NCBI GenBank assembly: GCA_024403455.1
Contig: JAKSRR010000013.1
Span: 1 to 64,000 of the forward strand
DNA from: Lachnospiraceae bacterium
GTDB lineage: Bacteria > Bacillota > Clostridia > Lachnospirales > Lachnospiraceae
Length of the DNA: 64,000 nucleotides
Direction: 5' to 3'
Positions within the stretch are counted from its first letter, which is position 1, and each line of letters begins with the position of its first letter. A program made the position numbers and the translations under genes. The notes below the pieces were generated by a model. It had not been told where the DNA came from. It ran no database searches and saw nothing but the letters and a program-made list of their open reading frames with translations. Shown here in pieces: positions 1-64,000 of this stretch.

Positions 1-214
1 CTCTAAATCCCCAAGTAACAGCAATGCATTCCAATCCAGAATTCTTCGCAGTCTCAAAGTCGACCTCAGAATCTCCTATATAAACTGCTTCCTCCTTTGG
101 CACTCCAAAATAGTTCATAGCTTCCCATACCATATTAGGTGCCGGTTTACGAGCTATTCCACTTTTTTCTCCCAGTTTATTTATTAATTGTCTTCTATTT
201 GGGGTATTTGTTTC
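1..214 (-). pseudogene. Broken HAD-family phosphatase, C-terminal fragment
   Basis: Reading the minus strand leftwards from about 211 gives an uninterrupted HAD phosphatase tail. It has the motif III region RKPAPNMVWEA, then motif IV as YIGDSEVDFETAKNSG, then the usual ending CIAVTWGFR, and it runs off the left edge of the window. These motifs match phosphoglycolate-phosphatase-like enzymes. The nucleophile motif DxDxT and the cap domain are missing. In frame, a TGA at about 211-213 precedes the fragment and no start codon or ribosome binding site lies nearby. I infer a 5'-truncated remnant cut at the border of the accessory region. An assembly break is less likely because the next gene begins normally only 50 bases away. 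Confidence 0.6.
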
Positions 215-261
215 ATATCAAGTGAATCCTCTCCTGTGCCCAAAAGAATCATCCCTGAAGG

Positions 262-456
262 CTACTTTCTTTCTACAAGCCGATTTAGCTTTACATCATA
301 AATCATTGGTCTTTTATTCATCTCTACAGGTTCTTTTCGTAAGCTATCTTCACCATAGATTTCCTCTTCTAATCTGCGTATATCGTCCTCTAATTGTTCT
401 TTCGTTATCGTTCCTACAAAGGGGCCATACATTTTCTCATCCTGATAACAAATCAT
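262..456 (-). CDS. Small protein (64 aa) coupled to the HTH-JAB regulator
   Basis: I do not recognise this family. The protein is soluble and charged, with an acidic middle (residues 19-40, QLEDDIRRLEEEIYGED) that looks helical and a basic end (LVERK). Its ATG overlaps the stop codon of the upstream HTH-JAB gene as ATGA (453-456), so the two are almost certainly translationally coupled and made in a fixed ratio. It has no signal peptide or membrane segment. A small partner encoded directly behind an HTH/metalloprotease protein suggests a binding partner, a substrate of the protease, or one half of a toxin-antitoxin-like pair. That is inference from position only. Confidence 0.6.
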   Translation of the reverse strand: MICYQDEKMYGPFVGTITKEQLEDDIRRLEEEIYGEDSLRKEPVEMNKRPMIYDVKLNRLVERK

Positions 457-1277
457 ACCGTTACCTCCTCGTAATATATATCACCGCGTTCTACAAATTT
501 ATCTAAAGCCATTAGCTGGGCTTTTCTTTCATCCCCAGTCTCCATATAATACCTATAAATATATCTTTCAAGTAGCGCTTCAGATATTTCTCTCACTGCA
601 CTATATCTATACACTGTTCCATCATGACATACAACAATTCCCATCTTATACCCCGCTCTATAAAAAGTATTAAAATCATCGGCTGATGGGGGCATACTGT
701 GAGGGTGCGTATGCATTGCCAGCACAGAAGCTTGGTTCTTCAGCAACTTATCGATGGACTTTGTGTGACGTATTTCACTAGTATTCGTCTCATCAAGTTT
801 CGAACAAATAATGCTACAAGTTCTCATATCAAGCCAATACATATCCTCATATTCTGTACCCGTACGATGATGCAACATCTCCTTTGCCTTTTGATACACC
901 AGTTTATTCACCGCACGGGAAGTTGTAATTATGTCAAACTTTTGTCTATATGCACCGCTAGCAATGTAGCTTCTGTCAATCAAAGTCTTTTTATTCCTGC
1001 CTACACGCTGGATTTCATCTTCCTCTAGCGAAAAGGATAACTTATAGCCCAAAGCTGACGCATATTTAAGCAAATTCTCTATAGTTGGAGTAGTACTGCA
1101 CGCCTCAAATCTTGCAATATTCGGTCTTTGAATTCCTGTAATATTTGCAATATCTTGCTGGGACATTCCTCTGTCTAATCTGATCTCTTTCAGTCTGTCA
1201 ACCAGTTCCTCGCAAACATTTCTACACTGTGACTCAACAACTAATTCAATATCTTCTGTAGTGATTAAATATTCCAT
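453..1277 (-). CDS. HTH (XRE) regulator fused to a JAB/MPN-type metalloprotease domain
   Basis: The protein has 274 aa. Residues about 25-80 are a Cro/CI-type helix-turn-helix (LKEIRLDRGMSQQDIANITG, then RPNIARFE). Residues about 150-235 resemble a JAB/RadC-like zinc metalloprotease. The key motif is HTHPHSMPPSADDF, i.e. H-x-H followed by S-x-x-D, which supplies the metal ligands of the JAMM motif, although the spacing between the second His and the Ser is one residue shorter than in RadC. The start is an ATG preceded by GGAGGGAAA. Two palindromes upstream are probably its own operators, so autoregulation is likely. By analogy with other HTH-plus-protease fusions it may be a repressor that is cut, or cuts a partner, on a signal. 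The downstream 64-aa protein overlaps its stop codon. Confidence 0.75.
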   Translation of the reverse strand: MEYLITTEDIELVVESQCRNVCEELVDRLKEIRLDRGMSQQDIANITGIQRPNIARFEACSTTPTIENLLKYASALGYKLSFSLEEDEIQRVGRNKKTLIDRSYIASGAYRQKFDIITTSRAVNKLVYQKAKEMLHHRTGTEYEDMYWLDMRTCSIICSKLDETNTSEIRHTKSIDKLLKNQASVLAMHTHPHSMPPSADDFNTFYRAGYKMGIVVCHDGTVYRYSAVREISEALLERYIYRYYMETGDERKAQLMALDKFVERGDIYYEEVTV

Positions 1278-1286
1278 TTTCCCTCC

Positions 1287-1336
1287 GTATCATTTATGAT
1301 ACATGCATTGTATCATAAGCGATACTTCCTTGCCAA
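1287..1336 (-). promoter_or_regulatory. Promoter with two operator palindromes for the HTH-JAB gene
   Basis: Two 16-bp sites of the form GTATC-N6-GATAC lie at 1287-1302 (GTATCATTTATGATAC, a near perfect palindrome) and 1310-1325 (GTATCATAAGCGATAC). Their centres are 23 bp apart. A minus-strand promoter fits with -35 TTGGCA (1331-1336), an 18-bp spacer and -10 TACAAT (1307-1312). The upstream palindrome overlaps the spacer and -10, and the other lies between the -10 and the ribosome binding site. This layout is what an autorepressed XRE regulator would show. Confidence 0.65.
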
Positions 1337-1361
1337 TATAAAGAGGAGCCAAAGCTCCTCT
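1336..1361 (-). terminator. Rho-independent terminator after the first TPR membrane protein
   Basis: A GAGGAGC/GCTCCTC hairpin (1343-1360) is followed on the minus strand by TTTATAT. It ends transcripts coming from the gene at 1434-2612. Nearly the same hairpin recurs at 2677-2696 and 8781-8798, with a related one at 11853-11868, so the terminators travel with the duplicated units. Confidence 0.6.
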
Positions 1362-1400
1362 ACTCATTTAGCACTTATCCCTGTAAAGCATATATTTTAT

Positions 1401-1418
1401 CCCAAAAGGACCGTCCCC
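1401..1418. repeat. 18-bp dispersed repeat, copy 1 (second copy 14422-14439)
   Basis: The 18-bp string cccaaaaggaccgtcccc occurs here and again at 14422-14439 in the same orientation, close to the two ends of the accessory block. Copy 1 continues into gatggtc, so it can form a short hairpin with its own gacc. No transposase is present in the window. It may be a REP-like dispersed element. Confidence 0.5.
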
Positions 1419-1433
1419 GATGGTCGTATTAGT

Positions 1434-2612
1434 TTATTTATCCCAATAAGAGTTAAACATGGTTCCACTAACTCCAGCATTCCTATAGTCAAAAATATCC
1501 ATTCGACGGTCACCGAATATTGCTATTTTAATATCAGAATCAGCGCGTTCTTCTACTACACAATCAACCCAAATATCTATTGCAGTTCCATCCTCCTTAT
1601 ACACAACATAAGAAAATGATTCATCTTTACTTATTCCCCATAGATTTAGAATGTCATATATATCACTACACCCATATTTTTCCATCACATCATAGAAGCC
1701 ATGTCCATGTTTACTTAGTTCCATTCCTGGCCAAATAAATTCTTCATACTCAACAAATTCATATGCAGGTGCATCATATATTTCCAGCGCTACAATTCCG
1801 TAAATCGTGTTTTCATTCATATGTTCACAAATAACTAAGAGTTGCTGATTCATATCTTGTGACGAGCTATATTGTATACTGGAATCCATGTAAAATATTC
1901 CCGGTTGAAGAATCGTATCTGTAGAATAATTGTAAGTTCTTGAATTGCCATCATCACTCGCATAAGTCAGGTTATAACCAGCAACGGCATCGTCAATGCT
2001 AAATTTTTCATCTACCATTACGCCATCATAATATGCACAATCCAACAAATCATAATACATTGGCCAAAATGCTTCTTCGTTAATTGTCGGTTGAGATATG
2101 GCTATCTCTTGCTCTGTTTCATCACATATATTTCCTTCCGAAACATCATATTGCTTAATGTAAGTTTTTATTTCTTCTATCTTCTTTTTAATGGTCTCAA
2201 TAGCATTCTCGTCTTCGATTTTTTCAAGAGCCTCATTAAGAACATTCAATGCCTCATCATAATCACCTGTTGCAATATATACATCAGCCAATCCAAGATA
2301 AGCCTCAACATTCTTAGGATCTATCTCGATTACTTTCGTATAAGATGCAATTGCCATTTCATAATTCATCTCATCCAAGTACTGACGAGCAAGTTCTAGT
2401 TCTTTTGCCACTTTTCTTTCTGGCTTTGCACTCGCCACCATAATTGCAATAAAAACCGCAATGCCAATCAACAGTATTGTTCCTAAAATTACGAATGGCA
2501 TCTTACTTTTCTTTTTCTTGATAACTGCCTGCTCAATTTCTATTTTCACTTCTTCTGTTGTCTTATCAACCCCCAGTAATTCTGTATCACCGCGTTCAAT
2601 TTCTTCACTCAT
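1434..2612 (-). CDS. TPR membrane protein with unique C-terminal domain (constant N-terminus type 1)
   Basis: The protein has 392 aa. Residues 1-36 form a short charged cytoplasmic tail ending in KKKKSK, residues 39-61 a single transmembrane helix, and about 66-150 TPR units (LARQYLDEMNYEMAIASYT, then a second and third helix pair). Residues 170-392 form an unfamiliar acidic extracellular domain rich in Tyr and Asp. By the positive-inside rule the TPR and tail lie outside the cell. The first 70 or so residues and the upstream 55 bases are almost identical at DNA level to the gene at 7417-8715, whereas the C-terminal domain shares nothing with it. GGAGG lies 7 bases before the ATG. Function is unknown. 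The layout suggests a surface sensor or scaffold whose tail has been exchanged. Confidence 0.7.
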   Translation of the reverse strand: MSEEIERGDTELLGVDKTTEEVKIEIEQAVIKKKKSKMPFVILGTILLIGIAVFIAIMVASAKPERKVAKELELARQYLDEMNYEMAIASYTKVIEIDPKNVEAYLGLADVYIATGDYDEALNVLNEALEKIEDENAIETIKKKIEEIKTYIKQYDVSEGNICDETEQEIAISQPTINEEAFWPMYYDLLDCAYYDGVMVDEKFSIDDAVAGYNLTYASDDGNSRTYNYSTDTILQPGIFYMDSSIQYSSSQDMNQQLLVICEHMNENTIYGIVALEIYDAPAYEFVEYEEFIWPGMELSKHGHGFYDVMEKYGCSDIYDILNLWGISKDESFSYVVYKEDGTAIDIWVDCVVEERADSDIKIAIFGDRRMDIFDYRNAGVSGTMFNSYWDK

Positions 2613-2668
2613 TACATTGCCTCCAAAATTTTATTATGCCCGACATATTATATCATGTAGCCGCCACT
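2402..2668 (-). repeat. DNA-identical N-terminal module, type 1 (copy at 8505-8771)
   Basis: This stretch covers the 5' flank, ribosome binding site, cytoplasmic tail and transmembrane helix of the gene at 1434-2612. It matches 8505-8771 with only about one base difference over some 260 bp. Identity falls sharply further into the coding region. Such a boundary in the middle of a gene points to recent duplication or gene conversion. Confidence 0.75.
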
Positions 2669-2672
2669 CCAC

Positions 2673-2696
2673 AAAAAGAGGAGCCAAAGCTCCTCT
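2673..2696 (-). terminator. Terminator after the Rpn-family gene
   Basis: The hairpin AGAGGAGC-CAAA-GCTCCTCT (2677-2696 region) is followed on the minus strand by TTTTTG. It lies 67 bases past the stop of the gene at 2763-3599 and just upstream of the -10 of the next gene (TATAAT, complement of 2646-2655 region). Confidence 0.7.
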
Positions 2697-2762
2697 ACCC
2701 ATATGACACTTATCTCCACAGCACAAAACTACTGCTCATTTAAATTAGAACGCCCCTTCTAA

Positions 2763-3599
2763 TTACAACTGCTTTGCTATTAAGAGCCTTTCATTCTCCG
2801 ATATTTTCAAGGCATCCATCGCTTGCTCCTTGGTTAGGCCTAGCGTATCCATAATCGTTCTTATGTCTTCAAGCCTTCCCGATTCTCGTCCTTCTCGCGT
2901 ACCCCTTTTATATTCACCAATCAGTCTTCTCTCATAATCATCTCTTGCGGCACATTGCTGTCTTATTTTCTCATCTTCACTTAATTCTTTTAAATGCGTT
3001 ACCATAGACATAAGCACTTCCTCTTCTCCGGCAAGTTGTTCCAACTCACTCATTGTTTCTGCCCTAAATATTCTTGCCCATTTTATTAGTTTTGGATTAA
3101 CATTTCCATCGGCCTCATCCACTTTTGTTAGATCCAACACACGAATATTTAGCTTGTCTGTATATAAATATCCTGTCTTTGTATCTAGGAGTTTGTATTC
3201 TGCATAAAATGCAGGATTATCCTTAAACAACGTAAAGTCCAGAATCCCTATATGATAGGTCTTTTTTAGTTCCGAATATTCCTGACCACTTTTCAGATAA
3301 TCGTATGTTCTCGACCAATAAAGCAGCGACCGTTCTGGCCAATTATGTTCATTTCTAACTTGTATCTCTAAGTCAATAATCTCATTTTCATTTAAGAGCA
3401 GTTTTACATCTAGCACACAGTCCTTTGAATCCACACTTCTTCCCAGCTCGATGGTATTTACTATAGTACAGCTAACGATATCGTTTTCGTCAATTTCCAT
3501 TAACACCGAAACTAGATTCTTTAGTACATCCTCCGCACTTTGCAATACTGCCTTAAACATGTAATCATTCTTCATTCCATAAAACTTCTTTTCTGCCAT
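2763..3599 (-). CDS. Rpn-family PD-(D/E)XK nuclease/transposase-like protein
   Basis: The protein has 278 aa and begins with the family signature KNDYMFKAVL (residues 10-19). The nuclease core follows as D60..D64-V-K and E78-I-Q80 (DLEIQVRNE), the D...(D/E)xK-type active site of the PDDEXK_2/Rpn group. The middle (EYSELKKTYHIGILDFTLF) and the C-terminal Gly/Arg/Glu stretch (RGTREGRESGR) followed by a TKEQAMDALKIS tail are also typical. E. coli Rpn proteins promote RecA-independent recombination by DNA cleavage. Sitting between two halves of a duplicated gene set, this nuclease is a candidate for the reshuffling seen here, but that is inference. AGGAGAC lies upstream of the ATG. Confidence 0.8.
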   Translation of the reverse strand: MAEKKFYGMKNDYMFKAVLQSAEDVLKNLVSVLMEIDENDIVSCTIVNTIELGRSVDSKDCVLDVKLLLNENEIIDLEIQVRNEHNWPERSLLYWSRTYDYLKSGQEYSELKKTYHIGILDFTLFKDNPAFYAEYKLLDTKTGYLYTDKLNIRVLDLTKVDEADGNVNPKLIKWARIFRAETMSELEQLAGEEEVLMSMVTHLKELSEDEKIRQQCAARDDYERRLIGEYKRGTREGRESGRLEDIRTIMDTLGLTKEQAMDALKISENERLLIAKQL

Positions 3600-3608
3600 A
3601 TAATAGTC

Positions 3609-3758
3609 TCCTTTCCGCAGGAGTATGGCTCAAACAAAGTTTTATTGTTTTCTCCTGCTTTATATTTTAGTGGTGAATTTAAGCAGGATTTTCTTGAAAA
3701 TAAAATAAATGATATGACGTTATATGATAATAGATATGAAAAACCGCTTATGCAATGA
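3609..3758 (+). pseudogene. Possible remnant of a plus-strand gene end
   Basis: The plus strand here reads as a protein-like C-terminus (FKQDFLENKINDMTLYDNRY, then EKPLMQ and TGA at 3756-3758) in a spacer that otherwise holds only regulatory sites. I recognise no family and see no start signal. It may be chance, or the end of a gene lost when the island was rearranged. The rest of the 3600-3956 spacer holds the inverted repeat and promoter listed separately. Confidence 0.2.
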
Positions 3759-3781
3759 TTATACCATACACATAAGCGGTT
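3742..3781 (-). promoter_or_regulatory. Extended -10 promoter nested in a terminator-like inverted repeat
   Basis: An 11-bp inverted repeat (AACCGCTTATG at 3742-3752 and its complement at 3771-3781) is followed on the minus strand by TTTTT, like a terminator for read-through from the right. Its loop holds an extended -10, ATGGTATAAT (TATAAT = complement of 3758-3763), 150 bases before the Rpn gene. The -35 is poor (GTTTAA). The repeat could also be an operator. Confidence 0.45.
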
Positions 3782-3928
3782 TAAACACATCTCAACAAAA
3801 ATACACATTTAATCAGATACGATAGTACGTAAGATAGTTATTTGAAATGGCCGATTACGTACCACTATTTGATAGAACAATTCAGGTGCTTGCATTCGTT
3901 TCATCTATAATTTGAGAAAAGGCAGAAT

Positions 3929-3952
3929 AAAGGCGGAAAAAATCCCGCCTTT
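3929..3952 (-). terminator. Terminator after the first zinc-ribbon TPR/DUF6273 gene
   Basis: AAAGGCGG and CCGCCTTT form an 8-bp stem just 5 bases past the stop codon at 3957. On the minus strand the stem is followed by ATTCTG, a weak U-tract. Confidence 0.55.
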
Positions 3953-3956
3953 TATA

Positions 3957-5300
3957 TTACAATCCAATTCGTATCACAGGACGTACTCCGTAGCCATAAA
4001 TTGACTCTATCCCCAAGCATAACACACCTCCATTTTCATTAACATACGGTGCACCACCAGTAGTAATAAATCCATATTTCGAGATATAGGGTGTTCTTAG
4101 CCACCAACACCAGCTGCTTCCTACCGATGGATTCACTGCGGATAATATTTCTCCTGATGTACTATTGCAATACTCCTCATATTCTTCAAAGGCCATCACA
4201 TAACCACCATCATGAACACTAACTTCCCATCCTGCATCATCAATCCCGAAAAAATTCTCAATTTCGCAAACCGACAATAAATACACTTTATCCTGGGTAT
4301 CATCTCCAAGACCATCATTTTCACACACTGTAGTTTGGATCCATTCTTTTTCATTCTCCGAAAATGCGGCCTCATAGAAATCATTATTTAGCCATTTTCT
4401 AATGTCACTTCTTTCCCACGATAAATCTTCTATATATCTATAATTGTATGGAATAGTATCCAAAATAAATTTACTCAATAGAGTTACGCTATTTCCGTCA
4501 TTCGTCAAAACAATCCACTCAATGGGAGTTTCCGAATTACTACTTCTGCTAATTTCTGTTGAGAACGGATTATTATCATTCCAATCCCATTCATACTGTC
4601 TATAAGTAATCCCATAAGCGCCATAGGTTACTGTATCTCCTACATTTGCCTGTAGTATTTCCTCAGCATCCATGCAGGTTAATGCTACATCACTGTCTTC
4701 ATCATTGGCTTCGTCTTCTGGATATAGTTCTGCTTCTATGGGCTTCTTCTGCTCCTCTGCATCCTTCTTTTTTTCTTCAACTCCAGTCTTAAGGTCAATA
4801 AGTTTTTTATCTCCGGTCTCTGCTTCTCCCGTGTCCAATGCTACGATAGCATTCTCATAGTATTCGATAGCAGCACCAATATCCCCTGCTATAATCGCTT
4901 CATCAGCCATTGCTACATACGTATTTGCAAGGCCTTCGTACGCTTCCACATTCTTCGGGTCTATCTCAATCGCTTTCGTATAAGAAGCAATAGCCATCTC
5001 ATACTGCATTTCATCCAAATATTGATTTGCTAATTTCAGTTCTTTTCTTGCCTTCACTTCTGGACTAGCATTTGATACAAAAAAGATCACAAAAGTCATA
5101 ATTCCAATCAAAAGAACTGCGCCTGCCATAATAAATGGAAGTTTATCTTTTTTCTTTTTCGCTACGACAGGATTTGTTGTAACTTCATTTCCTGACTGGT
5201 GATAATCTATTCTCAATGGCGCAGCAGCAGTCTGTTCACCACAAGCAATACAAAATTTTGCATCATCGTCATTCTTCGCGCCACATTTTATACAATACAT
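3957..5300 (-). CDS. Zinc-ribbon/TPR membrane protein with DUF6273 domain
   Basis: The protein has 447 aa. Residues 1-22 are a zinc ribbon (C3xxC6 and C17xxC20), residues 49-54 are basic, 55-76 are a transmembrane helix, and about 85-160 are TPR units. After an acidic linker, residues about 210-447 form a DUF6273 domain. That domain has the landmarks VGDTVTYGAYGITY, PIEWIVLTNDG, SDIRKWLNNDFY, DKVYLLS, WWLRTP and the end GVRPVIRIGL. The zinc ribbon should be cytoplasmic and the DUF6273 domain outside the cell. The C-terminal part resembles formylglycine-generating-enzyme/C-type-lectin folds, which bind ligands, but no ligand can be named. The first ~115 codons are nearly DNA-identical to the gene at 10033-11754. 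It starts 27 bases behind the ATPase gene at 5328-6746 and is probably cotranscribed with it. Confidence 0.8.
   Translation of the reverse strand: MYCIKCGAKNDDDAKFCIACGEQTAAAPLRIDYHQSGNEVTTNPVVAKKKKDKLPFIMAGAVLLIGIMTFVIFFVSNASPEVKARKELKLANQYLDEMQYEMAIASYTKAIEIDPKNVEAYEGLANTYVAMADEAIIAGDIGAAIEYYENAIVALDTGEAETGDKKLIDLKTGVEEKKKDAEEQKKPIEAELYPEDEANDEDSDVALTCMDAEEILQANVGDTVTYGAYGITYRQYEWDWNDNNPFSTEISRSSNSETPIEWIVLTNDGNSVTLLSKFILDTIPYNYRYIEDLSWERSDIRKWLNNDFYEAAFSENEKEWIQTTVCENDGLGDDTQDKVYLLSVCEIENFFGIDDAGWEVSVHDGGYVMAFEEYEEYCNSTSGEILSAVNPSVGSSWCWWLRTPYISKYGFITTGGAPYVNENGGVLCLGIESIYGYGVRPVIRIGL
4966..5300 (-). repeat. DNA-identical N-terminal module, type 2 (copy at 11420-11754)
   Basis: About 335 bp from the start codon (zinc ribbon, transmembrane helix, first TPR) match 11420-11754 with only one or two base differences. 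The match ends abruptly at the start codon on one side and inside the TPR on the other. The sequences upstream and downstream are unrelated. Confidence 0.8.
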
Positions 5301-5327
5301 TTCTTATACTTCTCCGTAAACCATCTG

Positions 5328-6746
5328 TTAATCATAGAGCGAATCTAATGTAAGCAAAATAACGTCCTTATCAACCAACGTCTCAAACCAGTCTGTATAT
5401 CCAGAGAGGGAAAAGAATAAATATTTTATAAGTTTATATTTTGCAGAGATTAGTCTCCCCCTACGAATTAGGGAGTCATAAATACCTTTATCGATCTTTT
5501 CATTTTTGAATTTACACTCACCAATTACAGCCATTTTATCTATCTCAGACAATGCTACTACATCAATATCTGTAGACTGGGTTCTTACTTGTCCATTCTT
5601 ATCTGCAATATTCTCTACTCCCCACCAAGTACCAATGGAAGTCACAAAACATCCATACTCACCTGCAATTCCCTTCATCAAAGTATAATATCTGCACATT
5701 TCTTCAAATACTGCCCCCATAAAGGAATGTATTACCGGCTTAACAACCTTTTTATAATATACTTCCCCTTGTCCCACCTCGATTATGCTGGTAGCTTTAG
5801 GAATGAATTCATACCAAAACTTAAACATATAATCTTTTAGAACATACTGCGTTTTCTTTCTATTCTGCTCTTCTGTTATACATTTTTTCTTTTCTACCAA
5901 CCCTACGTTAATTAGCTTATCTAAGGAATAAAGAACAGTCTGCTCTTTTTCTCCGATTTTTGTTGCTATTGTATTAAGCACATTCTCTCCAGATGCAATC
6001 TGCTCCACAATATTATTTACAAGCGATATGTCTGCAAACTCTTGCGTTAATAGATTTCTTGTTTCATCATACAAATATCCGTCTGTTCTAAAAAACAGTC
6101 TTATTATATTTTCATCAATACTCTTTCTAGGATCAATCATCGAAAGATACTTTGCAACACCGCCAGTAATTCCATAACAGATTGCCTTATCCTCATTTGT
6201 ATACCCCGGAACAAATTTGGCCGCATCCATATAATTGAACGCTTCCAGTTTAATCTGAGAATCTCTTCTTCCAAACAACGGACTCTTTTCACTTAGCACC
6301 TTATTTTCCATAAAACTAAGCGCGGAACCGCACAGAATCACTTTAAGATTCTTATCATTCCAAATTGTATCTATATACTTTTGCAATACAGAAAGAAGCG
6401 CCTCATCTTTCTCAGCCCAATACGGTAATTCATCTATTACAAGAACAAGTTTATCTTCACCTATATTCTTATCTATAAAATCAAATACCGCCTCTGTGGT
6501 ATTAAAACTAATGTCCTCTATTCCAGGCATAAGCACATCCAATACCTGCTTTGAAAACAATTCAAGATTTCTATTTTTGCCAACTTTGGTAGCTGTATAA
6601 AAAATAGTCCTTTTATCTTTAACAAACTCGGCTATAAGCGTGGATTTTCCAATACGTCTCCGCCCATATATAACAGTCATGCCTATTCCAGCTTTATCAT
6701 AGAAATCTTTTAATGACTCAAGCTCTTTTTCTCTACCAATGAACAT
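5328..6746 (-). CDS. Archaeal-type AAA ATPase with C-terminal nuclease-like (DUF234) domain
   Basis: The protein has 472 aa and opens FIGREKELESL. The Walker A is YGRRRIGKST (residues about 28-37) and the Walker B is LVLVIDELPYW (about 108-118), followed by VILCGSALSFME with a sensor residue and GGVAKYLSMI. A winged-helix section (residues about 260-300, LDKLINVGLVEKK) leads to a PD-(D/E)XK-like core in which DIDVVAL and GECKF supply the acidic residues and Lys. This is the 'AAA_14/DUF234' arrangement common in archaea and Clostridia. The cellular role is unknown and DNA-related functions are proposed. It precedes the zinc-ribbon/DUF6273 gene by 27 bases, so the two form an operon. Confidence 0.8.
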   Translation of the reverse strand: MFIGREKELESLKDFYDKAGIGMTVIYGRRRIGKSTLIAEFVKDKRTIFYTATKVGKNRNLELFSKQVLDVLMPGIEDISFNTTEAVFDFIDKNIGEDKLVLVIDELPYWAEKDEALLSVLQKYIDTIWNDKNLKVILCGSALSFMENKVLSEKSPLFGRRDSQIKLEAFNYMDAAKFVPGYTNEDKAICYGITGGVAKYLSMIDPRKSIDENIIRLFFRTDGYLYDETRNLLTQEFADISLVNNIVEQIASGENVLNTIATKIGEKEQTVLYSLDKLINVGLVEKKKCITEEQNRKKTQYVLKDYMFKFWYEFIPKATSIIEVGQGEVYYKKVVKPVIHSFMGAVFEEMCRYYTLMKGIAGEYGCFVTSIGTWWGVENIADKNGQVRTQSTDIDVVALSEIDKMAVIGECKFKNEKIDKGIYDSLIRRGRLISAKYKLIKYLFFSLSGYTDWFETLVDKDVILLTLDSLYD

Positions 6747-7227
6747 ACAGTATACTCCTTATACAGGCCGTTTTATTCAAATGTTTTTGAACAAAATTAT
6801 TTTGAACAAAGTGTACTATAAATTGTAATGTATATCAATAGCTTTCTATCATTCCATTTCATCTGAAGCAAAAAGGGGCTATGAAAAAAGCATAGTCCCT
6901 TTTTAATAATTCTATGTAACTCTATACGGCATAACAAACAACGAACACTTATTACCAAAACCGCAAAAAGAATACGGCGAAGAAAAAGCACTAGAAATAC
7001 TACGCTTTTTCAATGCCATAAACAAACAATAAATAGAAATAAAATGGTTTTTAGCCGTTCAAATCTATACCCTATAACCTACCTCTTTACTCAAAATCTT
7101 CTGCAGCAGTCATCGTGATTTGATAAACCCTAACGAACGTTGTGAGGGTTTATTTTATGCGTATTTATAAGGTTTTAGAGCATAAAAAAACCGCCTAGTA
7201 ACACTAGACGGTTTCTGTTAATATCGA
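6747..7227. other. Gene-poor spacer with three hairpins and coding debris
   Basis: No convincing gene lies here. A strong symmetrical hairpin at 6870-6903 (AAAAAGGGGCTATG paired with CATAGTCCCTTTTT) can stop transcription both ways. On the plus strand, 6910-7032 reads like a protein tail (YGITNNEHLL, PKPQKEYGEEKALEILRFF, stop TAA), possibly a gene remnant. A plus-strand terminator-like stem lies at 7123-7156 (TAAACCCT/AGGGTTTA then TTTTA). A minus-strand terminator lies at 7187-7215 (ACCGCCTAGT/ACTAGACGGTT with a run of T). The last sits directly behind the tRNA fragment at 7228-7248, as a real tRNA terminator would. Confidence 0.5.
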
Positions 7228-7248
7228 ATGCGGAAGATGGGACTTGAA
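7228..7248 (-). repeat. 21-bp duplicate of the tRNA-Leu 3' end (attachment-site-like)
   Basis: These 21 bases are identical to 14475-14495, the last 20 bases (T-arm and acceptor stem) of the intact tRNA-Leu plus one flanking base, in the same orientation. Homology stops at both ends. A terminator follows (7187-7215). Duplication of a tRNA 3' end is the classic footprint of an element integrated by a tyrosine recombinase, which would make 7229-14475 (7.2 kb) the inserted or duplicated segment. No integrase is in the window. Confidence 0.6.
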
Positions 7249-7416
7249 GTTTGCGTCACGCCACAAAATCCAATATTCATGCGGGTTTGCACGTTCTTTC
7301 AACACAGGGAATACATTAGGGAATACAAATCTTAGCAGAAAGGAGAATTCATCACTACTACTGTATTCCAATGTTTCTGACATTCACCTTTTTTTATGCG
7401 ACCTGCATTTTATGTA

Positions 7417-8715
7417 CTACAATCCAATTCGTATCACAGGACGTACTCCGCCATAATCGTGGACATTGTCACCAAATACATCGACACCACCGTCATCATG
7501 GACACTTGCTGCAAAGTAATTATCAACGCCGGGCGTTCGCAACCACCAGCACCAAACTCCACCTGCTGCTGGATTTTCAGCAACTATGAGGCCACCTGAT
7601 CTTTCATTGCAAAACGCTCCATAGGATGCCCAATCATGCTCGCCGAATTTATCATATCCACTATAATCCTCCATTTTCACCCCAAAATACTGTTCAATTT
7701 CTTCTATCGACAATAAAAAAACCTTATCTTGTGTGGTATTGCCACCCGCCGCACCATGGAAGGTATTATCTCCATTTACACAAGTGGTTGTCTGAACATG
7801 AGCCTTTTCTATCTCTGTAAAGGCAGTGTTATAAAAGTCATTGTTAAGCCATTCTCTTATTTCACTTTTTTCCCAGGTTATAGGTTTCCATTTCTGATCG
7901 TAGGGAATAGTATCTAACACATATTTACTTAGTAGTGTTACGCTTCCTTCATCCTTTACAAGCACAATCCACTCGATGGGTGTTTCTGGTTTACTTTGTT
8001 TTCCTGTTTCTGTTACTACTGTACCGTAATCATTCCACTCATAGCTTCGTTTAGTAATCATATAGGTACCATAGGTTACTACATCACCTTCACTAGCCTG
8101 CATAATCTCTTCTGCGGTCATGCAGATGAAGCCCTTAGTTTCTTCACCTTCTGCTTCATTGGTATCCATAATATTTTCATGGACATTATCCTTTTCAACT
8201 GCAGTCTGATTTTGTTGCTCAGTTTCTTGCTTCATCTCTTGGACAGATACTAAAAGTTCTGCAAGACCTTCATCTCCTGTCTCTGCCTCACCCTGCTCTA
8301 AAGCCGTAATAGCATTCTCATAGTATTCGATAGCTAGATCCATATTTCCTACAATGATTTCCTTTTCAGCCATAGCCACATAAGTATTTGCAAGACCTTC
8401 GTATGCATCAACATTCTTGGAATCTATCTCAATTGCCTTTGTATAGGAAGCAATAGCCATCTCATAGTCCATCTCATCAAGATACTGACGAGCCAGTTCT
8501 AATTCTTTTGCCACTTTTCTTTCTGGCTTTGCACTCGCCACCATGATTGCAATAAAAACCGCAATGCCAATCAACAGTATTGTTCCTAAAATTACGAATG
8601 GCATCTTACTTTTCTTTTTCTTGATAACTGCCTGCTCAATTTCTATTTTCACTTCTTCTGTTGTCTTATCAACCCCCAGTAATTCTGTATCACCGCGTTC
8701 AATTTCTTCACTCAT
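7417..8715 (-). CDS. TPR membrane protein with DUF6273 domain (constant N-terminus type 1)
   Basis: The protein has 432 aa. Its N-terminal 80 or so residues (acidic tail, KKKKSK, transmembrane helix 39-61) are DNA-identical to those of the gene at 1434-2612. Then come TPR units (about 66-155) and a DUF6273 domain (about 200-432) with PIEWIVLVKDEG, SEIREWLNNDFY, DKVFLLS, WWLRTPGVDNYF and the end GVRPVIRIGL. It therefore joins the N-terminal module of one paralogue type to the C-terminal module of the other. The tail between WWLRTP and GVRPV is rich in Asn, Asp, Tyr, His, Ser and Ala and differs from all other copies. A surface ligand-binding role is inferred. The -10 is TGATATAAT about 40 bases upstream of the ATG. 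Confidence 0.8.
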   Translation of the reverse strand: MSEEIERGDTELLGVDKTTEEVKIEIEQAVIKKKKSKMPFVILGTILLIGIAVFIAIMVASAKPERKVAKELELARQYLDEMDYEMAIASYTKAIEIDSKNVDAYEGLANTYVAMAEKEIIVGNMDLAIEYYENAITALEQGEAETGDEGLAELLVSVQEMKQETEQQNQTAVEKDNVHENIMDTNEAEGEETKGFICMTAEEIMQASEGDVVTYGTYMITKRSYEWNDYGTVVTETGKQSKPETPIEWIVLVKDEGSVTLLSKYVLDTIPYDQKWKPITWEKSEIREWLNNDFYNTAFTEIEKAHVQTTTCVNGDNTFHGAAGGNTTQDKVFLLSIEEIEQYFGVKMEDYSGYDKFGEHDWASYGAFCNERSGGLIVAENPAAGGVWCWWLRTPGVDNYFAASVHDDGGVDVFGDNVHDYGGVRPVIRIGL

Positions 8716-8771
8716 TACATTGCCTCCAAAATTTTATTATGCCCGACATATTATATCATGTAGCCGATGTT
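8505..8771 (-). repeat. DNA-identical N-terminal module, type 1 (second copy)
   Basis: This is the partner of 2402-2668. It includes the first ~70 codons of the gene at 7417-8715, its ribosome binding site and its promoter region. The adjoining terminator hairpin (8781-8798) also matches that at 2678-2696 with one base change. Confidence 0.75.
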
Positions 8772-8775
8772 CCAC

Positions 8776-8798
8776 AAAAAGAGGAGCCGAAGCTCCTC
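8776..8798 (-). terminator. Terminator upstream of the 7417-8715 gene
   Basis: GAGGAGC-CGAA-GCTCCTC (8781-8798) is followed on the minus strand by TTTTTG. It insulates the gene at 7417-8715 from transcription arriving from the right and is a near copy of the hairpin at 2677-2696. Confidence 0.65.
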
Positions 8799-9193
8799 CT
8801 TAAATCTTTTGTCATTGTTGTTCTCATCCGATCGCATTATATAACGACTCGATTATAAATATTATTTTATATCACTCGGACTAATATATGTTCTACTCTT
8901 CATATTTACACAACTTGCGTACTTATTCGGCTGGCTTTTTTATTCCTAATTAATGTTATACCTCATAACCAGCAAATACTCGTTCGCAATAAAAAATACA
9001 TAAATGAAAGACTATACTAAAATCATGACACAGGAATAGTGTGATCTTTTTTCAAAATAGTTACCAAAACAAAAAGGAACAGACTAACATATTACAATCA
9101 GGCTGTTCCTCCATCTCCAGGAGAATCTGTTTCCGTTAATAGTTTTATGCAGCTAATTTTATCAGCCTGCCGAACTTGTACCAGAGACTTGTC
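8799..9193. other. Spacer without a recognisable gene
   Basis: The sequence is very AT-rich, with stop codons in all frames and no tRNA. The only clear signal is a terminator at 9075-9108: on the minus strand GGAACAG and CTGTTCC pair around a loop of about 20 bases and are followed by TTTTTG. It lies behind the Rpn remnant at 9194-9427. The equivalent spacer in the first unit (2613-2762) is much shorter, so sequence was lost or gained here. Confidence 0.5.
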
Positions 9194-9427
9194 TTACTGT
9201 TCTTTCGTGTTTAGCAGATCAAGATAAGTCTCCCATTCGTGTTCAGGTACATTGCACATTTTCAGTGCTTCTTTGGCACTGCAGTTTGTTGTCTGCATTA
9301 ATCCAAGTAAAATGGAGTTTATTTTTGCATGCCCCTCCGCAAGTCCTGAAGCATGTCCCTTGGCATATTCATCCTGCATCCTTAACTGGAACTTCATAAA
9401 CTCTGTCTTCCTCCTGAATAGATTCAT
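9194..9427 (-). pseudogene. C-terminal remnant of an Rpn-family nuclease gene
   Basis: The 77-aa frame reads KTEFMKFQLRMQDEYAKGH, then GLAEGHAKINSILLGLM and SAKEALKMCNVPEHEW. This is the Gly/Glu/His-rich linker and C-terminal helix pair that end Rpn/PDDEXK_2 proteins (compare the end of the gene at 2763-3599). The catalytic N-terminal 200 residues are absent. The ATG overlaps the stop of the chimeric gene upstream (ATGA at 9424-9427), so the remnant may still be translated. It occupies the same place, between two membrane-protein genes, as the complete Rpn gene in the first unit. Confidence 0.65.
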
Positions 9428-9900
9428 TGTAGCAAAATTTTGGAGTGGTGCAATCTTAATAATCCGACTCTTATTACAGGACGCACACCTCCGTTATCAG
9501 TACTATCGCTACCATCTACGACGACACCTCCGTTTTCGACAAAAGCCACATAGGCCTTGTGGAAACCCGGTGAGCGCAACCACCAATATTCTCCACCGTA
9601 GACAGGGTTCTCCGTCAATAGAATCCCTTCATTTTTCTCGTTACAAAGTACAACATACGTTTCCCCATCAATATCGCCATTCACATATCTCCCCCATTCG
9701 GATGGACCAACGCCAAAGTATTTTTCCACTTCAGAAAGCGACAACAAATAGACCTTATCCTGGGTATCGCTTCCACCGGAAGGATACCATTCATCTCCCG
9801 GCTGATAATCGCCATTTCCACCAACCGCCCCATAGTAAGGATTATCTTCATTCACTCCCTGTAATTCTGTTTCACTGCATTCAGTTTCTTCACTCATCAT
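9424..9900 (-). pseudogene. Deletion chimera: type 1 N-terminal tip fused to half a DUF6273 domain
   Basis: The 158-aa frame starts MMSEETECSETELQGVN, matching the first 15 residues of the type 1 proteins, and jumps directly to EDNPYYGAVGG, which matches the middle of the DUF6273 domain of the gene at 12770-14251 (VNEDNPYWGAN). The transmembrane helix, TPR and first half of DUF6273 are gone. The join falls at a shared Val-Asn. At the other end the usual final residues GVRPVIR(V)GL run on for eleven more residues because the stop codon is lost. The product would be a soluble half-domain and is probably non-functional, although the frame is open and a GGAGG precedes it. Confidence 0.65.
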
Positions 9901-10032
9901 TTACCTCCAACGGATTAATGAATAAAACACATACCTTACAGTTAATGTCCCCTATCATCATATTAAATGAGGATTTCTTGTTACAAATTGCACATTCATA
10001 TCATTACCAGGGAATTATGTCCAACAATATAA

Positions 10033-11754
10033 CTACCAGTTTGCGCAAGGTATCAGCTCATAATTATTATAGGCTGCTCGTATTTGAGTATTATATTCAC
10101 TTTCAGAGTTGATTTCGATCTCATAATATGAATTATCATTATCATAATATCGTATAGACCGCCCATATTCATCTTGAGTTCCGGGTTCTTCGGAGTCAAA
10201 TCCTGCTGCAACAATCTTACATTTTCCACCTTCAAGTTTATAAATCCACGTCACTGCAAATGGTCCAACATAACCATGACAGACGATATACCCATTTCTT
10301 GGTGCATAATCTGTTCCACCCGGAGTCCCTGTTCCAAAGCCTAATTCTTCTTCTATTACCTGTCCATCACTTATATAACACACCCACTGCTCGTAATAAT
10401 AATCAGCATACACAAAAACTTCTGGAATCTCATCCGCATCCACATAAATGTAATTCCAATTAAGTCCAGCATGCGTCTCTGCTAAATATTGCTCATATAA
10501 TTCTTCCCACCATCCATCATTTTCCTCATCTTGCTCAGGCACAGTAATTACTTCTCCTATAACCTCTGCGGCAAGAACTCTGAATCCACTAAATACGCTT
10601 CTTTCGTCTTTGACTATGCGCACTCTTATTCGATTACCTTCGTAAGTGTAATCATAAATATCTTCCCCTTCCAAATAGTTAAATGCTCTTATCTCTGTGT
10701 CAAATTCCACTACGCACTGTTTCCCGTCCGCTTCAACAATACGCGGATTGCGGAGTTTTGTAGACTTCCCCGCGCTCCATCCTGTATAACAGCTTATCAT
10801 GTATCCATTCTCATCAGAGTGAGCGTTTTTCAAGGCGTTTTCATCTCCACAAAGAGAATAACTCAGTTCGCGAAGTTGCTCCTTTGAAATATAGAACATA
10901 CCATCTACATCAATAGCTACCAAATTTCCAATGTAAGCATCTGATGGATGTTCACTATTCATCAGGTAAAACTCTTCTTCATACACCCCTCCCGCACATA
11001 TTTCATTTAGCCAAGCTACACTTTCCTCCGCAGAGCCCCACTGAAAAACATACGATAAATATCCACCCAAGTATCCCGTTATAGTAGGTTGTTCAAAAAC
11101 CCAATCATACATTTCCAATGTTCCAAGTGCAGCTAACACATCTTCATCCAACCCATCTTCTTCATCTGGTTCAGGCTCATTTCCCAAATTATTATCTGCT
11201 AGTATTTCTTCCTTCTCTTCTTTTTTCTCTTCAATATCCTGGCGGAGAATGCCCAATCTTTCCTCCTTCGTTTCCTTTTCCCCTCGTTCCAGTGTATCAA
11301 GTGCCTTCTGATAATACTCAATTGCCAAATTGTTATACCCTTCTGCATATGCTTTTTCAGCCATAGCGAGATAAGTGTTAGCCAATCCCTCGTACGCGTC
11401 CACGTTCTTTGGATCTATCTCAATCGCTTTCGTATAAGAAGCAATAGCCATCTCATACTGCATTTCATCCAAATATTGATTTGCTAATTTCAGTTCTTTT
11501 CTTGCCTTCACTTCTGGACTAGCATTTGATACAAAAAAGATCACAAAAGTCATAATTCCAATCAAAAGAACTGCGCCTGCCATAATAAATGGAAGTTTAT
11601 CTTTTTTCTTTTTCGCTACGACAGGATTTGTTGTAACTTCATTTCCTGACTGGTGATAATCTATTCTCAATGGCGCAGCAGCAGTCTGTTCACCACAAGC
11701 AATACAAAATTTTGCATCATCGTCATTCTTCGCGCCACATTTTATACAGTACAT
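10033..11754 (-). CDS. Zinc-ribbon/TPR membrane protein with unique long C-terminal region (constant N-terminus type 2)
   Basis: The protein has 573 aa. The zinc ribbon (C3, C6, C17, C20), transmembrane helix (55-76) and first TPR are DNA-identical to the gene at 3957-5300. After the TPR (to about residue 165) and an acidic linker, residues 205-573 are unlike that gene. They form an acidic, Tyr/Trp-rich region ending with a section (YIYVDADEIPEVFVYADYY) that resembles the 'D-x-D-x-I-P-E-L' surface repeats of Clostridia. The function is unknown. It is predicted to be anchored by one helix with everything after residue 77 outside. Its own promoter is an extended -10 (complement of 11819-11824) 65 bases upstream. 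Together with the genes at 1434, 3957 and 7417 it shows that head and tail modules assort independently. Confidence 0.75.
   Translation of the reverse strand: MYCIKCGAKNDDDAKFCIACGEQTAAAPLRIDYHQSGNEVTTNPVVAKKKKDKLPFIMAGAVLLIGIMTFVIFFVSNASPEVKARKELKLANQYLDEMQYEMAIASYTKAIEIDPKNVDAYEGLANTYLAMAEKAYAEGYNNLAIEYYQKALDTLERGEKETKEERLGILRQDIEEKKEEKEEILADNNLGNEPEPDEEDGLDEDVLAALGTLEMYDWVFEQPTITGYLGGYLSYVFQWGSAEESVAWLNEICAGGVYEEEFYLMNSEHPSDAYIGNLVAIDVDGMFYISKEQLRELSYSLCGDENALKNAHSDENGYMISCYTGWSAGKSTKLRNPRIVEADGKQCVVEFDTEIRAFNYLEGEDIYDYTYEGNRIRVRIVKDERSVFSGFRVLAAEVIGEVITVPEQDEENDGWWEELYEQYLAETHAGLNWNYIYVDADEIPEVFVYADYYYEQWVCYISDGQVIEEELGFGTGTPGGTDYAPRNGYIVCHGYVGPFAVTWIYKLEGGKCKIVAAGFDSEEPGTQDEYGRSIRYYDNDNSYYEIEINSESEYNTQIRAAYNNYELIPCANW
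11420..11754 (-). repeat. DNA-identical N-terminal module, type 2 (second copy)
   Basis: This is the partner of 4966-5300: codons 1 to about 112 with one or two base differences, then abrupt divergence. Confidence 0.8.
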
Positions 11755-11818
11755 ACTCTAGTATCTCCAACTCTAAATATGATTGCCTTCTATAAATTAT
11801 TCAACACTCTCGGTACCA

Positions 11819-11850
11819 ATTATACCATGTAGTTATAATCAGCCATGAAA
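11819..11850 (-). promoter_or_regulatory. Extended -10 promoter of the 10033-11754 gene
   Basis: CATGGTATAAT on the minus strand (TATAAT = complement of 11819-11824, preceded by TGG) has the extended -10 form. No good -35 is seen at 17 bp. The terminator hairpin at 11853-11868 is immediately upstream. Confidence 0.5.
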
Positions 11851-11868
11851 AAAGGAGCCTGAGCTCCT
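11851..11868 (-). terminator. Terminator after the DUF4160 remnant
   Basis: AGGAGC-CTGA-GCTCCT is followed on the minus strand by TTTTTTC. It closes the transcript that starts upstream of the gene at 12175. Confidence 0.6.
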
Positions 11869-11933
11869 CTTCTTGTGTAGTACTTATTTTAATCCCGTCA
11901 ATGACTTCTATTTACTAAACCGCTCTATTTGTC

Positions 11934-12151
11934 TTAACAATAATATGTAATATCTTCAAAATAGCTCAGCCACTTTTTACATATTAAGTCTGTATTTGCT
12001 TCAATTATTTTCACTAATTTCCGAAGCGTCGCCTCTGGAATTTTGGAGTTATTGTTTGCCACTAAGACCTTTCCTCGTTTTGTAATCCATAATTATGTCG
12101 CATTCTCAACAGGCTCCCCTTCGCGAACGTGCACATGAACGGGTTCTAAAG
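11934..12151 (-). pseudogene. DUF4160-family gene broken by an in-frame stop
   Basis: The minus strand from 12146 reads EPVHVHVREGEPVENAT, then a TAA stop, then LWITKRGKVLVANN...KIPEATLRKLVKIIEA and ...WLSYFEDITYYC before TAA at 11934-11936. The two parts join without a frame change. They match the DUF4160 pattern: a His-rich HVHV start, then (L/I)P..xLrkl...i......l...W. The stop sits where a Lys codon would fit, consistent with one A-to-T change. The first ~15 residues are also missing. DUF4160 proteins often pair with small partner proteins such as DUF2442 in loci resembling toxin-antitoxin modules. Confidence 0.55.
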
Positions 12152-12174
12152 GTCCCCCCTACATGGCACCTATT

Positions 12175-12444
12175 TTAATAACCTGAGGCATTCGTAAAAC
12201 CTCCCTTTTGGGAAAATTCCATTATAAGATGCGCATTATTCTCAACTATCTTTTCAAAACTTTCCAGTTCCTCAGCCGAAAAGCCATGATTCTCTTCCCA
12301 TATATATCCTGGCAAATAGCAGGTTACATCTTTAAATCCACCTTCCACGGGTTTCTCTATATATACCTTCACAGTACCATCTTCACGCATATTGGAATGT
12401 GCAATGAATGTATTATCATCCAACGTTAAGTACTCATACATCAT
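12175..12444 (-). CDS. Hypothetical protein (89 aa) upstream of the DUF4160 remnant
   Basis: This is a small soluble protein with no membrane segment. It opens MMYEYLTLDDNTFIAHSNM, carries VKVYIEKPVEGGF and ends LIMEFSQKGGFTNASGY. I recognise it only as a conserved-looking hypothetical. I place the start at the ATGATG pair (12444) because AGGAAG lies about 10 bases upstream. An upstream TTG (12465) is possible. It lies 23 bases before the DUF4160 remnant in the same direction and was probably its partner. An extended -10-like TGGTAAAAT lies about 90 bases upstream. Confidence 0.6.
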   Translation of the reverse strand: MMYEYLTLDDNTFIAHSNMREDGTVKVYIEKPVEGGFKDVTCYLPGYIWEENHGFSAEELESFEKIVENNAHLIMEFSQKGGFTNASGY

Positions 12445-12465
12445 ATCTTCTTTCTTCCTATCCAA

Positions 12466-12769
12466 AAAATTTCTGCATTAATCTATTTTCGACCTTAATC
12501 ACCTATGAATATAGTCCCCTTTTCTCATGATTTCATTTTACCATAACGAACATCCTGCAGTTTTATTCCACATATACCCACGGCATTCATAATACATAAA
12601 AACACTTAGTAATTCCTTACATTTTTCATGTATATTAATCGAAGCAAAAATACAGTTAAACCATATATTTATTGTGAATCAATCGATAGTGCATGCGAAC
12701 ATCAATAAGCTATATTAAAAATATATGCTAACTTAAAAGGCGGGCATCAATTCCCACCCTTTGTAGTCT
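12466..12769. other. AT-rich spacer with promoter and terminator only
   Basis: No gene is visible. Near 12537-12547 the minus strand has TATGGTAAAAT, a plausible extended -10 for the gene at 12175. At 12737-12762 an imperfect stem (AAAGGGTGGG/CCCGCCTTTT) ends the transcript of the gene at 12770-14251. Confidence 0.45.
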
Positions 12770-14251
12770 TTATAATCCAATTCTTATTACAGGGCGCACA
12801 CCAATGCAAGACATGGCGCCTGTACCAGACATATCAACAGCATCGTTTGTTGAAACATACGCTACACAATCACTTGCGTAGCCTGGTGAACGTAACCACC
12901 AACCTTCGAATTCGCCTGTTGCACATTCAGACTTTAAAAGACCTCCTAATTTCTCATCGCATAGATTCCAATATTCATCTAGGTCTATTACTTCATAATA
13001 AAAGCTATAAAAGTCCGCCGCAGTTATACCAAAATACTGTTCTAGCTCTTCTAGCGATAGCAAATATACTTTATCTTTGGTGTCATTACCTCCAGCTGGA
13101 TAATCTTCTTCCCCCGGATCAACCCACGTAACCAAACCATTCGCACCCCAATATGGATTGTCTTCATTTACGCAAGTAGTTGTCTGAATATGGGCCTTTT
13201 CAGTTTCTGTAAAGGCTTCGCCATAAAAATCTTGATTAAGCCATAACCTAAGGCAACTGTCTTCCCACGTTATGGCGCCCCTCTCGCTACTATACGGAAG
13301 AATATCCACCTCATATTTACTAAGCAAAGTTACGCTTCCTCCATCATTGGCAATTACAATCCACTCAATAGGGGTCACTGGGTTACTAGTCCTATCCGTT
13401 TCTATATTTCCATCAGAACTCCATTTATATTTCCTAAACGTAATCCCATAGGTACCATATGTTACTACATCCCCCGCATTAGCCTGCATGATCTCTTCTG
13501 CAGTCATACAGGCTAATTCGGTTTCGATATCATTCTCAGTCTCTGTCTCTTCCGCTCCTCCATTAGCCTCATTATCTTTCTCCTCTGGCAAAAATTCTGT
13601 TTCTACCACACCGTTTCCACCTAAAAATACATTTACAATAGCATCCATTTCCTGCTGCGTTAATGTGCCTGTGGTCATAGTATCAATAACTTCTACCACG
13701 TCACCGGCAAGAAGATCTATCTCATCTCCGCTATTAGAAATAACATTTACTTTTCCCTCAACACACTCCACGCGGGTAATGCCTAAGTTAGGATTATAGT
13801 CTACCGTGAATATGGTACCTCTTACACTGATGGTTGCATTCGGTGTCACCACCTGAAAACCATCTTCAGGCTCAAGTGGATTATCAATCTTGATATAGGA
13901 CTTTCCTTCTGTAACATTAATTGTTACAAGACCCTCTTTAGGATTACCAACGGCATCCACGGAAAATTTAGTACTGGATCTAACCGCGATATGCTTATCC
14001 TCATCTACAAGAAGATCTAGTAATGATTCATCTCCAACAGTTACAAAATCATTCGGAATCAGTTTCATATCCTTGGCTATTTCAATAACATTTTGATTTC
14101 GTTCAAGATCTACGGAACCAGATTGGTCATTTACCGTAACACTTCTGAAAGACTCTTTTCTGTTAAGTACTATGATTAACACGACAGCAACAATAGCCAG
14201 AATCGCAGCGCAAGCAATGATTAATACCTTTTTGTTTTTAAGTTTCTTCAT
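12770..14251 (-). CDS. FecR-domain membrane protein with DUF6273 domain
   Basis: The protein has 493 aa. Residues 1-6 are basic and residues 8-30 are a transmembrane helix or uncleaved signal anchor. Residues about 40-200 form a FecR-like domain: the diagnostic VVTPNATISVRGTIFTVDYN at about 133-152, and a C-terminal FecR section ending ISNSGDEIDLLAGDVVEV. After an acidic linker rich in Glu/Thr, residues about 240-493 form a DUF6273 domain (PIEWIVIANDGG, LWLNQDFY, DKVYLLS, WWLRSPGYASDC, GVRPVIRIGL). FecR domains bind partner proteins outside the membrane, and here the DUF6273 head could be the sensor. This is a third N-terminal architecture joined to the same tail family. The promoter has an extended -10 at 14308-14313. 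The gene ends the island just before the tRNA-Leu. Confidence 0.8.
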   Translation of the reverse strand: MKKLKNKKVLIIACAAILAIVAVVLIIVLNRKESFRSVTVNDQSGSVDLERNQNVIEIAKDMKLIPNDFVTVGDESLLDLLVDEDKHIAVRSSTKFSVDAVGNPKEGLVTINVTEGKSYIKIDNPLEPEDGFQVVTPNATISVRGTIFTVDYNPNLGITRVECVEGKVNVISNSGDEIDLLAGDVVEVIDTMTTGTLTQQEMDAIVNVFLGGNGVVETEFLPEEKDNEANGGAEETETENDIETELACMTAEEIMQANAGDVVTYGTYGITFRKYKWSSDGNIETDRTSNPVTPIEWIVIANDGGSVTLLSKYEVDILPYSSERGAITWEDSCLRLWLNQDFYGEAFTETEKAHIQTTTCVNEDNPYWGANGLVTWVDPGEEDYPAGGNDTKDKVYLLSLEELEQYFGITAADFYSFYYEVIDLDEYWNLCDEKLGGLLKSECATGEFEGWWLRSPGYASDCVAYVSTNDAVDMSGTGAMSCIGVRPVIRIGL

Positions 14252-14307
14252 GTATTTATCCCACTTTGATAATTTTTCAATAGATAGTTCTATCCATCTA
14301 ACTGATT

Positions 14308-14316
14308 ATTATACCA
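14308..14316 (-). promoter_or_regulatory. Extended -10 promoter of the FecR/DUF6273 gene
   Basis: CATGGTATAAT on the minus strand (TATAAT = complement of 14308-14313) lies 57 bases before the ATG. A matching -35 is not evident. Confidence 0.45.
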
Positions 14317-14421
14317 TGCGTACAAAAAAGAGCTGAGCTGTGTAAAGAGAGGCTCCCTCTCAAAACACGATTCCGGTCTTTTCGTATGTTATAGATTTTA
14401 ATTCAAAGGGACACTCCACTG

Positions 14422-14439
14422 CCCAAAAGGACCGTCCCC
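14422..14439. repeat. 18-bp dispersed repeat, copy 2
   Basis: Identical to 1401-1418 (cccaaaaggaccgtcccc). It lies between the FecR/DUF6273 gene and the tRNA-Leu terminator. Confidence 0.5.
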
Positions 14440-14442
14440 AAC

Positions 14443-14470
14443 AAAAAAGAGAGGTGATTATCACCTCTCT
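14443..14470 (-). terminator. Terminator of tRNA-Leu
   Basis: AGAGAGGTGA and TCACCTCTCT pair with almost no loop, and TTTTTTG follows on the minus strand, 5 bases past the tRNA end. Confidence 0.8.
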
Positions 14471-14475
14471 AATTA

Positions 14476-14559
14476 TGCGGAAGATGGGACTTGAACCCAC
14501 ACGCAAATACATGCACAAGATCCTTAGTCTTGCCTGTCTGCCAATTCCAGCACTTCCGC
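14476..14559 (-). tRNA. tRNA-Leu (AAG anticodon)
   Basis: The 84-nt sequence folds as a class II tRNA. The acceptor stem GCGGAAG pairs with CTTCCGC, with discriminator A. The D-arm has TGG..TTGGCAGAC, and the anticodon stem CAAGA/TCTTG encloses loop CTAAGGA (anticodon AAG). A variable arm follows, and the T-loop is GGTTCAAGTCC. Leu identity agrees with the long variable arm and A73. The CCA end is not encoded. The promoter is at 14571-14599 and the terminator at 14443-14470. Its last 20 bases are duplicated at 7229-7248. Confidence 0.93.
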
Positions 14560-14570
14560 ACGACTTAAAT

Positions 14571-14599
14571 AGAATACCAAATCTGCATATTCTTGTCAA
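14571..14599 (-). promoter_or_regulatory. Promoter of tRNA-Leu
   Basis: -35 TTGACA (complement of 14594-14599), a 17-bp spacer and -10 TATTCT (complement of 14571-14576), placed 12 bases before the tRNA 5' end. Confidence 0.8.
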
Positions 14600-14615
14600 C
14601 TATTATTTTAAAATA

Positions 14616-14642
14616 TTTTCCCGCTCCGCAAGTGCGGCTTCG
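14616..14642 (-). terminator. Weak terminator after cysK
   Basis: A GC-rich hairpin CCGC-AAGT-GCGG (14626-14637), extended by GCxxCG pairs, lies about 10 bases past the cysK stop. An A/T-rich tract with some T runs follows on the minus strand. Confidence 0.4.
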
Positions 14643-14649
14643 CCGAACA

Positions 14650-15579
14650 TTAATCCTCAAATAGCGGCGTAGAGAAGTATCTTTCTGCGGTATCCGGAAG
14701 CACGGTAACAACTGTCTTTCCTTTGCCCAAAATCTTCGCAAGACGCTTTGCTGCAGCAACATTCGTTCCACTGCTGATACCGCACATAAGGCCTTCCTTA
14801 GATGCTAGTTCCTTTGCAGTTGCCAATGCTTCTTCATCAGAAATGATAGCAATTTCTGAGTAAATCTTCCTATTTAGTACAGGAGGGATGACTCCATCAC
14901 CAATACCCATCTGAATATGGTTACTTACCGTACCGCCAGCAAGGATTGCCGCATTCTCTGGCTCTACCGCCCAAATCACAATATTAGGATTCTGATTCTT
15001 CAAGGTCTCACCGATACCAGTAATCGTACCGCCGGTACCAATACCGGAGCAGAAACCATCGATAGGTCCTGCCACCTGTTCTAAAATCTCAAGTCCTGTA
15101 TGATGACGATGAGCCATGGGATTCGCTTCATTTTCAAACTGCTGCGGCACAAACACATTAGGATCATCCTTTGCCATCTGCAGCGCAGTTGCCATACATT
15201 CATCAATAGCCTTGCCAATGTTTCCTTCATCATGGATGAGCTTCACCTGTGCACCATAATGCTCCACAAGAAGTTTTCTTTCCTTACTAACAGAGTCCGG
15301 CATAATGATAATGGTCTTATAACCTTTTACTGCACCTACCAGTGCAAGACCGATGCCCTGGTTTCCACTGGTCGGCTCCACAATGATAGAATCCTTCGTA
15401 AGCTTTCCCTGTGCTTCTGCTGCCTGAATCATATTGTATGCCGTTCTAGTCTTAATGGAGCCCCCGACATTCAATCCTTCAAACTTTACTAAAATTCTGG
15501 CAGAATCCTTGTCCACAATATTCTGCAGTTCAATAATAGGTGTATGGCCAATAGCCTCGAGTACATTTTTATAAATCAT
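14650..15579 (-). CDS. cysK: Cysteine synthase A (O-acetylserine sulfhydrylase)
   Basis: The protein has 309 aa, the usual length. It forms L-cysteine from O-acetylserine and sulfide with PLP. K43 in GGSIKTRTA is the Schiff-base lysine, PTSGNQG (69-75) binds the substrate carboxylate, and GIGTGGTITG (179-188) holds the PLP phosphate. The fold-type II PLP pattern is complete. The N-terminal VLEAIGHTPI is typical of CysK rather than CysM. Its ATG overlaps the stop codon of a 48-aa membrane protein (ATGA at 15576-15579), so it is translationally coupled to it. That places it at the end of a leuD-leuC-orf48-cysK operon, linking branched-chain and sulfur amino acid synthesis. Confidence 0.93.
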   Translation of the reverse strand: MIYKNVLEAIGHTPIIELQNIVDKDSARILVKFEGLNVGGSIKTRTAYNMIQAAEAQGKLTKDSIIVEPTSGNQGIGLALVGAVKGYKTIIIMPDSVSKERKLLVEHYGAQVKLIHDEGNIGKAIDECMATALQMAKDDPNVFVPQQFENEANPMAHRHHTGLEILEQVAGPIDGFCSGIGTGGTITGIGETLKNQNPNIVIWAVEPENAAILAGGTVSNHIQMGIGDGVIPPVLNRKIYSEIAIISDEEALATAKELASKEGLMCGISSGTNVAAAKRLAKILGKGKTVVTVLPDTAERYFSTPLFED

Positions 15580-15722
15580 TTCTCTTCTTCCTTTGCAGAA
15601 ACTTCTTCTTTAGCAGTTTCTTCCTTTTTTGCAGGTGACTTCACATAATCTAATGTTGTGGCGATCACCGCGCCGGCTATGGTTCCAACTACAACAAGTG
15701 CAATCTGAATTCCAACATGCAT
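15576..15722 (-). CDS. Small membrane protein (48 aa) coupled to cysK
   Basis: A short frame fills the gap between leuC and cysK. It opens MHVGIQIALVVVGTIAGAVI with one clear transmembrane helix (residues about 4-24), followed by a highly charged Lys/Glu tail (SPAKKEETAKEE...KEEEK). AGAGGG lies before the ATG, and its TGA overlaps the cysK ATG. Coding is supported by the overlap, the ribosome binding site and a sensible membrane topology. I know no family for it. It could tether or regulate CysK or the leucine enzymes, or simply serve for translational coupling. Confidence 0.6.
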   Translation of the reverse strand: MHVGIQIALVVVGTIAGAVIATTLDYVKSPAKKEETAKEEVSAKEEEK

Positions 15723-15752
15723 ACTATAATCCCTCTCTTTGTAATCCCCAAT

Positions 15753-16991
15753 TTAAACAATCTTTCCTTCTACTGCACACATAGCTGCCGTTACAGGCGA
15801 AGCCAAATAAATCTCCACCTTCGAGGTACCCATACGACCAAGGAAGTTTCTGTTGTTCGTCGCAACAACTCTCTCTCCATCTGTTAAGATACCACCCGCT
15901 CTTCCGCAGCAGAGTCCACAACCAGGATGGGTAATCATACATCCAGCCTCAGCCAGTGTCTCAATCGTACCATCTGCCAGAGCCTCTCTGTATACCTTAC
16001 GGCTGGCAGGAGTAACAATACATTTTACAAAAGGAGCGACATGTTTTCCCTTTAGTACTGCTGCCGCACGCTGCAAATCCTCTAAACGACCATTGGTACA
16101 AGAACCAATGAATACCTGGTTGATTTCTGTGCCCTCCACATCCTTTACAGGACGAATCTTATCTACCTGGGAAGGAAGTGCCATAACACGCACGAAATTT
16201 TCTGCCTTATAAGTCATCTCACGAGCATATACCGCATCTGCATCGCCCTTTAAACTCTTCTGGAAATCATCTAAAGTAATTCCACAATACTCTGCCGTCT
16301 TTTCATCCGGTGTAAAGACGCAACATTTTGCACCGGCTTCAATGGCCATGTTAGACATAGTCATACGAGACGCAACACTCATCGCATCAATGGTATCACC
16401 ACAGAATTCCAAAGACTGATAGGTAGCACCTGCTGCTGTTAAGTCACCGATTACAGTAAGAATGACGTCCTTGCTGGTAACACCTTCAGGAAGGGTACCC
16501 TGAATCGTAACCTTGATGGACTCCGGAACTTTCAGCCAAAGTTCACCAGTTCCTAAGATACCAGCCATCTCTGTATAACCAATACCTGTGGAAAATGCAC
16601 CGACGCAACCGTAGGTGGTGGTATGACTGTCTGTACCGAAAACAACATCACCCGGCTTTACGTAGCCCGCTTCCGTCATCAGCTGATGGCAAATACCATC
16701 ACTACGATGTACATTCTTCATGCCGTGCTTCTTTGCAAACGCATCACCGGCACGAAAAGCTCTGGTATCATCAGCCTGTGAAGCCGGTACAAAATGATCA
16801 TAAATCATAACCACCTTATCCGGGTCCCAAAGCTTTGTGAATCCCATCTCCTCAAACTTACTGATGATGAATGAAATCATAATATCATCCACCATTACTC
16901 TGTCTACTTTAACAGTTACAATATCGCCCGGTTTTACGGACTCTCTTCCCACATTGTGGGCAATAATCTTTTCTACTATGGTCTGGCCCAT
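15753..16991 (-). CDS. leuC: 3-isopropylmalate dehydratase large subunit (aconitase family), copy 1
   Basis: The protein has 412 aa, the short bacterial/archaeal form of the aconitase superfamily. With LeuD it isomerises 2-isopropylmalate to 3-isopropylmalate. The [4Fe-4S] ligands are C298 (SCTNGR) and C358/C361 (HPGCGLC). The substrate-binding segments FGTDSHTTTYG (118-128) and VTPASRKVY (326-334) are intact. It follows leuD by 15 bases and precedes the 48-aa gene by 30 bases. Large subunits of this length also occur in homoaconitase and related enzymes, but the intact SCTNGR motif and nearby amino acid synthesis genes favour leucine. No leuA or leuB is in the window. Confidence 0.85.
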   Translation of the reverse strand: MGQTIVEKIIAHNVGRESVKPGDIVTVKVDRVMVDDIMISFIISKFEEMGFTKLWDPDKVVMIYDHFVPASQADDTRAFRAGDAFAKKHGMKNVHRSDGICHQLMTEAGYVKPGDVVFGTDSHTTTYGCVGAFSTGIGYTEMAGILGTGELWLKVPESIKVTIQGTLPEGVTSKDVILTVIGDLTAAGATYQSLEFCGDTIDAMSVASRMTMSNMAIEAGAKCCVFTPDEKTAEYCGITLDDFQKSLKGDADAVYAREMTYKAENFVRVMALPSQVDKIRPVKDVEGTEINQVFIGSCTNGRLEDLQRAAAVLKGKHVAPFVKCIVTPASRKVYREALADGTIETLAEAGCMITHPGCGLCCGRAGGILTDGERVVATNNRNFLGRMGTSKVEIYLASPVTAAMCAVEGKIV

Positions 16992-17006
16992 TTTAGTTCT
17001 CCTGTA

Positions 17007-17501
17007 TTATGACAATCCATTTCTCTTGCGCATGGCCTTTACAAGTCCACCCGCATTAATGATCTCCATTAAATTATCCGGCAGGGATGCTATGGTGTAC
17101 TCCTTGCCATTTGCTTTAATCACCGTTCCCGGAGTAACCTCAATGGTATCTCCCTCTTTCACTTCATCATGCAGCGCATCGCACTCAATAAGCAGCAATC
17201 CATTATTAATGGAATTGCGGAAAAAGATTCTAGCAAAGCTTCTGGCAATAATGCACTTTATTCCCAAAGCCTTAATAACTTCCGGTGCTTGCTCACGGCT
17301 AGAGCCACACCCAAAATTCTTTCCACCTACAATAATATCCCCTGGCGTAATCTGGCCTGCCAGTTCTGGTCTAAGGGGTGAAAATGCATAGGGTTTCATA
17401 TCATCAACAGACTTGAGTGCTAAATAATCTGTAGGAATAATAATATCCGTATCGATATCATCATCCAGCACCCATATCTTACCGGTAAAAGATTCTGTCA
17501 T
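17007..17501 (-). CDS. leuD: 3-isopropylmalate dehydratase small subunit, copy 1
   Basis: The protein has 164 aa and is the swivelling domain partner of LeuC. It shows DDDIDTDIIIPTDYLAL near the start, with the active-site loop after Tyr-Leu that sets substrate choice. [19 protein letters not shown] follows (the catalytic Ser region), then FARIFFRNSINNGL. It is first in the leuD-leuC-orf48-cysK operon. The promoter is at 17547-17552 (extended -10). The Tyr-Leu-Ala-Leu specificity loop differs from the Tyr-Leu-Leu-Tyr loop of the second copy (21359-21826). Confidence 0.85.
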   Translation of the reverse strand: MTESFTGKIWVLDDDIDTDIIIPTDYLALKSVDDMKPYAFSPLRPELAGQITPGDIIVGGKNFGCGSSREQAPEVIKALGIKCIIARSFARIFFRNSINNGLLLIECDALHDEVKEGDTIEVTPGTVIKANGKEYTIASLPDNLMEIINAGGLVKAMRKRNGLS

Positions 17502-17546
17502 AATGCGTCATTCCTTTCCTTGCATATAAGCATGCATACAGAAAAT

Positions 17547-17555
17547 ATTATACCA
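17547..17555 (-). promoter_or_regulatory. Extended -10 promoter of the leuD-leuC-orf48-cysK operon
   Basis: TATGGTATAAT on the minus strand (TATAAT = complement of 17547-17552, preceded by TGG), about 45 bases before the leuD ATG. No strong -35 is present. Confidence 0.5.
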
Positions 17556-17601
17556 TAAAATGCAAGTTACAATGGCACCTCCTAGTATTATCAAAGATTA
17601 T

Positions 17602-18363
17602 TCACACAAATTCTGTCACGTGCCTGCGCATCCACAAAGGGAAGTGATTACGCTGACAAACAGGGTTTGTTCGTTCTTTAATGGCAATAGACCGAAAATA
17701 CTCCTTCCAGTACGCAATGAAAGGATCCCCGGATGAGACTTCTTCGGCCTGGGTAATCCGACTAATCTCCTCTTCATCCAGTTCCTTTAAGTAACAGGGT
17801 TCATTCTTTGGGTGAACCGCGGCCAGTCTTCTGTTATCATCGATAATCACAAAATTCTCTGATGGCATGCGATCTCTAAAATGCTGCGCTACATATAATA
17901 TCACGTTAGCTTTAGGCTCTATGTGCGCAATATAAGCCATATCCCCATAGGAAGTAAATCTGGCAAACTCTCTAAAAGAATGCGCTTCATTACCAACCAA
18001 TCGTTTTATCTCCATCATCCGCATGACGGTGTCGTCCTGCAGCATCTGACAAATCTTACTTCCGTATCGAAAGGCCTTTACTAGGAAACGATAGGTTGTA
18101 TCTAACGCATCCTCTTCCGCAGACAGCGAAGCATAATACATCCATACGTAAGCCTCCATAGAAATCTCCCTTTGTACAGTCCGTACTACCTTTTCCGTTT
18201 TATCCTCGTCTGCCTCCACATGAACATAATCCACAAAGAACTCTAGCTGTTCTATAGGCTCTATCCTTAACTGCACATGTTCATGCCCTAGCTTACTGGC
18301 CCAGGCATCATATATACAGGTCATCCTCGCCGCAAAATTATCCTGGCATGTAAATATAGTCAT
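17602..18363 (-). CDS. Probable DNA repair/metabolism protein partnered with a radical-SAM protein (TIGR03915 type)
   Basis: The protein has 253 aa and no membrane segment. It matches the 'SAM-linked DNA metabolism' family (TIGR03915/DUF4130). Signs are a start of the form TIFTCQDNFAARMTCIYDAW, an HSFREFARF segment, DNRRLAAVHPKNEP and a final WKEYFRSIAIKERTNPVCQR...P.WMR. In other bacteria this domain is fused to or neighbours a uracil-DNA-glycosylase-like domain. Its ATG overlaps the stop of the radical-SAM gene, so the two proteins are coupled. The pair sits behind a LexA-type box. The exact reaction is unknown to me. Confidence 0.8.
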   Translation of the reverse strand: MTIFTCQDNFAARMTCIYDAWASKLGHEHVQLRIEPIEQLEFFVDYVHVEADEDKTEKVVRTVQREISMEAYVWMYYASLSAEEDALDTTYRFLVKAFRYGSKICQMLQDDTVMRMMEIKRLVGNEAHSFREFARFTSYGDMAYIAHIEPKANVILYVAQHFRDRMPSENFVIIDDNRRLAAVHPKNEPCYLKELDEEEISRITQAEEVSSGDPFIAYWKEYFRSIAIKERTNPVCQRNHFPLWMRRHVTEFV

Positions 18364-19871
18364 CTTGCAGCCTCCATTCCGAAGTCCTGAAACAACGACA
18401 TCTGATGATACTGCTCACCGCCATGGGAGACTTTCCAATTATCTTTATACTCATCCTGGGTAAGATGATTCATAATATACTTCTCCTCGATAGGAATACG
18501 AAACATCATGCGTCCCCCGCAGGTGATAAAATAATGGGCTCTTTTTAAAACAACTCCCATCTTCTTTAGGCTTTCAAAAGTAAGGTGTCCATACCGTCTC
18601 GCCTGTAAAATGCGTAGCGCAGACTTTGGTCCTATCCCCGGTACCCTAAGAAGTCCTGCGTAGTCTTCCTTCTCTACATCTACTGGGAAATTTCCCAAAT
18701 GTCGTAGTGCCCAATCACACTTTGGATCAATATTTTCACGAAAGTACGGCATCTTCTCTGAAAGCAATTCTCTCGCCTGAAACCCATAGAATCGCATCAG
18801 CCAATCTGCCTGGTATAGTCTGTGTTCTCTAAGAAGCGGAACCGCTGTATCTTTCGCAGGAAGATCTTTATCCTCGTTGATGGGAATATAAGCAGAATAA
18901 AAGACTCTCTTCAAATCGTAAGTCTGATATAACTTCTGCGTTGTCATAATTAGGTTGTAATCGGTCTCCTGTGTTGCCCCGATAATCATCTGTGTACTCT
19001 GTCCTGCAGGTGCAAATGCCCGATGCACCTTATCTGCTTTCGAAAGAACCGCATCCTTACCCGGAAGAATCAGTCCCGCAGTAGGGCTAGCCGTTTCAAT
19101 CATAGCAAGAGACTCTTCCGTATCATCTTTGGGGGCAGTGGCTGCACTTGTCTCCATGGAAATCGCTTTTTGATAGAATATACTGTTTTCTAAGTAGCGG
19201 TTTCCGCTGGCCCGTTCCATTAGAGCATTCTTCCCCTTAGCTTCCCTGTGATTCATAATCGTACTTTGAATCTTACTCATGGGATTCAGCACCGTTTCAA
19301 AAGTCTTTCCAGGGGCCATCTTCTTTAAGGACTCTGCAGTGGGTAATTCCAAATTCACACTCATACGATCCGCCAAATAACCAGCGGTTGCCAAAAGATC
19401 ATCCGGCGCTCCTGGAATGGTTTTTACGTGAATATACCCATTAAAATGATACTTGGTTCGTAAAAGCAGAAGGGTCTCACACAATTTTTCCATAGTATAT
19501 GCTGGCGACTGAATGACACCCGAGCTTAAGAACAGTCCTTCTATATAATTACGCTTATAAAACTCTACCGTCAGCGTGCAGATTTCTTCCGGAGACAGGG
19601 TCACCCGCTCCACATCATTGCTTTTTCTATTAATACAATACTTGCAGTCAAATTCGCAGTGATTGGTCATAAGTATCTTCAATAAGGAAATGCATCTCCC
19701 ATCTGCTGCAAAGCTGTGGCAAATCCCACAAGCCCTCGCATTCCCCAGCATTCCCTCCTTACCGGCGCGGTCTACACCGCTGGATGTGCAGGCCACATCA
19801 TACTTTGCTGCATCTGCAAGAATATGCACTTTCTCCATGATACTGTCATTCAGTGTTCCTACTTCAAACAT
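18360..19871 (-). CDS. Putative DNA modification/repair radical-SAM protein (TIGR03916 type)
   Basis: The protein has 503 aa. The radical-SAM cluster motif C72-x3-C76-x2-C79 lies in MTNHCEFDCKYCINRK, and a second Cys pair upstream (C48, C51 in ACGICHSF) may hold a further cluster or metal. The C-terminal third has a helix-hairpin-helix DNA-binding motif (LLRVPGIGPKSALRILQARR). The family is known as 'radical SAM linked to UDG' and is presumed to act on DNA. Its partner overlaps it downstream. The gene is preceded by -10 TATAAT and an SOS box (19910-19923), direct sequence support for a role in DNA damage response. Confidence 0.85.
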   Translation of the reverse strand: MFEVGTLNDSIMEKVHILADAAKYDVACTSSGVDRAGKEGMLGNARACGICHSFAADGRCISLLKILMTNHCEFDCKYCINRKSNDVERVTLSPEEICTLTVEFYKRNYIEGLFLSSGVIQSPAYTMEKLCETLLLLRTKYHFNGYIHVKTIPGAPDDLLATAGYLADRMSVNLELPTAESLKKMAPGKTFETVLNPMSKIQSTIMNHREAKGKNALMERASGNRYLENSIFYQKAISMETSAATAPKDDTEESLAMIETASPTAGLILPGKDAVLSKADKVHRAFAPAGQSTQMIIGATQETDYNLIMTTQKLYQTYDLKRVFYSAYIPINEDKDLPAKDTAVPLLREHRLYQADWLMRFYGFQARELLSEKMPYFRENIDPKCDWALRHLGNFPVDVEKEDYAGLLRVPGIGPKSALRILQARRYGHLTFESLKKMGVVLKRAHYFITCGGRMMFRIPIEEKYIMNHLTQDEYKDNWKVSHGGEQYHQMSLFQDFGMEAAR

Positions 19872-19901
19872 GTTTCATCTCCTGTTTGGTTTACTATAAT
19901 T

Positions 19902-19923
19902 ATTATATCCGAACAGTTGTTTG
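19902..19923 (-). promoter_or_regulatory. LexA/DinR (SOS) box over the promoter of the radical-SAM repair pair
   Basis: CGAACAGTTGTTTG at 19910-19923 fits the Gram-positive SOS box CGAAC-N4-GTTYG. It lies two bases upstream of a -10 TATAAT (complement of 19902-19907) and about 40 bases from the ATG, so LexA bound there would block the promoter. Confidence 0.7.
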
Positions 19924-20001
19924 TTTTCCAGTATTTTATCGAACATATTTTCTTTTTTTTATAAACATTTTCCCTCTCTGCAGAAGGGCAAAATCTCAAA
20001 T

Positions 20002-20064
20002 AAAAAACGCTTCCATTTTGATACATATCCATATAGTTCGACACATATCATTCTGAAAGCGTTT
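20002..20064 (-). terminator. Long-loop terminator after the second leuC
   Basis: AAACGCTT (20008-20015 region) pairs with AAGCGTTT (20056-20063 region) around a loop of about 40 bases. TTTTTTATTTG follows on the minus strand. It ends the leuDC copy 2 operon about 40 bases past its stop. Confidence 0.5.
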
Positions 20065-20103
20065 CGTACTTAATTGATGGAGCAACCGTTACTCTTTCCC
20101 CGC

Positions 20104-21342
20104 CTATGCAAGGGCGATTTCTCCCTTAATAGCAGACGCGGTTACAGTTGCTGCAGATGCGAGGTATACAAAGGAATCTCTATGACCAGCTCTTCCCTTA
20201 AAGTTTCTAGTACCTGTGGAGATTAAAGTCTCCCCTTCGCCAATTACACCCTGGCAGCTTCCCCAGCAAACAGAGCAGTTCGGATTCATGATAATGGCAC
20301 CGGCCTCCATGAAAATATCTAGGAGTCCTTCTTTTAAAGCTTCCTTATAAATGGTCTGGCTGGCAGGTACTACTAAGAATCTCACACCTTCTGCCACCTT
20401 CTTACCCTTAATGATTTCGGCACCGACACGAAGATCTTCCAAACGACCGTTATTGCAAGAACCAAGGAAGGCTTCGTCAATTTTAACGCCTAAGCATTCC
20501 TTTGCAGGTACTACGCTGTCGACGAAGTGCGGCTTTGCAACGATGGGTTCAATTTCTCCTAAATCAATATCAAACACCTGTGCAAACACGGCATCCTCAT
20601 CCGAGGTAAATAATGCCTTCGGCTCTCTTCCATGCGCCTTTAAATAATCCATCGCAACATCATCTACTTCCATCAGTGCAGTCTTTGCACCAGCTTCTAC
20701 GCAAAGATTACAAATGGAAATACGATCTGCCATGGAAAGGCTGGCAAGTCCATCCCCAGCAAATTCCATCGCTTTATAATTTGCACCATTGGCACTGATT
20801 CGACCAATGATTGTTAAGATTAAATCTCTTGCGTAGACACCCTTATTCAGCTTGCCATGCAAATTAAAACGAATGGTTTCTGGCACCAATAACCAACTGG
20901 TTCCAGTGACCATTGCATAAAGATAATCTGTACAACCAACACCAGTACCAAAAGCGCCCAAAGCACCATAGGCACAAGTATGGGAATCTGCACCAAAAAT
21001 GAGTTCACCGGGGCGAACGTGATTCTCCATCATAACCTGATGGCAAACACCCTCTCCTTCATAAAATGTAATCTTGTTCTCTCTTGCAAAATCACGCATC
21101 TTTTTGTGAGATGCTGCTGTCTTGGGAGAATCCGAAGGAATATTGTGGTCAACAATCCAAACCAACTTATTTACATCCTTGATCTGCGGATTCTTCAATT
21201 TGTTATACATATCAATGGTCAGATGGGTGGTTCCATCATTACTCATTAACCTGTCTAATTCTACCGTATGAATATCACCTGCATGCGCTTCCTTTACACC
21301 GGCAGCACAGGCAATAATCTTTTCAGCCATGGTCATTCCCAT
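20104..21342 (-). CDS. Aconitase-family hydratase large subunit (LeuC paralogue), copy 2
   Basis: The protein has 412 aa, clearly homologous to the copy at 15753-16991 but diverged. It carries the three [4Fe-4S] cysteines C296 (SCNNGR, with Asn in place of the usual Thr) and C356/C359 (NPNCSVCWG), and the loops FGADSHTCAYG and VVPASQTIY. It pairs with the small subunit at 21359-21826 under its own promoter. Two LeuCD pairs so close together imply two substrates. Candidates in this family are isopropylmalate, citramalate/citraconate, homocitrate/homoaconitate and 2,3-dimethylmalate. The Asn change beside the first cluster cysteine and the different small-subunit loop suggest this is the non-leucine pair, but the sequence cannot settle it. 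Confidence 0.75.
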   Translation of the reverse strand: MGMTMAEKIIACAAGVKEAHAGDIHTVELDRLMSNDGTTHLTIDMYNKLKNPQIKDVNKLVWIVDHNIPSDSPKTAASHKKMRDFARENKITFYEGEGVCHQVMMENHVRPGELIFGADSHTCAYGALGAFGTGVGCTDYLYAMVTGTSWLLVPETIRFNLHGKLNKGVYARDLILTIIGRISANGANYKAMEFAGDGLASLSMADRISICNLCVEAGAKTALMEVDDVAMDYLKAHGREPKALFTSDEDAVFAQVFDIDLGEIEPIVAKPHFVDSVVPAKECLGVKIDEAFLGSCNNGRLEDLRVGAEIIKGKKVAEGVRFLVVPASQTIYKEALKEGLLDIFMEAGAIIMNPNCSVCWGSCQGVIGEGETLISTGTRNFKGRAGHRDSFVYLASAATVTASAIKGEIALA

Positions 21343-21358
21343 AATCTTTCGCCCCTCT

Positions 21359-21826
21359 CTACTTATTTAATGATGCGATTAAGCCGCCCTCGTCCAAAAT
21401 CTGCTGCATTTTCGCAGGAAGCTTGGTACAGGTGAAAGTCTGTCCCTTTGCAGTGATGGTACCTTCCTCCATACTTACTTCCATCTCTTCCTGATCTTCG
21501 ATGGCATCATACAGGTCCTTGCACACAATTACTGGAAGTCCAATATTAATCGCATTACGATAAAAGATTCTTGCAAAAGATTTTGCGATGACTGCTTTTA
21601 CACCCAAAGCCTTTAATACGCTAGGTGCCTGCTCTCTACTAGAGCCGCATCCAAAGTTCTCTGCTGCCACGACATAATCGCCTGGCTGTACCCTCTCTGC
21701 GAAGGTTGGGTCCAGAGACTCAAATGTGTATTTCTTCATTTCTTCAATCGTAGGATACAAAAGATACTGGGATGCTATGATCTGATCTGTATCCACATCC
21801 GTATGAAAACGAAATGCCTTTCCCAT
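21359..21826 (-). CDS. Aconitase-family hydratase small subunit (LeuD paralogue), copy 2
   Basis: The protein has 155 aa and a LeuD-type swivelling domain. It shows [19 protein letters not shown] with the specificity loop Tyr-Leu-Leu-Tyr, then [17 protein letters not shown] and [15 protein letters not shown]. The stop lies 16 bases before the start of its large subunit. AAGGAG precedes the ATG. A well-formed promoter is at 21877-21905. The substrate is open for the same reasons as the partner. Confidence 0.8.
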
Positions 21827-21876
21827 GTTTTTTCTCCTTACATTTATGCCCTTTTCATAGGCTTTTTAATCAATTA

Positions 21877-21905
21877 ATTATAAATAATGATGGGCTTTTT
21901 TTCAA
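21877..21905 (-). promoter_or_regulatory. Promoter of leuDC copy 2
   Basis: -35 TTGAAA (complement of 21900-21905), a 17-bp spacer and -10 TATAAT (complement of 21877-21882), about 50 bases before the ATG. Transcription diverges from the plus-strand promoter at 22043. The stretch between holds a small TGCG-AGAAAA-CGCA hairpin. Confidence 0.75.
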
Positions 21906-22039
21906 CGAACCGCGCCTGCGTTTTCTCGCACGCTCCTCCATCCATAAAACAATATTGATGTATATGCTCATTTTTTGTTTATTTTTTATATTTTTGCGTG
22001 TTTTCCGAGTCTTTTTTAGTTTTATTTGCACATTATATA

Positions 22040-22048
22040 TGGTATAAT
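22040..22048 (+). promoter_or_regulatory. Extended -10 promoter of the AAA-like/coupling-protein operon
   Basis: ATGGTATAAT with TATAAT at 22043-22048, no clear -35, and a leader of about 85 bases. The leader contains a short AAGGTA/TACCTT hairpin and a run of G. Confidence 0.5.
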
Positions 22049-22139
22049 CACCCGTGGAAGGTAGGTTTTTACCTTTACTTGCGCATATTCGCATAGGGCG
22101 GGGGGGACCCTTTCCATGCAGAAGAAAGGTGGTTATAAC

Positions 22140-23003
22140 ATGGCAAACAACGTGTACTATGATCAGATTATGGCCCTCAAAGGGATGGAAGGCTTAAAAG
22201 ATCTGATTGAGCGCTGGCAGAGACTCAGCGAAAACATTAATCGTTTTAATGCAAAGCATTCCATGGTGCTTCCTGACCTTCTTTGGATTTCTGACAACGG
22301 AATTGACAAAGACGGACTCATCGAACTCCTCACCGGTTATTTAGATACCTGTGACAACCTTCTTGATTTCTATGGAAACGTGAAGCATTTTGATTACTAT
22401 CTGGAGTACAATTCCGATTCCAGCAAGCTTCATGAAATCCAGAAGTTATCAGAAAAAGTTCGTGATGCTGCAGGTTTCAGAAGTGAATACCGCGGTCTTG
22501 TATCTGTTGATTTAGATGAGTGGGTTGGCCACTTCCACGAAGAAAACTTCATCAACATTTTAAAGTTCATGGCAACCTTAGATGATGATATTATGTTTAT
22601 CTTCAATATTCACAAATATGACCAGAGCTCTGTTGAGCAGTTAATGGGTCTTCTGGTTCTTTTCTTCCGTCTGGAAGTAATCGAAATGAATCTTCCCGAT
22701 TCTGAAGAACTCTGTGCTTATATCACCAAGGAGATTTCCGAATATGGTCTGAACCTTGACGAAGAAGCGCAGGATATGGTCATTGCAACTGTAAATACCC
22801 TCCGTGAGGATGAGTATTTTGCGGGTTACGAAATGCTTGACCGTCTTGCAGAAGATATCGTTTATTCTGTATATACCTCCACACCTCCTTATGACGGCAT
22901 CGTGACCAAGGGTATGATTAGTGCCTTTGCTCCGGATGGTATGTATGTATCAGAATTACTTTCAAACAATGCCCGGGTATTCACTTCCCAGTATGAAAAT
23001 TAA
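22140..23003 (+). CDS. AAA-like protein without Walker A, partner of the orphan coupling ATPase
   Basis: The protein has 287 aa from the ATG at 22140 (MANNVYYDQI), chosen because AGAAAGGTGG lies 7 bases upstream; an in-frame ATG at 22116 lacks such a site. I recognise no exact family. Residues about 145-260 resemble the second half of a CbbX/SpoVK-type AAA+ module: a sensor-like strand (ILKFMATLDDDIMFIFNI), then PDSEELCAYITKEISEYGL with LDEEAQ, typical of AAA lid domains. No Walker A or B is present, so it probably does not hydrolyse ATP. The stop is 11 bases before the coupling-protein start, so the two are cotranscribed and probably work together. It is acidic and soluble. Confidence 0.7.
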   Translation: MANNVYYDQIMALKGMEGLKDLIERWQRLSENINRFNAKHSMVLPDLLWISDNGIDKDGLIELLTGYLDTCDNLLDFYGNVKHFDYYLEYNSDSSKLHEIQKLSEKVRDAAGFRSEYRGLVSVDLDEWVGHFHEENFINILKFMATLDDDIMFIFNIHKYDQSSVEQLMGLLVLFFRLEVIEMNLPDSEELCAYITKEISEYGLNLDEEAQDMVIATVNTLREDEYFAGYEMLDRLAEDIVYSVYTSTPPYDGIVTKGMISAFAPDGMYVSELLSNNARVFTSQYEN

Positions 23004-23014
23004 GGAGGAAACAA

Positions 23015-24691
23015 ATGAGCAGCAGTCAGATTAAAAATACAAGATATAAAAGTAACTCTGGTCAGACTCGTTGGGCAACCACCGAGGAAATCGCCAGAAG
23101 TGCAACCAAGGTAGACTTAGACGCAGAACACTATCCTACTGGTGGTATCCCTGTTATGTCTCCCGACGGACACACCGCATACCTTGATGGTCGCGATACC
23201 CATACCTTGATTTTCGGTGCGACCGGTTCCAAAAAGACCCGTCTTTTCGTTATGCCTACCATCAACATGTTCATTCGTGCTGGTGAGTCCTTTATCGTAA
23301 CTGACCCTAAGGCCGAGCTTTATGTTCGTACGGCAGGTTTCGCAAAAGAGCGTGGTTACCGCGTTGTTTGCTTAAACTTCCGTGATATCGGATATGGTGA
23401 TATGTGGGATCCCATGGCACTTCCTCACGAGTACTACAATACGCATCGTAAGGACGAGGCCAACACCCTTATCAATGACCTTGCAGAAACCCTTGCAGCA
23501 CCCCAGAAGCAGAACACCACTGATCTTCTTTATCCTATGATGGCAGAAACCCTGCTTACTGCAAATATGTACTTCCTGTTAGAGGCAGAGAAGACCGAAG
23601 GCGCTATCGTTAATATGCGTTCCCTGACAGCGCTCTGCTCTCAGGCAGCCCTTGGTTCCCTGAAGACCTTGGCTGGTAAGATGAGTTCCCAGAACACCAT
23701 CGGTATGCTTTATAAAGGTACCCTTCTTGGCGAAAATGAGAAAACGATTTCTTCCATTATGACCGTGCTTTATGGTATGGTTTCCATCTTCAACATTAAC
23801 CGAAGCTTAACCAACATGCTTTGCGGCAACACTTTCGATATCAGACAGTTTGGTCACGAGAAGACCGCTGTTTACATCATCGTACCTGATGAAAAGACCA
23901 CCTGTCACTTCCTCGTAACCATGTTCATTAAGCAGGTTTACGAAGTACTGATTGGCGAAGCACAGCGTCAGGCAACCCTTTCTCTTCCGGTTCGTGTTAA
24001 CTTCGTACTGGACGAGTTCTGTAACATTCCGAAGATTCCTGATATGCCTTCCATGATTTCTGCAGCGCGTTCTCGTAACATGCGTTTCTATCTGGTTGCA
24101 CAGTCCATTCACCAGTTAAAGGGTCGTTACGGCGAAGACGCAGATACCATTAAGGGTAACTGCGATAACTGGATCTTCCTTACCTCCCGTGAGCGTGACC
24201 TCTTAAATGAAATGTCTTACCTTTGCGGTGAAATCGATGCGTGGGGACCTGGCGGAGCAGAAAAGAGACGACTTATTTCTGTTACTGAGTTGCAGAGATT
24301 CAACAAGGAAAAGGGTGAGTGTCTCATTCTTCACGGACGTCAGTATCCTTTCATTACCTACATGACCGATATTGATGCTTATCCTGCATTCAAGAACTAT
24401 CAGGTTATTCCTATTCCTAAGATTGAGCTTCCTAACCCGATTACCTTCGACGTTATTAAGTTCACTACTTCCAAGAGCTACTCTCCTGATGGTATTCCTT
24501 TCTGCAAGACCGATGCAGAAGTGGAAGCAGAGGACAATGCTAGACTGCAGCAGGAAATGATGGCTATGCAGGCACAGCAGATGGCATACATGCAGCAGCA
24601 GGGTTATGATCCTGCCATTGCACAGCAGATGGCATCTTATGGTCAGCAGGTCAACTTCGATCCTTCTCTTGGCGGCGGCGCTCCCATGTAA
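23015..24691 (+). CDS. Orphan VirD4/TraG-family coupling ATPase with altered Walker A
   Basis: The protein has 558 aa. It is a T4SS-coupling-protein ATPase of the TraG/VirD4/TraD group: P-loop GATGSKKTR (residues 68-76), VTDPKAELY (95-103), Walker B VNFVLDEF (328-335) followed by NIPKIPDMPSMISAARSRNM, and a downstream Gln (VAQSIHQLKG). In the P-loop the Gly before the catalytic Lys is replaced by Lys (GATGSKKT for GxxxxGK[ST]), unusual for an active enzyme. The usual N-terminal membrane helices are missing, so it should be soluble. Residues 505-558 are a Gln/Met-rich tail. No relaxase, VirB4 or mating-pore gene lies near, so it is not part of an obvious conjugative element. With the AAA-like partner it may power another kind of assembly. 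Confidence 0.8.
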   Translation: MSSSQIKNTRYKSNSGQTRWATTEEIARSATKVDLDAEHYPTGGIPVMSPDGHTAYLDGRDTHTLIFGATGSKKTRLFVMPTINMFIRAGESFIVTDPKAELYVRTAGFAKERGYRVVCLNFRDIGYGDMWDPMALPHEYYNTHRKDEANTLINDLAETLAAPQKQNTTDLLYPMMAETLLTANMYFLLEAEKTEGAIVNMRSLTALCSQAALGSLKTLAGKMSSQNTIGMLYKGTLLGENEKTISSIMTVLYGMVSIFNINRSLTNMLCGNTFDIRQFGHEKTAVYIIVPDEKTTCHFLVTMFIKQVYEVLIGEAQRQATLSLPVRVNFVLDEFCNIPKIPDMPSMISAARSRNMRFYLVAQSIHQLKGRYGEDADTIKGNCDNWIFLTSRERDLLNEMSYLCGEIDAWGPGGAEKRRLISVTELQRFNKEKGECLILHGRQYPFITYMTDIDAYPAFKNYQVIPIPKIELPNPITFDVIKFTTSKSYSPDGIPFCKTDAEVEAEDNARLQQEMMAMQAQQMAYMQQQGYDPAIAQQMASYGQQVNFDPSLGGGAPM

Positions 24692-24712
24692 TTTTTAGTA
24701 GTATTGATTATA

Positions 24713-24738
24713 AAAGGGACTCCTATGGGAGTCCCTTT
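24713..24738 (+). terminator. Terminator after the coupling-ATPase operon
   Basis: AAAGGGACTCC-TATG-GGAGTCCCTTT is followed by ACTC, 22 bases past the stop. The stem is strong and the U-tract sits within the 3' arm. Confidence 0.75.
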
Positions 24739-24764
24739 ACTCATTTATCTGTTAGGAGATATCT

Positions 24765-25970
24765 TTGAAAACTGCTTTTTGTATTGTGACCAGAAATCAC
24801 GGAGACGTTCTGCTACATAACTCCCCCTATTACTTCGCGACCATGAGTCGCCTTGGATTCGACATATACATTTACGATTCCAGTGATGATGACATGACCA
24901 AGAATTTGGTTCTTGCTTGGAATGCCAAAGGTTTTCAGAATATCTATTGGTTAGACTGTCGTTTTACCACAACAGCAGAAGAAAAAGTATTACTCATTTA
25001 TCAACAGGCAGGTTTTCAGAAAGAATATGACTATGTATGGCTTTCCAAGGACCGCATGGCGTTTGATGCTAATTATTTATCAAGGTTATGTCAGGCTATG
25101 GAAAGCAAGCCTGATGTAATACTAGCGGCTAAAGAAGAGGATAGCTATCACTACTCCATTCCAAGATTTCCCGATGTTTATACAGATGCTATTTCCTTTT
25201 TTCGTGACTTCGGAGCCACCACTACCGACTGGGTAAGTGTCATACTACGCACTTCAACAATGCTTGCAGGCGTAGATTTTGATTTATATAGTGAACAGTA
25301 CAATCTCACAAAGGAGAATCCGTTTGTTCAACCAGTCTTCCTTTTCGCAAGATTGGCAGAGCTCCGCCAGCCTCTCATTTCTATAGTTCGTCCCAAGGAG
25401 ATGGAATTAGCTGCCTATGTGGGTACTAGTGGTGGATGGCGTTCTCAAACCATGGAACTCTGGGCTGTGAAATGGCCAAAAGCGGTACAAACGCTCCCGG
25501 ACATATACGATGCTTACAAAGGGCACGTTATCAAAACAGAATGCATGCATGAGAATCTTTTTGCCTCTGTTTCCCAATTACTGAGTCTTTCAAAGTCCGA
25601 ATACTTAACAAAAGATAATTTCGAAGCGGTTAGGCAGAACTGGGCGAATCTGTCCGATATCCCTGTGTCCTGGGTGGACAATATATTAAATACCGATATA
25701 CAAAAGCTATGCAATTCTGTTATTGATACGCTCACAGAGGCTCTCTCCCTAGAGAACTATCCCAAGGCGCTTTGGCTATTCTTATCCAACCACTGGATAA
25801 AAGAACTCTTTTCCGAGGATGACTATCAATCAATGGTGCGTTGCATGAAAGACTACCAGAAAGAAACCACCGGCGGGAACAGTTCTAGTATCTTGTCCGG
25901 CGTTCATTCCTTAGATGATTTACTGGAAAGAGGACGTAGCCGCGACACAGCTGCCACTAAACCGCAGTGA
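24765..25970 (+). CDS. Glycosyltransferase-like protein (GT-A fold), TTG start
   Basis: The protein has 401 aa. The start is TTG at 24765, six bases behind AGGAG, with no ATG nearby in frame. Residues 1-120 look like a GT-A nucleotide-sugar domain: TAFCIVTRNHGD, a first beta strand then DIYIYDSSDDDMTKN, and a YDYVWLSKDRMAFD segment where the D-x-D-like acidic residues would lie. Residues about 260-370 are helical. No signal peptide or membrane helix is visible. The family assignment is by fold features only, and donor and acceptor are unknown. It is separated from the coupling-ATPase operon by a terminator, so the link to it is weak. Confidence 0.6.
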   Translation: MKTAFCIVTRNHGDVLLHNSPYYFATMSRLGFDIYIYDSSDDDMTKNLVLAWNAKGFQNIYWLDCRFTTTAEEKVLLIYQQAGFQKEYDYVWLSKDRMAFDANYLSRLCQAMESKPDVILAAKEEDSYHYSIPRFPDVYTDAISFFRDFGATTTDWVSVILRTSTMLAGVDFDLYSEQYNLTKENPFVQPVFLFARLAELRQPLISIVRPKEMELAAYVGTSGGWRSQTMELWAVKWPKAVQTLPDIYDAYKGHVIKTECMHENLFASVSQLLSLSKSEYLTKDNFEAVRQNWANLSDIPVSWVDNILNTDIQKLCNSVIDTLTEALSLENYPKALWLFLSNHWIKELFSEDDYQSMVRCMKDYQKETTGGNSSSILSGVHSLDDLLERGRSRDTAATKPQ

Positions 25971-25995
25971 TTCCCACATCTTGTAAGTCAAAATT

Positions 25996-26031
25996 AAAAA
26001 GGTGTGTCTCAACAGAGGCACACCTTTTTTA
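25996..26031. terminator. Bidirectional terminator between the glycosyltransferase and trpA
   Basis: AAAAAGGTGTG and CACACCTTTTTT pair around a short loop, with A and T tracts on both sides. It serves the plus-strand glycosyltransferase and the converging trp operon. Confidence 0.85.
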
Positions 26032-26099
26032 ATTTTACTATGATGATAATTCTAAATAGATACGCGATGTTTCACCATTCTTTCAATATGTCATACTTC

Positions 26100-26870
26100 T
26101 TATCGAATAGCATCCTTCATACTCTTTACATACTCTTTCACAAAGGGTACTGCATCTTTTCCATGTTCTGCAATGATTCTTACAATAGCAGAACCGACAA
26201 TAACACCATCTGAGAAGGAGGCCATCTCTTTCGCCTGCTGTGGCGTGGATATACCAAATCCAATAGCGCAAGGAACATCCGTTACTTCCTTAGCATCTTT
26301 AATCAGATTTGCAATATTCGTATTAATTTCACTACGAACACCGGTAACACCTAAAGAAGAAACGCAGTACAGAAAACCTTCTGACTTTTCTGCAATCATC
26401 TTAGTTCTCTCTATAGAGGTAGGCGCAATCATATTAATAAGTTCAAGGCCATACTGCTTGGTATACGTTCTTACTTCCTCACTTTCTTCAAAGGGAACAT
26501 CCGGAATAATCAATCCATCAATGCCTGCCTCTGCAGCATTCTGCATGAACTTATCCCTTCCGTAGGAGAATACCGGATTGTAATAGGTCATAAATACTAG
26601 TGGAATCTGTGTATTCTGTCTTACTTTTTTCACTAGAGCAAATAAATCATCCGTTGTTGTACCATTCTTCATTGCTCTTTCATCTGCTTCCTGGATGACA
26701 ACACCTTCAGCGATAGGATCAGAAAATGGAATACCAATTTCAATAAGGTCAGCTCCCGCTTCTTCAATGGCATAAATTAACTGCTCTGTGGTTTCTAGAT
26801 CAGGATCTCCACCTGTAAGGAAGGCAATAAAAGCCTTTCCATTTTCAAAAGCTTTATGAATTCTAGTCAT
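26100..26870 (-). CDS. trpA: Tryptophan synthase alpha chain
   Basis: The protein has 256 aa. It cleaves indole-3-glycerol phosphate and passes indole to TrpB. The TIM-barrel motifs are intact: [28 protein letters not shown] (catalytic Glu and the family signature), [25 protein letters not shown] with the catalytic Asp, and the phosphate-binding [10 protein letters not shown] and VGSAIV. It is last in the operon and its start overlaps the trpB stop by 8 bases. Confidence 0.95.
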
Positions 26871-28047
26871 GGATATTTACCCCCCTGTATCTTGCAATGG
26901 CTGCCACGTCCTTGTCTCCTCTTCCGGAAACAGTAACAACAATAATCTTATCCTTATCTAAGGTAGGAGCATATTTTCTTGCATAGGCAATGGCATGTGC
27001 GCTCTCAATCGCGGGAATGATACCTTCCACACGAGAAAGGTATTCAAATGCCTGTACAGCCTCCTCATCAGTAATAGGAACATACTTTGCGCGACCGTTT
27101 TCATGAAGCATAGCGTGCTCCGGTCCAATACCTGGATAATCCAGACCTGCAGAAATAGAGTATACTGGTGCAATCTGACCATATTCATTCTGACAGAACA
27201 AGGATTTCATTCCGTGAAATACGCCCAAGGTTCCATTAGCGATGGTAGCCGCATTCTTAGGATTGTCTACGCCAAGCCCTGCCGCTTCACAACCAATGAG
27301 TTCTACGCTCTCATCTCCAATGAAATCATAGAAGGTTCCCATGGCGTTGGAGCCACCGCCGACACAGGCAATAACCGCATCTGGCAAGCGTCCTTCCAAT
27401 TTATTCATTTCTGATTTGATTTCTTCACCAATAATTTTCTGGAAGTCTCTAACAATCATAGGGAAGGGATGGGGGCCCATAACAGAGCCTAAAACATAGA
27501 GTGTATCATCCATTCTTCCTGCCCATTCACGCATTGCCTCGTTGACAGCATCCTTGAGGGTCATGGTTCCGCTGGTAACAGGATGTACTTTCGTTCCAAG
27601 AAGCTCCATTCTATAAACATTTAGCTTCTGTCGCTCGGTATCTTCCTTTCCCATGAAGACCTCACACTCTAATCCCATAAGTGCTGCCGCTGTTGCAGTA
27701 GCAACACCATGCTGCCCAGCACCGGTTTCTGCGATTACTCTTTTCTTTCCCATCTTCTTTGCCAGAAGAACCTGGCCTAATACATTATTGATTTTGTGGG
27801 AACCGGTATGATTCAGATCCTCACGCTTTAAATAGATCTTTGCTCCCCCCAGATCTTTGGTCATCTTCTCTGCATAATATAGGAGAGAAGGTCTGCCAGC
27901 ATACTCTTTTAATAAATCTGACAATTCTTTCTTAAATTCTGGGTCATTGCTGTACTTTGCATAGGCTGCTTCTAATTCTTCCAAAGCAGTCATGAGCGTC
28001 TCAGGTACATACTGGCCGCCAAAATCATTGTAGCGTCCTTTGCTCAT
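26863..28047 (-). CDS. trpB: Tryptophan synthase beta chain
   Basis: The protein has 394 aa. It condenses indole with serine to tryptophan using PLP on K85 (HTGSHKINN). [10 protein letters not shown] binds the PLP phosphate. E-T-G-A-G-Q-H-G in the COMM region and GRGDKD near the end are intact. It belongs to the common TrpB1 type, in keeping with the overlapping trpA. AAAGGAG precedes the ATG. It is separated from trpC by an unusual 460-bp spacer in which trpF would be expected. Confidence 0.95.
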
Positions 28048-28507
28048 TGAGTTGTCTCCTTTACATTTAATTTTTTATGTTTTCTCTTATTTTACGGCAT
28101 ATCATCAATCGTGTCATGCCCTTTTATAAACCGTCTTGGTCAAAAATCAGCTATTTTTGCCCGTTTTTCGTATTTTCAATTCCTGCAAGATTTCCATTCA
28201 TTTGTTAACATAATAGATGTAATCTTCTTTTGACATGCTTTCATCTGCACATCCTCTTTCCACAGGAATCCTTGCGATTATTCCTTAATAATTTTGCTTA
28301 TATTGTATGAATTGTTCAGTTAATTGAAACAATTCATATCTTAGCACTTCTTCATCTACGGCCTGATAAAGCCATTTTGGTTTCCATAATACTGGGTATT
28401 ATGAAAACCATTTTCCACTCTGCAAAACGCTATTCTCTCCAATTTATCATCGTCTAAAATAACACGATTTTGCAAATATGAAAAAGCTTCATTAAGGAAA
28501 GCAATTT
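28048..28507 (-). other. 460-bp spacer in the trp operon with gene debris and hairpins
   Basis: There is no intact gene. On the minus strand, 28515-28356 reads as a protein-like frame (FLNEAFSYLQNRVILDDDK, then RIAFCRVENGFHNTQYY) up to a TAG. The next frame continues VDEEVLRYELFQLTEQFIQY to a TAA at 28285-28287, so a one-base shift may have split a small gene. It does not look like trpF. Two hairpins lie inside: an 11-bp perfect inverted repeat (28306-28316 with 28328-28338) and a 13-bp one with one mismatch (28379-28391 with 28397-28409). Closer to trpB the sequence is AT-rich and could hold a promoter. Confidence 0.4.
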
Positions 28508-29287
28508 CTACAAGCTCTTCCATTTAGCCAGTGTTGCCTTCTTATCAGCCTGACGCATCAGCGCTTCTCCGATTAACATCGCATCCACTTTTGCTTCTGT
28601 GAGCATCTTAATATCATCCTCTGTATGAATACCAGATTCTGCCACAAAAATCCTATCTTTAGGGACTAAATGGCGAAGTTCCATACAATTATGGATGTCA
28701 ACTTCAAAGGTTTTAAGATTTCTATTATTGACACCAATAATTCTGGCACCACTATCTAATGCTCTTTTAACTTCTTCCGCATCATGCGTCTCTACAAGGG
28801 CATCCAGGCCAAGCTCATGGGCTAGATTCAGGTATCTTACCAATCTATCCTGTTCCAAAATAGCACAAATTAGTAGTACAGCAGAAGCACCTAAAAGCTT
28901 TGCTTCATAGATCATATACTCATCTACCGTAAAGTCTTTTCGCAGACATGGTGTGGATACTGCCGCGGAAATCTCTTTTACATACTGATTGCTTCCCTGA
29001 AAATAGTATGGCTCTGTTAATACAGAAATAGCAGAGGCGCCTGCTTCCTCGTATTCCTTTGCAATATCCATATAGGGAAATTCTGTAGCAATAACCCCCT
29101 TACTTGGGGAAGCCTTTTTCACTTCACATATATAGGACATTCCAAGCTCTGAAAGAGACTCATAAAATCCTCTTCCCTGACGCTGCTCCATGCACTCTGC
29201 ACGTAAACGCAACTCTGCAAGAGAAGTTTTCTTTTTTTCTTCCTCTATACGCAACACTGTTTTTGCCGCTATTTCATCTAATATCAT
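28508..29287 (-). CDS. trpC: Indole-3-glycerol phosphate synthase
   Basis: The protein has 259 aa. It ring-closes CdRP to indole-3-glycerol phosphate. YICEVKKASPSKGVI (catalytic Lys), AISVLTEPYYFQGS, CLRKDFTVDEYMIYEA (Lys and Asp), GVNNRNLKTFEVD and VAESGIHTEDD are all present. It is a stand-alone TrpC, not a TrpCF fusion. The 133-bp gap to trpD holds no gene. Confidence 0.95.
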   Translation of the reverse strand: MILDEIAAKTVLRIEEEKKKTSLAELRLRAECMEQRQGRGFYESLSELGMSYICEVKKASPSKGVIATEFPYMDIAKEYEEAGASAISVLTEPYYFQGSNQYVKEISAAVSTPCLRKDFTVDEYMIYEAKLLGASAVLLICAILEQDRLVRYLNLAHELGLDALVETHDAEEVKRALDSGARIIGVNNRNLKTFEVDIHNCMELRHLVPKDRIFVAESGIHTEDDIKMLTEAKVDAMLIGEALMRQADKKATLAKWKSL

Positions 29288-29420
29288 ACGTTTTCACCAA
29301 ATGTTAATTCACAAATTATATCTATTCCAAATATAACTTTATAACCATTTTCTTTATTATCAAGGTATTTTTAACGTTGTAATCCAAAGGTAGATCACGA
29401 GATTTCGACCCTAGTATCTT

Positions 29421-30437
29421 TTATGAGTTGGAAACCTCAATAATCTTATTTAATGTCTCCATAGCCTTACCGCTATCAATCAACTCTGCAGCCAGCTTGA
29501 TGCCTGCTTCCATAGATTCAGCTTTTCCATTGATATACAGAGAAGCTCCTGCATTCATAAGAACAGCATCACGCTTCGGTCCCTTTGCACCATTTAAGAT
29601 ATCCTTGGTAATCTGTGCATTTTCTGCAGGATCACCACCCTTTAAATCATCCTTGGTACATCTGGTAAGCCCAAACTGCTCAGGAGTGATGATGTAAGAC
29701 TTGTTCCATCCATCTTTAATCTCACAAACCTTCGTAGGGGCACTCATAGAGATTTCATCCAGCTTATCCTGGCCATAAACAACCATACCGCGAGTTACGC
29801 CAAGACTGGAGAGTACATTCGCTAATGGCTCAACCAAATACTCATCATATACACCCAGAAGCTGGAATTTGGGCTTTGCAGGGTTGGTTAAGGGTCCAAG
29901 GATATTAAATACCGTTCTAAAACCAAGCTCCTTACGAATCGCACCAACATACTTCATGGAAGTATGATACTTCTGTGCAAAGAAGAAGCAAAAACCAGTC
30001 TTCTCAAGAAGTTCAACGCACTTTTCAGGGCTCTGGTCAATATTAACGCCAAGGGCTTCTAAGCAGTCTGCGGTTCCACACTTCGAAGACGCCGCACGGT
30101 TTCCATGCTTACTAACCTTTACACCACCTGCTGCGGTAACAATCGCTGCAGTAGTAGAAATATTAAAGCTGTGGGCTCCATCTCCACCGGTACCAACGAT
30201 TTCAAAGGTATCAAAGGGTGCTTTTACTTCCGTTGCATGTTCGCGCATCGCTGCTGCACAGCCTGCAATTTCATCGGTGGTTTCTGCCTTAGCACTCTTT
30301 GTAGACAGCGCGGCTAAGAATGCGGCATTCTGGGTAGGTGTCGTAGTTCCATCCATAATTTCATTCATTACGGTATATGCTTCATCATACGTTAAATCCA
30401 TCTTGTTGCTGATTTTTTCAATTGCTTCCTTAATCAT
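29421..30437 (-). CDS. trpD: Anthranilate phosphoribosyltransferase
   Basis: The protein has 338 aa. It joins anthranilate to [24 protein letters not shown] binds PRPP, and [30 protein letters not shown] and [10 protein letters not shown] follow in family order. I use the second ATG (30437, MIKEA) because GGAG lies 7 bases upstream of it but only one base from the first ATG at 30443. It follows trpG by about 40 bases. Confidence 0.93.
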
Positions 30438-30478
30438 CGTCATGCTCCTTTTCTTTTTGCTTATATTCTACACATGTC

Positions 30479-31048
30479 TTATAGCTTAATCTTTAAGAAA
30501 TTCTCTAACATAATTCGTCCATTCGTGGTCAGCACAGACTCTGGATGGAACTGCATGCCATAGGTAGGGTAATCTACATGCTTTACTGCCATAACTTCCC
30601 CATCATCCGCAGTTGCTATCACTTTGAGTTCTGCAGGAAGTTTAGACGCTTCTGCTGCTAGAGAGTGATATCTTGCCACGGGTTCCTCTTTCTGCAATCC
30701 ATCAAAAATAGGATCCTCCGCAAAAGTAATAACCGACTGCTTACCATGCATTAACTTCTTAGCATGAACAATCTCACCACCATAAGCCTCACAGATTCCC
30801 TGATGTCCTAGACACACTCCTAAAATGGGTAATTTCCCTTCAAAGTAACGTACTGCCGCTTCAGAGATTCCTGCATCCTTCGGCCATCCTGGTCCCGGAG
30901 AGATAATCAAATGGGTCGGCTGCATAGCCTCTATTTCTTCACAGGTATATTTATCATTACGTACTACCTTAATATCAGGATTAATCTCTCCTAACATCTG
31001 GTAAAGGTTATAAGAAAAACTATCATAGTTATCAATAATAAGTATCAT
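30479..31048 (-). CDS. trpG: Anthranilate synthase glutamine amidotransferase component
   Basis: The protein has 189 aa. It supplies ammonia to TrpE. The start MILIIDNYDSF at 31048 overlaps the trpE stop as TAATG, with GGAGG 10 bases before it. The catalytic triad is Cys in ILGVCLGHQG and His/Glu in GMQFHPESVLT. It may also serve folate synthesis (PabA), but its position in the trp operon makes Trp the main role. Confidence 0.95.
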   Translation of the reverse strand: MILIIDNYDSFSYNLYQMLGEINPDIKVVRNDKYTCEEIEAMQPTHLIISPGPGWPKDAGISEAAVRYFEGKLPILGVCLGHQGICEAYGGEIVHAKKLMHGKQSVITFAEDPIFDGLQKEEPVARYHSLAAEASKLPAELKVIATADDGEVMAVKHVDYPTYGMQFHPESVLTTNGRIMLENFLKIKL

Positions 31049-32532
31049 TATGCATCCACCTCCTGGGCACACTGAAGGCTGGTCACTACTGCCTTTGCTT
31101 TATTAATACATTCCTGGTATTCCTTCTCAGGAACAGAGTCCGCAACAATACCAGCACCAGAACGAACAAACACCTTGCCACCTTTTTTATAGGCAATACG
31201 AATCGCAATACAAGTGTCCATATTCCCCGTAAAGTCAAGATAACCAATGGCACCACCATAGACGCCACGCTTATTATTTTCTAATTCCCTGATAATCTCA
31301 CAAGCTCTAATCTTGGGCGCACCAGAAAGTGTTCCTGCAGGTAAAATCGCATCGATAGCATCTAGTCCGTCATGTTTATCATCAATCTCACCACGTACGG
31401 TAGAACCGATATGCATAACATGAGAGAACTTCTCAATATTCATATACTTTTCCACTTTGACAGAACCAAACTTACTGATCTTACCAATATCGTTACGGCC
31501 TAAATCCACCAGCATATTGTGTTCTGCGCGCTCTTTCTCATCTGCCAGAAGCTCCACGCGAAGCGCTTCATCTTCCTCTGCATTCTTTCCACGAGGACGT
31601 GTTCCTGCTAGTGGATAGGTATGTAATTCACCATCTTCCAATTTAACAAGGGTCTCCGGAGATGCTCCTGCAACCTCCAGGTCAGAGCTTGCAAAATAGA
31701 ACATATAGGGGGATGGATTAATGGTACGCATATATCTAAAGGTATCTAACAGAGAGCCCTCATAATCTGCTTCCAAACGATTCGATAAAACCACCTGGAA
31801 AATGTCTCCCTCGTGAATATAATGCTTTGCCTTATTCACCATATCACAATACTGTTCTTTAGAATATAAAGGCTTGATTTCAGACAAAAGTTTTCCCTTG
31901 GTATCTTCCGTAGGCTTGCCAGTTCGAAGAAGCTGCTCCATAGCCTCGATTTCAGAAAGTGCTTTCTGATAGTTCTCCTCCATATTTTCTGTCTTCACAT
32001 TCACTATGAGCCACAGTTTCTGCTTTAAGTTATCAAAGGCTATAACCTTATCAAAAAGCATTAAGTCAAAGTCATGGAAACCATCTTCATTCTTAGGTTC
32101 CCCCTTCATCTGCGGTTCAGAATATTTCATGTAATCAAAGGAAAAATAACCCACCATTCCACCGGTAAAAGAGGGCATTCCCGCAATTTTAGGGCTCTTA
32201 TATGCCGCCAGAAGTTCCCGTAGCACGGGAGCAGGATGGAAGTTCTCTTCCCCACCATAATTCTTCACTTCACCGGTTGCCACTTCTTTTACATGCATCT
32301 GTCCATCATTGCAGACAATCTCCATCGCAGGATCATAACCAAGGAATGTATAACGTCCCCATTTTTCCTGGCGCTCCACACTTTCCAGAATGAAAACATG
32401 CTTACTGGCTCCCTTTAAAATACGCAGTACCTGTACAGGTGTGCAGAAGTCAGAGAAGATTTCTTTTCCTACGGGTACGGTCTTATAGTTTTCTGTGTAT
32501 TTTTCTAATTCTTCATATGCCGGATAAATCAT
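31048..32532 (-). CDS. trpE: Anthranilate synthase component I
   Basis: The protein has 494 aa, normal length. It converts chorismate to anthranilate. The chorismate-binding half is complete: GDIFQVVLSNRLEA, GASPETLVKLEDG, PLAGTRPRG, VDLGRNDIGK, HVMHIGSTVRG, PAGTLSGAPKIRA and RSGAGIVADSVPE. The N-terminal feedback site reads FILESVERQEKWGRYTFLG, including the ESVE Ser implicated in tryptophan binding. It is the first gene of the operon, preceded by a strong terminator and structured leader (32581-32827). Confidence 0.95.
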   Translation of the reverse strand: MIYPAYEELEKYTENYKTVPVGKEIFSDFCTPVQVLRILKGASKHVFILESVERQEKWGRYTFLGYDPAMEIVCNDGQMHVKEVATGEVKNYGGEENFHPAPVLRELLAAYKSPKIAGMPSFTGGMVGYFSFDYMKYSEPQMKGEPKNEDGFHDFDLMLFDKVIAFDNLKQKLWLIVNVKTENMEENYQKALSEIEAMEQLLRTGKPTEDTKGKLLSEIKPLYSKEQYCDMVNKAKHYIHEGDIFQVVLSNRLEADYEGSLLDTFRYMRTINPSPYMFYFASSDLEVAGASPETLVKLEDGELHTYPLAGTRPRGKNAEEDEALRVELLADEKERAEHNMLVDLGRNDIGKISKFGSVKVEKYMNIEKFSHVMHIGSTVRGEIDDKHDGLDAIDAILPAGTLSGAPKIRACEIIRELENNKRGVYGGAIGYLDFTGNMDTCIAIRIAYKKGGKVFVRSGAGIVADSVPEKEYQECINKAKAVVTSLQCAQEVDA

Positions 32533-32580
32533 AATTATCTCCTTAACAATTAGGTATATTTTCTAATTACTTATATGTGC

Positions 32581-32619
32581 TAAAAATAGAAAGAGGCTTC
32601 TGCCATCAGCAGAAGCCTC
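32581..32619 (-). terminator. Terminator/attenuator hairpin upstream of trpE
   Basis: A perfect 11-12-bp stem (GAGGCTTCTGC/GCAGAAGCCTC, 32593-32619) is followed on the minus strand by TTTCTATTTTTA, about 50 bases before the trpE ATG. An upstream segment (AGCAGA near 32737-32745) can pair with the TCTGCT of its 5' arm, so alternative folding is possible. Confidence 0.7.
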
Positions 32620-32827
32620 ATAACGTGCATTCAAATACTCCAAAAAACACCACACCTTTCATGATCCCGTAAAACCTTGGGCCGAAGGTGAATATGCGTG
32701 AGAAATAATGATCACGCCAAGCACACATAGCATCTGCTTCGGTCTTTGTAAGTGAAGTATTAACGGACTAGCATCGATCCCCTAAGCTAGAGAATCCGAA
32801 TATCATCTTCGTGGTATTCGAGGGACA
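32620..32827 (-). ncRNA. Structured trp leader or small RNA candidate
   Basis: About 200 bases between the dynamin gene and the trpE terminator are crowded with inverted repeats on the minus strand: CGAGGG-N7-CCCTCG at the right end, CTAGC/GCTAG inside GGA/TCC, GCGTGA/TCACGC, and CACCTT/AAGGTG. I do not find the T-box signature or a leader peptide with tandem Trp codons. A 14-codon frame (MKGVVFFGVFECTL) ends just before the terminator but has no Trp. It could be an attenuator of a type I do not know, or an independent small RNA using the terminator. Confidence 0.35.
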
Positions 32828-35335
32828 CTAGCCCTCGCCCCAGATCTTCTTATTTAATTCTTGGTCTTTCTTCTCGATCAAAGCAAGCACCTGTTTCGCT
32901 TTCTCCTGCTCCTTTGCCGCCTTATTCTCATCTTTGATGAGTAGCTCTAAGGAACCGGAAATTGTATCAATATTGTTCTTAAACTCCTGTACCATTTCAG
33001 CGGTACGCTGTCTTGCAACCTTGATAATTTCTTCTTTATATGCACAGAACTGATTTACCGTCTGGTTGCTGAAAGCTCTCTCAACATCCCTCTTATATGC
33101 CTTCTTATCCATGGTATTAAAGATTAGAATTGCTTTCTGAGGGTTAATGTAATCATCCATACGAAGAGCACCAATATCAGAAGGTGGAATCTGCGTATCA
33201 GAAATATTGGTAATACGACGAATCAAATTCTCATCAATACCCTTGTACTCTTTAATCTTCTGGGTGATGATTCCCTTTAATTCCTGCACCTGGCTGGTAA
33301 GAATATCACCACGAATCTTCTTATAGTACTCATCAATATCAAGCAGATATCTGTTAAGTTCTGCCAGGATAATACGGTTCTTCTGTTCAAACACTTCTGC
33401 ACGAAGTGCAATCCACTGCATCTTGTCTGCCTGATGTGCTACAAGACCCTGACGGTATTCAATCTCTGCAACAAGATCTTTAATCTCTGCAACCTGGGTC
33501 TCTAAACTATCATCCGTAATACGAGAAACAAATTCTTCCTGTGCCTTCTCAATGTCAGAAAGCATATCCGTCTTCATGGTGCGAATGTTCTCTTCAATCG
33601 TTTCCTTGCTGAGTCTTGCCTGGCTCTCAATGGTTTCGTAATCAGAACGAACAAAATCAACCAATGACTTAATGCCATCATATAAGCCCTTCGCCTTTAC
33701 TGCGAGAGAATACTTCTGGGCATACTTAACGATTTCTTTTTCAATTGCTGCCATTCCAGAGTTAATATAAAGTCTCTGAATAACACCATCTAGGGACGTA
33801 TCACAAGCTTCTGCTTCCTTCTCACATTCCTCAATCAGCTGCTTTGTTTCAAAGTCCGCATCTGCCAATCTGTCATATCGATAAAATGCACCATTATCGG
33901 ATGCAATCTCAGACTCTTTATCAGAGAAAGGATCCTTGGTAGGCTCATTGTTAATCTCACTCTTGTGATTTGCAAGCCAAGTTCTTTCATCCTCTAATTC
34001 AACATTTTCTTTTAATGCTTTTGCAATGTATGCCGCTTTTGAAGAAACGAAGAAGAGTCTCTCTTTTCCAAGATCAATCTCCATCTCCTTCTCGTCATAG
34101 ATCTTATCCTCTTCCTTTAAGGAGACCATAACCTTCTTGTCGCGAAGGCACTTCAAATCCTTGGTACTCTTCGTATCTGCCTGGTTAATAACGTGGAAGG
34201 ATCTTGCAAGATCGATGGATGCAGTCTCCCCGCTCTTTCCATCAGTAAAGCCTTTTACCAGTTTATAAAGCATGGAGTTACCAGTACCTTCCATCTTGGT
34301 AGGCTCATATACCACAATTAAAATGGAATTGGTCTGCTGCTTTAATGCTTCCTTCAGAATCAACACATGCTCATTAGAGTTGGAATCCGTACCAGGAGTA
34401 TCAAAGAATGCAAAGTTCACATTCTTGCACAGAGGAATGGGATAGATAACTTCAATAACGCCATCAATATATCCCTTACCATCATGATAATCATTCGGAA
34501 CTTCATTCAGTCTCTTTAAAAGTCTGCAAAGCTGTTCATGCTGCTTAAGCCCCATCTCTGCCAGTCTAGTTGCTTCATTCTGCAAGGACTGACGAAGGGT
34601 TTCATCCGTAGGCTGTGCGTTTCTAATCAAATCAAACTGATTTAATGTATCACTCCATACAATCTGAATAAGTTCTGGATGATTAGCCGGATCCGTTTTA
34701 ATAATAAAGTTAACCGCAGGTACTGCACCATTGCGGATTTTAAACATCTTTGCAGTCTCTGAGGAAATATTTTCCGGAAGAATACGCTTACCAATAATAG
34801 CATTGATGAAGGTAGACTTACCAGCAGAATAAGTTCCTACCAGGCAAAGATTCACCTCATCACCATCTAAAGAGGCAAGCTTCTGAACAAAAGAAGCCTT
34901 TCTGATACGATAGGTTTCTTTGGTATCATTCTCTTCTAATTCACTATCAAAATTATTTAATGTTTCTGTACAGAACTCCTTAATGCAACCATAAATCTCA
35001 GCCACATCCGGTAATTCAATAAACTTCGCAACAGAGAAAATCGTCTTTTCTTTGGATAAATTGTAATCGGAAATCTTCTTCTGAAGGTCTTCGTAATCTA
35101 TCTTGGTACCCTTAAAGGTAATCTGAATGGTATCCTTCGAAAACTGCTCGTAAATATCATCGAAGAACGTAGAACCCTGGTTCTGCAAAAGAAACTCGCC
35201 TGCGTCAGGACTATATTTTTTCAGATGTTCACAATCATCATAAGGAATTTCAACAAATTCGCCCTTAAACATGCCAAAGAAGCGAATCTCTTTCTTCACA
35301 GGATGATAGGAAATCATTACGTCTTTCATTTGCAA
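32828..35335 (-). CDS. Bacterial dynamin-like GTPase
   Basis: The protein has 835 aa. The GTPase domain begins after a 160-residue N-terminal extension. G1 is GTYSAGKST (residues 167-175), the G2 Thr is in ENISSETAKM, G3 is FFDTPGTDSNSNEH, and the G4-like sequence is INQADTKS. Long coiled-coil helices follow (about residues 560-835, rich in Glu/Lys/Gln), forming the stalk expected for membrane-remodelling dynamins. No classic transmembrane helix is seen, so any membrane contact would be peripheral. Bacterial dynamins are linked to membrane repair, phage tolerance and division. Here the gene is alone, between deoD and the trp leader, with a very good promoter at 35412-35440. Confidence 0.85.
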   Translation of the reverse strand: MQMKDVMISYHPVKKEIRFFGMFKGEFVEIPYDDCEHLKKYSPDAGEFLLQNQGSTFFDDIYEQFSKDTIQITFKGTKIDYEDLQKKISDYNLSKEKTIFSVAKFIELPDVAEIYGCIKEFCTETLNNFDSELEENDTKETYRIRKASFVQKLASLDGDEVNLCLVGTYSAGKSTFINAIIGKRILPENISSETAKMFKIRNGAVPAVNFIIKTDPANHPELIQIVWSDTLNQFDLIRNAQPTDETLRQSLQNEATRLAEMGLKQHEQLCRLLKRLNEVPNDYHDGKGYIDGVIEVIYPIPLCKNVNFAFFDTPGTDSNSNEHVLILKEALKQQTNSILIVVYEPTKMEGTGNSMLYKLVKGFTDGKSGETASIDLARSFHVINQADTKSTKDLKCLRDKKVMVSLKEEDKIYDEKEMEIDLGKERLFFVSSKAAYIAKALKENVELEDERTWLANHKSEINNEPTKDPFSDKESEIASDNGAFYRYDRLADADFETKQLIEECEKEAEACDTSLDGVIQRLYINSGMAAIEKEIVKYAQKYSLAVKAKGLYDGIKSLVDFVRSDYETIESQARLSKETIEENIRTMKTDMLSDIEKAQEEFVSRITDDSLETQVAEIKDLVAEIEYRQGLVAHQADKMQWIALRAEVFEQKNRIILAELNRYLLDIDEYYKKIRGDILTSQVQELKGIITQKIKEYKGIDENLIRRITNISDTQIPPSDIGALRMDDYINPQKAILIFNTMDKKAYKRDVERAFSNQTVNQFCAYKEEIIKVARQRTAEMVQEFKNNIDTISGSLELLIKDENKAAKEQEKAKQVLALIEKKDQELNKKIWGEG

Positions 35336-35391
35336 ACCCTCCAGCTACGCGCTGTTTTTTCTCTCCACAAAATGTCAAAATCAACTAAAAA

Positions 35392-35440
35392 AGCGACACT
35401 CTTAACTAATAATTATAGTAAAAATGTCGCTCTATTTCAA
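35392..35440 (-). promoter_or_regulatory. Promoter of the dynamin gene nested in the deoD terminator
   Basis: -35 TTGAAA (complement of 35435-35440), a 17-bp spacer and -10 TATAAT (complement of 35412-35417). The spacer holds one arm of an inverted repeat AGCGACA/TGTCGCT (35392-35398 and 35425-35431) that is followed by TTTTTT on the minus strand, i.e. a terminator for read-through from deoD. A transcript from the promoter itself starts after the first arm and escapes it. Confidence 0.7.
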
Positions 35441-35499
35441 CCTATATACAAGACATAGCACGTGATTTTTATGATTATTCTATGACGTTCGTGCACTGA

Positions 35500-36222
35500 T
35501 TAATCAAGTGCCTTTGCGGTTTTCAAGGCAATTTCCATCATTTCGGTAAAGGAAGTCTGTCTCTCCTCAGCAGAGAGTGCTTCACCCTTTAAAATGTGAT
35601 CTGAAACAGTGAAGATGGCAAGAGCACGTTTTCCAGCTCTAGCGGCATTCATGTAGAGTGCTGCAGCTTCCATCTCAATGCAGAGAACACCCATTTTCTG
35701 CCAGTAGTCGTTCGCATCTGCCTGGTCATCATAGAAGGTGTCGGAGGAGAGTACATTTCCTACATGGTAGGTTGCTCCCACTTCTTTTGCCTTTGCTATG
35801 GCAGTCTCTAACATCTTGTAATCTGCAATGCAGGAATAGGTTCCAGGAATCTGGAACTGTCTTACATAATTGGAATTAGTGGAGGCTCCCATAGCCATTA
35901 CAATGTCTCTTACATTGACATCAGGATGGATGGAACCAGTAGAACCAATACGCATGATATTTTCTACGCCAAAGAAATTATATAATTCATAGGAGTAAAT
36001 TCCAATGGATGGCATACCCATACCACTGGCCATCACGGTCACCTTTGTTCCGTCATACATGCCCGTGTATCCCTGTACACCTCGGACATTGTTGATTAAC
36101 TTTGCATCCGTCAAAAAATTTTCTGCAATAAACTTGCTACGGAGCGGATCTCCGGGCATAAGTACTGTCTTACCAAAATCTTCCGGTTTTGCATTAATAT
36201 GCGGTGTAGGATAATTTGCCAT
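35500..36222 (-). CDS. deoD: Purine nucleoside phosphorylase, DeoD type
   Basis: The protein has 240 aa of the hexameric bacterial type. It splits purine (deoxy)nucleosides with phosphate. MPGDPLRSKFIAENFL (phosphate site), VMASGMGMPSIGIYSYEL, RIGSTGSIHPDV, CIEMEAAALY (ribose contact) and FTVSDHI with the catalytic Asp are all intact. AAGGGAG precedes the ATG. It is monocistronic, between a terminator at 36246-36276 and the hairpin at 35392-35431. Confidence 0.95.
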   Translation of the reverse strand: MANYPTPHINAKPEDFGKTVLMPGDPLRSKFIAENFLTDAKLINNVRGVQGYTGMYDGTKVTVMASGMGMPSIGIYSYELYNFFGVENIMRIGSTGSIHPDVNVRDIVMAMGASTNSNYVRQFQIPGTYSCIADYKMLETAIAKAKEVGATYHVGNVLSSDTFYDDQADANDYWQKMGVLCIEMEAAALYMNAARAGKRALAIFTVSDHILKGEALSAEERQTSFTEMMEIALKTAKALD

Positions 36223-36245
36223 ATCTGTAACTCCCTTCTTTTTCT

Positions 36246-36276
36246 AAAACAAAAGCCCGTCCCAAAGAACGAGCTT
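36246..36276 (-). terminator. Terminator after the anti-sigma gene
   Basis: AAAGC(T/C)CGTT pairs with its complement across TCTTTGGGA (36252-36276) and is followed on the minus strand by TTGTTTTAG. Confidence 0.6.
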
Positions 36277-36294
36277 TGAACTGATGTAATTGTA

Positions 36295-37398
36295 TCACAT
36301 TTTACTAGAATCCTCACCTAAGGATTCGTCTGCCGTTCCCTCTCCCTTGGTAGACTTAGGCACCGCTGTCTCCTCGCCGTCCTCTTCTTCCGAAGGCTCC
36401 TCTTCTGGCACTTCCTGTTCCTCCTCCGGCGTTTCCTCCGCCTCTAGAGACGCATCATTCCCGTCCTTTTCATCGATAGCATTCTCGCTCACGGAATTCT
36501 CAGAAACGCTATTTTCCGATACACTGTTTTCTGATACCGTATTATCTGACACACTATTTTCTGAAACCGAATTCTCGGACACCGTATTCTCAGAAACACT
36601 ATTTTCTGAAACGGTGTCACCTGGCTCGTCATCTTCTTCACCAACCGTATTTTCTGATAATACAGTCAGCAGTTCATTTAATTCTGCAATTGTGAACCCT
36701 GCCAGTTCCATATCCGTATAATTGCCGCTTAGCTTTAGGATTCTCCGAATCAGCGAAGCCTTTCCTTGGGAGATTCCGAGATTCTCCGCCATCGCCGCCA
36801 GATCAGGATCCGTATCTAAGGCCTGGGTAATTACTGTAGCATTGACATTACATGCGGAAAGCATCGTATCGATTTCTTTTGTGATATCTGCTTCCATTGT
36901 CGTCCTGGTGCGTTCATCTTTTGCATTTACCGAAACTAAGATCGCATCCGTACGTTCATCCATTAAATAGCCTTGTCGCAGCATTTCGCCTACAATCGCA
37001 TTGACTGCAACCTTCGTGGTGGCACCAGTCAAATCCATAGCCTCTACAATGGGCACTGCATCCTGATTGACAGCCCTGGCACTCAACACGCGGTCTGCCG
37101 CATTGATGGTCAGCTCCACGCCAGGATTCACATCAATATCGACGGTCGCTACCACACGCCCTGCTCTGGCACCAGCAGTCTTATCTAGCATCACATTCAT
37201 ACACAAAAATAGCAGCGCTGCTGCCGCAAGAAGGTAGGGCACCCACACTCTGTGTTTTCGCTTATTATGCAGGTCCATAGGAACCACCATGTCCGATGGC
37301 TTTCCCGCCTTTTCCATAATGTTCTTTTTCACATTCGGGGTCACCTTTGTGAATGCATCCCGAATCGCCTGCTCTGTCTCTTTTTTCGTAAGTCCCAT
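36295..37398 (-). CDS. RsgI-like membrane anti-sigma factor with pentapeptide-repeat tail
   Basis: The protein has 367 aa. Residues 1-50 are the cytoplasmic sigma-binding region, and one transmembrane helix lies at about 50-70 (VPYLLAAAALLFLCMNVML). The extracellular RsgI-like domain runs from about 80-200, with ATVDIDVNPGVELTIN as its signature. Residues about 255-310 repeat the unit S-E-N-(S/T)-V about twelve times, and a Glu/Pro-rich end follows. RsgI proteins hold an ECF sigma factor until an outside signal, in cellulolytic clostridia a polysaccharide, is sensed. The stop of the sigma gene is just 2 bases upstream, so they are a cognate pair. Confidence 0.8.
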   Translation of the reverse strand: MGLTKKETEQAIRDAFTKVTPNVKKNIMEKAGKPSDMVVPMDLHNKRKHRVWVPYLLAAAALLFLCMNVMLDKTAGARAGRVVATVDIDVNPGVELTINAADRVLSARAVNQDAVPIVEAMDLTGATTKVAVNAIVGEMLRQGYLMDERTDAILVSVNAKDERTRTTMEADITKEIDTMLSACNVNATVITQALDTDPDLAAMAENLGISQGKASLIRRILKLSGNYTDMELAGFTIAELNELLTVLSENTVGEEDDEPGDTVSENSVSENTVSENSVSENSVSDNTVSENSVSENSVSENSVSENAIDEKDGNDASLEAEETPEEEQEVPEEEPSEEEDGEETAVPKSTKGEGTADESLGEDSSKM

Positions 37399-37400
37399 TG

Positions 37401-37973
37401 CTACTTCTCTTCTTCCATAAATTTCTGCATCTTCTTAATGGAACGATTGTACTTTGATAGTACGGTTGCCAACGGCAGATCCAGCTCTTTTGCAATCTCC
37501 CGGTGTTTCATATCTCCTAGGACATGCATCATCACAATTCGTCTATCTATTTCCGAAAGTTTATTTAATGCTGCATCCAGGATGGCTTTATCCCGGGGCG
37601 TCACTTCCTCCACTTCATCTGGTTCTTCCGCCAACTGTTCCCAGGCATAATCTGGCATCTCGCCATGGTGCTTCTGTTTCCTAATGTGCATAAGCGAAAG
37701 ATTTCTGGCTACTGTATATATCCAGGCCATCGGCTTTCCCATAGGGGTATACTGCGAGGCATTTCCATAAATCTTCAAATAGGTGTCCTGCAATAAATCT
37801 TCCCCATCCGCAGGATTTTTCACAAAAGAAAGAATATAACCATACACAGCAGTCCTGGTTAGTTCGTACAGTTCTCCCAATGCCTCTTTACGGCCACCGG
37901 CTATTTTCTTGAGACATCGTTCAATTTTTTCGTCTTTGCTTAGGGGGTGACTGCCCACAGTAAATAGAAACAT
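37401..37973 (-). CDS. ECF-type RNA polymerase sigma factor (SigI/RsgI-system-like)
   Basis: The protein has 190 aa. Region 2 holds DLLQDTYLKIYGNASQYTP followed by AWIYTVARNLSLMHIRK. Region 4 holds LSEIDRRIVMMHVLGDMKHREIAKELDLPLATVLSKYNRSI, the helix-turn-helix for the -35. It lacks region 3, as ECF factors do. Translation leads directly into the anti-sigma gene 2 bases on. The ribosome binding site is weak (GAGAG). It should drive its own operon together with unlinked targets. Confidence 0.88.
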   Translation of the reverse strand: MFLFTVGSHPLSKDEKIERCLKKIAGGRKEALGELYELTRTAVYGYILSFVKNPADGEDLLQDTYLKIYGNASQYTPMGKPMAWIYTVARNLSLMHIRKQKHHGEMPDYAWEQLAEEPDEVEEVTPRDKAILDAALNKLSEIDRRIVMMHVLGDMKHREIAKELDLPLATVLSKYNRSIKKMQKFMEEEK

Positions 37974-38064
37974 AACAACTCTCTTACTAAAATAATGAAA
38001 TGCCCCGCTATATTATTGCAGGGCATGAAAAGTTTTTTGATAAATTCTCACTACAGGCGCATCC

Positions 38065-38667
38065 TTAACGAATTGCCATCTTAATCATCTCGCAGGCTTT
38101 ATCAATACCCACTTTGGCTGTGTTAATACACAGGTCGTAATACTTTGCATCGCCCCAATCATGGTCTGCATTGTAATTATAATAGCTCGCTCTGGCTTTA
38201 TCCCCTTTAATACACATCTCCGCAGCCTGATCAGAAGTTACACCATCGCGTTCCATAATACGCTTTATTCTGAATTCTATGTCTGCCATAAAGAAAATAT
38301 TAAAGGTATCTTTACGATCCGAAAATACATAATCTGCGCAGCGACCAATAAAGATTCCTGGTCCTTTCTCTGCCAATTGCTTCATCGTATTAAACTGTGC
38401 CAGATATAATTCCAGATGAAGCGGTTTCTGAAAATGCATCCCAAATCCACCGCCCATAGCAAGTGCATAGAGAAAACTATTGGTTGGCTTTTCGTCATGT
38501 TTTTCTAGAATCTCTTTTGTATATCCGCTCTTTCTGGCAATCTCATTAAGTAGTTCTTGATCATAAAAGGGAATCCCCAAGTCTTCCGATAACTTACGAC
38601 CAATCTCCCGACCACCGCTTCCTAATTGTCTTCCAATCGTAATAATTCTTGTTTCCATAGTAACCAC
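38065..38667 (-). CDS. Cytidylate-kinase-like protein
   Basis: The protein has 200 aa of the 'cytidylate kinase-like' P-loop family. ITIGRQLGSGGREIGRKLSE (residues about 8-27) is the degenerate P-loop, with GSGGREIG in place of GxxGxGKS. FYDQELLNEIARKSG follows, and ERDGVTSDQAAEMC lies in the lid region. Such proteins are common in Clostridia and resemble Cmk, but their substrate is not established. CMP kinase proper is usually about 220 aa with a full NMP-binding domain. It is monocistronic. Confidence 0.75.
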   Translation of the reverse strand: MVTMETRIITIGRQLGSGGREIGRKLSEDLGIPFYDQELLNEIARKSGYTKEILEKHDEKPTNSFLYALAMGGGFGMHFQKPLHLELYLAQFNTMKQLAEKGPGIFIGRCADYVFSDRKDTFNIFFMADIEFRIKRIMERDGVTSDQAAEMCIKGDKARASYYNYNADHDWGDAKYYDLCINTAKVGIDKACEMIKMAIR

Positions 38668-38721
38668 CCTCTTTCTGTCTTAAAGCAGAAATACCTACCA
38701 CTTTATTTTACCACGGCAAAT

Positions 38722-38750
38722 AAAAAAAGGACACAGCCGAAACTGTGTCC
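38722..38750 (-). terminator. Terminator after the CheY-like gene
   Basis: GGACACAG-CCGAAA-CTGTGTCC (38729-38750) followed on the minus strand by TTTTTTT, 19 bases past the stop. Confidence 0.85.
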
Positions 38751-38768
38751 CTAAGTCTCACAAATAAA

Positions 38769-39128
38769 CTAGCCAACAACCTTCTTGACAGCCTCTAATA
38801 CACGGTCTGCCTGGAAAGGTTTAACAATAAAGTCTCTTGCACCGGACTGGATAGCTTCAATAACCATTGCCTGCTGACCCATAGCGGAGCACATGATAAC
38901 CTTTGCACCAGCATCGTTGCTCTTAATTTCCTTTAATGCCTGGATACCATCCTTTTCAGGCATGGTAATATCCATCAGCACAAGATCCGGCTTAATTTCT
39001 GCATACTTAGAAACTGCAACTGCACCGTTCTCTGCTTCACCAGCTACTTCATATCCATTCTTCGTGAGAATATCTTTAATCATCATTCTCATGAATGCTG
39101 CATCATCTACGATTAAAATCTTTGCCAT
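38769..39128 (-). CDS. CheY-like single-domain response regulator
   Basis: The protein has 119 aa, a receiver domain only. The acidic pocket is VDDA (D8, D9), the phospho-acceptor is D53 in LVLMDITMPEKDG, and the switch residues are SAMGQ (Ser/Thr position) and Lys in FIVKPF. No output domain is present. Its short, complete form and MMIKDIL...GEAENG sequence resemble CheY of Gram-positive bacteria. No chemotaxis gene is adjacent, so its partner kinase lies elsewhere. Confidence 0.88.
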   Translation of the reverse strand: MAKILIVDDAAFMRMMIKDILTKNGYEVAGEAENGAVAVSKYAEIKPDLVLMDITMPEKDGIQALKEIKSNDAGAKVIMCSAMGQQAMVIEAIQSGARDFIVKPFQADRVLEAVKKVVG

Positions 39129-39292
39129 TCTAAATCTCCTTAGAACAAAAATTGACGGAGCCCCCTAAAAACTCACAGTATCAATCATAATATATTTTGC
39201 CTTTTTTGTCTACATTTTGATAAAATATTCACAAAACTAACAAAATGTGCCATTTCTCTATTTAATAGAAAAATGAGTCAAAAGGAGCAATC

Positions 39293-40588
39293 ATGTCGAT
39301 ATTATTAAAGAACATTTCTGCCATCCTTCCCGATGGCGATTCCCTGTGTGTAAAGACCACGAACATCGGTGTGAAAGACGATACCATCGCATTCATCGGG
39401 GATATTCCAGCAGACTTCACAGCAGAGAAGGTGATTGATGGCAGTGACAAGCTGGTGACCCCTGGTCTTGTGAATGCGCACACCCACTCCTATATGTCAT
39501 TTATGCGAAACTGCGCTGACGATCTTTCCTTTATGGACTGGCTCTTTGGGCGCATCGATCCCATTGAGCAAAAGATGACCGATGAAGATGCCTACTGGGG
39601 TGCCAACCTCGCCATCTTAGAAATGATGAAATCCGGTACCACCTGTTTTAATGACATGCAGATGAACATCATGCAGACTACCAGAGCCGTAAAAGAGTCT
39701 GGCATGCGAGCTGTCATCAGCCGTGGTCTGGTAGGCAGTGGAGACGATGAAGCCGGGCGTACCAGAATTGCCCAGGCTTTTGAAGAGAAAGAAGCATTTA
39801 AAGACTGCAGTCGTCTTTCCTTCCTGCTTGGTCCTCACGCACCCTATACCTGTGACGAAGCCTTTCTTAAGATTGTTGCTGCCACCGCTAAGGAGCATGA
39901 TATGGGCATTCACATGCACTTATCCGAAAGCGTAACGGAAATCGAAAACTGTCAGAAAGACTACGGCTGCAGTCCCATTGCCTTAGCAGAGCGTGCCGGC
40001 CTTTTTGAGCGTCCTTTCATTGCAGCCCACTGCGTACAGGTTTCAGACGAAGACATTGCCATTCTGGCAAAACATAATGTTTCCGTAGTAACCAATCCTG
40101 CAAGCAATATGAAACTTGGTAATGGATTTGCCCCAGTAAAGAAATTCCTTGATGCCGGCATTAATGTCGCTCTTGGTACCGATGGCGCTGCTTCCAACAA
40201 CAGTTTAAATATGGTTCATGAAATGAGTCTCTTATCCCTTATCCACAAGGGAACCGGCAAGACACCGCAGTGCGTTTCTGCCATCGATACCTTAAAGGCG
40301 GCTACCATCGGCGGTGCTAGGGGTATTGGCCTCGGCGATATTACTGGCTCCATCGAGGTCGGCAAGAAGGCCGATTTAACCATATTCAACATGCACACCC
40401 CTTCCATGTGGCCGCTAAGTAACCCTATCGCTGCACTCTCCTACTCTGCAAACGGCAGTGAAGTAGAAACCGTCATTATCGATGGCGTGATTACCATGGA
40501 GAACAGAGAAGTGAAAACCATGGACGAAGAACGTATTCTCTTTGAGACTAAGAAGATTATGGATCGTATCGAAGCATCCCTGAAATAA
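39293..40588 (+). CDS. mtaD: 5-methylthioadenosine/S-adenosylhomocysteine deaminase (amidohydrolase)
   Basis: The protein has 431 aa. Metal ligands are VNAHTH (H63, H65), a His in IHMHLSES near residue 208, AAHC near 237, and Asp in GTDGAASNNSLNM. The SRxLVGS-like and SMKLA-like (SNMKLGNG) segments match the MtaD/DadD group that deaminates 5-deoxyadenosine derivatives (MTA, SAH, 5'-deoxyadenosine) to inosyl forms. AAAGGAG precedes the ATG. Two genes away lies an archaeal-type SAH hydrolase, suggesting the two share a methyl-cycle recycling route. Confidence 0.87.
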   Translation: MSILLKNISAILPDGDSLCVKTTNIGVKDDTIAFIGDIPADFTAEKVIDGSDKLVTPGLVNAHTHSYMSFMRNCADDLSFMDWLFGRIDPIEQKMTDEDAYWGANLAILEMMKSGTTCFNDMQMNIMQTTRAVKESGMRAVISRGLVGSGDDEAGRTRIAQAFEEKEAFKDCSRLSFLLGPHAPYTCDEAFLKIVAATAKEHDMGIHMHLSESVTEIENCQKDYGCSPIALAERAGLFERPFIAAHCVQVSDEDIAILAKHNVSVVTNPASNMKLGNGFAPVKKFLDAGINVALGTDGAASNNSLNMVHEMSLLSLIHKGTGKTPQCVSAIDTLKAATIGGARGIGLGDITGSIEVGKKADLTIFNMHTPSMWPLSNPIAALSYSANGSEVETVIIDGVITMENREVKTMDEERILFETKKIMDRIEASLK

Positions 40589-40639
40589 TAAACAAAGAGT
40601 CAAAAACATTAGAACTGTGCGCCGCCAGGCACATGATAC

Positions 40640-40668
40640 AAAAAGAGGAGGCTAAGCCTCCTCTTCTT
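40640..40668. terminator. Bidirectional terminator overlapping the end of the GGDEF gene
   Basis: AAGAGGAGGC-TA-GCCTCCTCTT (40643-40665) has AAAA and TT tracts on its flanks. It covers the last five codons and stop (40652) of the minus-strand GGDEF gene and lies about 55 bases past the converging mtaD stop. Confidence 0.75.
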
Positions 40669-42619
40669 CATGATGTTTTCTTTTCATCTCATACAGCACT
40701 TTATCAGACCGGCTAATCATATTCTCAATTACCAGTGAATCATCCCACGGTTCTGTCACTGCGCCCAAACTACATTGCAACATATATACTTTCTTGTTTT
40801 TCTCTTTGATTGCGCTTAACCGTTCCATCATAGCATTCCAGAACAGCGTGGTTGCATCCACCGATTCTTCCGCTTCATAAAGCAGGGCAACAAACTCATC
40901 ACCACCAAATCTCGCACAGATTCCTTTGTCCCCTACAACGTCCACAAGAGCATCGCTCAGAGCCTTGATGGCAAAGTCGCCTTCATTATGTCCATAGGTA
41001 TCATTAATTGGCTTCAATCGGTCTAGGTCTACAGAGAAAACAGTAACATAGCCACCCTTCTTTCCACGAAGCATTCCTGGATACTTTTGGAAGAAACCAC
41101 GGCGGTTATTGATTCCCGTCATAGGATCCAGACCATACATTTCCTCCAGTTTATTCTTGGTACGAATCAGTTCCAGATTACTACTGGTGAGAAGCCACTG
41201 TTGTTTCAATAGGAACAGCATATTATCTAGCTTATTAACATACATCCTGGTCTTATAGGCATCATGATTTCCAATCTGATAATCCATAACGACATGTCCA
41301 TAGATATCATATCCTACATGCAATGAGGTAATTAGCATATTGGGAACCAGTTCCATCACGGACGCAGCTTTTGGAAGAATCTCCTCTCTGGAGAATTCCT
41401 GAAGGCCACCTAAATGTTCATTCTGGCCACTACGACATGTCTCCATAACTAGAACCATATCCTTATCGCAGTCTTTATCTAGCGAAATACCTGCTTCTTC
41501 TAATACAGGAATATAGGAAACATCTTCCTTCAAAAAATTCTTATCTAGGCATAGGAACATTCTGTCATGAAGATCCACGAACCCCGAATAGCCCTGTGCT
41601 GCATCCAAAAACCCTTCCATATTTCTCTTTGCTAACATCCACCTGGTCATCTGGTCCATATAGGTGGCAAAACGCTTCGAGGTCGAGAAGTCTGCATGAA
41701 GTCCTCTGATTTTTCCAGTAACCCCTGAAACATCAACATCCTGACAGCCGCAGGACTGACTAATCTGTACCTTAAACGGAACCGACACGTCATGGTAATC
41801 CATATCCTTGTGATCAATATAATCCTTAATCAAGTCCACTGCTTTCTTTCCTGCGACATCATACTGCTGCTTTGCCGTAGTAATCTTGGGCACATAATTC
41901 TCTGCAAGAAAAATGCCATCGAAACCAGTAACCGCAACATCTTCTGGAACTCTGTAGCCCCGTTTCTGCACCTCATCGATAATAACCGTAGCCATGGTAT
42001 CATTCAGCGCAATAAAGGCTTCCGGCAATGGATTATTCTCTTCGAAGAATTTATCCATGGCTGCCTTTGTCGGAATTTCCCAGAAGTCCCCATAAGCAAT
42101 TCTATGCTCTGTTAAAGTCAATCCATGCTCGGCAAGTACCTTACGGACAACCTCTATTCTGACTTCTGAAAATTCATTCCCTTTCATCCCCGCCATAACG
42201 AAGATATCGTTAAAGTGGTGTTCTTCCACTAGATGTCTAACAATCTTTTCAAAAGCATTAGCGTAGTCAAAGGTAAGATTGCAACAATGCTGCATCTTCT
42301 TATCAAAAGATACGACAGGAATACCATAGAGTCTTGCCTTCAAAATCAGATTTTCAACAATCTCCTGGTTCTGAATCTTCTCGCTAAAAACAATCATACC
42401 GCAAAGCATTTCATAATTAATCAGTTCGAAGACCGTCTTCTCCCCTCGGTTCAGTTCTGTCTCTTCTGTCAGTTCTTCAAAGCTTTGAAAAATCTGCACT
42501 TTCAATCCGTATGCATTTGCCGTCTGGCAAATAGCATCCAAGGGGTCAAGAACAGACAACTCCCGCAGAGTTGCACAACAAACCGCTATGACATTTTTCT
42601 TTTTTATTTCCTGTGCCAT
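40652..42619 (-). CDS. Periplasmic-binding-protein-like ligand domain fused to a GGDEF diguanylate cyclase
   Basis: The protein has 655 aa from the ATG at 42619 (MAQEIKKK), chosen for AGAGGAAG just upstream; the longer frame lacks a site. Residues about 8-300 resemble the LacI/PurR-type sugar-binding domain: IVCC start, CGMIVFSE, GIPVVSFDKK, EAFIALNDTMATVIIDEVQKRG and VAVTGFDG...YVPKITTAKQ. The middle 310-480 is helical. The C-terminal GGDEF domain (about 495-655) has the active site FGGDEF and the DRLKPINDTYGHNEGD segment. There is no signal peptide or membrane helix, so it should sense a small molecule in the cytoplasm and make cyclic-di-GMP. Confidence 0.85.
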   Translation of the reverse strand: MAQEIKKKNVIAVCCATLRELSVLDPLDAICQTANAYGLKVQIFQSFEELTEETELNRGEKTVFELINYEMLCGMIVFSEKIQNQEIVENLILKARLYGIPVVSFDKKMQHCCNLTFDYANAFEKIVRHLVEEHHFNDIFVMAGMKGNEFSEVRIEVVRKVLAEHGLTLTEHRIAYGDFWEIPTKAAMDKFFEENNPLPEAFIALNDTMATVIIDEVQKRGYRVPEDVAVTGFDGIFLAENYVPKITTAKQQYDVAGKKAVDLIKDYIDHKDMDYHDVSVPFKVQISQSCGCQDVDVSGVTGKIRGLHADFSTSKRFATYMDQMTRWMLAKRNMEGFLDAAQGYSGFVDLHDRMFLCLDKNFLKEDVSYIPVLEEAGISLDKDCDKDMVLVMETCRSGQNEHLGGLQEFSREEILPKAASVMELVPNMLITSLHVGYDIYGHVVMDYQIGNHDAYKTRMYVNKLDNMLFLLKQQWLLTSSNLELIRTKNKLEEMYGLDPMTGINNRRGFFQKYPGMLRGKKGGYVTVFSVDLDRLKPINDTYGHNEGDFAIKALSDALVDVVGDKGICARFGGDEFVALLYEAEESVDATTLFWNAMMERLSAIKEKNKKVYMLQCSLGAVTEPWDDSLVIENMISRSDKVLYEMKRKHHEEEEA

Positions 42620-42642
42620 ATCTTCCTCTAGGTATAACAAAG

Positions 42643-42680
42643 CAAAAAGCCTCAGCATCCGTAGGGATGCCGGGGCCTCT
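42643..42680 (-). terminator. Terminator after the SAH hydrolase gene
   Basis: GCCCCGGCATCC-CTAC-GGATGCTGAGGC (about 42648-42675) followed on the minus strand by TTTTTGC. It separates this gene from the GGDEF gene. Confidence 0.8.
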
Positions 42681-42685
42681 ATCAG

Positions 42686-43933
42686 TTACAGGTTTGAATT
42701 TTCCAAATATCTTCTCTGTTCTTCTGTAAGCACATCAATATGCTTTCCAAGGAAGGCCAGTTTCTTTACAGCAACTTCATTATCTACTTCCACAGGAACA
42801 TCAATCAATTTCGTAGTAAGTTCCTCTGCATGCTCCACCAAATACTTTGCAGAAAGTGCCTGGATAGCGAAACTCATATCCATAATTTCTGCGGGATGTC
42901 CATCACCGCATGCTAGGTTCACCAGACGTCCCTCACCAAGAACAGCCAAAGTGCGTCCATTCGGCAGCATATATCCAACAATATTATTTCTCAGCTCCGC
43001 ACTGCTCACTGCCAGTTTACGAAGTCCTGCCATATCAATCTCACAATCAAAATGACCTGCATTACAGAGAATTGCGCCATCCTTCATTTCCATGAAGTCT
43101 TCCTCTTCAATTACCTTGTCACAGCCTGTTACGGTAACGAAGAAATCACCATAAGCAGCAGCTTCCTTCATAGGCATAACGTCAAAGCCATCCATTACTG
43201 CCTCAATAGCCTTTACAGGATCAATCTCTGTTACGATAACCTGCGCGCCAAGACCCTTGGCACGCATAGCTACACCCTTACCGCACCAGCCATACCCAGC
43301 AACTACCACTGTTTTTCCTGCAACAATCAGGTTCGTGGTACGGTTGATTCCATCCCATACAGACTGACCAGTACCATAACGGTTATCAAAGAAATGCTTA
43401 CACTGCGCATTATTTACCTTTACCATAGGGAACTCTAATTTTCCCTCTTTGTTCATTGCTTCCAGACGGATAATACCAGTAGTAGTTTCCTCACATCCAC
43501 CGATTACTTCCGGAATCAAGCTCCTAAATTCTGTGTGCATCATATGCACTAAGTCGCCACCATCATCAATGATGATATTCGGCCCTACTGATAAAACGGC
43601 GCGAATGTGGGCATCATATTCTTCCTCTGTACAACCATGCCAAGCATGCACCTCTAACCCAGCCTTCACCAAAGCTGCTGCCACATCGTCCTGGGTAGAC
43701 AACGGATTAGATCCTGTAATATACATCTGGGCACCACCCGCTGCCAAAGTCTTGCATAAATAAGCAGTCTTTGCTTCCAGATGAACAGAAAGCGCAATCT
43801 TCTTTCCGGCGAAGGGCTTCGTCTTGCTAAACTCTTCTTCCAGAGTACGAAGTAAATCACAGTGGTTCTTCACCCACTCAATTTTCATCTCTCCACTGGG
43901 CGCCAGATTAATATCTCGGATTTCGCTTGCCAT
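42686..43933 (-). CDS. ahcY: S-adenosylhomocysteine (or S-inosylhomocysteine) hydrolase, archaeal type
   Basis: The protein has 415 aa from the ATG at 43933 (MASEIRDINLAPSG), with AAAGG 8 bases upstream. The longer frame up to 44062 lacks a site and homology. It splits SAH to homocysteine and the nucleoside using bound NAD: ALSVHLEAKTAYLCKTL, IIDDGGDLVH, ETTTGIIRLEAM, KHFFDNRYGTGQSVWDGI and the NAD motif VVAGYGWCGKG. It lacks the C-terminal Lys-Pro-x-x-Tyr-Arg-Tyr extension of the eukaryotic/proteobacterial enzyme and ends EQRRYLENSNL, as in archaea and Thermotoga. In methanogens this short type prefers S-inosylhomocysteine made by a DadD deaminase, and an MtaD/DadD gene lies nearby, so the same route is plausible here. 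Confidence 0.88.
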   Translation of the reverse strand: MASEIRDINLAPSGEMKIEWVKNHCDLLRTLEEEFSKTKPFAGKKIALSVHLEAKTAYLCKTLAAGGAQMYITGSNPLSTQDDVAAALVKAGLEVHAWHGCTEEEYDAHIRAVLSVGPNIIIDDGGDLVHMMHTEFRSLIPEVIGGCEETTTGIIRLEAMNKEGKLEFPMVKVNNAQCKHFFDNRYGTGQSVWDGINRTTNLIVAGKTVVVAGYGWCGKGVAMRAKGLGAQVIVTEIDPVKAIEAVMDGFDVMPMKEAAAYGDFFVTVTGCDKVIEEEDFMEMKDGAILCNAGHFDCEIDMAGLRKLAVSSAELRNNIVGYMLPNGRTLAVLGEGRLVNLACGDGHPAEIMDMSFAIQALSAKYLVEHAEELTTKLIDVPVEVDNEVAVKKLAFLGKHIDVLTEEQRRYLENSNL

Positions 43934-44073
43934 AACACTTACCTTTTCCCTTTCTCTATGGTACGGAAGGAACCGCGCCATCTCTAATTCTCCCGATGTG
44001 CCTACGCACAAATCTCTTTTATTATACCATATTTCCTTCGTTGGTATAGAAAAGCGTTGCAAATAAGAGCATG

Positions 44074-44101
44074 AAAAATGGGGCTTTTTTGCCCCACTTT
44101 T
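44074..44101 (-). terminator. Terminator after the kinase/ABC operon
   Basis: GTGGGGCAAAAAAGCCCCAT on the minus strand followed by TTTTC, directly behind the histidine kinase stop (44103). Confidence 0.75.
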
Positions 44102-44102
44102 T

Positions 44103-45317
44103 CTATGTTCTCGCTGCTGGATAGCGGATTACAAATCTTGTTCCAGGAGAATACTCCACGGCATCCTCCACAAAGATGTGACCTCCGTCCTGTTTAATCA
44201 CCACATTCGCTAAGGAAAGTCCTATTCCAACGCTCTCCTTCCCAGCACCGATTCCCTGATAAAATCTTCGAAATAAATCCTTCCGGTCGTTTTCGGGAAT
44301 TGGTTCCCCGTCGTTTTCAATAACAATCTCCTGGTATAAAGAACAGTTACGCATAGTAATCTGCACCGTACTGGTGGCATGTTCAATACCATTTTTCAGA
44401 ATATTCGTGATAGCCTGCGCCTCCCAATATCCATCCACGAGGGCTATCAGACCCTGTTCCTCCTTACAGATAATCTCAATATTTTTCAGATCCGCTATGG
44501 CCTCCACGCTCTCTATGGCATTTCTGACAAACACTGACACTTCTGTTAATTCTCTCTGGAACGTTATGACATTTGCTTCCAACCTAGATAGTGTCAGAAT
44601 CTGACCAATCATCTGGTTCATTCTGCCTACATCCCGTTTGGCATTTCGAAGTAGCTTGCTTCGATCTTCCGCACTAAGTTCCGTCTTATCCCGTAAGTTA
44701 TCTATCGTAATTGACAGACTGGTTAAGGGCGTCTTTAACTGGTGGGAGATATCCGACAACGCATCCTTGACCCTTAGTTTGTCCTCTTTCTCCCTTTCCA
44801 CGGATTCTTTCATCATAATGGTGGTTTTATACACTTCATTTTCTAATACCGATTGTGCACCCTCCGAAAGATGCTCCATATCAAACTGATAGTCTTTTTT
44901 ATTAATGCGTTCTAGATAGCCGGTAATCCTTTCTCTTTCTCTCCTACTACGAAAATCCTGCCAGTGTATCAAACCTATCAGTATGAGTACAAAGAAAAGG
45001 ACAACGCTGACACTAATCCATACATTTCTTCGATATACCTGTTCCTCTGTCGTAAAAATAGAGCTACTATCTATGTCAATACCATACTTATTTATCAGTT
45101 TTTCTACTTTGTCACTTCCGTTGCTTTTACCATTACATACTTCCATCAGTTCTCGTTCTGAGATTTCCGGATACTCACGAAGCAATACCTCTAGAAGCAT
45201 GACTGTTTTTTCATTGTAATCTTTCATATACGACCGGTACTGCATACGGCACAAAAGGACAATCACTGCCACAATAAAAACCGCAAGCCCCAGACTTCCT
45301 AGCACTCTTCGTTTCAT
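44103..45317 (-). CDS. Sensor histidine kinase
   Basis: The protein has 404 aa. It has transmembrane helices at about 7-24 and 98-118 with a small extracellular loop of about 70 residues between. The H-box is ALSDISHQLKTPLTSL with H192. The ATPase domain shows NILKNGIEHA (N-box), ENDGEPIP (G1), DLFRRFYQG (F) and GIGLSLANVV (G2). It overlaps the response regulator stop as ATGA. With the FtsX-type ABC genes upstream it forms a typical antimicrobial-peptide or cell-envelope-stress module. The larger extracellular loop compared with classic BceS suggests it may sense a ligand itself. Confidence 0.88.
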   Translation of the reverse strand: MKRRVLGSLGLAVFIVAVIVLLCRMQYRSYMKDYNEKTVMLLEVLLREYPEISERELMEVCNGKSNGSDKVEKLINKYGIDIDSSSIFTTEEQVYRRNVWISVSVVLFFVLILIGLIHWQDFRSRRERERITGYLERINKKDYQFDMEHLSEGAQSVLENEVYKTTIMMKESVEREKEDKLRVKDALSDISHQLKTPLTSLSITIDNLRDKTELSAEDRSKLLRNAKRDVGRMNQMIGQILTLSRLEANVITFQRELTEVSVFVRNAIESVEAIADLKNIEIICKEEQGLIALVDGYWEAQAITNILKNGIEHATSTVQITMRNCSLYQEIVIENDGEPIPENDRKDLFRRFYQGIGAGKESVGIGLSLANVVIKQDGGHIFVEDAVEYSPGTRFVIRYPAART

Positions 45318-45976
45318 ACCAACAGTTCCCCATCCACACGGTAACCGATTCCCTTCACAGTAGAAATCACAGTCTCTCCGATTTTCTCACGAATACGTTT
45401 CATATAAACCGTAATCGTATGGTCAAACACATCATTGCCCGTAGCTTCCCAAATAAGGTCAATGATTTCTTCTCGGTTCACAACTTCACCATTTTTCATC
45501 ATTAACAGGTGTAGAATTTTTCGTTCTAACCCAGACAGGAGAATACGTTCTCCTGCCCGCATGACTTCCATCTTTTTAAGATCATAGGAAACATCTCCCA
45601 CCCGCACTATTGTCTTATCCTTCACCGACAAATGTCTGTTTACTCTGGCCATTAATTCCCGCATGGAAAATGGCTTTGTAATATAGTCTTGGGCACCGAT
45701 TTCTAGGCCCTTTACAATATCATCCTCTGTATCTTTTGCGGTTAAAAAAATCACTTTACAATCATAGCCGGCAAGAGACTCGCTGTAATAGCTAAATCCA
45801 TCCCCATCTGGGAGACACACATCGAGAAGCACTAAATGAGGACAATCCTTTTCAACAATGGCCCTTGCTTCCGCAATCGTTCCCGCAGTAAATAACGTAT
45901 GCTGTGACGCTGCAAATGCTAGTTCGATTCCATCACGTATTTCTTTGTTATCTTCTACTAGAAGGATGTTTCCCAT
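45314..45976 (-). CDS. OmpR-family response regulator
   Basis: The protein has 220 aa. The receiver domain is residues 1-115, with VEDN, phospho-Asp D52 (LVLLDVCLPDGDG) and K in YITKPFSM. The winged-helix output is residues about 125-218 (LERKILHLLMMKNGEVVNREEIIDLIWE...VYMKRIREKIG). It shares an operon with the kinase and lies 9 bases behind the permease. The direct repeat GTAAC-N6-GTAAC upstream of the ATPase gene (49408-49423) has the 11-bp spacing expected of its binding site. Confidence 0.9.
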   Translation of the reverse strand: MGNILLVEDNKEIRDGIELAFAASQHTLFTAGTIAEARAIVEKDCPHLVLLDVCLPDGDGFSYYSESLAGYDCKVIFLTAKDTEDDIVKGLEIGAQDYITKPFSMRELMARVNRHLSVKDKTIVRVGDVSYDLKKMEVMRAGERILLSGLERKILHLLMMKNGEVVNREEIIDLIWEATGNDVFDHTITVYMKRIREKIGETVISTVKGIGYRVDGELLV

Positions 45977-45985
45977 GCTTGTCCC

Positions 45986-48634
45986 CTATAAATTTTCGTT
46001 CTTTATGGTATCTATTATATTACGCTTATTAATTCTTTTCATCGCCAGCGCAATGATTACATAAATAACCGCAAATACAACAACTACGCTAATAATTCCG
46101 GCTTTCACAGGCGGATGATATATGTTCTCAAACTGAAATCGCGATTCAATCTTACAAATCAGAAAAGATAACAAAAATCCTATTCCATTTCCGATGAGAA
46201 GAGATTTCCCTCCTAAGAACAGCGTCTCCAAAGCCGTCATCTGATGAAACTGTTTGGAGGTCATTCCTATGCTTTTTAGCATGGCAAAATCACGACTTCT
46301 CAGTTCCATGCCTGTACCAATCGTATTAATGATATTGGTAATACCAATGCAGGCAATCACCGTAATCAAACCGTAGGCGAAGATTCCAATGAGGGTATAT
46401 AACGAACGGGTCTCTTTAATTGCATCGTGTATATTCGAAACTGTAACAAGATTAAATTCAGGATGTCTTGCCCATATGTCATCTAATTCATCCTGCACCT
46501 GATCAGACTGTTCTGTCAAAAAACTAATCTGCCACTGCAAATCCTCATCATCCGCGATAATACCCATATTCTTTCCCATAGATATCGGTAAAATCAGCAT
46601 CGATACATAGGTCTGCTTCATGGTTCCAAAGGGGCGTTTCTCCGTAAAGCCTGCGATTTCCACAGTGTAATTTTCTGGTTCTTCCTGCCTGTAATCTATG
46701 AGTGCAAGGGAAATCTCCTCCCCTTTATTTAATTGAAAGGGACGCAGTTCTCCAGAAATATAATTATTATTCTCATCAATATGATGATACTCTATTTTAT
46801 TAACAAAAATACCGCCAGAAGCAGGGGCGATTCCATTTTCCTTCGCATAGACAGCAAAGGAGCTATCATTCATAAACAGCAGTCTGACCCATTCACTTGG
46901 TTCCCCACCGCCATAAACCGTATCATTGAAATTTAAATACTCTTTTGTAAACGTTGGATTGTTAATCATTATCTCATTTTCAATGAAAAGGTTATAGGCG
47001 TCCACATGATCTAAGGCTGCCAGCTCTGACTCTAGCTGCTGTGCCGACGCCGGTGCTTCAAAAAAAGCATAGAGGGTACTTGTTTCTTCTCCTCTTTCCA
47101 TCTCAACATAGTGAAATGTCAGCGAGAAGAAGTAGGAAACCACAATAAAGGTAACTGTGCATAATACGATGGATATGGTTGTCGTACGATATCTGCGCCG
47201 GTTTCTTTTAATATTTTTATAAGTAATGACACCACCAATCCCCCATATTTTTTCTATGATTCTCGGGGTCTTCATTTTCTCCCGTCGCAGTTTAATCTCA
47301 TTCTGGTTACGAATCGCTTCTAGCGGTGTAATTTTCCCTGCTCGAAAGGCACTCATAAAGGCTGACTCATAAACCGTTATGGCAGCAAGAATAACCGCAA
47401 TCACGATAGCTATCACAGCAGGTTTAAAGATTAAATACACCGAAATAACTCCCGCCTTGCCAAGAAATACATTGCTAACAATAATCAGAATATAACTTGC
47501 CAGAATGCCTAAGGCAACACCTAGCGGAATCCCAATAGCACCCAAAACAAAGGCCTCCCGATGCACCATACTACGCAATTGTTTCTTGGTGGCCCCTACA
47601 GAAGAAAGCATGCCGTACTGTCTTGTTTTTTCTGCTATAGAAATAGAGAAACTGTTTTTAATGCAGTACACGGATGTACCTACAATCACAAGTGCCACTA
47701 CCACCGCCATGATAAATAACACCACATACGTGTCACTAATCGGCCAAATCCGTTCATACTCTATCAGCCACTGATTTACTTCCACAGGATAAGGATAGGC
47801 ATTAAACTGCGCAATATACTGATCTGCCACCTCTTCTGAGATATTCTTCCCATTTGCTATCGCCTCTGCAAGCACAGGGTCTAATCCCATAATTCCAGCA
47901 ACCACTTTTTCCGCATCCCGCAGGCCCTTCCCCGTCAATCTGGCATAGGTCGTCGCAGTCCCTGTAATTTCCTCGTTATAGGTAACCACCGTATATCCAG
48001 GGCAGGAATAGGGTTCTACACTAAAGGGAAGTCTTTCCATAATTCCGACCACTGTATATTCTACCGGCTGCGCATTTACTGGCACCAATGCTTCCATCTC
48101 ATCCAGATAGCATATATCACTGTATTGCAGCAGACTCTGCTCCTCCAGATCCATTCTTTCACATAACTGCGCTGTAATCTTATCTCCTATTTGATAGACC
48201 ACTCTTGCATTGGTTTTCAGATGATGGGGAATCACAATCTCATTCGCTGTCTCTGGAAGTCTGCCCTCTAATAACTGAATTCCAGCATTCGAAAGTCCAT
48301 CCGCATCCATCGCCACAAAACGCAGGTATGGTTTTCCCTCATTCTTTGACTCTGGTAAGAAGCTATAACCTAACTCTTTCACACGATAGTAGCTTTCTAT
48401 TTTTCTATTCTCCGCAATCGTGTCCAAATCTTCTTCCGCTAAATTCCGAAGCTGAAAATGATAGTTTCCTTCGTTTGCCTTCTCGTACTCCACCAAACTA
48501 CTTCGAAAGCTGGACACAAACGTAGTCATCGCCACCAAAAGCGCTGTGGATAACAATATTCCTACCACAGTCACAATGCTTCGCTTTTTATTTAATTTCA
48601 GGTTCTTTACAACCAATCGACTCATTAATCGCAC
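45986..48634 (-). CDS. FtsX-type ABC transporter permease
   Basis: The protein has 882 aa. Ten or so transmembrane helices are arranged as one N-terminal helix (about 18-38), a large extracellular domain (about 40-300), three helices (about 305-425) with an FtsX motif (EKTRQYGMLSSVGATKKQL), a second N-terminal helix (~490), a second extracellular domain, and three final helices with ELRSRDFAMLKSIGMTSKQF. The duplicated FtsX unit and two large loops resemble LolE/MacB-like or BceB-like envelope exporters and sensors. It overlaps the ATPase gene by 10 bases. The substrate is unknown. Antimicrobial peptides are the usual guess in such kinase-linked operons. Confidence 0.85.
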   Translation of the reverse strand: MRLMSRLVVKNLKLNKKRSIVTVVGILLSTALLVAMTTFVSSFRSSLVEYEKANEGNYHFQLRNLAEEDLDTIAENRKIESYYRVKELGYSFLPESKNEGKPYLRFVAMDADGLSNAGIQLLEGRLPETANEIVIPHHLKTNARVVYQIGDKITAQLCERMDLEEQSLLQYSDICYLDEMEALVPVNAQPVEYTVVGIMERLPFSVEPYSCPGYTVVTYNEEITGTATTYARLTGKGLRDAEKVVAGIMGLDPVLAEAIANGKNISEEVADQYIAQFNAYPYPVEVNQWLIEYERIWPISDTYVVLFIMAVVVALVIVGTSVYCIKNSFSISIAEKTRQYGMLSSVGATKKQLRSMVHREAFVLGAIGIPLGVALGILASYILIIVSNVFLGKAGVISVYLIFKPAVIAIVIAVILAAITVYESAFMSAFRAGKITPLEAIRNQNEIKLRREKMKTPRIIEKIWGIGGVITYKNIKRNRRRYRTTTISIVLCTVTFIVVSYFFSLTFHYVEMERGEETSTLYAFFEAPASAQQLESELAALDHVDAYNLFIENEIMINNPTFTKEYLNFNDTVYGGGEPSEWVRLLFMNDSSFAVYAKENGIAPASGGIFVNKIEYHHIDENNNYISGELRPFQLNKGEEISLALIDYRQEEPENYTVEIAGFTEKRPFGTMKQTYVSMLILPISMGKNMGIIADDEDLQWQISFLTEQSDQVQDELDDIWARHPEFNLVTVSNIHDAIKETRSLYTLIGIFAYGLITVIACIGITNIINTIGTGMELRSRDFAMLKSIGMTSKQFHQMTALETLFLGGKSLLIGNGIGFLLSFLICKIESRFQFENIYHPPVKAGIISVVVVFAVIYVIIALAMKRINKRNIIDTIKNENL

Positions 48635-49293
48635 AGCAATTTACCATCCTCTATTTTTAGAATCCTGTCCGCCTGTCTTGCCAGTTCCATATTATGGGTA
48701 ATCATAATAATCGTCTGCTTTAACTCTTTGTTGGATCGAACCAATAGTTCCATGATTTCACTTGTGGACTTTGTATCCAGGTTTCCTGTAGGCTCATCGG
48801 CTAACAGGATGGATGGTCTGGCAATCATGGCCCTTCCAATGGATGTTCTCTGTTGCTGTCCACCAGACAATTCATTAGGAAGATGCTTTCTGCGCTCTTC
48901 TAATCCTAAGTGTAGTAGCATCTGCTCCATATCTAGTGACGAAACCTTTCTGCCATCAAGCTCCATTGGCAGAGCTATATTTTCCTCTACACTCAAAATA
49001 GGAATCAGATTATAAAACTGATAAATAATGCCAACCTGGCGTCTGCGGAAAATGGCAAGTTTATCGTCCGGAAGTTCAAAAATGCTGGTATCGTTAATAA
49101 ATACATTTCCACTGGTTGGTTTATCTACACCACCTAACAGGTGTAGCAGAGTTGACTTTCCCGAGCCACTGGCACCGACAATAGCAACAAATTCCCCTTT
49201 TTCAACGGAGAGATTCACATCATCCAGTGCGAGAACTGCACTATCATCTTTTCCATAAACCTTTGTAAGATGTTCTGTTCTTAATATTTCCAT
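48625..49293 (-). CDS. ABC transporter ATP-binding protein (MacB/BceA type)
   Basis: The protein has 222 aa. The Walker A is GASGSGKST (40-48), with a Q-loop in IIYQFYNLIP, signature LSGGQQQR (142-149), Walker B SILLADEPTGNLD (161-173) and H-loop IMITHN. LADEPTGNLD and QQQR are typical of the MacB/LolD/BceA class that drives FtsX permeases. It is first in the operon ATPase-permease-regulator-kinase. Confidence 0.92.
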   Translation of the reverse strand: MEILRTEHLTKVYGKDDSAVLALDDVNLSVEKGEFVAIVGASGSGKSTLLHLLGGVDKPTSGNVFINDTSIFELPDDKLAIFRRRQVGIIYQFYNLIPILSVEENIALPMELDGRKVSSLDMEQMLLHLGLEERRKHLPNELSGGQQQRTSIGRAMIARPSILLADEPTGNLDTKSTSEIMELLVRSNKELKQTIIMITHNMELARQADRILKIEDGKLLCD

Positions 49294-49381
49294 AGTTTCT
49301 CCCTCATGTTTTTTGTGAGCCTCAAAGCCTTCAAATTCTTATGTGCAAGTATGGCGAATCTTCACGGCTTTTGACTCCTGT

Positions 49382-49423
49382 ATCATAGAAAGCATACCCC
49401 ATAAAAAGTTACGCCAACGTTAC
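49382..49423 (-). promoter_or_regulatory. Activated promoter with OmpR-type direct repeat for the ABC/two-component operon
   Basis: On the minus strand GTAAC-N6-GTAAC (49408-49423, 11-bp period) lies just upstream of a weak -35 (AACTTT), a 17-bp spacer and -10 TATGAT (complement of 49382-49387), about 90 bases before the ATPase start. A poor -35 with a direct repeat beside it suggests activation by the operon's own response regulator. Confidence 0.45.
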
Positions 49424-49433
49424 AATTCCAAAA

Positions 49434-49462
49434 TAAAAAAAGAGGCCTCTTTCGGTCTCTTT
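49434..49462 (-). terminator. Terminator after the 65-aa gene
   Basis: AAAGAG-CC and GG-CTCTTT pair around TCTTTC. A run of T follows on the minus strand, a few bases from the stop at 49466. Confidence 0.6.
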
Positions 49463-49465
49463 TTC

Positions 49466-49663
49466 TTAGTTAAAGTTTACTGCATCAAATACTAATCCAC
49501 CGGCGGGTCTTACAGTCTGCTTTTCAGCCTTTGTTTTAGCTTCGGCTTCAGTCTTAAACTTCGACGCCTGGGATATATCATTCGTGAAAAACACGCCTCT
49601 CATAAACTTTTCTGCCAGATACTCACCGCTTCTGGTATCGCGGACAACATACTTTGTTGCCAT
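49466..49663 (-). CDS. Hypothetical protein (65 aa)
   Basis: The protein starts MATKYVVRDTRSGEYLAEKF and has a basic helical stretch (SKFKTEAEAKTKAEKQ) and a hydrophobic end. I recognise no named family. A protein of this layout, reading 'KYVVRD..TGEYL......FTxDxxxAxxF.T..EA', looks like the small domain found in many Firmicutes and phages. AAGAGGTGATG (ribosome site plus ATG context) and its own terminator support a real gene. Confidence 0.65.
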   Translation of the reverse strand: MATKYVVRDTRSGEYLAEKFMRGVFFTNDISQASKFKTEAEAKTKAEKQTVRPAGGLVFDAVNFN

Positions 49664-49797
49664 ATCGCATCACCTCTTCTTCTTTAAGAACGCATATAAT
49701 TGCCTTCTCTATCGAGATAACTATAGCATATTTTTAGTTAGTGCGCAACCAAATGCCCCACCGCATATACTGCGATTCACATTTTTATCATAATCCG

Positions 49798-50517
49798 CTA
49801 CTGCATATCTGTCCCCATCTTACTCTCTGTCAAAGAAAGGTAAAATGCCCCTTTGGTGGTTTCCACATAGGGTAATACCCAAAAAATCCCAATGCCCAAA
49901 GATGTAATACAAAGAAACAGGAGCGGCAGAAAACTTAGTACCATGTAAAGATATTTTCCCCAGTTGCCCTTCATTAGCCAACTAGACATCTTAAGCAATT
50001 CTGTTCCCGCCTTATCCGGAAGGTCCATTCCTATATAGTACATCTGGGAATATACAATACGAATGACAGATGCCACCAAAAATCCAATCCCCATAACACT
50101 AAACACTAGCATGTAATCTTTTACCTGGTGTCCATCCATATAAAAAGCGATCAGATTGGCCGGTAATGCACAAATAAAGGAAACGGAGGAAAGAATCGCC
50201 GCCGGTACTATGAAACGTTTTACAACACCTCTGCGAAGGCAAAAGAACAAGTCCGAGCTTGTTGGATAACTGCCATAGGCTACATCCAGGAAACATTTGC
50301 ATACACCTGCATGTACCAACTCTATAAAAAGATCTGTACAGAATGCTATCAGCTGCCACATAATGAACATCAGAAGCGAATCCGCAAAGATCTGCGTCAC
50401 CAGCAAAGATGTGAGCGATCTGCACAGCAAATATATTCCAATAATTCCTGATGCCGTTCCGTATTTGCCAGAAAGTCGCTTCCTAGCATCCCATTTCAAT
50501 GTTTTTGTATCTTTCAT
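49798..50517 (-). CDS. DUF975-family multi-spanning membrane protein
   Basis: The protein has 239 aa with about five to six transmembrane helices (near residues 22-45, 55-75, 105-125, 135-155 and 190-215). The start KWDARKRLSGKYGTASGIIG and the late segment LLKMSSWLMKGNWGKYLYMVLSFLPL with WVLPYVETTKGAFYLSL are characteristic of DUF975 proteins, common in Firmicutes and of unknown role. It follows the SprA-like gene by 2 bases, so they share a transcript. Confidence 0.8.
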   Translation of the reverse strand: MKDTKTLKWDARKRLSGKYGTASGIIGIYLLCRSLTSLLVTQIFADSLLMFIMWQLIAFCTDLFIELVHAGVCKCFLDVAYGSYPTSSDLFFCLRRGVVKRFIVPAAILSSVSFICALPANLIAFYMDGHQVKDYMLVFSVMGIGFLVASVIRIVYSQMYYIGMDLPDKAGTELLKMSSWLMKGNWGKYLYMVLSFLPLLFLCITSLGIGIFWVLPYVETTKGAFYLSLTESKMGTDMQ

Positions 50518-50519
50518 GG

Positions 50520-51089
50520 TTATACTGCCAGATCTACATTCTTTCCGCTTGCAGCTTCATACTGTGAAGACTGCTGATTTTTTCCATAGGGATTATCTTT
50601 CTTGTATGCAATCTTCGTCGTGGTTTCACCGCCTGCAATATAGGGCTTTCCACACTCAGGACAGATTGCCATTTTCATTGTAACACTGGCCTGCAGAACC
50701 TTCGCATTCTTATCTTTAGCTGCTTTATCATAGGCATTTGCCACATGTTCCTGCTCATGGCCCCTAACTCTCGAAGCCACCGCTCCCGGTGCAATCTTTT
50801 GAGCACTTTTAAAAGAAACATTTTCATCAGAACCATCCTGGTATTTTCTTTCTTTACAGGTCTGGCACTCTTTTTTGGTGTCCGTTTCTCCGACGCGGGA
50901 TGCTTTCTTGGCATCCTCCTTTGCCATGGAAACACCACCGGTTGCTCCAACTCCTGTCACAGGTCCTGACGCAGAAACAGGAGCTACTCCAGCTCCCTGA
51001 CTATTCCCATATGCACTTGTACGCTGATATGGTGGTATGTATGCCTGAAATCCTACATATCCACTAATCGGACTAATGCCGCCTACCAT
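50520..51089 (-). CDS. SprA-like putative zinc metalloprotease (HExxH)
   Basis: The protein has 189 aa. A low-complexity Gly/Ser/Ala start is followed by ECQTCKERKYQDGSDE (a Cys pair), SAQKIAPGAVASRVRGHEQEHV with HEQEH as a zinc-protease motif, and a second Cys pair in CPECGKPY. This order (CxxC, SFKS, HExxH, CxxC) is that of the SprA-related family seen in Firmicutes and some proteobacteria. It lacks a clear signal peptide. The substrate is unknown. It lies between the prfB cluster and the DUF975 gene, all in one direction. Confidence 0.75.
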   Translation of the reverse strand: MVGGISPISGYVGFQAYIPPYQRTSAYGNSQGAGVAPVSASGPVTGVGATGGVSMAKEDAKKASRVGETDTKKECQTCKERKYQDGSDENVSFKSAQKIAPGAVASRVRGHEQEHVANAYDKAAKDKNAKVLQASVTMKMAICPECGKPYIAGGETTTKIAYKKDNPYGKNQQSSQYEAASGKNVDLAV

Positions 51090-51117
51090 ATAGGTACCTC
51101 GCTGATTCTCTCCAAAA

Positions 51118-51510
51118 TTAAAACTCTGGGAAAAATATATTATTTATATCATACAACGAATCTTCGTCTTTTGCATCTATCTCTTCGGAGCCGTTAAACA
51201 TCTTGTTATACTCTTCCAAAGAGACTCCAACAGTGTTTTCAAAAAGTTTCTCTGCCCGAGCACGATAATCCGGGTCTGTGAAAAAGCGCACTGTTGTCAC
51301 CATTACAAAAGTCAGTACGATGGCAAGCAGCACACCCCCTACACTCGTCCCAATTTTTGCATATTTCTCCATCTTGCCATCTCCTTTGGAGAGCACACCA
51401 AAAATCACTGCCAGGCTCCCACAAACAATGGGAATCACGATAGTTGCAAAGCCAAGAAGTGCTATAGCTGCACATACCACTGATGCAAAGGCAAATTTGT
51501 TTTCGTACAT
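51118..51510 (-). CDS. Small membrane protein (130 aa), DUF4190-like
   Basis: Two transmembrane helices (residues about 5-38 and 55-80) lie around a GDGKMEKYAKIG linker, followed by an acidic, soluble C-terminus (about 85-130). The pattern FAFASVVCAAIALLGF...IVCGSLAVIFGVLSKG...KIGTSVGGV resembles DUF4190-type double-helix domains. The function is unknown. It lies 13 bases behind prfB and probably shares its transcript. Confidence 0.65.
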   Translation of the reverse strand: MYENKFAFASVVCAAIALLGFATIVIPIVCGSLAVIFGVLSKGDGKMEKYAKIGTSVGGVLLAIVLTFVMVTTVRFFTDPDYRARAEKLFENTVGVSLEEYNKMFNGSEEIDAKDEDSLYDINNIFFPEF

Positions 51511-51523
51511 CTTTTTCGCCTAC

Positions 51524-52657
51524 TTACTCTTCTTCCACAGCCTCCATTAAGGTTCCCTGACTCTTTCTCTTCAGGTAAGCATTAATGAATCTGTCAATAT
51601 CACCATCTAATACCGCTCCAGCATTGGCATTCTCTTCACCGGTACGAAGATCTTTCACCAACTGATACGGCTGCAGGAAGTAAGAACGAATCTGGCTTCC
51701 CCAAGCAATGGATTTTAAATCTCCCTGAATACCCTTTAATTTCGCTTCTTCCTCTGCTTCTTTAATGGCAAGAAGCTTACCGCGAAGCATCTGCATTGCC
51801 TTATCCTTATTCTGGAACTGGCTTCGCTCATTTTGGCATTGTACTACAACGCCAGTCGGGAAGTGGGTGATTCGAATCGCAGAGGAGGTCTTATTGATAT
51901 GCTGTCCACCAGCACCGCTACTGCGATAGGTATCAATACGAATATCCTCGTCCCTAATCTCAATGCCAGCATCTCCTTCGATTTCCGGCATAACATCAAG
52001 AGACACAAAGCTTGTCTGGCGCTTCCCCTGGGCATTAAACGGAGAGATACGAACCAAACGGTGCACTCCCTGTTCTCCCTTTAAATAGCCATACGCATTC
52101 TCGCCATTAACCTGAAAGGAAACTGACTTGATACCTGCTTCATCTCCGTCCAAAAGATCCAATTCCTCAACAGCAAATCCTTTCTTTTCTGCCCAGTGGG
52201 AATACATACGATATAACATCTGTGCCCAATCGCAGCTTTCTGTGCCGCCAGCACCTGCATTGATACGAAGAATTGCATTCTTACTGTCGTACTCACCGGT
52301 AAGCAGCGTGCGAAGACGAATACTTTCCAGTTTTTCTTTAAAATCATCGTACTCTGCCTGGATTTCCGGAATCAAACTCTCATCATTTTCCTCGTAGCCC
52401 ATTTCAAGCAGTGTCTGGATATCTTCAAAAGCCTGTGATAAATGATCACAAAGTTCCACCGTATCTTTTAAATTCTTGGATTCCTTCATGAGCTTATTGG
52501 ATTTTTCCGGATTGTCCCAAAAGCCAGGGGCACTCATTTCCAAATCAAGTTCTTCGATACGACGACGTTTTGCATCCAAAGAAAGAGACTCTCTCACTTC
52601 CTTAAGCGGTGTCTCGTAAGTAAATAGTTCCGTTTTAATGCGGTCTAATTCAACCAT
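51524..52657 (-). CDS. prfB: Peptide chain release factor 2
   Basis: The protein has 377 aa. It ends translation at UGA/UAA. The stop-codon recognition region, the GGQ loop (SSGAGGQHINKTSSA) and the C-terminal ERSQFQNKDKAM are present. In most bacteria the 5' end contains an in-frame UGA read by +1 shifting (CUU-UGA). Here the corresponding position reads TCT-TTG-GAT in one open frame, so the protein is made without frameshifting. It is 97 bases downstream of secA behind a terminator-like hairpin, the secA-prfB order known from other Firmicutes. Confidence 0.93.
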   Translation of the reverse strand: MVELDRIKTELFTYETPLKEVRESLSLDAKRRRIEELDLEMSAPGFWDNPEKSNKLMKESKNLKDTVELCDHLSQAFEDIQTLLEMGYEENDESLIPEIQAEYDDFKEKLESIRLRTLLTGEYDSKNAILRINAGAGGTESCDWAQMLYRMYSHWAEKKGFAVEELDLLDGDEAGIKSVSFQVNGENAYGYLKGEQGVHRLVRISPFNAQGKRQTSFVSLDVMPEIEGDAGIEIRDEDIRIDTYRSSGAGGQHINKTSSAIRITHFPTGVVVQCQNERSQFQNKDKAMQMLRGKLLAIKEAEEEAKLKGIQGDLKSIAWGSQIRSYFLQPYQLVKDLRTGEENANAGAVLDGDIDRFINAYLKRKSQGTLMEAVEEE

Positions 52658-52689
52658 AACAATTCCCTTTTATCAACGATTGGTTATAA

Positions 52690-52739
52690 AAATGGTTCTC
52701 TCCCCCGGACACAACCTATCCCGTGACAAAGAACCATTT
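52690..52739 (-). terminator. Terminator between secA and prfB
   Basis: AAATGGTTCT and AGAACCATTT (52690-52699 and 52730-52739) form a 10-bp stem with a long loop, followed by TTTATAACC on the minus strand. It may act as a partial terminator that lowers prfB expression. Confidence 0.6.
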
Positions 52740-52753
52740 GTATTCCTGTTACT

Positions 52754-55321
52754 TTAGATTTTTCCCATACAGCAGTTCTTAAACTTCTTGCCGCTGCCGC
52801 AAGGACAAGGATCATTGGGATATACCTTAATGGCTTCTCTCCGCTTCGGTCCCTTCTGCACTGAATCATCCTTATTGGTTCCCGTGATCTTAGCAACCTG
52901 CTCACGTTCTACCTTCTGCTCTACCTGAATTCTGAGAAGCAGGCGGATGGTATCGTCTCGGATAGCACTGGTCATAGCATCAAACATGTCATAACCCTGC
53001 AGCTTATATTCCTGCGCAGGCTTTAAGTTACCGTAGGATACAAGGTGTACACCCTGGCGCAACTGATCCATATCATCAATATGTGCCATCCACTTTCTAT
53101 CAATAATCTTTAAGAGAATAACGCGCTCTGCCTCACGAATTGCTTCCGGTGAAGGGAACTCTGCCTCTTTTGCTTCATAGAGTTTTACTGCCTCTTCCTT
53201 CAGCATCTGCTTTAAGGCATCCTTCTTGGTCACTTCTATGCGCTCCGGAGTAATCGGCTCTAAAGGAATGATAGGAAGAAGCACTTCAGAAAGTTCCGTC
53301 AGATTCCACTCTTCCTTGCCACCATCTTCACCAATAACCATATCTACAGCATTGTCACAAATATCCGTAATCATCTTATAGATAACATCACGCATATTCT
53401 CGCCATCTAACACACGCTTACGCTCAGCATAAATAATTTCACGCTGCTCGTTCATAACCTCATCATACTCTAAAACATTTAATCGTGCAGAGAAGTTATT
53501 GCTCTCGATACGCTTCTGCGCTCTCTCTACTGCATTGCTTAACATCTTATGCTGGATTTCCTGATCTTCAGAAATACCAAGGGCATTGAAGGTAGCAAGA
53601 AGTCTGTCTCCACCGAAAAGACGCATTAAATCATCTTCCAAGGAAATATAGAACTTACTCTCACCAGGATCACCCTGACGGCCAGATCGACCACGAAGCT
53701 GATTATCAATACGTCTGGACTCATGACGCTCTGTACCAATAATACGAAGACCACCTGCCGCCTTAGCTTCATCATCCAGCTTAATATCTGTACCACGACC
53801 AGCCATGTTTGTAGCAATGGTAACGGTTCCGTGGATACCTGCATCTGCTACGATTTCTGCTTCCTTTTCATGATACTTTGCATTTAAGACATTGTGCTTG
53901 ATACCTTCCTTAGAAAGCAGTCTACTAATCTCTTCAGAAGAATCAATATTAATGGTACCAACTAATACGGGCTGTCCCTTTGCCTGGCTCTCTTTAACAG
54001 CTGCTACGATGGCACGAAGCTTTCCTGCCTTGGTCTTATATACAGAGTCATTGTGATCAATACGCTGTACTGGACGATTGGTAGGAATCTCAATAACGTC
54101 CATACCATAAATCTCACGGAACTCCTTTTCTTCCGTAAGTGCAGTACCCGTCATACCTGCTGTCTTATCAAACTTATTAAAGAAGGTCTGGAAAGTAATG
54201 GTTGCAAGGGTCTTACTCTCTCTCTTAACCTTTACATGTTCCTTTGCTTCAATTGCCTGATGTAAACCATCGGAGAATCGACGGCCCGGCATAATACGAC
54301 CAGTAAAGGAGTCGACAATCAGTACCTGATCATTATCAACGACATAATCCTGATCCTTGGTCATTAAATTATGTGCGCGCAGTGCCAAAATGACATTGTG
54401 CTGAATCTCTAAATTTTCCGGATCTGCATAGTTATCAATCTGGAAGAACCGCTCTACCTTAGCCACACCGGCTTCCGTTAAGTTAATTACCTTATCTTTC
54501 TCATTGACGATAAAGTCACCAGTCTCCTCCTTCTGTACGCCCATGATGGCATCCAGTTTGGAAACATCACCAATATCCTCACCACGCTTTAACTGCTTGG
54601 CAAGAATATCACATACTTCATAAAGCTTCGTGGACTTTCCGCTCTGACCAGAAATAATCAGAGGGGTTCTCGCCTCATCGATTAATACAGAGTCAACCTC
54701 ATCGATGATGGCATAATGCAATCCTCTAAGAACCAGCTGTTCCTTGTAGATTGCCATATTGTCACGAAGGTAATCAAATCCCAATTCATTGTTAGTAACG
54801 TAAGTAATATCACAGGCGTATGCTGCACGTCTTTCGTCTGGCTTCATGGAGTTTAAGATGACACCAACGGTCAGACCTAGGAATCTGTGAATGCCACCCA
54901 TCCATTCACTATCTCGCTTTGCAAGGTAGTCATTAACGGTAACGACATGCACACCCTTTCCCTCTAACGCATTCAAATAAGCGGCAGAAGTAGACACTAA
55001 GGTCTTACCTTCACCAGTTCTCATTTCTGCAATACGTCCCTGGTGCAGAATCACACCACCGATTAACTGTACGGGATAATGTTCCATACCATTGACACGC
55101 TTGGCAGCTTCACGAACCGTCGCAAATGCTTCCGGCAAAATATCATCCAGGGTCTCCCCTTTGGCAAGACGCTCTTTAAACTTCGTAGTATTCTCACGAA
55201 GCTCCTCGTCAGACTTTGCCTGCATTTCCCCTTGCAAAGATAAAATCTTATCAATGATTGGCTGAATGCGCTTTAATTCACGCTGGCTGTGGGTACCAAA
55301 AATCTTACTAACAATACTCAT
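52754..55321 (-). CDS. secA: Preprotein translocase ATPase SecA
   Basis: The protein has 855 aa. It drives secretion through SecYEG. The helicase motifs are intact: MRTGEGKTLVSTSAAY (Walker A), VDSVLIDEARTPLII (Walker B, DEAR), TITFQTFFNKFDKTAGMTGTA, TNMAGRGTDI and RQGDPGESKFY. The C-terminus carries the SecB/lipid-binding zinc motif PCPCGSGKKFKNCC. The length and single copy in this window suit the housekeeping SecA1. It is preceded by buk with 16 bases, so transcription comes from ptb-buk. Confidence 0.96.
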   Translation of the reverse strand: MSIVSKIFGTHSQRELKRIQPIIDKILSLQGEMQAKSDEELRENTTKFKERLAKGETLDDILPEAFATVREAAKRVNGMEHYPVQLIGGVILHQGRIAEMRTGEGKTLVSTSAAYLNALEGKGVHVVTVNDYLAKRDSEWMGGIHRFLGLTVGVILNSMKPDERRAAYACDITYVTNNELGFDYLRDNMAIYKEQLVLRGLHYAIIDEVDSVLIDEARTPLIISGQSGKSTKLYEVCDILAKQLKRGEDIGDVSKLDAIMGVQKEETGDFIVNEKDKVINLTEAGVAKVERFFQIDNYADPENLEIQHNVILALRAHNLMTKDQDYVVDNDQVLIVDSFTGRIMPGRRFSDGLHQAIEAKEHVKVKRESKTLATITFQTFFNKFDKTAGMTGTALTEEKEFREIYGMDVIEIPTNRPVQRIDHNDSVYKTKAGKLRAIVAAVKESQAKGQPVLVGTINIDSSEEISRLLSKEGIKHNVLNAKYHEKEAEIVADAGIHGTVTIATNMAGRGTDIKLDDEAKAAGGLRIIGTERHESRRIDNQLRGRSGRQGDPGESKFYISLEDDLMRLFGGDRLLATFNALGISEDQEIQHKMLSNAVERAQKRIESNNFSARLNVLEYDEVMNEQREIIYAERKRVLDGENMRDVIYKMITDICDNAVDMVIGEDGGKEEWNLTELSEVLLPIIPLEPITPERIEVTKKDALKQMLKEEAVKLYEAKEAEFPSPEAIREAERVILLKIIDRKWMAHIDDMDQLRQGVHLVSYGNLKPAQEYKLQGYDMFDAMTSAIRDDTIRLLLRIQVEQKVEREQVAKITGTNKDDSVQKGPKRREAIKVYPNDPCPCGSGKKFKNCCMGKI

Positions 55322-55337
55322 GGGTTAACTCCAAATC

Positions 55338-56417
55338 TTAATATTCCATTGCCTTCTCTTCGCCATTCATAACACGAAGAGCACCCTGTGCAAGCGCAAG
55401 AAGTTCATCCTCTCCAGGATATACGGTAAGTGGTGCAATCCAACCGATACGCTTCTTAAACTCAGCAATAACAAGTTTAGAGTACGCAATACCACCAGTT
55501 ACAATAATCTGGTCTACCTTACCCTCTAAAACTGCTGCCTGCGCACCAATATTCTTGCAAACCTGATAAATGAATGCATCATAAACTTCCTCTGCCTTTG
55601 CAGCCTTCTCCTTATCTGCATCCTTCATCTGGTCTTCCACTACTCTTGCATCGTTGGTACCAAGGTATGCATTGAAACCACCATTACCAACAATCTTCTT
55701 GTACACTTCTTTTTCCGTATACTGACCGGAGAAGCACATCTTAATTAACGCACCAGCAGGTACACCACCTGCTCTTTCAGGGGAGAATGCGCCATCACCG
55801 TCTAATGCGTTAAATACATCAATAACCTTTCCATTCTCGTGGGCGCCAACAGACACACCACCGCCCATGTGTACCACAATGAGGCGAAGTTCATTATAGT
55901 TCTTACCAATTTCCTTTGCATAACGTTTTGCAACGGCCTTCTGGTTTAACGCATGGAACACACTGGTTCTGGGAAGTTCCGGAACTCCTGAATATCTTGC
56001 GAGGTTGCAAAGCTCATCTACAACAACCGGGTCTACGATATAGGAAGGTACGCCAATCTCGTCGCCTAACTCTCTTGCTAAAATACCACCAAGGTTAGAA
56101 GCATGCTGTCCCTGCTTACCAATCTTAAGGTCATTTAATAATTCATCAGATACAGGATAGGTACCGCCAGGGATGGGCTTTAACATACCACCACGGCCAA
56201 CAACCACCTGGAACTCCTTTAAGTCAATACCCTTGGATGCAAGAAAATCAACAATAATCTTCTTTCTGAAATCCTTCTGGTCTACGATGCTTGCATACTG
56301 TGAAATCTCTTCTGTCGTATGACGAAGGGTTTCATCAAATAAAAGTTCCTCATCCTCAAAAACACCAATCTTAGTAGAGGTAGAACCTGGGTTAATAATC
56401 AAAGATTTGATAGACAT
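55338..56417 (-). CDS. buk: Butyrate kinase
   Basis: The protein has 359 aa of the acetate/butyrate kinase family. It makes ATP and butyrate from butyryl phosphate. The ASKHA motif [13 protein letters not shown] (residues 8-20), [29 protein letters not shown] and VTGGIAYS are all present. The Buk-type start and length (acetate kinases are about 400 aa) support butyrate over acetate. It lies 35 bases behind ptb. The pair indicates the phosphotransbutyrylase route for butyrate rather than butyryl-CoA:acetate transferase. Confidence 0.93.
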
Positions 56418-56452
56418 GAGCTTTCTCTCCTTATCAATTAATATGGGAATGA

Positions 56453-57367
56453 TTATTTATTCATAGCCTCAGCAACAACAGCGCCTAAAGCAAGGGAATT
56501 AACCTTAACTTCGGTAGAATCACTACGGCTGGTTAAAATAACAGGTGCCTTGGTACCGGTTAAAATATTACCATTCTTGCACTTGCAAAGGTGGGTCAGT
56601 GCCTTGTAAGTAATGTTTCCAGCGTGAATATCAGGGAATAATAATACATCGGCATCACCGACAATCTTTCTGCCTTCTGCTCCCTTATGCTTTGCAGCTT
56701 CCGGATCAATAGCAAGGTCTAATGATAAAGGTCCATCTACGATGCATCCGGTAATTTCACCGCGTTCACACATTTTTGTAAGTTCATCTGCCTCTACCGT
56801 AACAGGCATCTTAGGATTTACAACTTCTACAGCGGCAAGAGGCGCAACCTTAGGACAATCAATACCACAAGCGTGTACGATTTCTACGGTATTCTCGATG
56901 ATTGCTTTCTTATCTTCTAAAGTAGGATAGGGAATGAATGCAACGTCAGATAAGAAGTAAAGCTTCTGCTGTCCTTCAAACTCAAATACGCAAACATGAC
57001 TGAGTGGCTTACCTGTACGAAGACCAACCTCTTTATCAAGAACGCTCTTTAAGAAATCCTTGGTGTTGATTAAGCCCTTCATATACATATCAGCAGTGCC
57101 ATCATGTACTAAAGAAACAGCTTTTCTAGCAGCTTCTACAGGATCTTCAATGTCAATCACTTCGTAATTAGAAAGGTCAATCTTCAATTCCTCTGCAATA
57201 GGCTGAATCTTTTTTAAATCACCTACTAAAATAGCATCTGCGATGCCACGAGTTCTCGCAACTTCAATGGCTTCCAAAACAGGACCATCCTGTGCTACAG
57301 CAACAGATACCTTCTTGCGGGAGCAGGAAGCTACTTTAGACAATAAATCATCAAAACCTTTGCTCAT
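56453..57367 (-). CDS. ptb: Phosphate butyryltransferase
   Basis: The protein has 304 aa of the Pta/Ptb family. It converts butyryl-CoA and phosphate to butyryl phosphate. [68 protein letters not shown] and [18 protein letters not shown] match Ptb. It is first in the ptb-buk-secA transcript, with a good promoter at 57447-57475. Confidence 0.93.
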
Positions 57368-57446
57368 TTTCTTATGCCTCTTTTCTTTTTATAAATAAAT
57401 TTTTCAAAATACAAATATCGCCCTATGGGCGCAAAAACCACATGAA

Positions 57447-57475
57447 ATCATAGCACAAAAACCTACTTCATGCAA
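57447..57475 (-). promoter_or_regulatory. Promoter of the ptb-buk-secA operon
   Basis: -35 TTGCAT (complement of 57470-57475), a 17-bp spacer and -10 TATGAT (complement of 57447-57452), about 80 bases before ptb. Confidence 0.7.
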
Positions 57476-57650
57476 CCAAACCGATCACTGCTTTCGTTAT
57501 GTAAACCGCTTTATTTTATTGTCTTTTTGCACAATTTTTTAATTACTTTTTGATATTTTTATGTTAAAATATCCATATGTGGGAGGAGAGCAATCTGCAT
57601 TGTTCTTTTTATGATTTTGTATCATCATTTGTGATAGAAAGGAGGAGGTT

Positions 57651-59564
57651 ATGAACATAAAAGTACAGTTGTGTGCACTGATTCTTTTACTGATTACCCT
57701 CTTTTTTTATAAGAAACAACGTCCCACAGGATTAAAAACTGCAGCAACCTTTTATCATCTCATGATTTTGGGCATGCTTTCTATCGTTCTTGATACAGGC
57801 TCCAGTGTAGCCATCTATTACATCGACTACCTTCCGGTGATTTTTGTTGATACCTGCAACAAATTGCACCTACTTTCTTTGGTGGCTGTGTCTTATATGT
57901 TGCTCACCTATACCACGCTGGACATTCACTCCGAAAAAAACAGAAAGCTTTTAATCAACATATATACGCTCTTTTCATTGATCACTGGTATAGCCATTGC
58001 TTTTCTACCTATCTCCAGCACTCGTTGGGAAAGCAGTTACCAGTTAGGCGGAGCCTCCGTGATTGCTTCCTATGTTAGTAGCATCATTTTTATCGGCACC
58101 ATTACCATTCACCTTTTCCTTTATAAGAAAAGACTAAATGATGTCAAATTCTTTTCTATCCTAGTATCCGTTTTTGTTTTAGCCGCTGGTGCACTTGTTC
58201 AGGTGTTTATCCCCGACCTTCTGCTCCTCTCCTACGCCATTGCACTTTGCATTACTATCCTGTTCATCCGTCAGGAGAATCCTATTACCAACATCGATAA
58301 AAGCTGTGGTGCCTTCACATCTCACGTTCTGCATGACTATTTAAAACAGTGCTATACCCAGAACGACTCCTTTGCAATTCTGGTACTGAACTTTGAACAG
58401 GATCGTACCAATGCAGAAACCGAGGAAACCACAGAAAAAGCGCTTACACCCATTGTTTCCTTCCTGCATGTTTTCGCAGATATCAAAGTGTACTGCCATG
58501 AGGAAAAGGAGCTCTACCTTGTCTTTAAGGATGAGGAAACCATGTTAAACAACCTCCCCCAGATTAAGCAGCGTTTTAAAAGCGGCTTCAACGTAGGGGA
58601 TATCTTAAATCCTGTGATAGTCGACTTAAAACCCACCTATATTTCCTTTGCAGATGCTTCTCTTGCTAAAAATGCCGATGAAGTTATCAAGATGTTCAAC
58701 TATGTATCTGCAAAGATTAATGCAAAAACTAATTATGAAGAATTTCATATTGATGCCAATATGTTTGCAGAAAAGAATCGCTTCGAACTCATGGAAGCAA
58801 CCATTCAGAAAGCCATTGAAGACGATCGCGTAGAAGTGTTCTTCCAGCCCATCTTCAACACCCACAAGGAAGTATTTACCTCTGCCGAGGCTTTGGTTCG
58901 ACTTCGTCAGGAGGACGGCAGCATCCTTCCTCCCGGTGCCTTTATTCCAGTTGCTGAGTCCACCGGTCTCATTTCCAAAATCGGTGAGATTGTATTCGAT
59001 AAGACCTGTCAGTTCCTTGCGAACAACAATTTAGAACGTTATGGATTCGAGTACGTAGAAGTTAACCTTTCCATCTATCAATGTGAGGAAGTTGATTTGG
59101 CAGATCGCTATATCGCCATTATGGATAAGTATAATCTTGAGCCTTCAAAGATTAATTTAGAGATTACAGAAACCGGCTCCTTAAGCATGCGTGAAACGCT
59201 TCTTAGCAACATGCATAAACTGATTGATAAGGGTGTTACCTTCTCCCTAGATGACTTCGGTTCCGGTCAGTCCAACCTAAACTACATCGTAGATATGCCC
59301 GTGCACATTGTAAAGTTTGATCGCGACATGACCCAGGCCTACTTCAACGAGGAAAACAACAAAGGTAAGTCCGTTGTCCGCGCCGCTACCATGATGATTC
59401 ATGAATTAAAGTTAAAGGTAGTTTCCGAAGGTGTAGAAACCGAGGATCAGCTAAACAAGATGGTAGAGCAGGGGATCGACTATATTCAGGGATATTATTT
59501 CAGCAAGCCCCTGCCTCAGGAGCAGTTCTACGAATTCATTAAAGAGCATGCCAAGGCATCCTAA
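57651..59564 (+). CDS. Membrane-bound EAL phosphodiesterase
   Basis: The protein has 637 aa. Residues 1-205 hold about seven transmembrane helices, an unnamed sensory module resembling 7TM/MASE inputs. Residues about 220-370 look like a degenerate GGDEF region without the GGDEF signature. Residues about 385-632 are an EAL domain with the catalytic set complete: AEALVRLRQ (EAL), VNLSIYQ, INLEITETG, SLDDFGSGQSN, VKFDRD, SEGVET and QGYYFSKPLP. It should degrade cyclic-di-GMP. AAAGGAGGAGGTT precedes the ATG. The HDOD/degenerate-EAL gene follows. Confidence 0.9.
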   Translation: MNIKVQLCALILLLITLFFYKKQRPTGLKTAATFYHLMILGMLSIVLDTGSSVAIYYIDYLPVIFVDTCNKLHLLSLVAVSYMLLTYTTLDIHSEKNRKLLINIYTLFSLITGIAIAFLPISSTRWESSYQLGGASVIASYVSSIIFIGTITIHLFLYKKRLNDVKFFSILVSVFVLAAGALVQVFIPDLLLLSYAIALCITILFIRQENPITNIDKSCGAFTSHVLHDYLKQCYTQNDSFAILVLNFEQDRTNAETEETTEKALTPIVSFLHVFADIKVYCHEEKELYLVFKDEETMLNNLPQIKQRFKSGFNVGDILNPVIVDLKPTYISFADASLAKNADEVIKMFNYVSAKINAKTNYEEFHIDANMFAEKNRFELMEATIQKAIEDDRVEVFFQPIFNTHKEVFTSAEALVRLRQEDGSILPPGAFIPVAESTGLISKIGEIVFDKTCQFLANNNLERYGFEYVEVNLSIYQCEEVDLADRYIAIMDKYNLEPSKINLEITETGSLSMRETLLSNMHKLIDKGVTFSLDDFGSGQSNLNYIVDMPVHIVKFDRDMTQAYFNEENNKGKSVVRAATMMIHELKLKVVSEGVETEDQLNKMVEQGIDYIQGYYFSKPLPQEQFYEFIKEHAKAS

Positions 59565-59617
59565 TGTATATCTTTTAAATTAAACTAGTTTTTAAAAACA
59601 CTTACTCTTGTTGGGTG

Positions 59618-59623
59618 TATAAT
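59618..59623 (+). promoter_or_regulatory. -10 element before the HDOD gene
   Basis: TATAAT 44 bases before the ATG at 59667. The upstream TTGTTG is too close to act as -35, so confidence is low. Confidence 0.35.
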
Positions 59624-59666
59624 AAAGATAAGAAAAGACAATATATTTACAAAAAGTGAGGTTTCT

Positions 59667-60896
59667 ATGTTAGAGGTTTTAATCCCTTTATTTGATGAAA
59701 ATATGGCTGTAAAGGCTTACTCTATATTCATTCAAAAGGACAACTACCTGATTAATCCTTTCAGTGTTGGTACTGGTCGTTTTGATGGGGCTTCCAGAGT
59801 AGATGCTTTAGAACTTCTTGAAAAAGTAGGTTATGATACCTTAGCAGGCGATGCTATGATTTTCATTCCTATGAACAATGTCTCCATTTTTGCCGATGTT
59901 GATCCACAGACCACAGCCCCCCATGATCGTATCTGTTTCTTAATTGACAACTCTGTTCCTCCGCTGCCGACCTACGTTGCCAGACTGAAGGAACTCCATG
60001 AAAAAGGATATAAGTTAGGAATCCGTAAACTCCCCATCAACGAATTCGAGAATTATCGCGAGGTTCTTTACCTCATGGATTTCGTGTTCCTAAACAGCAA
60101 AAAGATTGCCATCGATAAGGCCAGAATATATTTTGGTAAGATTTTCCCTAATGTATCTCTCTGCGCTGGCAATATTGATACTATCGAGGATTTTGACCGT
60201 TTAAAAGAGAACGGTGGCTACACCTACTATGAAGGTGATTTCTACCGTGTTCCTATTACGAAGGGTAAGCACGAAGAAGTCGCTCCTCTGAAGATGACCT
60301 ATATTGAATTATTAAATACCGTCAATGGTGAGAACTATGAGCTTGCCGAAGCAGCAGATGTTATCAGTAAGGATACCGCTCTTACCATTCGTCTTTTAGA
60401 GATGGTAAATCGTATGACCGTAAATTCCGGCATCACTACCATCCGCCATGCAGCAGCCATGCTTGGTCAGAAAGAATTAAAGAAATGGATTAATACCGCC
60501 GTTGCCAATGAGCTTTATGCCGATAAGCCTGGCGAGATTACCAGACTCTCTCTCATTCGTGCAAAGTTTGCAGAGAATCTCGCACCCTACTTCGAGATGG
60601 CCATTAAAAAGGATGAGCTCTTCCTCATGGGACTCTTCTCCGTGCTTGACAGCATCTTAAATAAGCCCATGGCAGAAGCTCTGGAGCTTATGAAGGTTTC
60701 TACGGATATTCGTAAGGCGTTAGTAGAAGGCGATGGATCCTTATTCCCCATCTATGATTTCATTCACCAGTACGAGAGCGCTAACTGGTTGGAAGTTTCC
60801 CGTGTTATGCTGATCAGCAACATTAAGTTAGAGTCTGTACAGGAAGCTTATGACAACGCACTCGTTTGGTATAGAGACTTAACAGCCGCGAAATAA
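59667..60896 (+). CDS. Degenerate EAL and HDOD-domain protein
   Basis: The protein has 409 aa. The N-terminal half (about 1-210) follows the fold of an EAL domain but lacks the catalytic residues; motifs such as FIQKDNY..NPF and LKELHEKGYKLGIRKL stand where EAL and ARY motifs would lie. The C-terminal half (about 215-409) is an HDOD domain (LLNTVNGENYELAEAADVISKD, RLLEMVNRMTVNSG, AAAMLGQKELKKWI). This YuxH-like arrangement is thought to bind cyclic-di-GMP or a partner rather than cut it. Its position behind the active EAL enzyme suggests a shared pathway. Confidence 0.85.
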   Translation: MLEVLIPLFDENMAVKAYSIFIQKDNYLINPFSVGTGRFDGASRVDALELLEKVGYDTLAGDAMIFIPMNNVSIFADVDPQTTAPHDRICFLIDNSVPPLPTYVARLKELHEKGYKLGIRKLPINEFENYREVLYLMDFVFLNSKKIAIDKARIYFGKIFPNVSLCAGNIDTIEDFDRLKENGGYTYYEGDFYRVPITKGKHEEVAPLKMTYIELLNTVNGENYELAEAADVISKDTALTIRLLEMVNRMTVNSGITTIRHAAAMLGQKELKKWINTAVANELYADKPGEITRLSLIRAKFAENLAPYFEMAIKKDELFLMGLFSVLDSILNKPMAEALELMKVSTDIRKALVEGDGSLFPIYDFIHQYESANWLEVSRVMLISNIKLESVQEAYDNALVWYRDLTAAK

Positions 60897-60916
60897 AGTG
60901 ACCACAAACACTTCAT

Positions 60917-60951
60917 AAAAAAGGACTGCTGGCGCAGTCCTTTTTTTATAC
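60917..60951. terminator. Bidirectional terminator between the HDOD and GT2 genes
   Basis: AAAAAAGGACTGC-TGGC-GCAGTCCTTTTTTT, flanked by A and T tracts on both sides, between two converging genes. It overlaps the end of the GT2 coding region. Confidence 0.9.
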
Positions 60952-62952
60952 CAACGTGATTGTTTTTCCTGCAGCATGGGTCAGCCGTCTTCTGGAACTG
61001 TCATCTTTACCATGTCCATATATCTGGTAGGTACCTGCTGGCAGCTGTCCTTCCTTCAAATATACCGCAAAGCCACCCATCTTCACATGCTCCGCATCCG
61101 GAAATCTACCTGTAAGCTCTTCCCTCAGAAGTCGCTGCACAGGCAGGCTGTATCCCTGCCCTGTTGCATCTTTCAAAAGCAGAGAGAAATGATAAGTCGC
61201 ATTGTCCACCATGGGAACCACCATGGTTCCCCTGATCTCATAAACCCTTTTTACACCGCCCTGAACCGGCATTTCTCCCGCCTGTTCGATGGTAAGTGCA
61301 ATACCTTCTGGCTTTGTAAAAATCTGTGGGGATATCTTTCTAGGAACATACCCATCCGCAAAATATTCTTCCATCCTTCCAGAAGAACCATTTTCTATGA
61401 ATGGTTCATAGGGATCCCTAAAATAATATTTCGGGTGTTTCTTATATAGCAGTTCCCTTTCCTTCTGCAGACGCTCCACCTTCTCTGGGGCAGTATCGTG
61501 GCCTCGACTTAGAGATTCATGATGATATAACGTCACATCATTTCTAAGAACAATTCTCTTTCCTCGCTCCAAAAGATTGAAACATAAGTCTACATCATTG
61601 TATCCAACACGGAGTGCCTCGTCTAAGCCTCCAACAGCCTCATAATCGGCTTTCCTAAGTAACAGGCAAGCACCAGTAACCCCCACAACATTGCGGGTGA
61701 AAATATTCCTTCCATGGCCGTAGGAACGATCATCTTTCTGTCCAATCAGTTTATGTACCGGTCCATCTTCCGGTGTGTTCGTAACGCCAGCATGCTGCAA
61801 AATATTGGAATTTGGATAGTATAACTTTGCGCCCACCGCACCTACGCCCGGCTGCCACAACTGCCCTAATAATATCGTCAGCCACTGGGGTGAAATCACT
61901 TCCATATCATCATTTAAGAGAAGTAGCACCTCCCCCTTCGCTACAGCCGCACCTTTATTATTCATTCTAGAATAATTGAATTCTTCCGGTTCATAGAGAT
62001 AGGTGAAGCCTAAAGACAACTGGTCTTTCTCAATCTTCGCCTTATGTTCCTGACTACTTCCGTTATCAATCACAATCACTTCATATCGGTCATAATCCGT
62101 TTTTTCTCTAATTGATGCAATACAGGTATGAAGCACCTCTGGATTATCTTTAGAGGGAATCAATATTGATACCATTGGCGGATCTACCGGCAAATCATAC
62201 CTGACTACACCAGCTTCTATAACCGCTGACTTCCCCAGTTCTCTTAAAACGTTTGCCTTCACCGCATCAAAGAAAAGACTACTTCCTGGGCACACGTCCT
62301 GCTCCCGCAGTTGTCTTTCCACTGCTTCCGGATTCGAAATATCATTTCGTATTTCTTGTCGGTGATACAATACACTGGGCACACCAGCAATCTGTTCTGG
62401 CAACATACTGTAGAAACAGCGAAGCAAAAATCCATAAACCGTTTCCTGACTGCTGTTTTCTGCCTTCAGATGAACTAAGGCCTCCTTTCGAAAAGCAACC
62501 AGTCCTCCCACATACTGCCAGGATAATAATGTTTCTGGTGAAGGACATGGCTTATGGTAAGGAAGAATTCTTCTCTCCGCTTTCACGCATGCACTGTCTT
62601 TCCCCACCTCCTCGGGCAGGCACAGATATACGTCCTCATCTGCATATGCCAAAAGGACTTCCGGATGCTGCTCAAAATACTTTGCAAAGGTATGCTGTGT
62701 CAAAGGACTCATCCATCCCTCTGCCGCATCATAAGCAATACATACATCAAATTGCTCGTCCTGCACCGAAAGTAGGTCCGTAAAAGAAACAACCTTTACC
62801 GTTAGAGAAATCTGCTCCTGCCCTAAACGATTCTGCTCCTCCAGTGCCCCTTCTTCCTTCTGGTGCTGTGCCTTCATTAATGCATTCGCATAGTCCCTTC
62901 TGGCACCGCGACTCATGATATTTTTAATTGTCTGTTTAATCCCACCAGCCAT
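60946..62952 (-). CDS. GT2-family glycosyltransferase with C-terminal extension
   Basis: The protein has 668 aa. Residues about 30-240 are a divergent N-terminal region with AEGWMSPLTQHTFAKYFE. Residues about 260-480 are a GT2 domain: VSILIPSKDNPEVLHTCIAS, VIVIDNGSSQEHKAK, LLLLNDDMEVISP (D-x-D), VGAVGAKLYYPN and a final ALRVGYNDVDLCFNLLERG. Residues about 560-668 form a beta-rich region. Such large two-part enzymes are typical of surface-polysaccharide or S-layer glycan synthesis. No membrane helix is visible. It is monocistronic, 15 bases behind TrmO. Confidence 0.85.
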   Translation of the reverse strand: MAGGIKQTIKNIMSRGARRDYANALMKAQHQKEEGALEEQNRLGQEQISLTVKVVSFTDLLSVQDEQFDVCIAYDAAEGWMSPLTQHTFAKYFEQHPEVLLAYADEDVYLCLPEEVGKDSACVKAERRILPYHKPCPSPETLLSWQYVGGLVAFRKEALVHLKAENSSQETVYGFLLRCFYSMLPEQIAGVPSVLYHRQEIRNDISNPEAVERQLREQDVCPGSSLFFDAVKANVLRELGKSAVIEAGVVRYDLPVDPPMVSILIPSKDNPEVLHTCIASIREKTDYDRYEVIVIDNGSSQEHKAKIEKDQLSLGFTYLYEPEEFNYSRMNNKGAAVAKGEVLLLLNDDMEVISPQWLTILLGQLWQPGVGAVGAKLYYPNSNILQHAGVTNTPEDGPVHKLIGQKDDRSYGHGRNIFTRNVVGVTGACLLLRKADYEAVGGLDEALRVGYNDVDLCFNLLERGKRIVLRNDVTLYHHESLSRGHDTAPEKVERLQKERELLYKKHPKYYFRDPYEPFIENGSSGRMEEYFADGYVPRKISPQIFTKPEGIALTIEQAGEMPVQGGVKRVYEIRGTMVVPMVDNATYHFSLLLKDATGQGYSLPVQRLLREELTGRFPDAEHVKMGGFAVYLKEGQLPAGTYQIYGHGKDDSSRRRLTHAAGKTITLV

Positions 62953-62967
62953 GTTTAAAATCTTTCA

Positions 62968-63672
62968 CTACTTTATTTTTGCCGCATCCCCGCAGACTAC
63001 ATCCACCACCTGTAAGGTACCATCCTGTACCGTAAAACGAACGTCCTGACCACCAAAAGCCATTCCATACACATAGTCCGGCGCTTTCTGATAGGCCGCC
63101 CTTGGATCCTGTCTGAGTACAGAAAGAAGCGCATCCTGTTTTGCAGCGGGCACCCTATCTAATAATTCCTTTGGAAATACCACATCAATGGACAAATCTT
63201 TATTCTGTTGTCCAAAACTGCCTAAAGCCTCCGGCACGCTATCTTCATAGGGAAGATATGGCTTTACATCATACACCGGAGAACCATCTAGCATATCAAT
63301 GCCGGACACAATCAGTTCTACGCCATCTTCCCCCTCCCAAATCACCTGTTCCAGTTTTACCACAGATAAGGCGATGGGATTGGGTCTAAAGGGACTGCGG
63401 GTTGCAAATACGCCGCGCTTTTCCTTTCCACCCAGTCTAGGAGGATGTACCGAGGGTGTAAAGCCTTCTCTCTCCGCTTTTGAAAATCCCCATAAAAGCC
63501 AAAGATGAGAATACTCCTCGATTCCTAAAAAGGCTTCTTTCACCCCGTATTTTTTTTCAAATACAATACGTCCCTTAAGAGCTCCTCCCAAAACGGACTG
63601 CCTGGGAATTCCAAACTTATCCGGAAAGTCTGTATGTATTTTTGCAATGGTTATAATTTCTTTCATACCCAT
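62968..63672 (-). CDS. trmO: tRNA (N6-threonylcarbamoyladenosine-37-N6)-methyltransferase TrmO
   Basis: The protein has about 234 aa. It methylates t6A37 using SAM. LGGALKGRIVFE, FLGIEEYSHLWLLWGF, VFATRSPFRPNPIALSVV (SAM site with the RPNP motif), IDMLDGSPVYDVKPYLPY and the TrmO C-terminal domain are present. I set the start at ATG 63672 (MGMKEII); the longer frame would start with TTG inside the preceding terminator hairpin. The hairpin's 3' arm (GGAAGGG) sits about 9 bases upstream and may serve as ribosome binding site. Confidence 0.88.
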   Translation of the reverse strand: MGMKEIITIAKIHTDFPDKFGIPRQSVLGGALKGRIVFEKKYGVKEAFLGIEEYSHLWLLWGFSKAEREGFTPSVHPPRLGGKEKRGVFATRSPFRPNPIALSVVKLEQVIWEGEDGVELIVSGIDMLDGSPVYDVKPYLPYEDSVPEALGSFGQQNKDLSIDVVFPKELLDRVPAAKQDALLSVLRQDPRAAYQKAPDYVYGMAFGGQDVRFTVQDGTLQVVDVVCGDAAKIK

Positions 63673-63700
63673 AAAAAAGCGCCCTTCCAACCGAAGGGCG
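63664..63700 (-). terminator. Terminator after the GH130 gene
   Basis: GGCGCCCTTC-GGTT-GGAAGGGCGC (about 63680-63703) is followed on the minus strand by TTTTTTATGGG, whose ATG is the likely TrmO start. Confidence 0.8.
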
Positions 63701-63708
63701 CCATCCCT

Positions 63709-64000
63709 TTACTGCTTTGCCATGAACTCTTTGTTCTTCTTAATCAGTTCACATCTCTGCGCTACACACTCCACACTTCTATGAGGATCAGAAGGTGTAT
63801 TAAAGATATAATCTAATAACTTATCTACCGTAGTAGTTGCCACATGCATTCTTGTATCGGAAGATGCATAGTAAATATACACATCTCCATTATCTCTCTT
63901 AATCAGTCCATTGGTGAATACAACATTGCTTACATCACCAACACGTTCCTTGCCAAGAGGCGCTAGGAAGAATCCAGAAGGCTCTGCAATCACCTTGGTA
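63709..64000 (-). CDS. GH130-family glycoside phosphorylase, C-terminal part (runs off the window)
   Basis: The C-terminal 97 residues are seen, continuing beyond the right edge. [48 protein letters not shown] and [13 protein letters not shown]...QRCELIKKN match the end of GH130 beta-mannoside/mannooligosaccharide phosphorylases, which release mannose-1-phosphate. The frame remains open to 64000. It indicates use of mannan-type glycans. Confidence 0.85.

What the first reader, a model, noticed from the sequence alone, without database searches (positions are those of the whole stretch)
1434..14251. Surface proteins with constant anchoring heads and swapped tails
Four anchored genes use two head types (zinc ribbon+TM+TPR at 3957 and 10033; acidic tail+TM+TPR at 1434 and 7417). 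Members with the same head have unrelated tails, and the DUF6273 tail appears on both heads and also on a FecR head (12770). Heads are near DNA-identical and tails are not. Such modular assortment suggests a system that keeps a membrane interface fixed and exchanges outward-facing ligand-binding domains. I know of no described system with this exact layout.
Basis: partly seen in the sequence, partly recalled or inferred. Interest (0 to 1): 0.75.

Follow-up and report, generated by a model that had tools for sequence, protein, structure and literature searches.

The report
Surface proteins with copied membrane anchors
A gut-type bacterium carries neighbouring genes for probable surface proteins whose membrane-anchor ends have recently been copied between genes while their outward parts stay unrelated; a similar layout occurs in a related genus, and what the outward parts bind is still unknown.

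Summary
The two zinc-ribbon genes (3957, 10033) share 335 nt of perfect identity, codons 3-113 (0 of about 69 synonymous sites differ). Beyond that synonymous sites are saturated (18 of 23) and the tails unrelated. The two acidic-head genes (1434, 7417) share 281 of 286 nt, from the upstream terminator to codon 71, then collapse likewise. The tracts end at or in the first TPR, and DNA on their 5' side is unrelated. So a short anchor segment was copied, as in gene conversion; recent exchange of tails is not shown. The head family has 12 loci in this genome with eight or nine tail classes, and was found in 30 of 299 sampled genomes of the bacterial family, own included. In another genus (G168) four tandem genes show the layout in 6 of 6 pairs. 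DUF6273 tails are reported as C-type-lectin-like and are retroelement targets in phages; a prophage-like retroelement target in a relative of the same genus carries DUF6273. This genome (about 82% complete) shows no reverse transcriptase. Other relatives keep head-tail pairs with steady divergence. Verdict: genuine segmental homogenisation of anchors in a modular family; ligand binding is inferred. New variant of a known kind.

The parts
1434..2612 (-). Gene A1434 (392 aa): acidic/Lys-rich N-terminus, TM, TPR, tail without known family
   Evidence: ORF; TPR by Pfam; tail matched nothing else in 299 family genomes
2400..2685 (-). Copied tract in A1434 (gene nt -73 to 213): promoter region, N-terminus, TM, up to the first TPR; 281 of 286 nt identical to 8503-8788
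3957..5300 (-). [not shown]
4960..5294 (-). [not shown]
   Evidence: polarity
7417..8715 (-). [not shown]
8503..8788 (-). Copied tract in A7417, partner of 2400-2685
9424..9900 (-). Short ORF: A-type start (58 nt at 83% to A1434/A7417) followed directly by the C-terminal part of DUF6273; looks like a deletion remnant
10033..11754 (-). [not shown]
   Evidence: tail weakly like that of the C31 head gene (24 bits)
11414..11748 (-). [not shown]
12770..14251 (-). FecR-type head with N-terminal hydrophobic segment and DUF6273 tail; unrelated head, related tail
2763..3599 (-). [not shown]
   Evidence: PF12784 E 5e-39; NCBIfam Rpn family
5328..6746 (-). [not shown]

Best explanation
These are single-pass membrane proteins with a small cytoplasmic N-terminus (zinc ribbon, or an acidic/Lys-rich stretch), one TM, a short outward TPR stalk and a C-terminal outward module. 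Neighbouring paralogues recombine through the conserved 5' segment (start or promoter, anchor, up to the first TPR). Ectopic homologous recombination, most simply gene conversion, copies about 0.3 kb of anchor from one gene to another and leaves the downstream tail alone. The anchor therefore stays uniform while tails diverge or are occasionally replaced, giving many tails on few anchors. SHOWN: architecture, the two recent tracts, a like pattern in a second genus, tail diversity. INFERRED: outward orientation, RecA-type conversion as the process, and ligand binding by the tails (DUF6273 as a C-type-lectin-like binder or sensor).
Confidence: 0.72

Rival explanations
1. Recent whole-gene duplication of A and Z genes followed by replacement of the 3' part (true tail exchange) in one copy of each pair.
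Confidence: 0.2
2. Ordinary vertical paralogues with a strongly constrained N-terminal half and fast-evolving tails.
For: Steady head-to-tail divergence in 5 of 13 pairs and in cross-species orthologues; conserved TPR residues.
Against: Constraint on protein cannot hold 69 synonymous sites unchanged next to saturated ones; other paralogue pairs are not constrained there.
Confidence: 0.05
3. Assembly artefact: reads of one head collapsed or mis-joined into two genes.
For: Assembly of 35 contigs, about 82% complete; exact repeats of 0.3 kb are hard for short reads.
Confidence: 0.08
4. Diversity-generating retroelement targets: the DUF6273 tails of the window hypermutated by a DGR.
For: DUF6273 carries the variable repeat in phage DGR targets (PMC10743442, PMC11792537, passages). 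In UBA4364, same genus, an RT lies beside a repeat pair with 9 of 9 differences at A, and the gene with the variable copy matches DUF6273 at E 6e-12.
Against: No RVT_1 match in this genome; no A-biased repeat pair in window 1-15000 by the same scan; paralogue tails are saturated at synonymous sites, not A-specific variants.
Confidence: 0.03

Closest known systems
DUF6273 (PF19789) C-type-lectin-like domain of phage tentaclins and Faecalibacterium prophage DGR targets (PMC10743442, PMC11792537; passages seen)
   Same: Same Pfam domain; variable stretch near its C-terminal end; the tentaclin authors propose binding to receptors or cells
   Different: Here chromosomal, on TM-TPR anchors, no reverse transcriptase found, variation by paralogue divergence and not by mutagenic retrohoming
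Firmicutes zinc-ribbon/TM proteins with outward ligand-type domains (NTF2-like DUF architectures in PMC3924330, passages; TcaA/YvbJ-type proteins recalled, not tested)
   Same: Zinc ribbon, TM, outward domain; comparable kinase fusions
   Different: Here a TPR stalk and many unrelated tails, plus recent copying of the anchor; two of the four window heads lack the zinc ribbon
Segmental gene conversion in bacterial surface-protein families (pilin, Opa, VlsE, TprK; recalled)
   Same: Tracts of a few hundred nt copied between paralogues of one genome
   Different: There, as recalled, the variable exposed part is copied into an expressed gene; here the constant anchor is copied and the exposed part is left alone
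Polymorphic toxins (constant N-terminus, variable C-terminus; recalled, and a MuF abstract seen in the listing)
   Same: Constant N-terminal part with different C-terminal modules
   Different: No toxin family recognised on the four window tails; anchored by a TM

Membership tests
DUF6273 (PF19789) | Profile score above Pfam cut-off | tested here: met
   3957: 76.9, 7417: 99.9, 12770: 86.1, 9424: 40.5 bits versus 23.5
C-type lectin fold | Fold by structure | not testable with these tools
   [not shown]
DGR variable protein | Reverse transcriptase and template repeat with A-specific differences | tested here: not met
   0 RVT_1 matches in G000, about 82% complete; 0 A-biased repeat pairs in window 1-15000. 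Met by another DUF6273 gene in UBA4364
Zinc-ribbon/TM surface proteins | N-terminal zinc ribbon | tested here: met
   Zn_Ribbon_1 in 3957 and 10033, not in 1434 or 7417; in 29 of 62 head proteins
Zinc-ribbon/TM surface proteins | One TM with the C-terminal part outside | not tested
   TM read from the sequence; no topology program was run on the heads
Segmental gene conversion family | Tract of identity between paralogues bounded on both sides by diverged DNA | tested here: met
Antigenic-variation type of gene conversion | Silent donors and an expression site | tested here: inconclusive
   All four genes are complete ORFs; the short ORF at 9424 could be silent; expression not testable
Polymorphic toxin | Toxin domain at the C-terminus | tested here: not met
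   No toxin family on the tails in Pfam or NCBIfam at E up to 0.01
Polymorphic toxin | Adjacent immunity gene | not tested
   Not searched for

The most novel reading that the evidence does not exclude
The promoter-anchor-TPR segment is a dedicated recombination module: a repeated homology block, lying in islands with nucleases such as Rpn, through which a cell reassorts outward modules on fixed anchors. This would be a constant/variable surface-receptor assembly system in Lachnospiraceae.
Probability: 0.13. Interest if true: 0.8.

Novelty: new variant of a known kind. Interest (0 to 1): 0.52.

Why it matters
If right, it is the inverse of classical antigenic variation: the buried anchor is kept uniform by copying while the exposed module is free to differ. 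That gives a simple route by which gut bacteria could build repertoires of surface binders or sensors, and it offers a tract-level marker (a synonymous break at the first TPR) for finding such families.

Full report
WHAT IS THERE. Between the window's left end, which is the end of contig C5, and a tRNA-Leu gene at 14475-14560 lies a 14-kb stretch of low G+C: 0.377, against 0.415-0.431 in 71 overlapping stretches of equal size taken to its right within the window. The genes discussed all read leftward. Four encode a head family: 1434, 3957, 7417 and 10033. Between them lie an Rpn-type nuclease (2763), an ATPase_2/DUF234 gene (5328) and a short DUF6273 ORF (9424). A FecR-DUF6273 gene (12770) lies on the tRNA side.

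HOW GENERAL. This genome has 12 head loci. In 35 genus genomes 10 have the head at E up to 1e-10, with 67 matches, 64 of them analysed. Their tails form 30 classes, the largest (15) being DUF6273, with and without a zinc ribbon in front. On a quick head tree the 12 own heads group together (support 80), with a core of ten at 98, and carry several unrelated tails. Of the 355 pairs, 13 have unsaturated synonymous distance (pS up to 0.5) in the TM-TPR1 part. In 8 it rises by 0.28 or more in the next part (4 in G000, 2 in G006, 1 in G007, 1 in G015); in 5 it rises by 0.20 or less. By tail class, 5 of 6 different-tail pairs and 3 of 7 same-class pairs break. Orthologues in G011/G010 and in G025/G034/G007 keep one head-tail pair with steady divergence. 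So vertical descent is common and copying is an overlay.

SECOND GENUS. With a head profile, 30 of 299 family genomes match at E up to 1e-15, own included. Nine others were fetched in part, giving 26 head genes and 32 within-genome pairs. In G168 four tandem genes share a block from about -75 to +250. Synonymous distance is 0.22-0.44 inside and 0.69-0.83 in the next part. Their tails show no clear relation in 6 of 6 pairs (best E 0.005, 5 bits, with filters off), though one tail has only 55 residues and three recall YD-type repeats by eye. A fifth head-like gene there does not share the block. The four are interleaved with NTP_transf_2/HEPN, Zeta_toxin/AAA and AAA-ATPase genes. Among the other 26 pairs only one, in G127, has pS under 0.5; it is steady and shares its tail.

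WHAT THE TAILS MAY DO. DUF6273 is reported as C-type-lectin-like and as the site of the variable region of phage DGR targets (PMC10743442 and PMC11792537, passages seen). [quoted passage not shown] that this chain is ThomasA was not checked. In UBA4364, a relative in the same genus, an RT gene lies beside a repeat pair with 9 of 9 differences at A, and the gene holding the variable copy matches DUF6273 at E 6e-12, with the copy near its C-terminal end. In 79 related ORFs a hydropathy scan finds an N-terminal hydrophobic segment in 50, an internal one before the domain in 10, none in 16; 3 are cut. Of eight hand-picked proteins, four join DUF6273 to a Ser/Thr kinase, two to ECF sigma regions, one to FecR and one to a zinc ribbon. 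The stretch between WWLR and GVRP is more variable (mean entropy 3.0) than the domain before it (2.1); two other loops are about as variable. This fits an outward binding or sensing domain; it is inference. The tails of 1434 and 10033 have no recognised family.

MECHANISM. The best account is ectopic homologous recombination, most likely gene conversion, through the conserved 5' segment. The Rpn gene is suggestive: Rpn proteins are described as nucleases proposed to act in DNA transfer, and one is reported to protect E. coli against certain phages (PMC10327210, abstract and opening text; PMC5350276, listing). PDDEXK_2 genes lie within 5 kb of heads in 6 of 34 cases against 0.68 expected, but this was noticed after the fact and the regions may simply be variable islands.

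NOVELTY. Conversion in surface-protein families and constant/variable modular proteins are known kinds (recalled). Copying of the anchor with the exposed part left alone, in this TPR-anchored family, was not found in my searches. I rate it a new variant of a known kind.

Noticed in passing
window 1-14475: Low-G+C stretch (0.377 versus 0.427 to the right) that ends at a tRNA-Leu gene; looks like a genomic island.
   Followed up: partly
window 453-1277: HTH_3 protein with an HTHP...D stretch that recalls a JAB/MPN metalloprotease motif (motif recalled; Pfam shows HTH only).
   Followed up: partly
window 5328-6746: ATPase_2/DUF234 gene matches PADLOC candidate defence model PDC-S27 (E 6e-59).
   Followed up: partly
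L184 4233-4302 and 4839-4908, target ORF 4766-5689: UBA4364 region with an RT and a TR/VR-like pair, 9 of 9 differences at A; the target matches DUF6273 (E 6e-12): a probable prophage DGR acting on the same domain as the window tails.
   Followed up: partly
L137, L138: Head genes of UBA4364 interleaved with DUF4176 genes, long proteins without Pfam match and zinc-ribbon Ser/Thr kinases; may be a type VII secretion neighbourhood.
   Followed up: partly
L139 9482-13565: A DUF6273 head gene flanked on both sides by near-alike Rpn-like genes (PDDEXK_2 E 0.004, below cut-off).
   Followed up: no
L199 267-10354: The G168 head cluster follows two Ser/Thr kinase genes, a weak PP2C match and a LysM protein; kinases also sit in the UBA4364 cluster.
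   Followed up: no
L080, L083: ECF sigma-factor regions, a hydrophobic segment and DUF6273 in one polypeptide.
   Followed up: no
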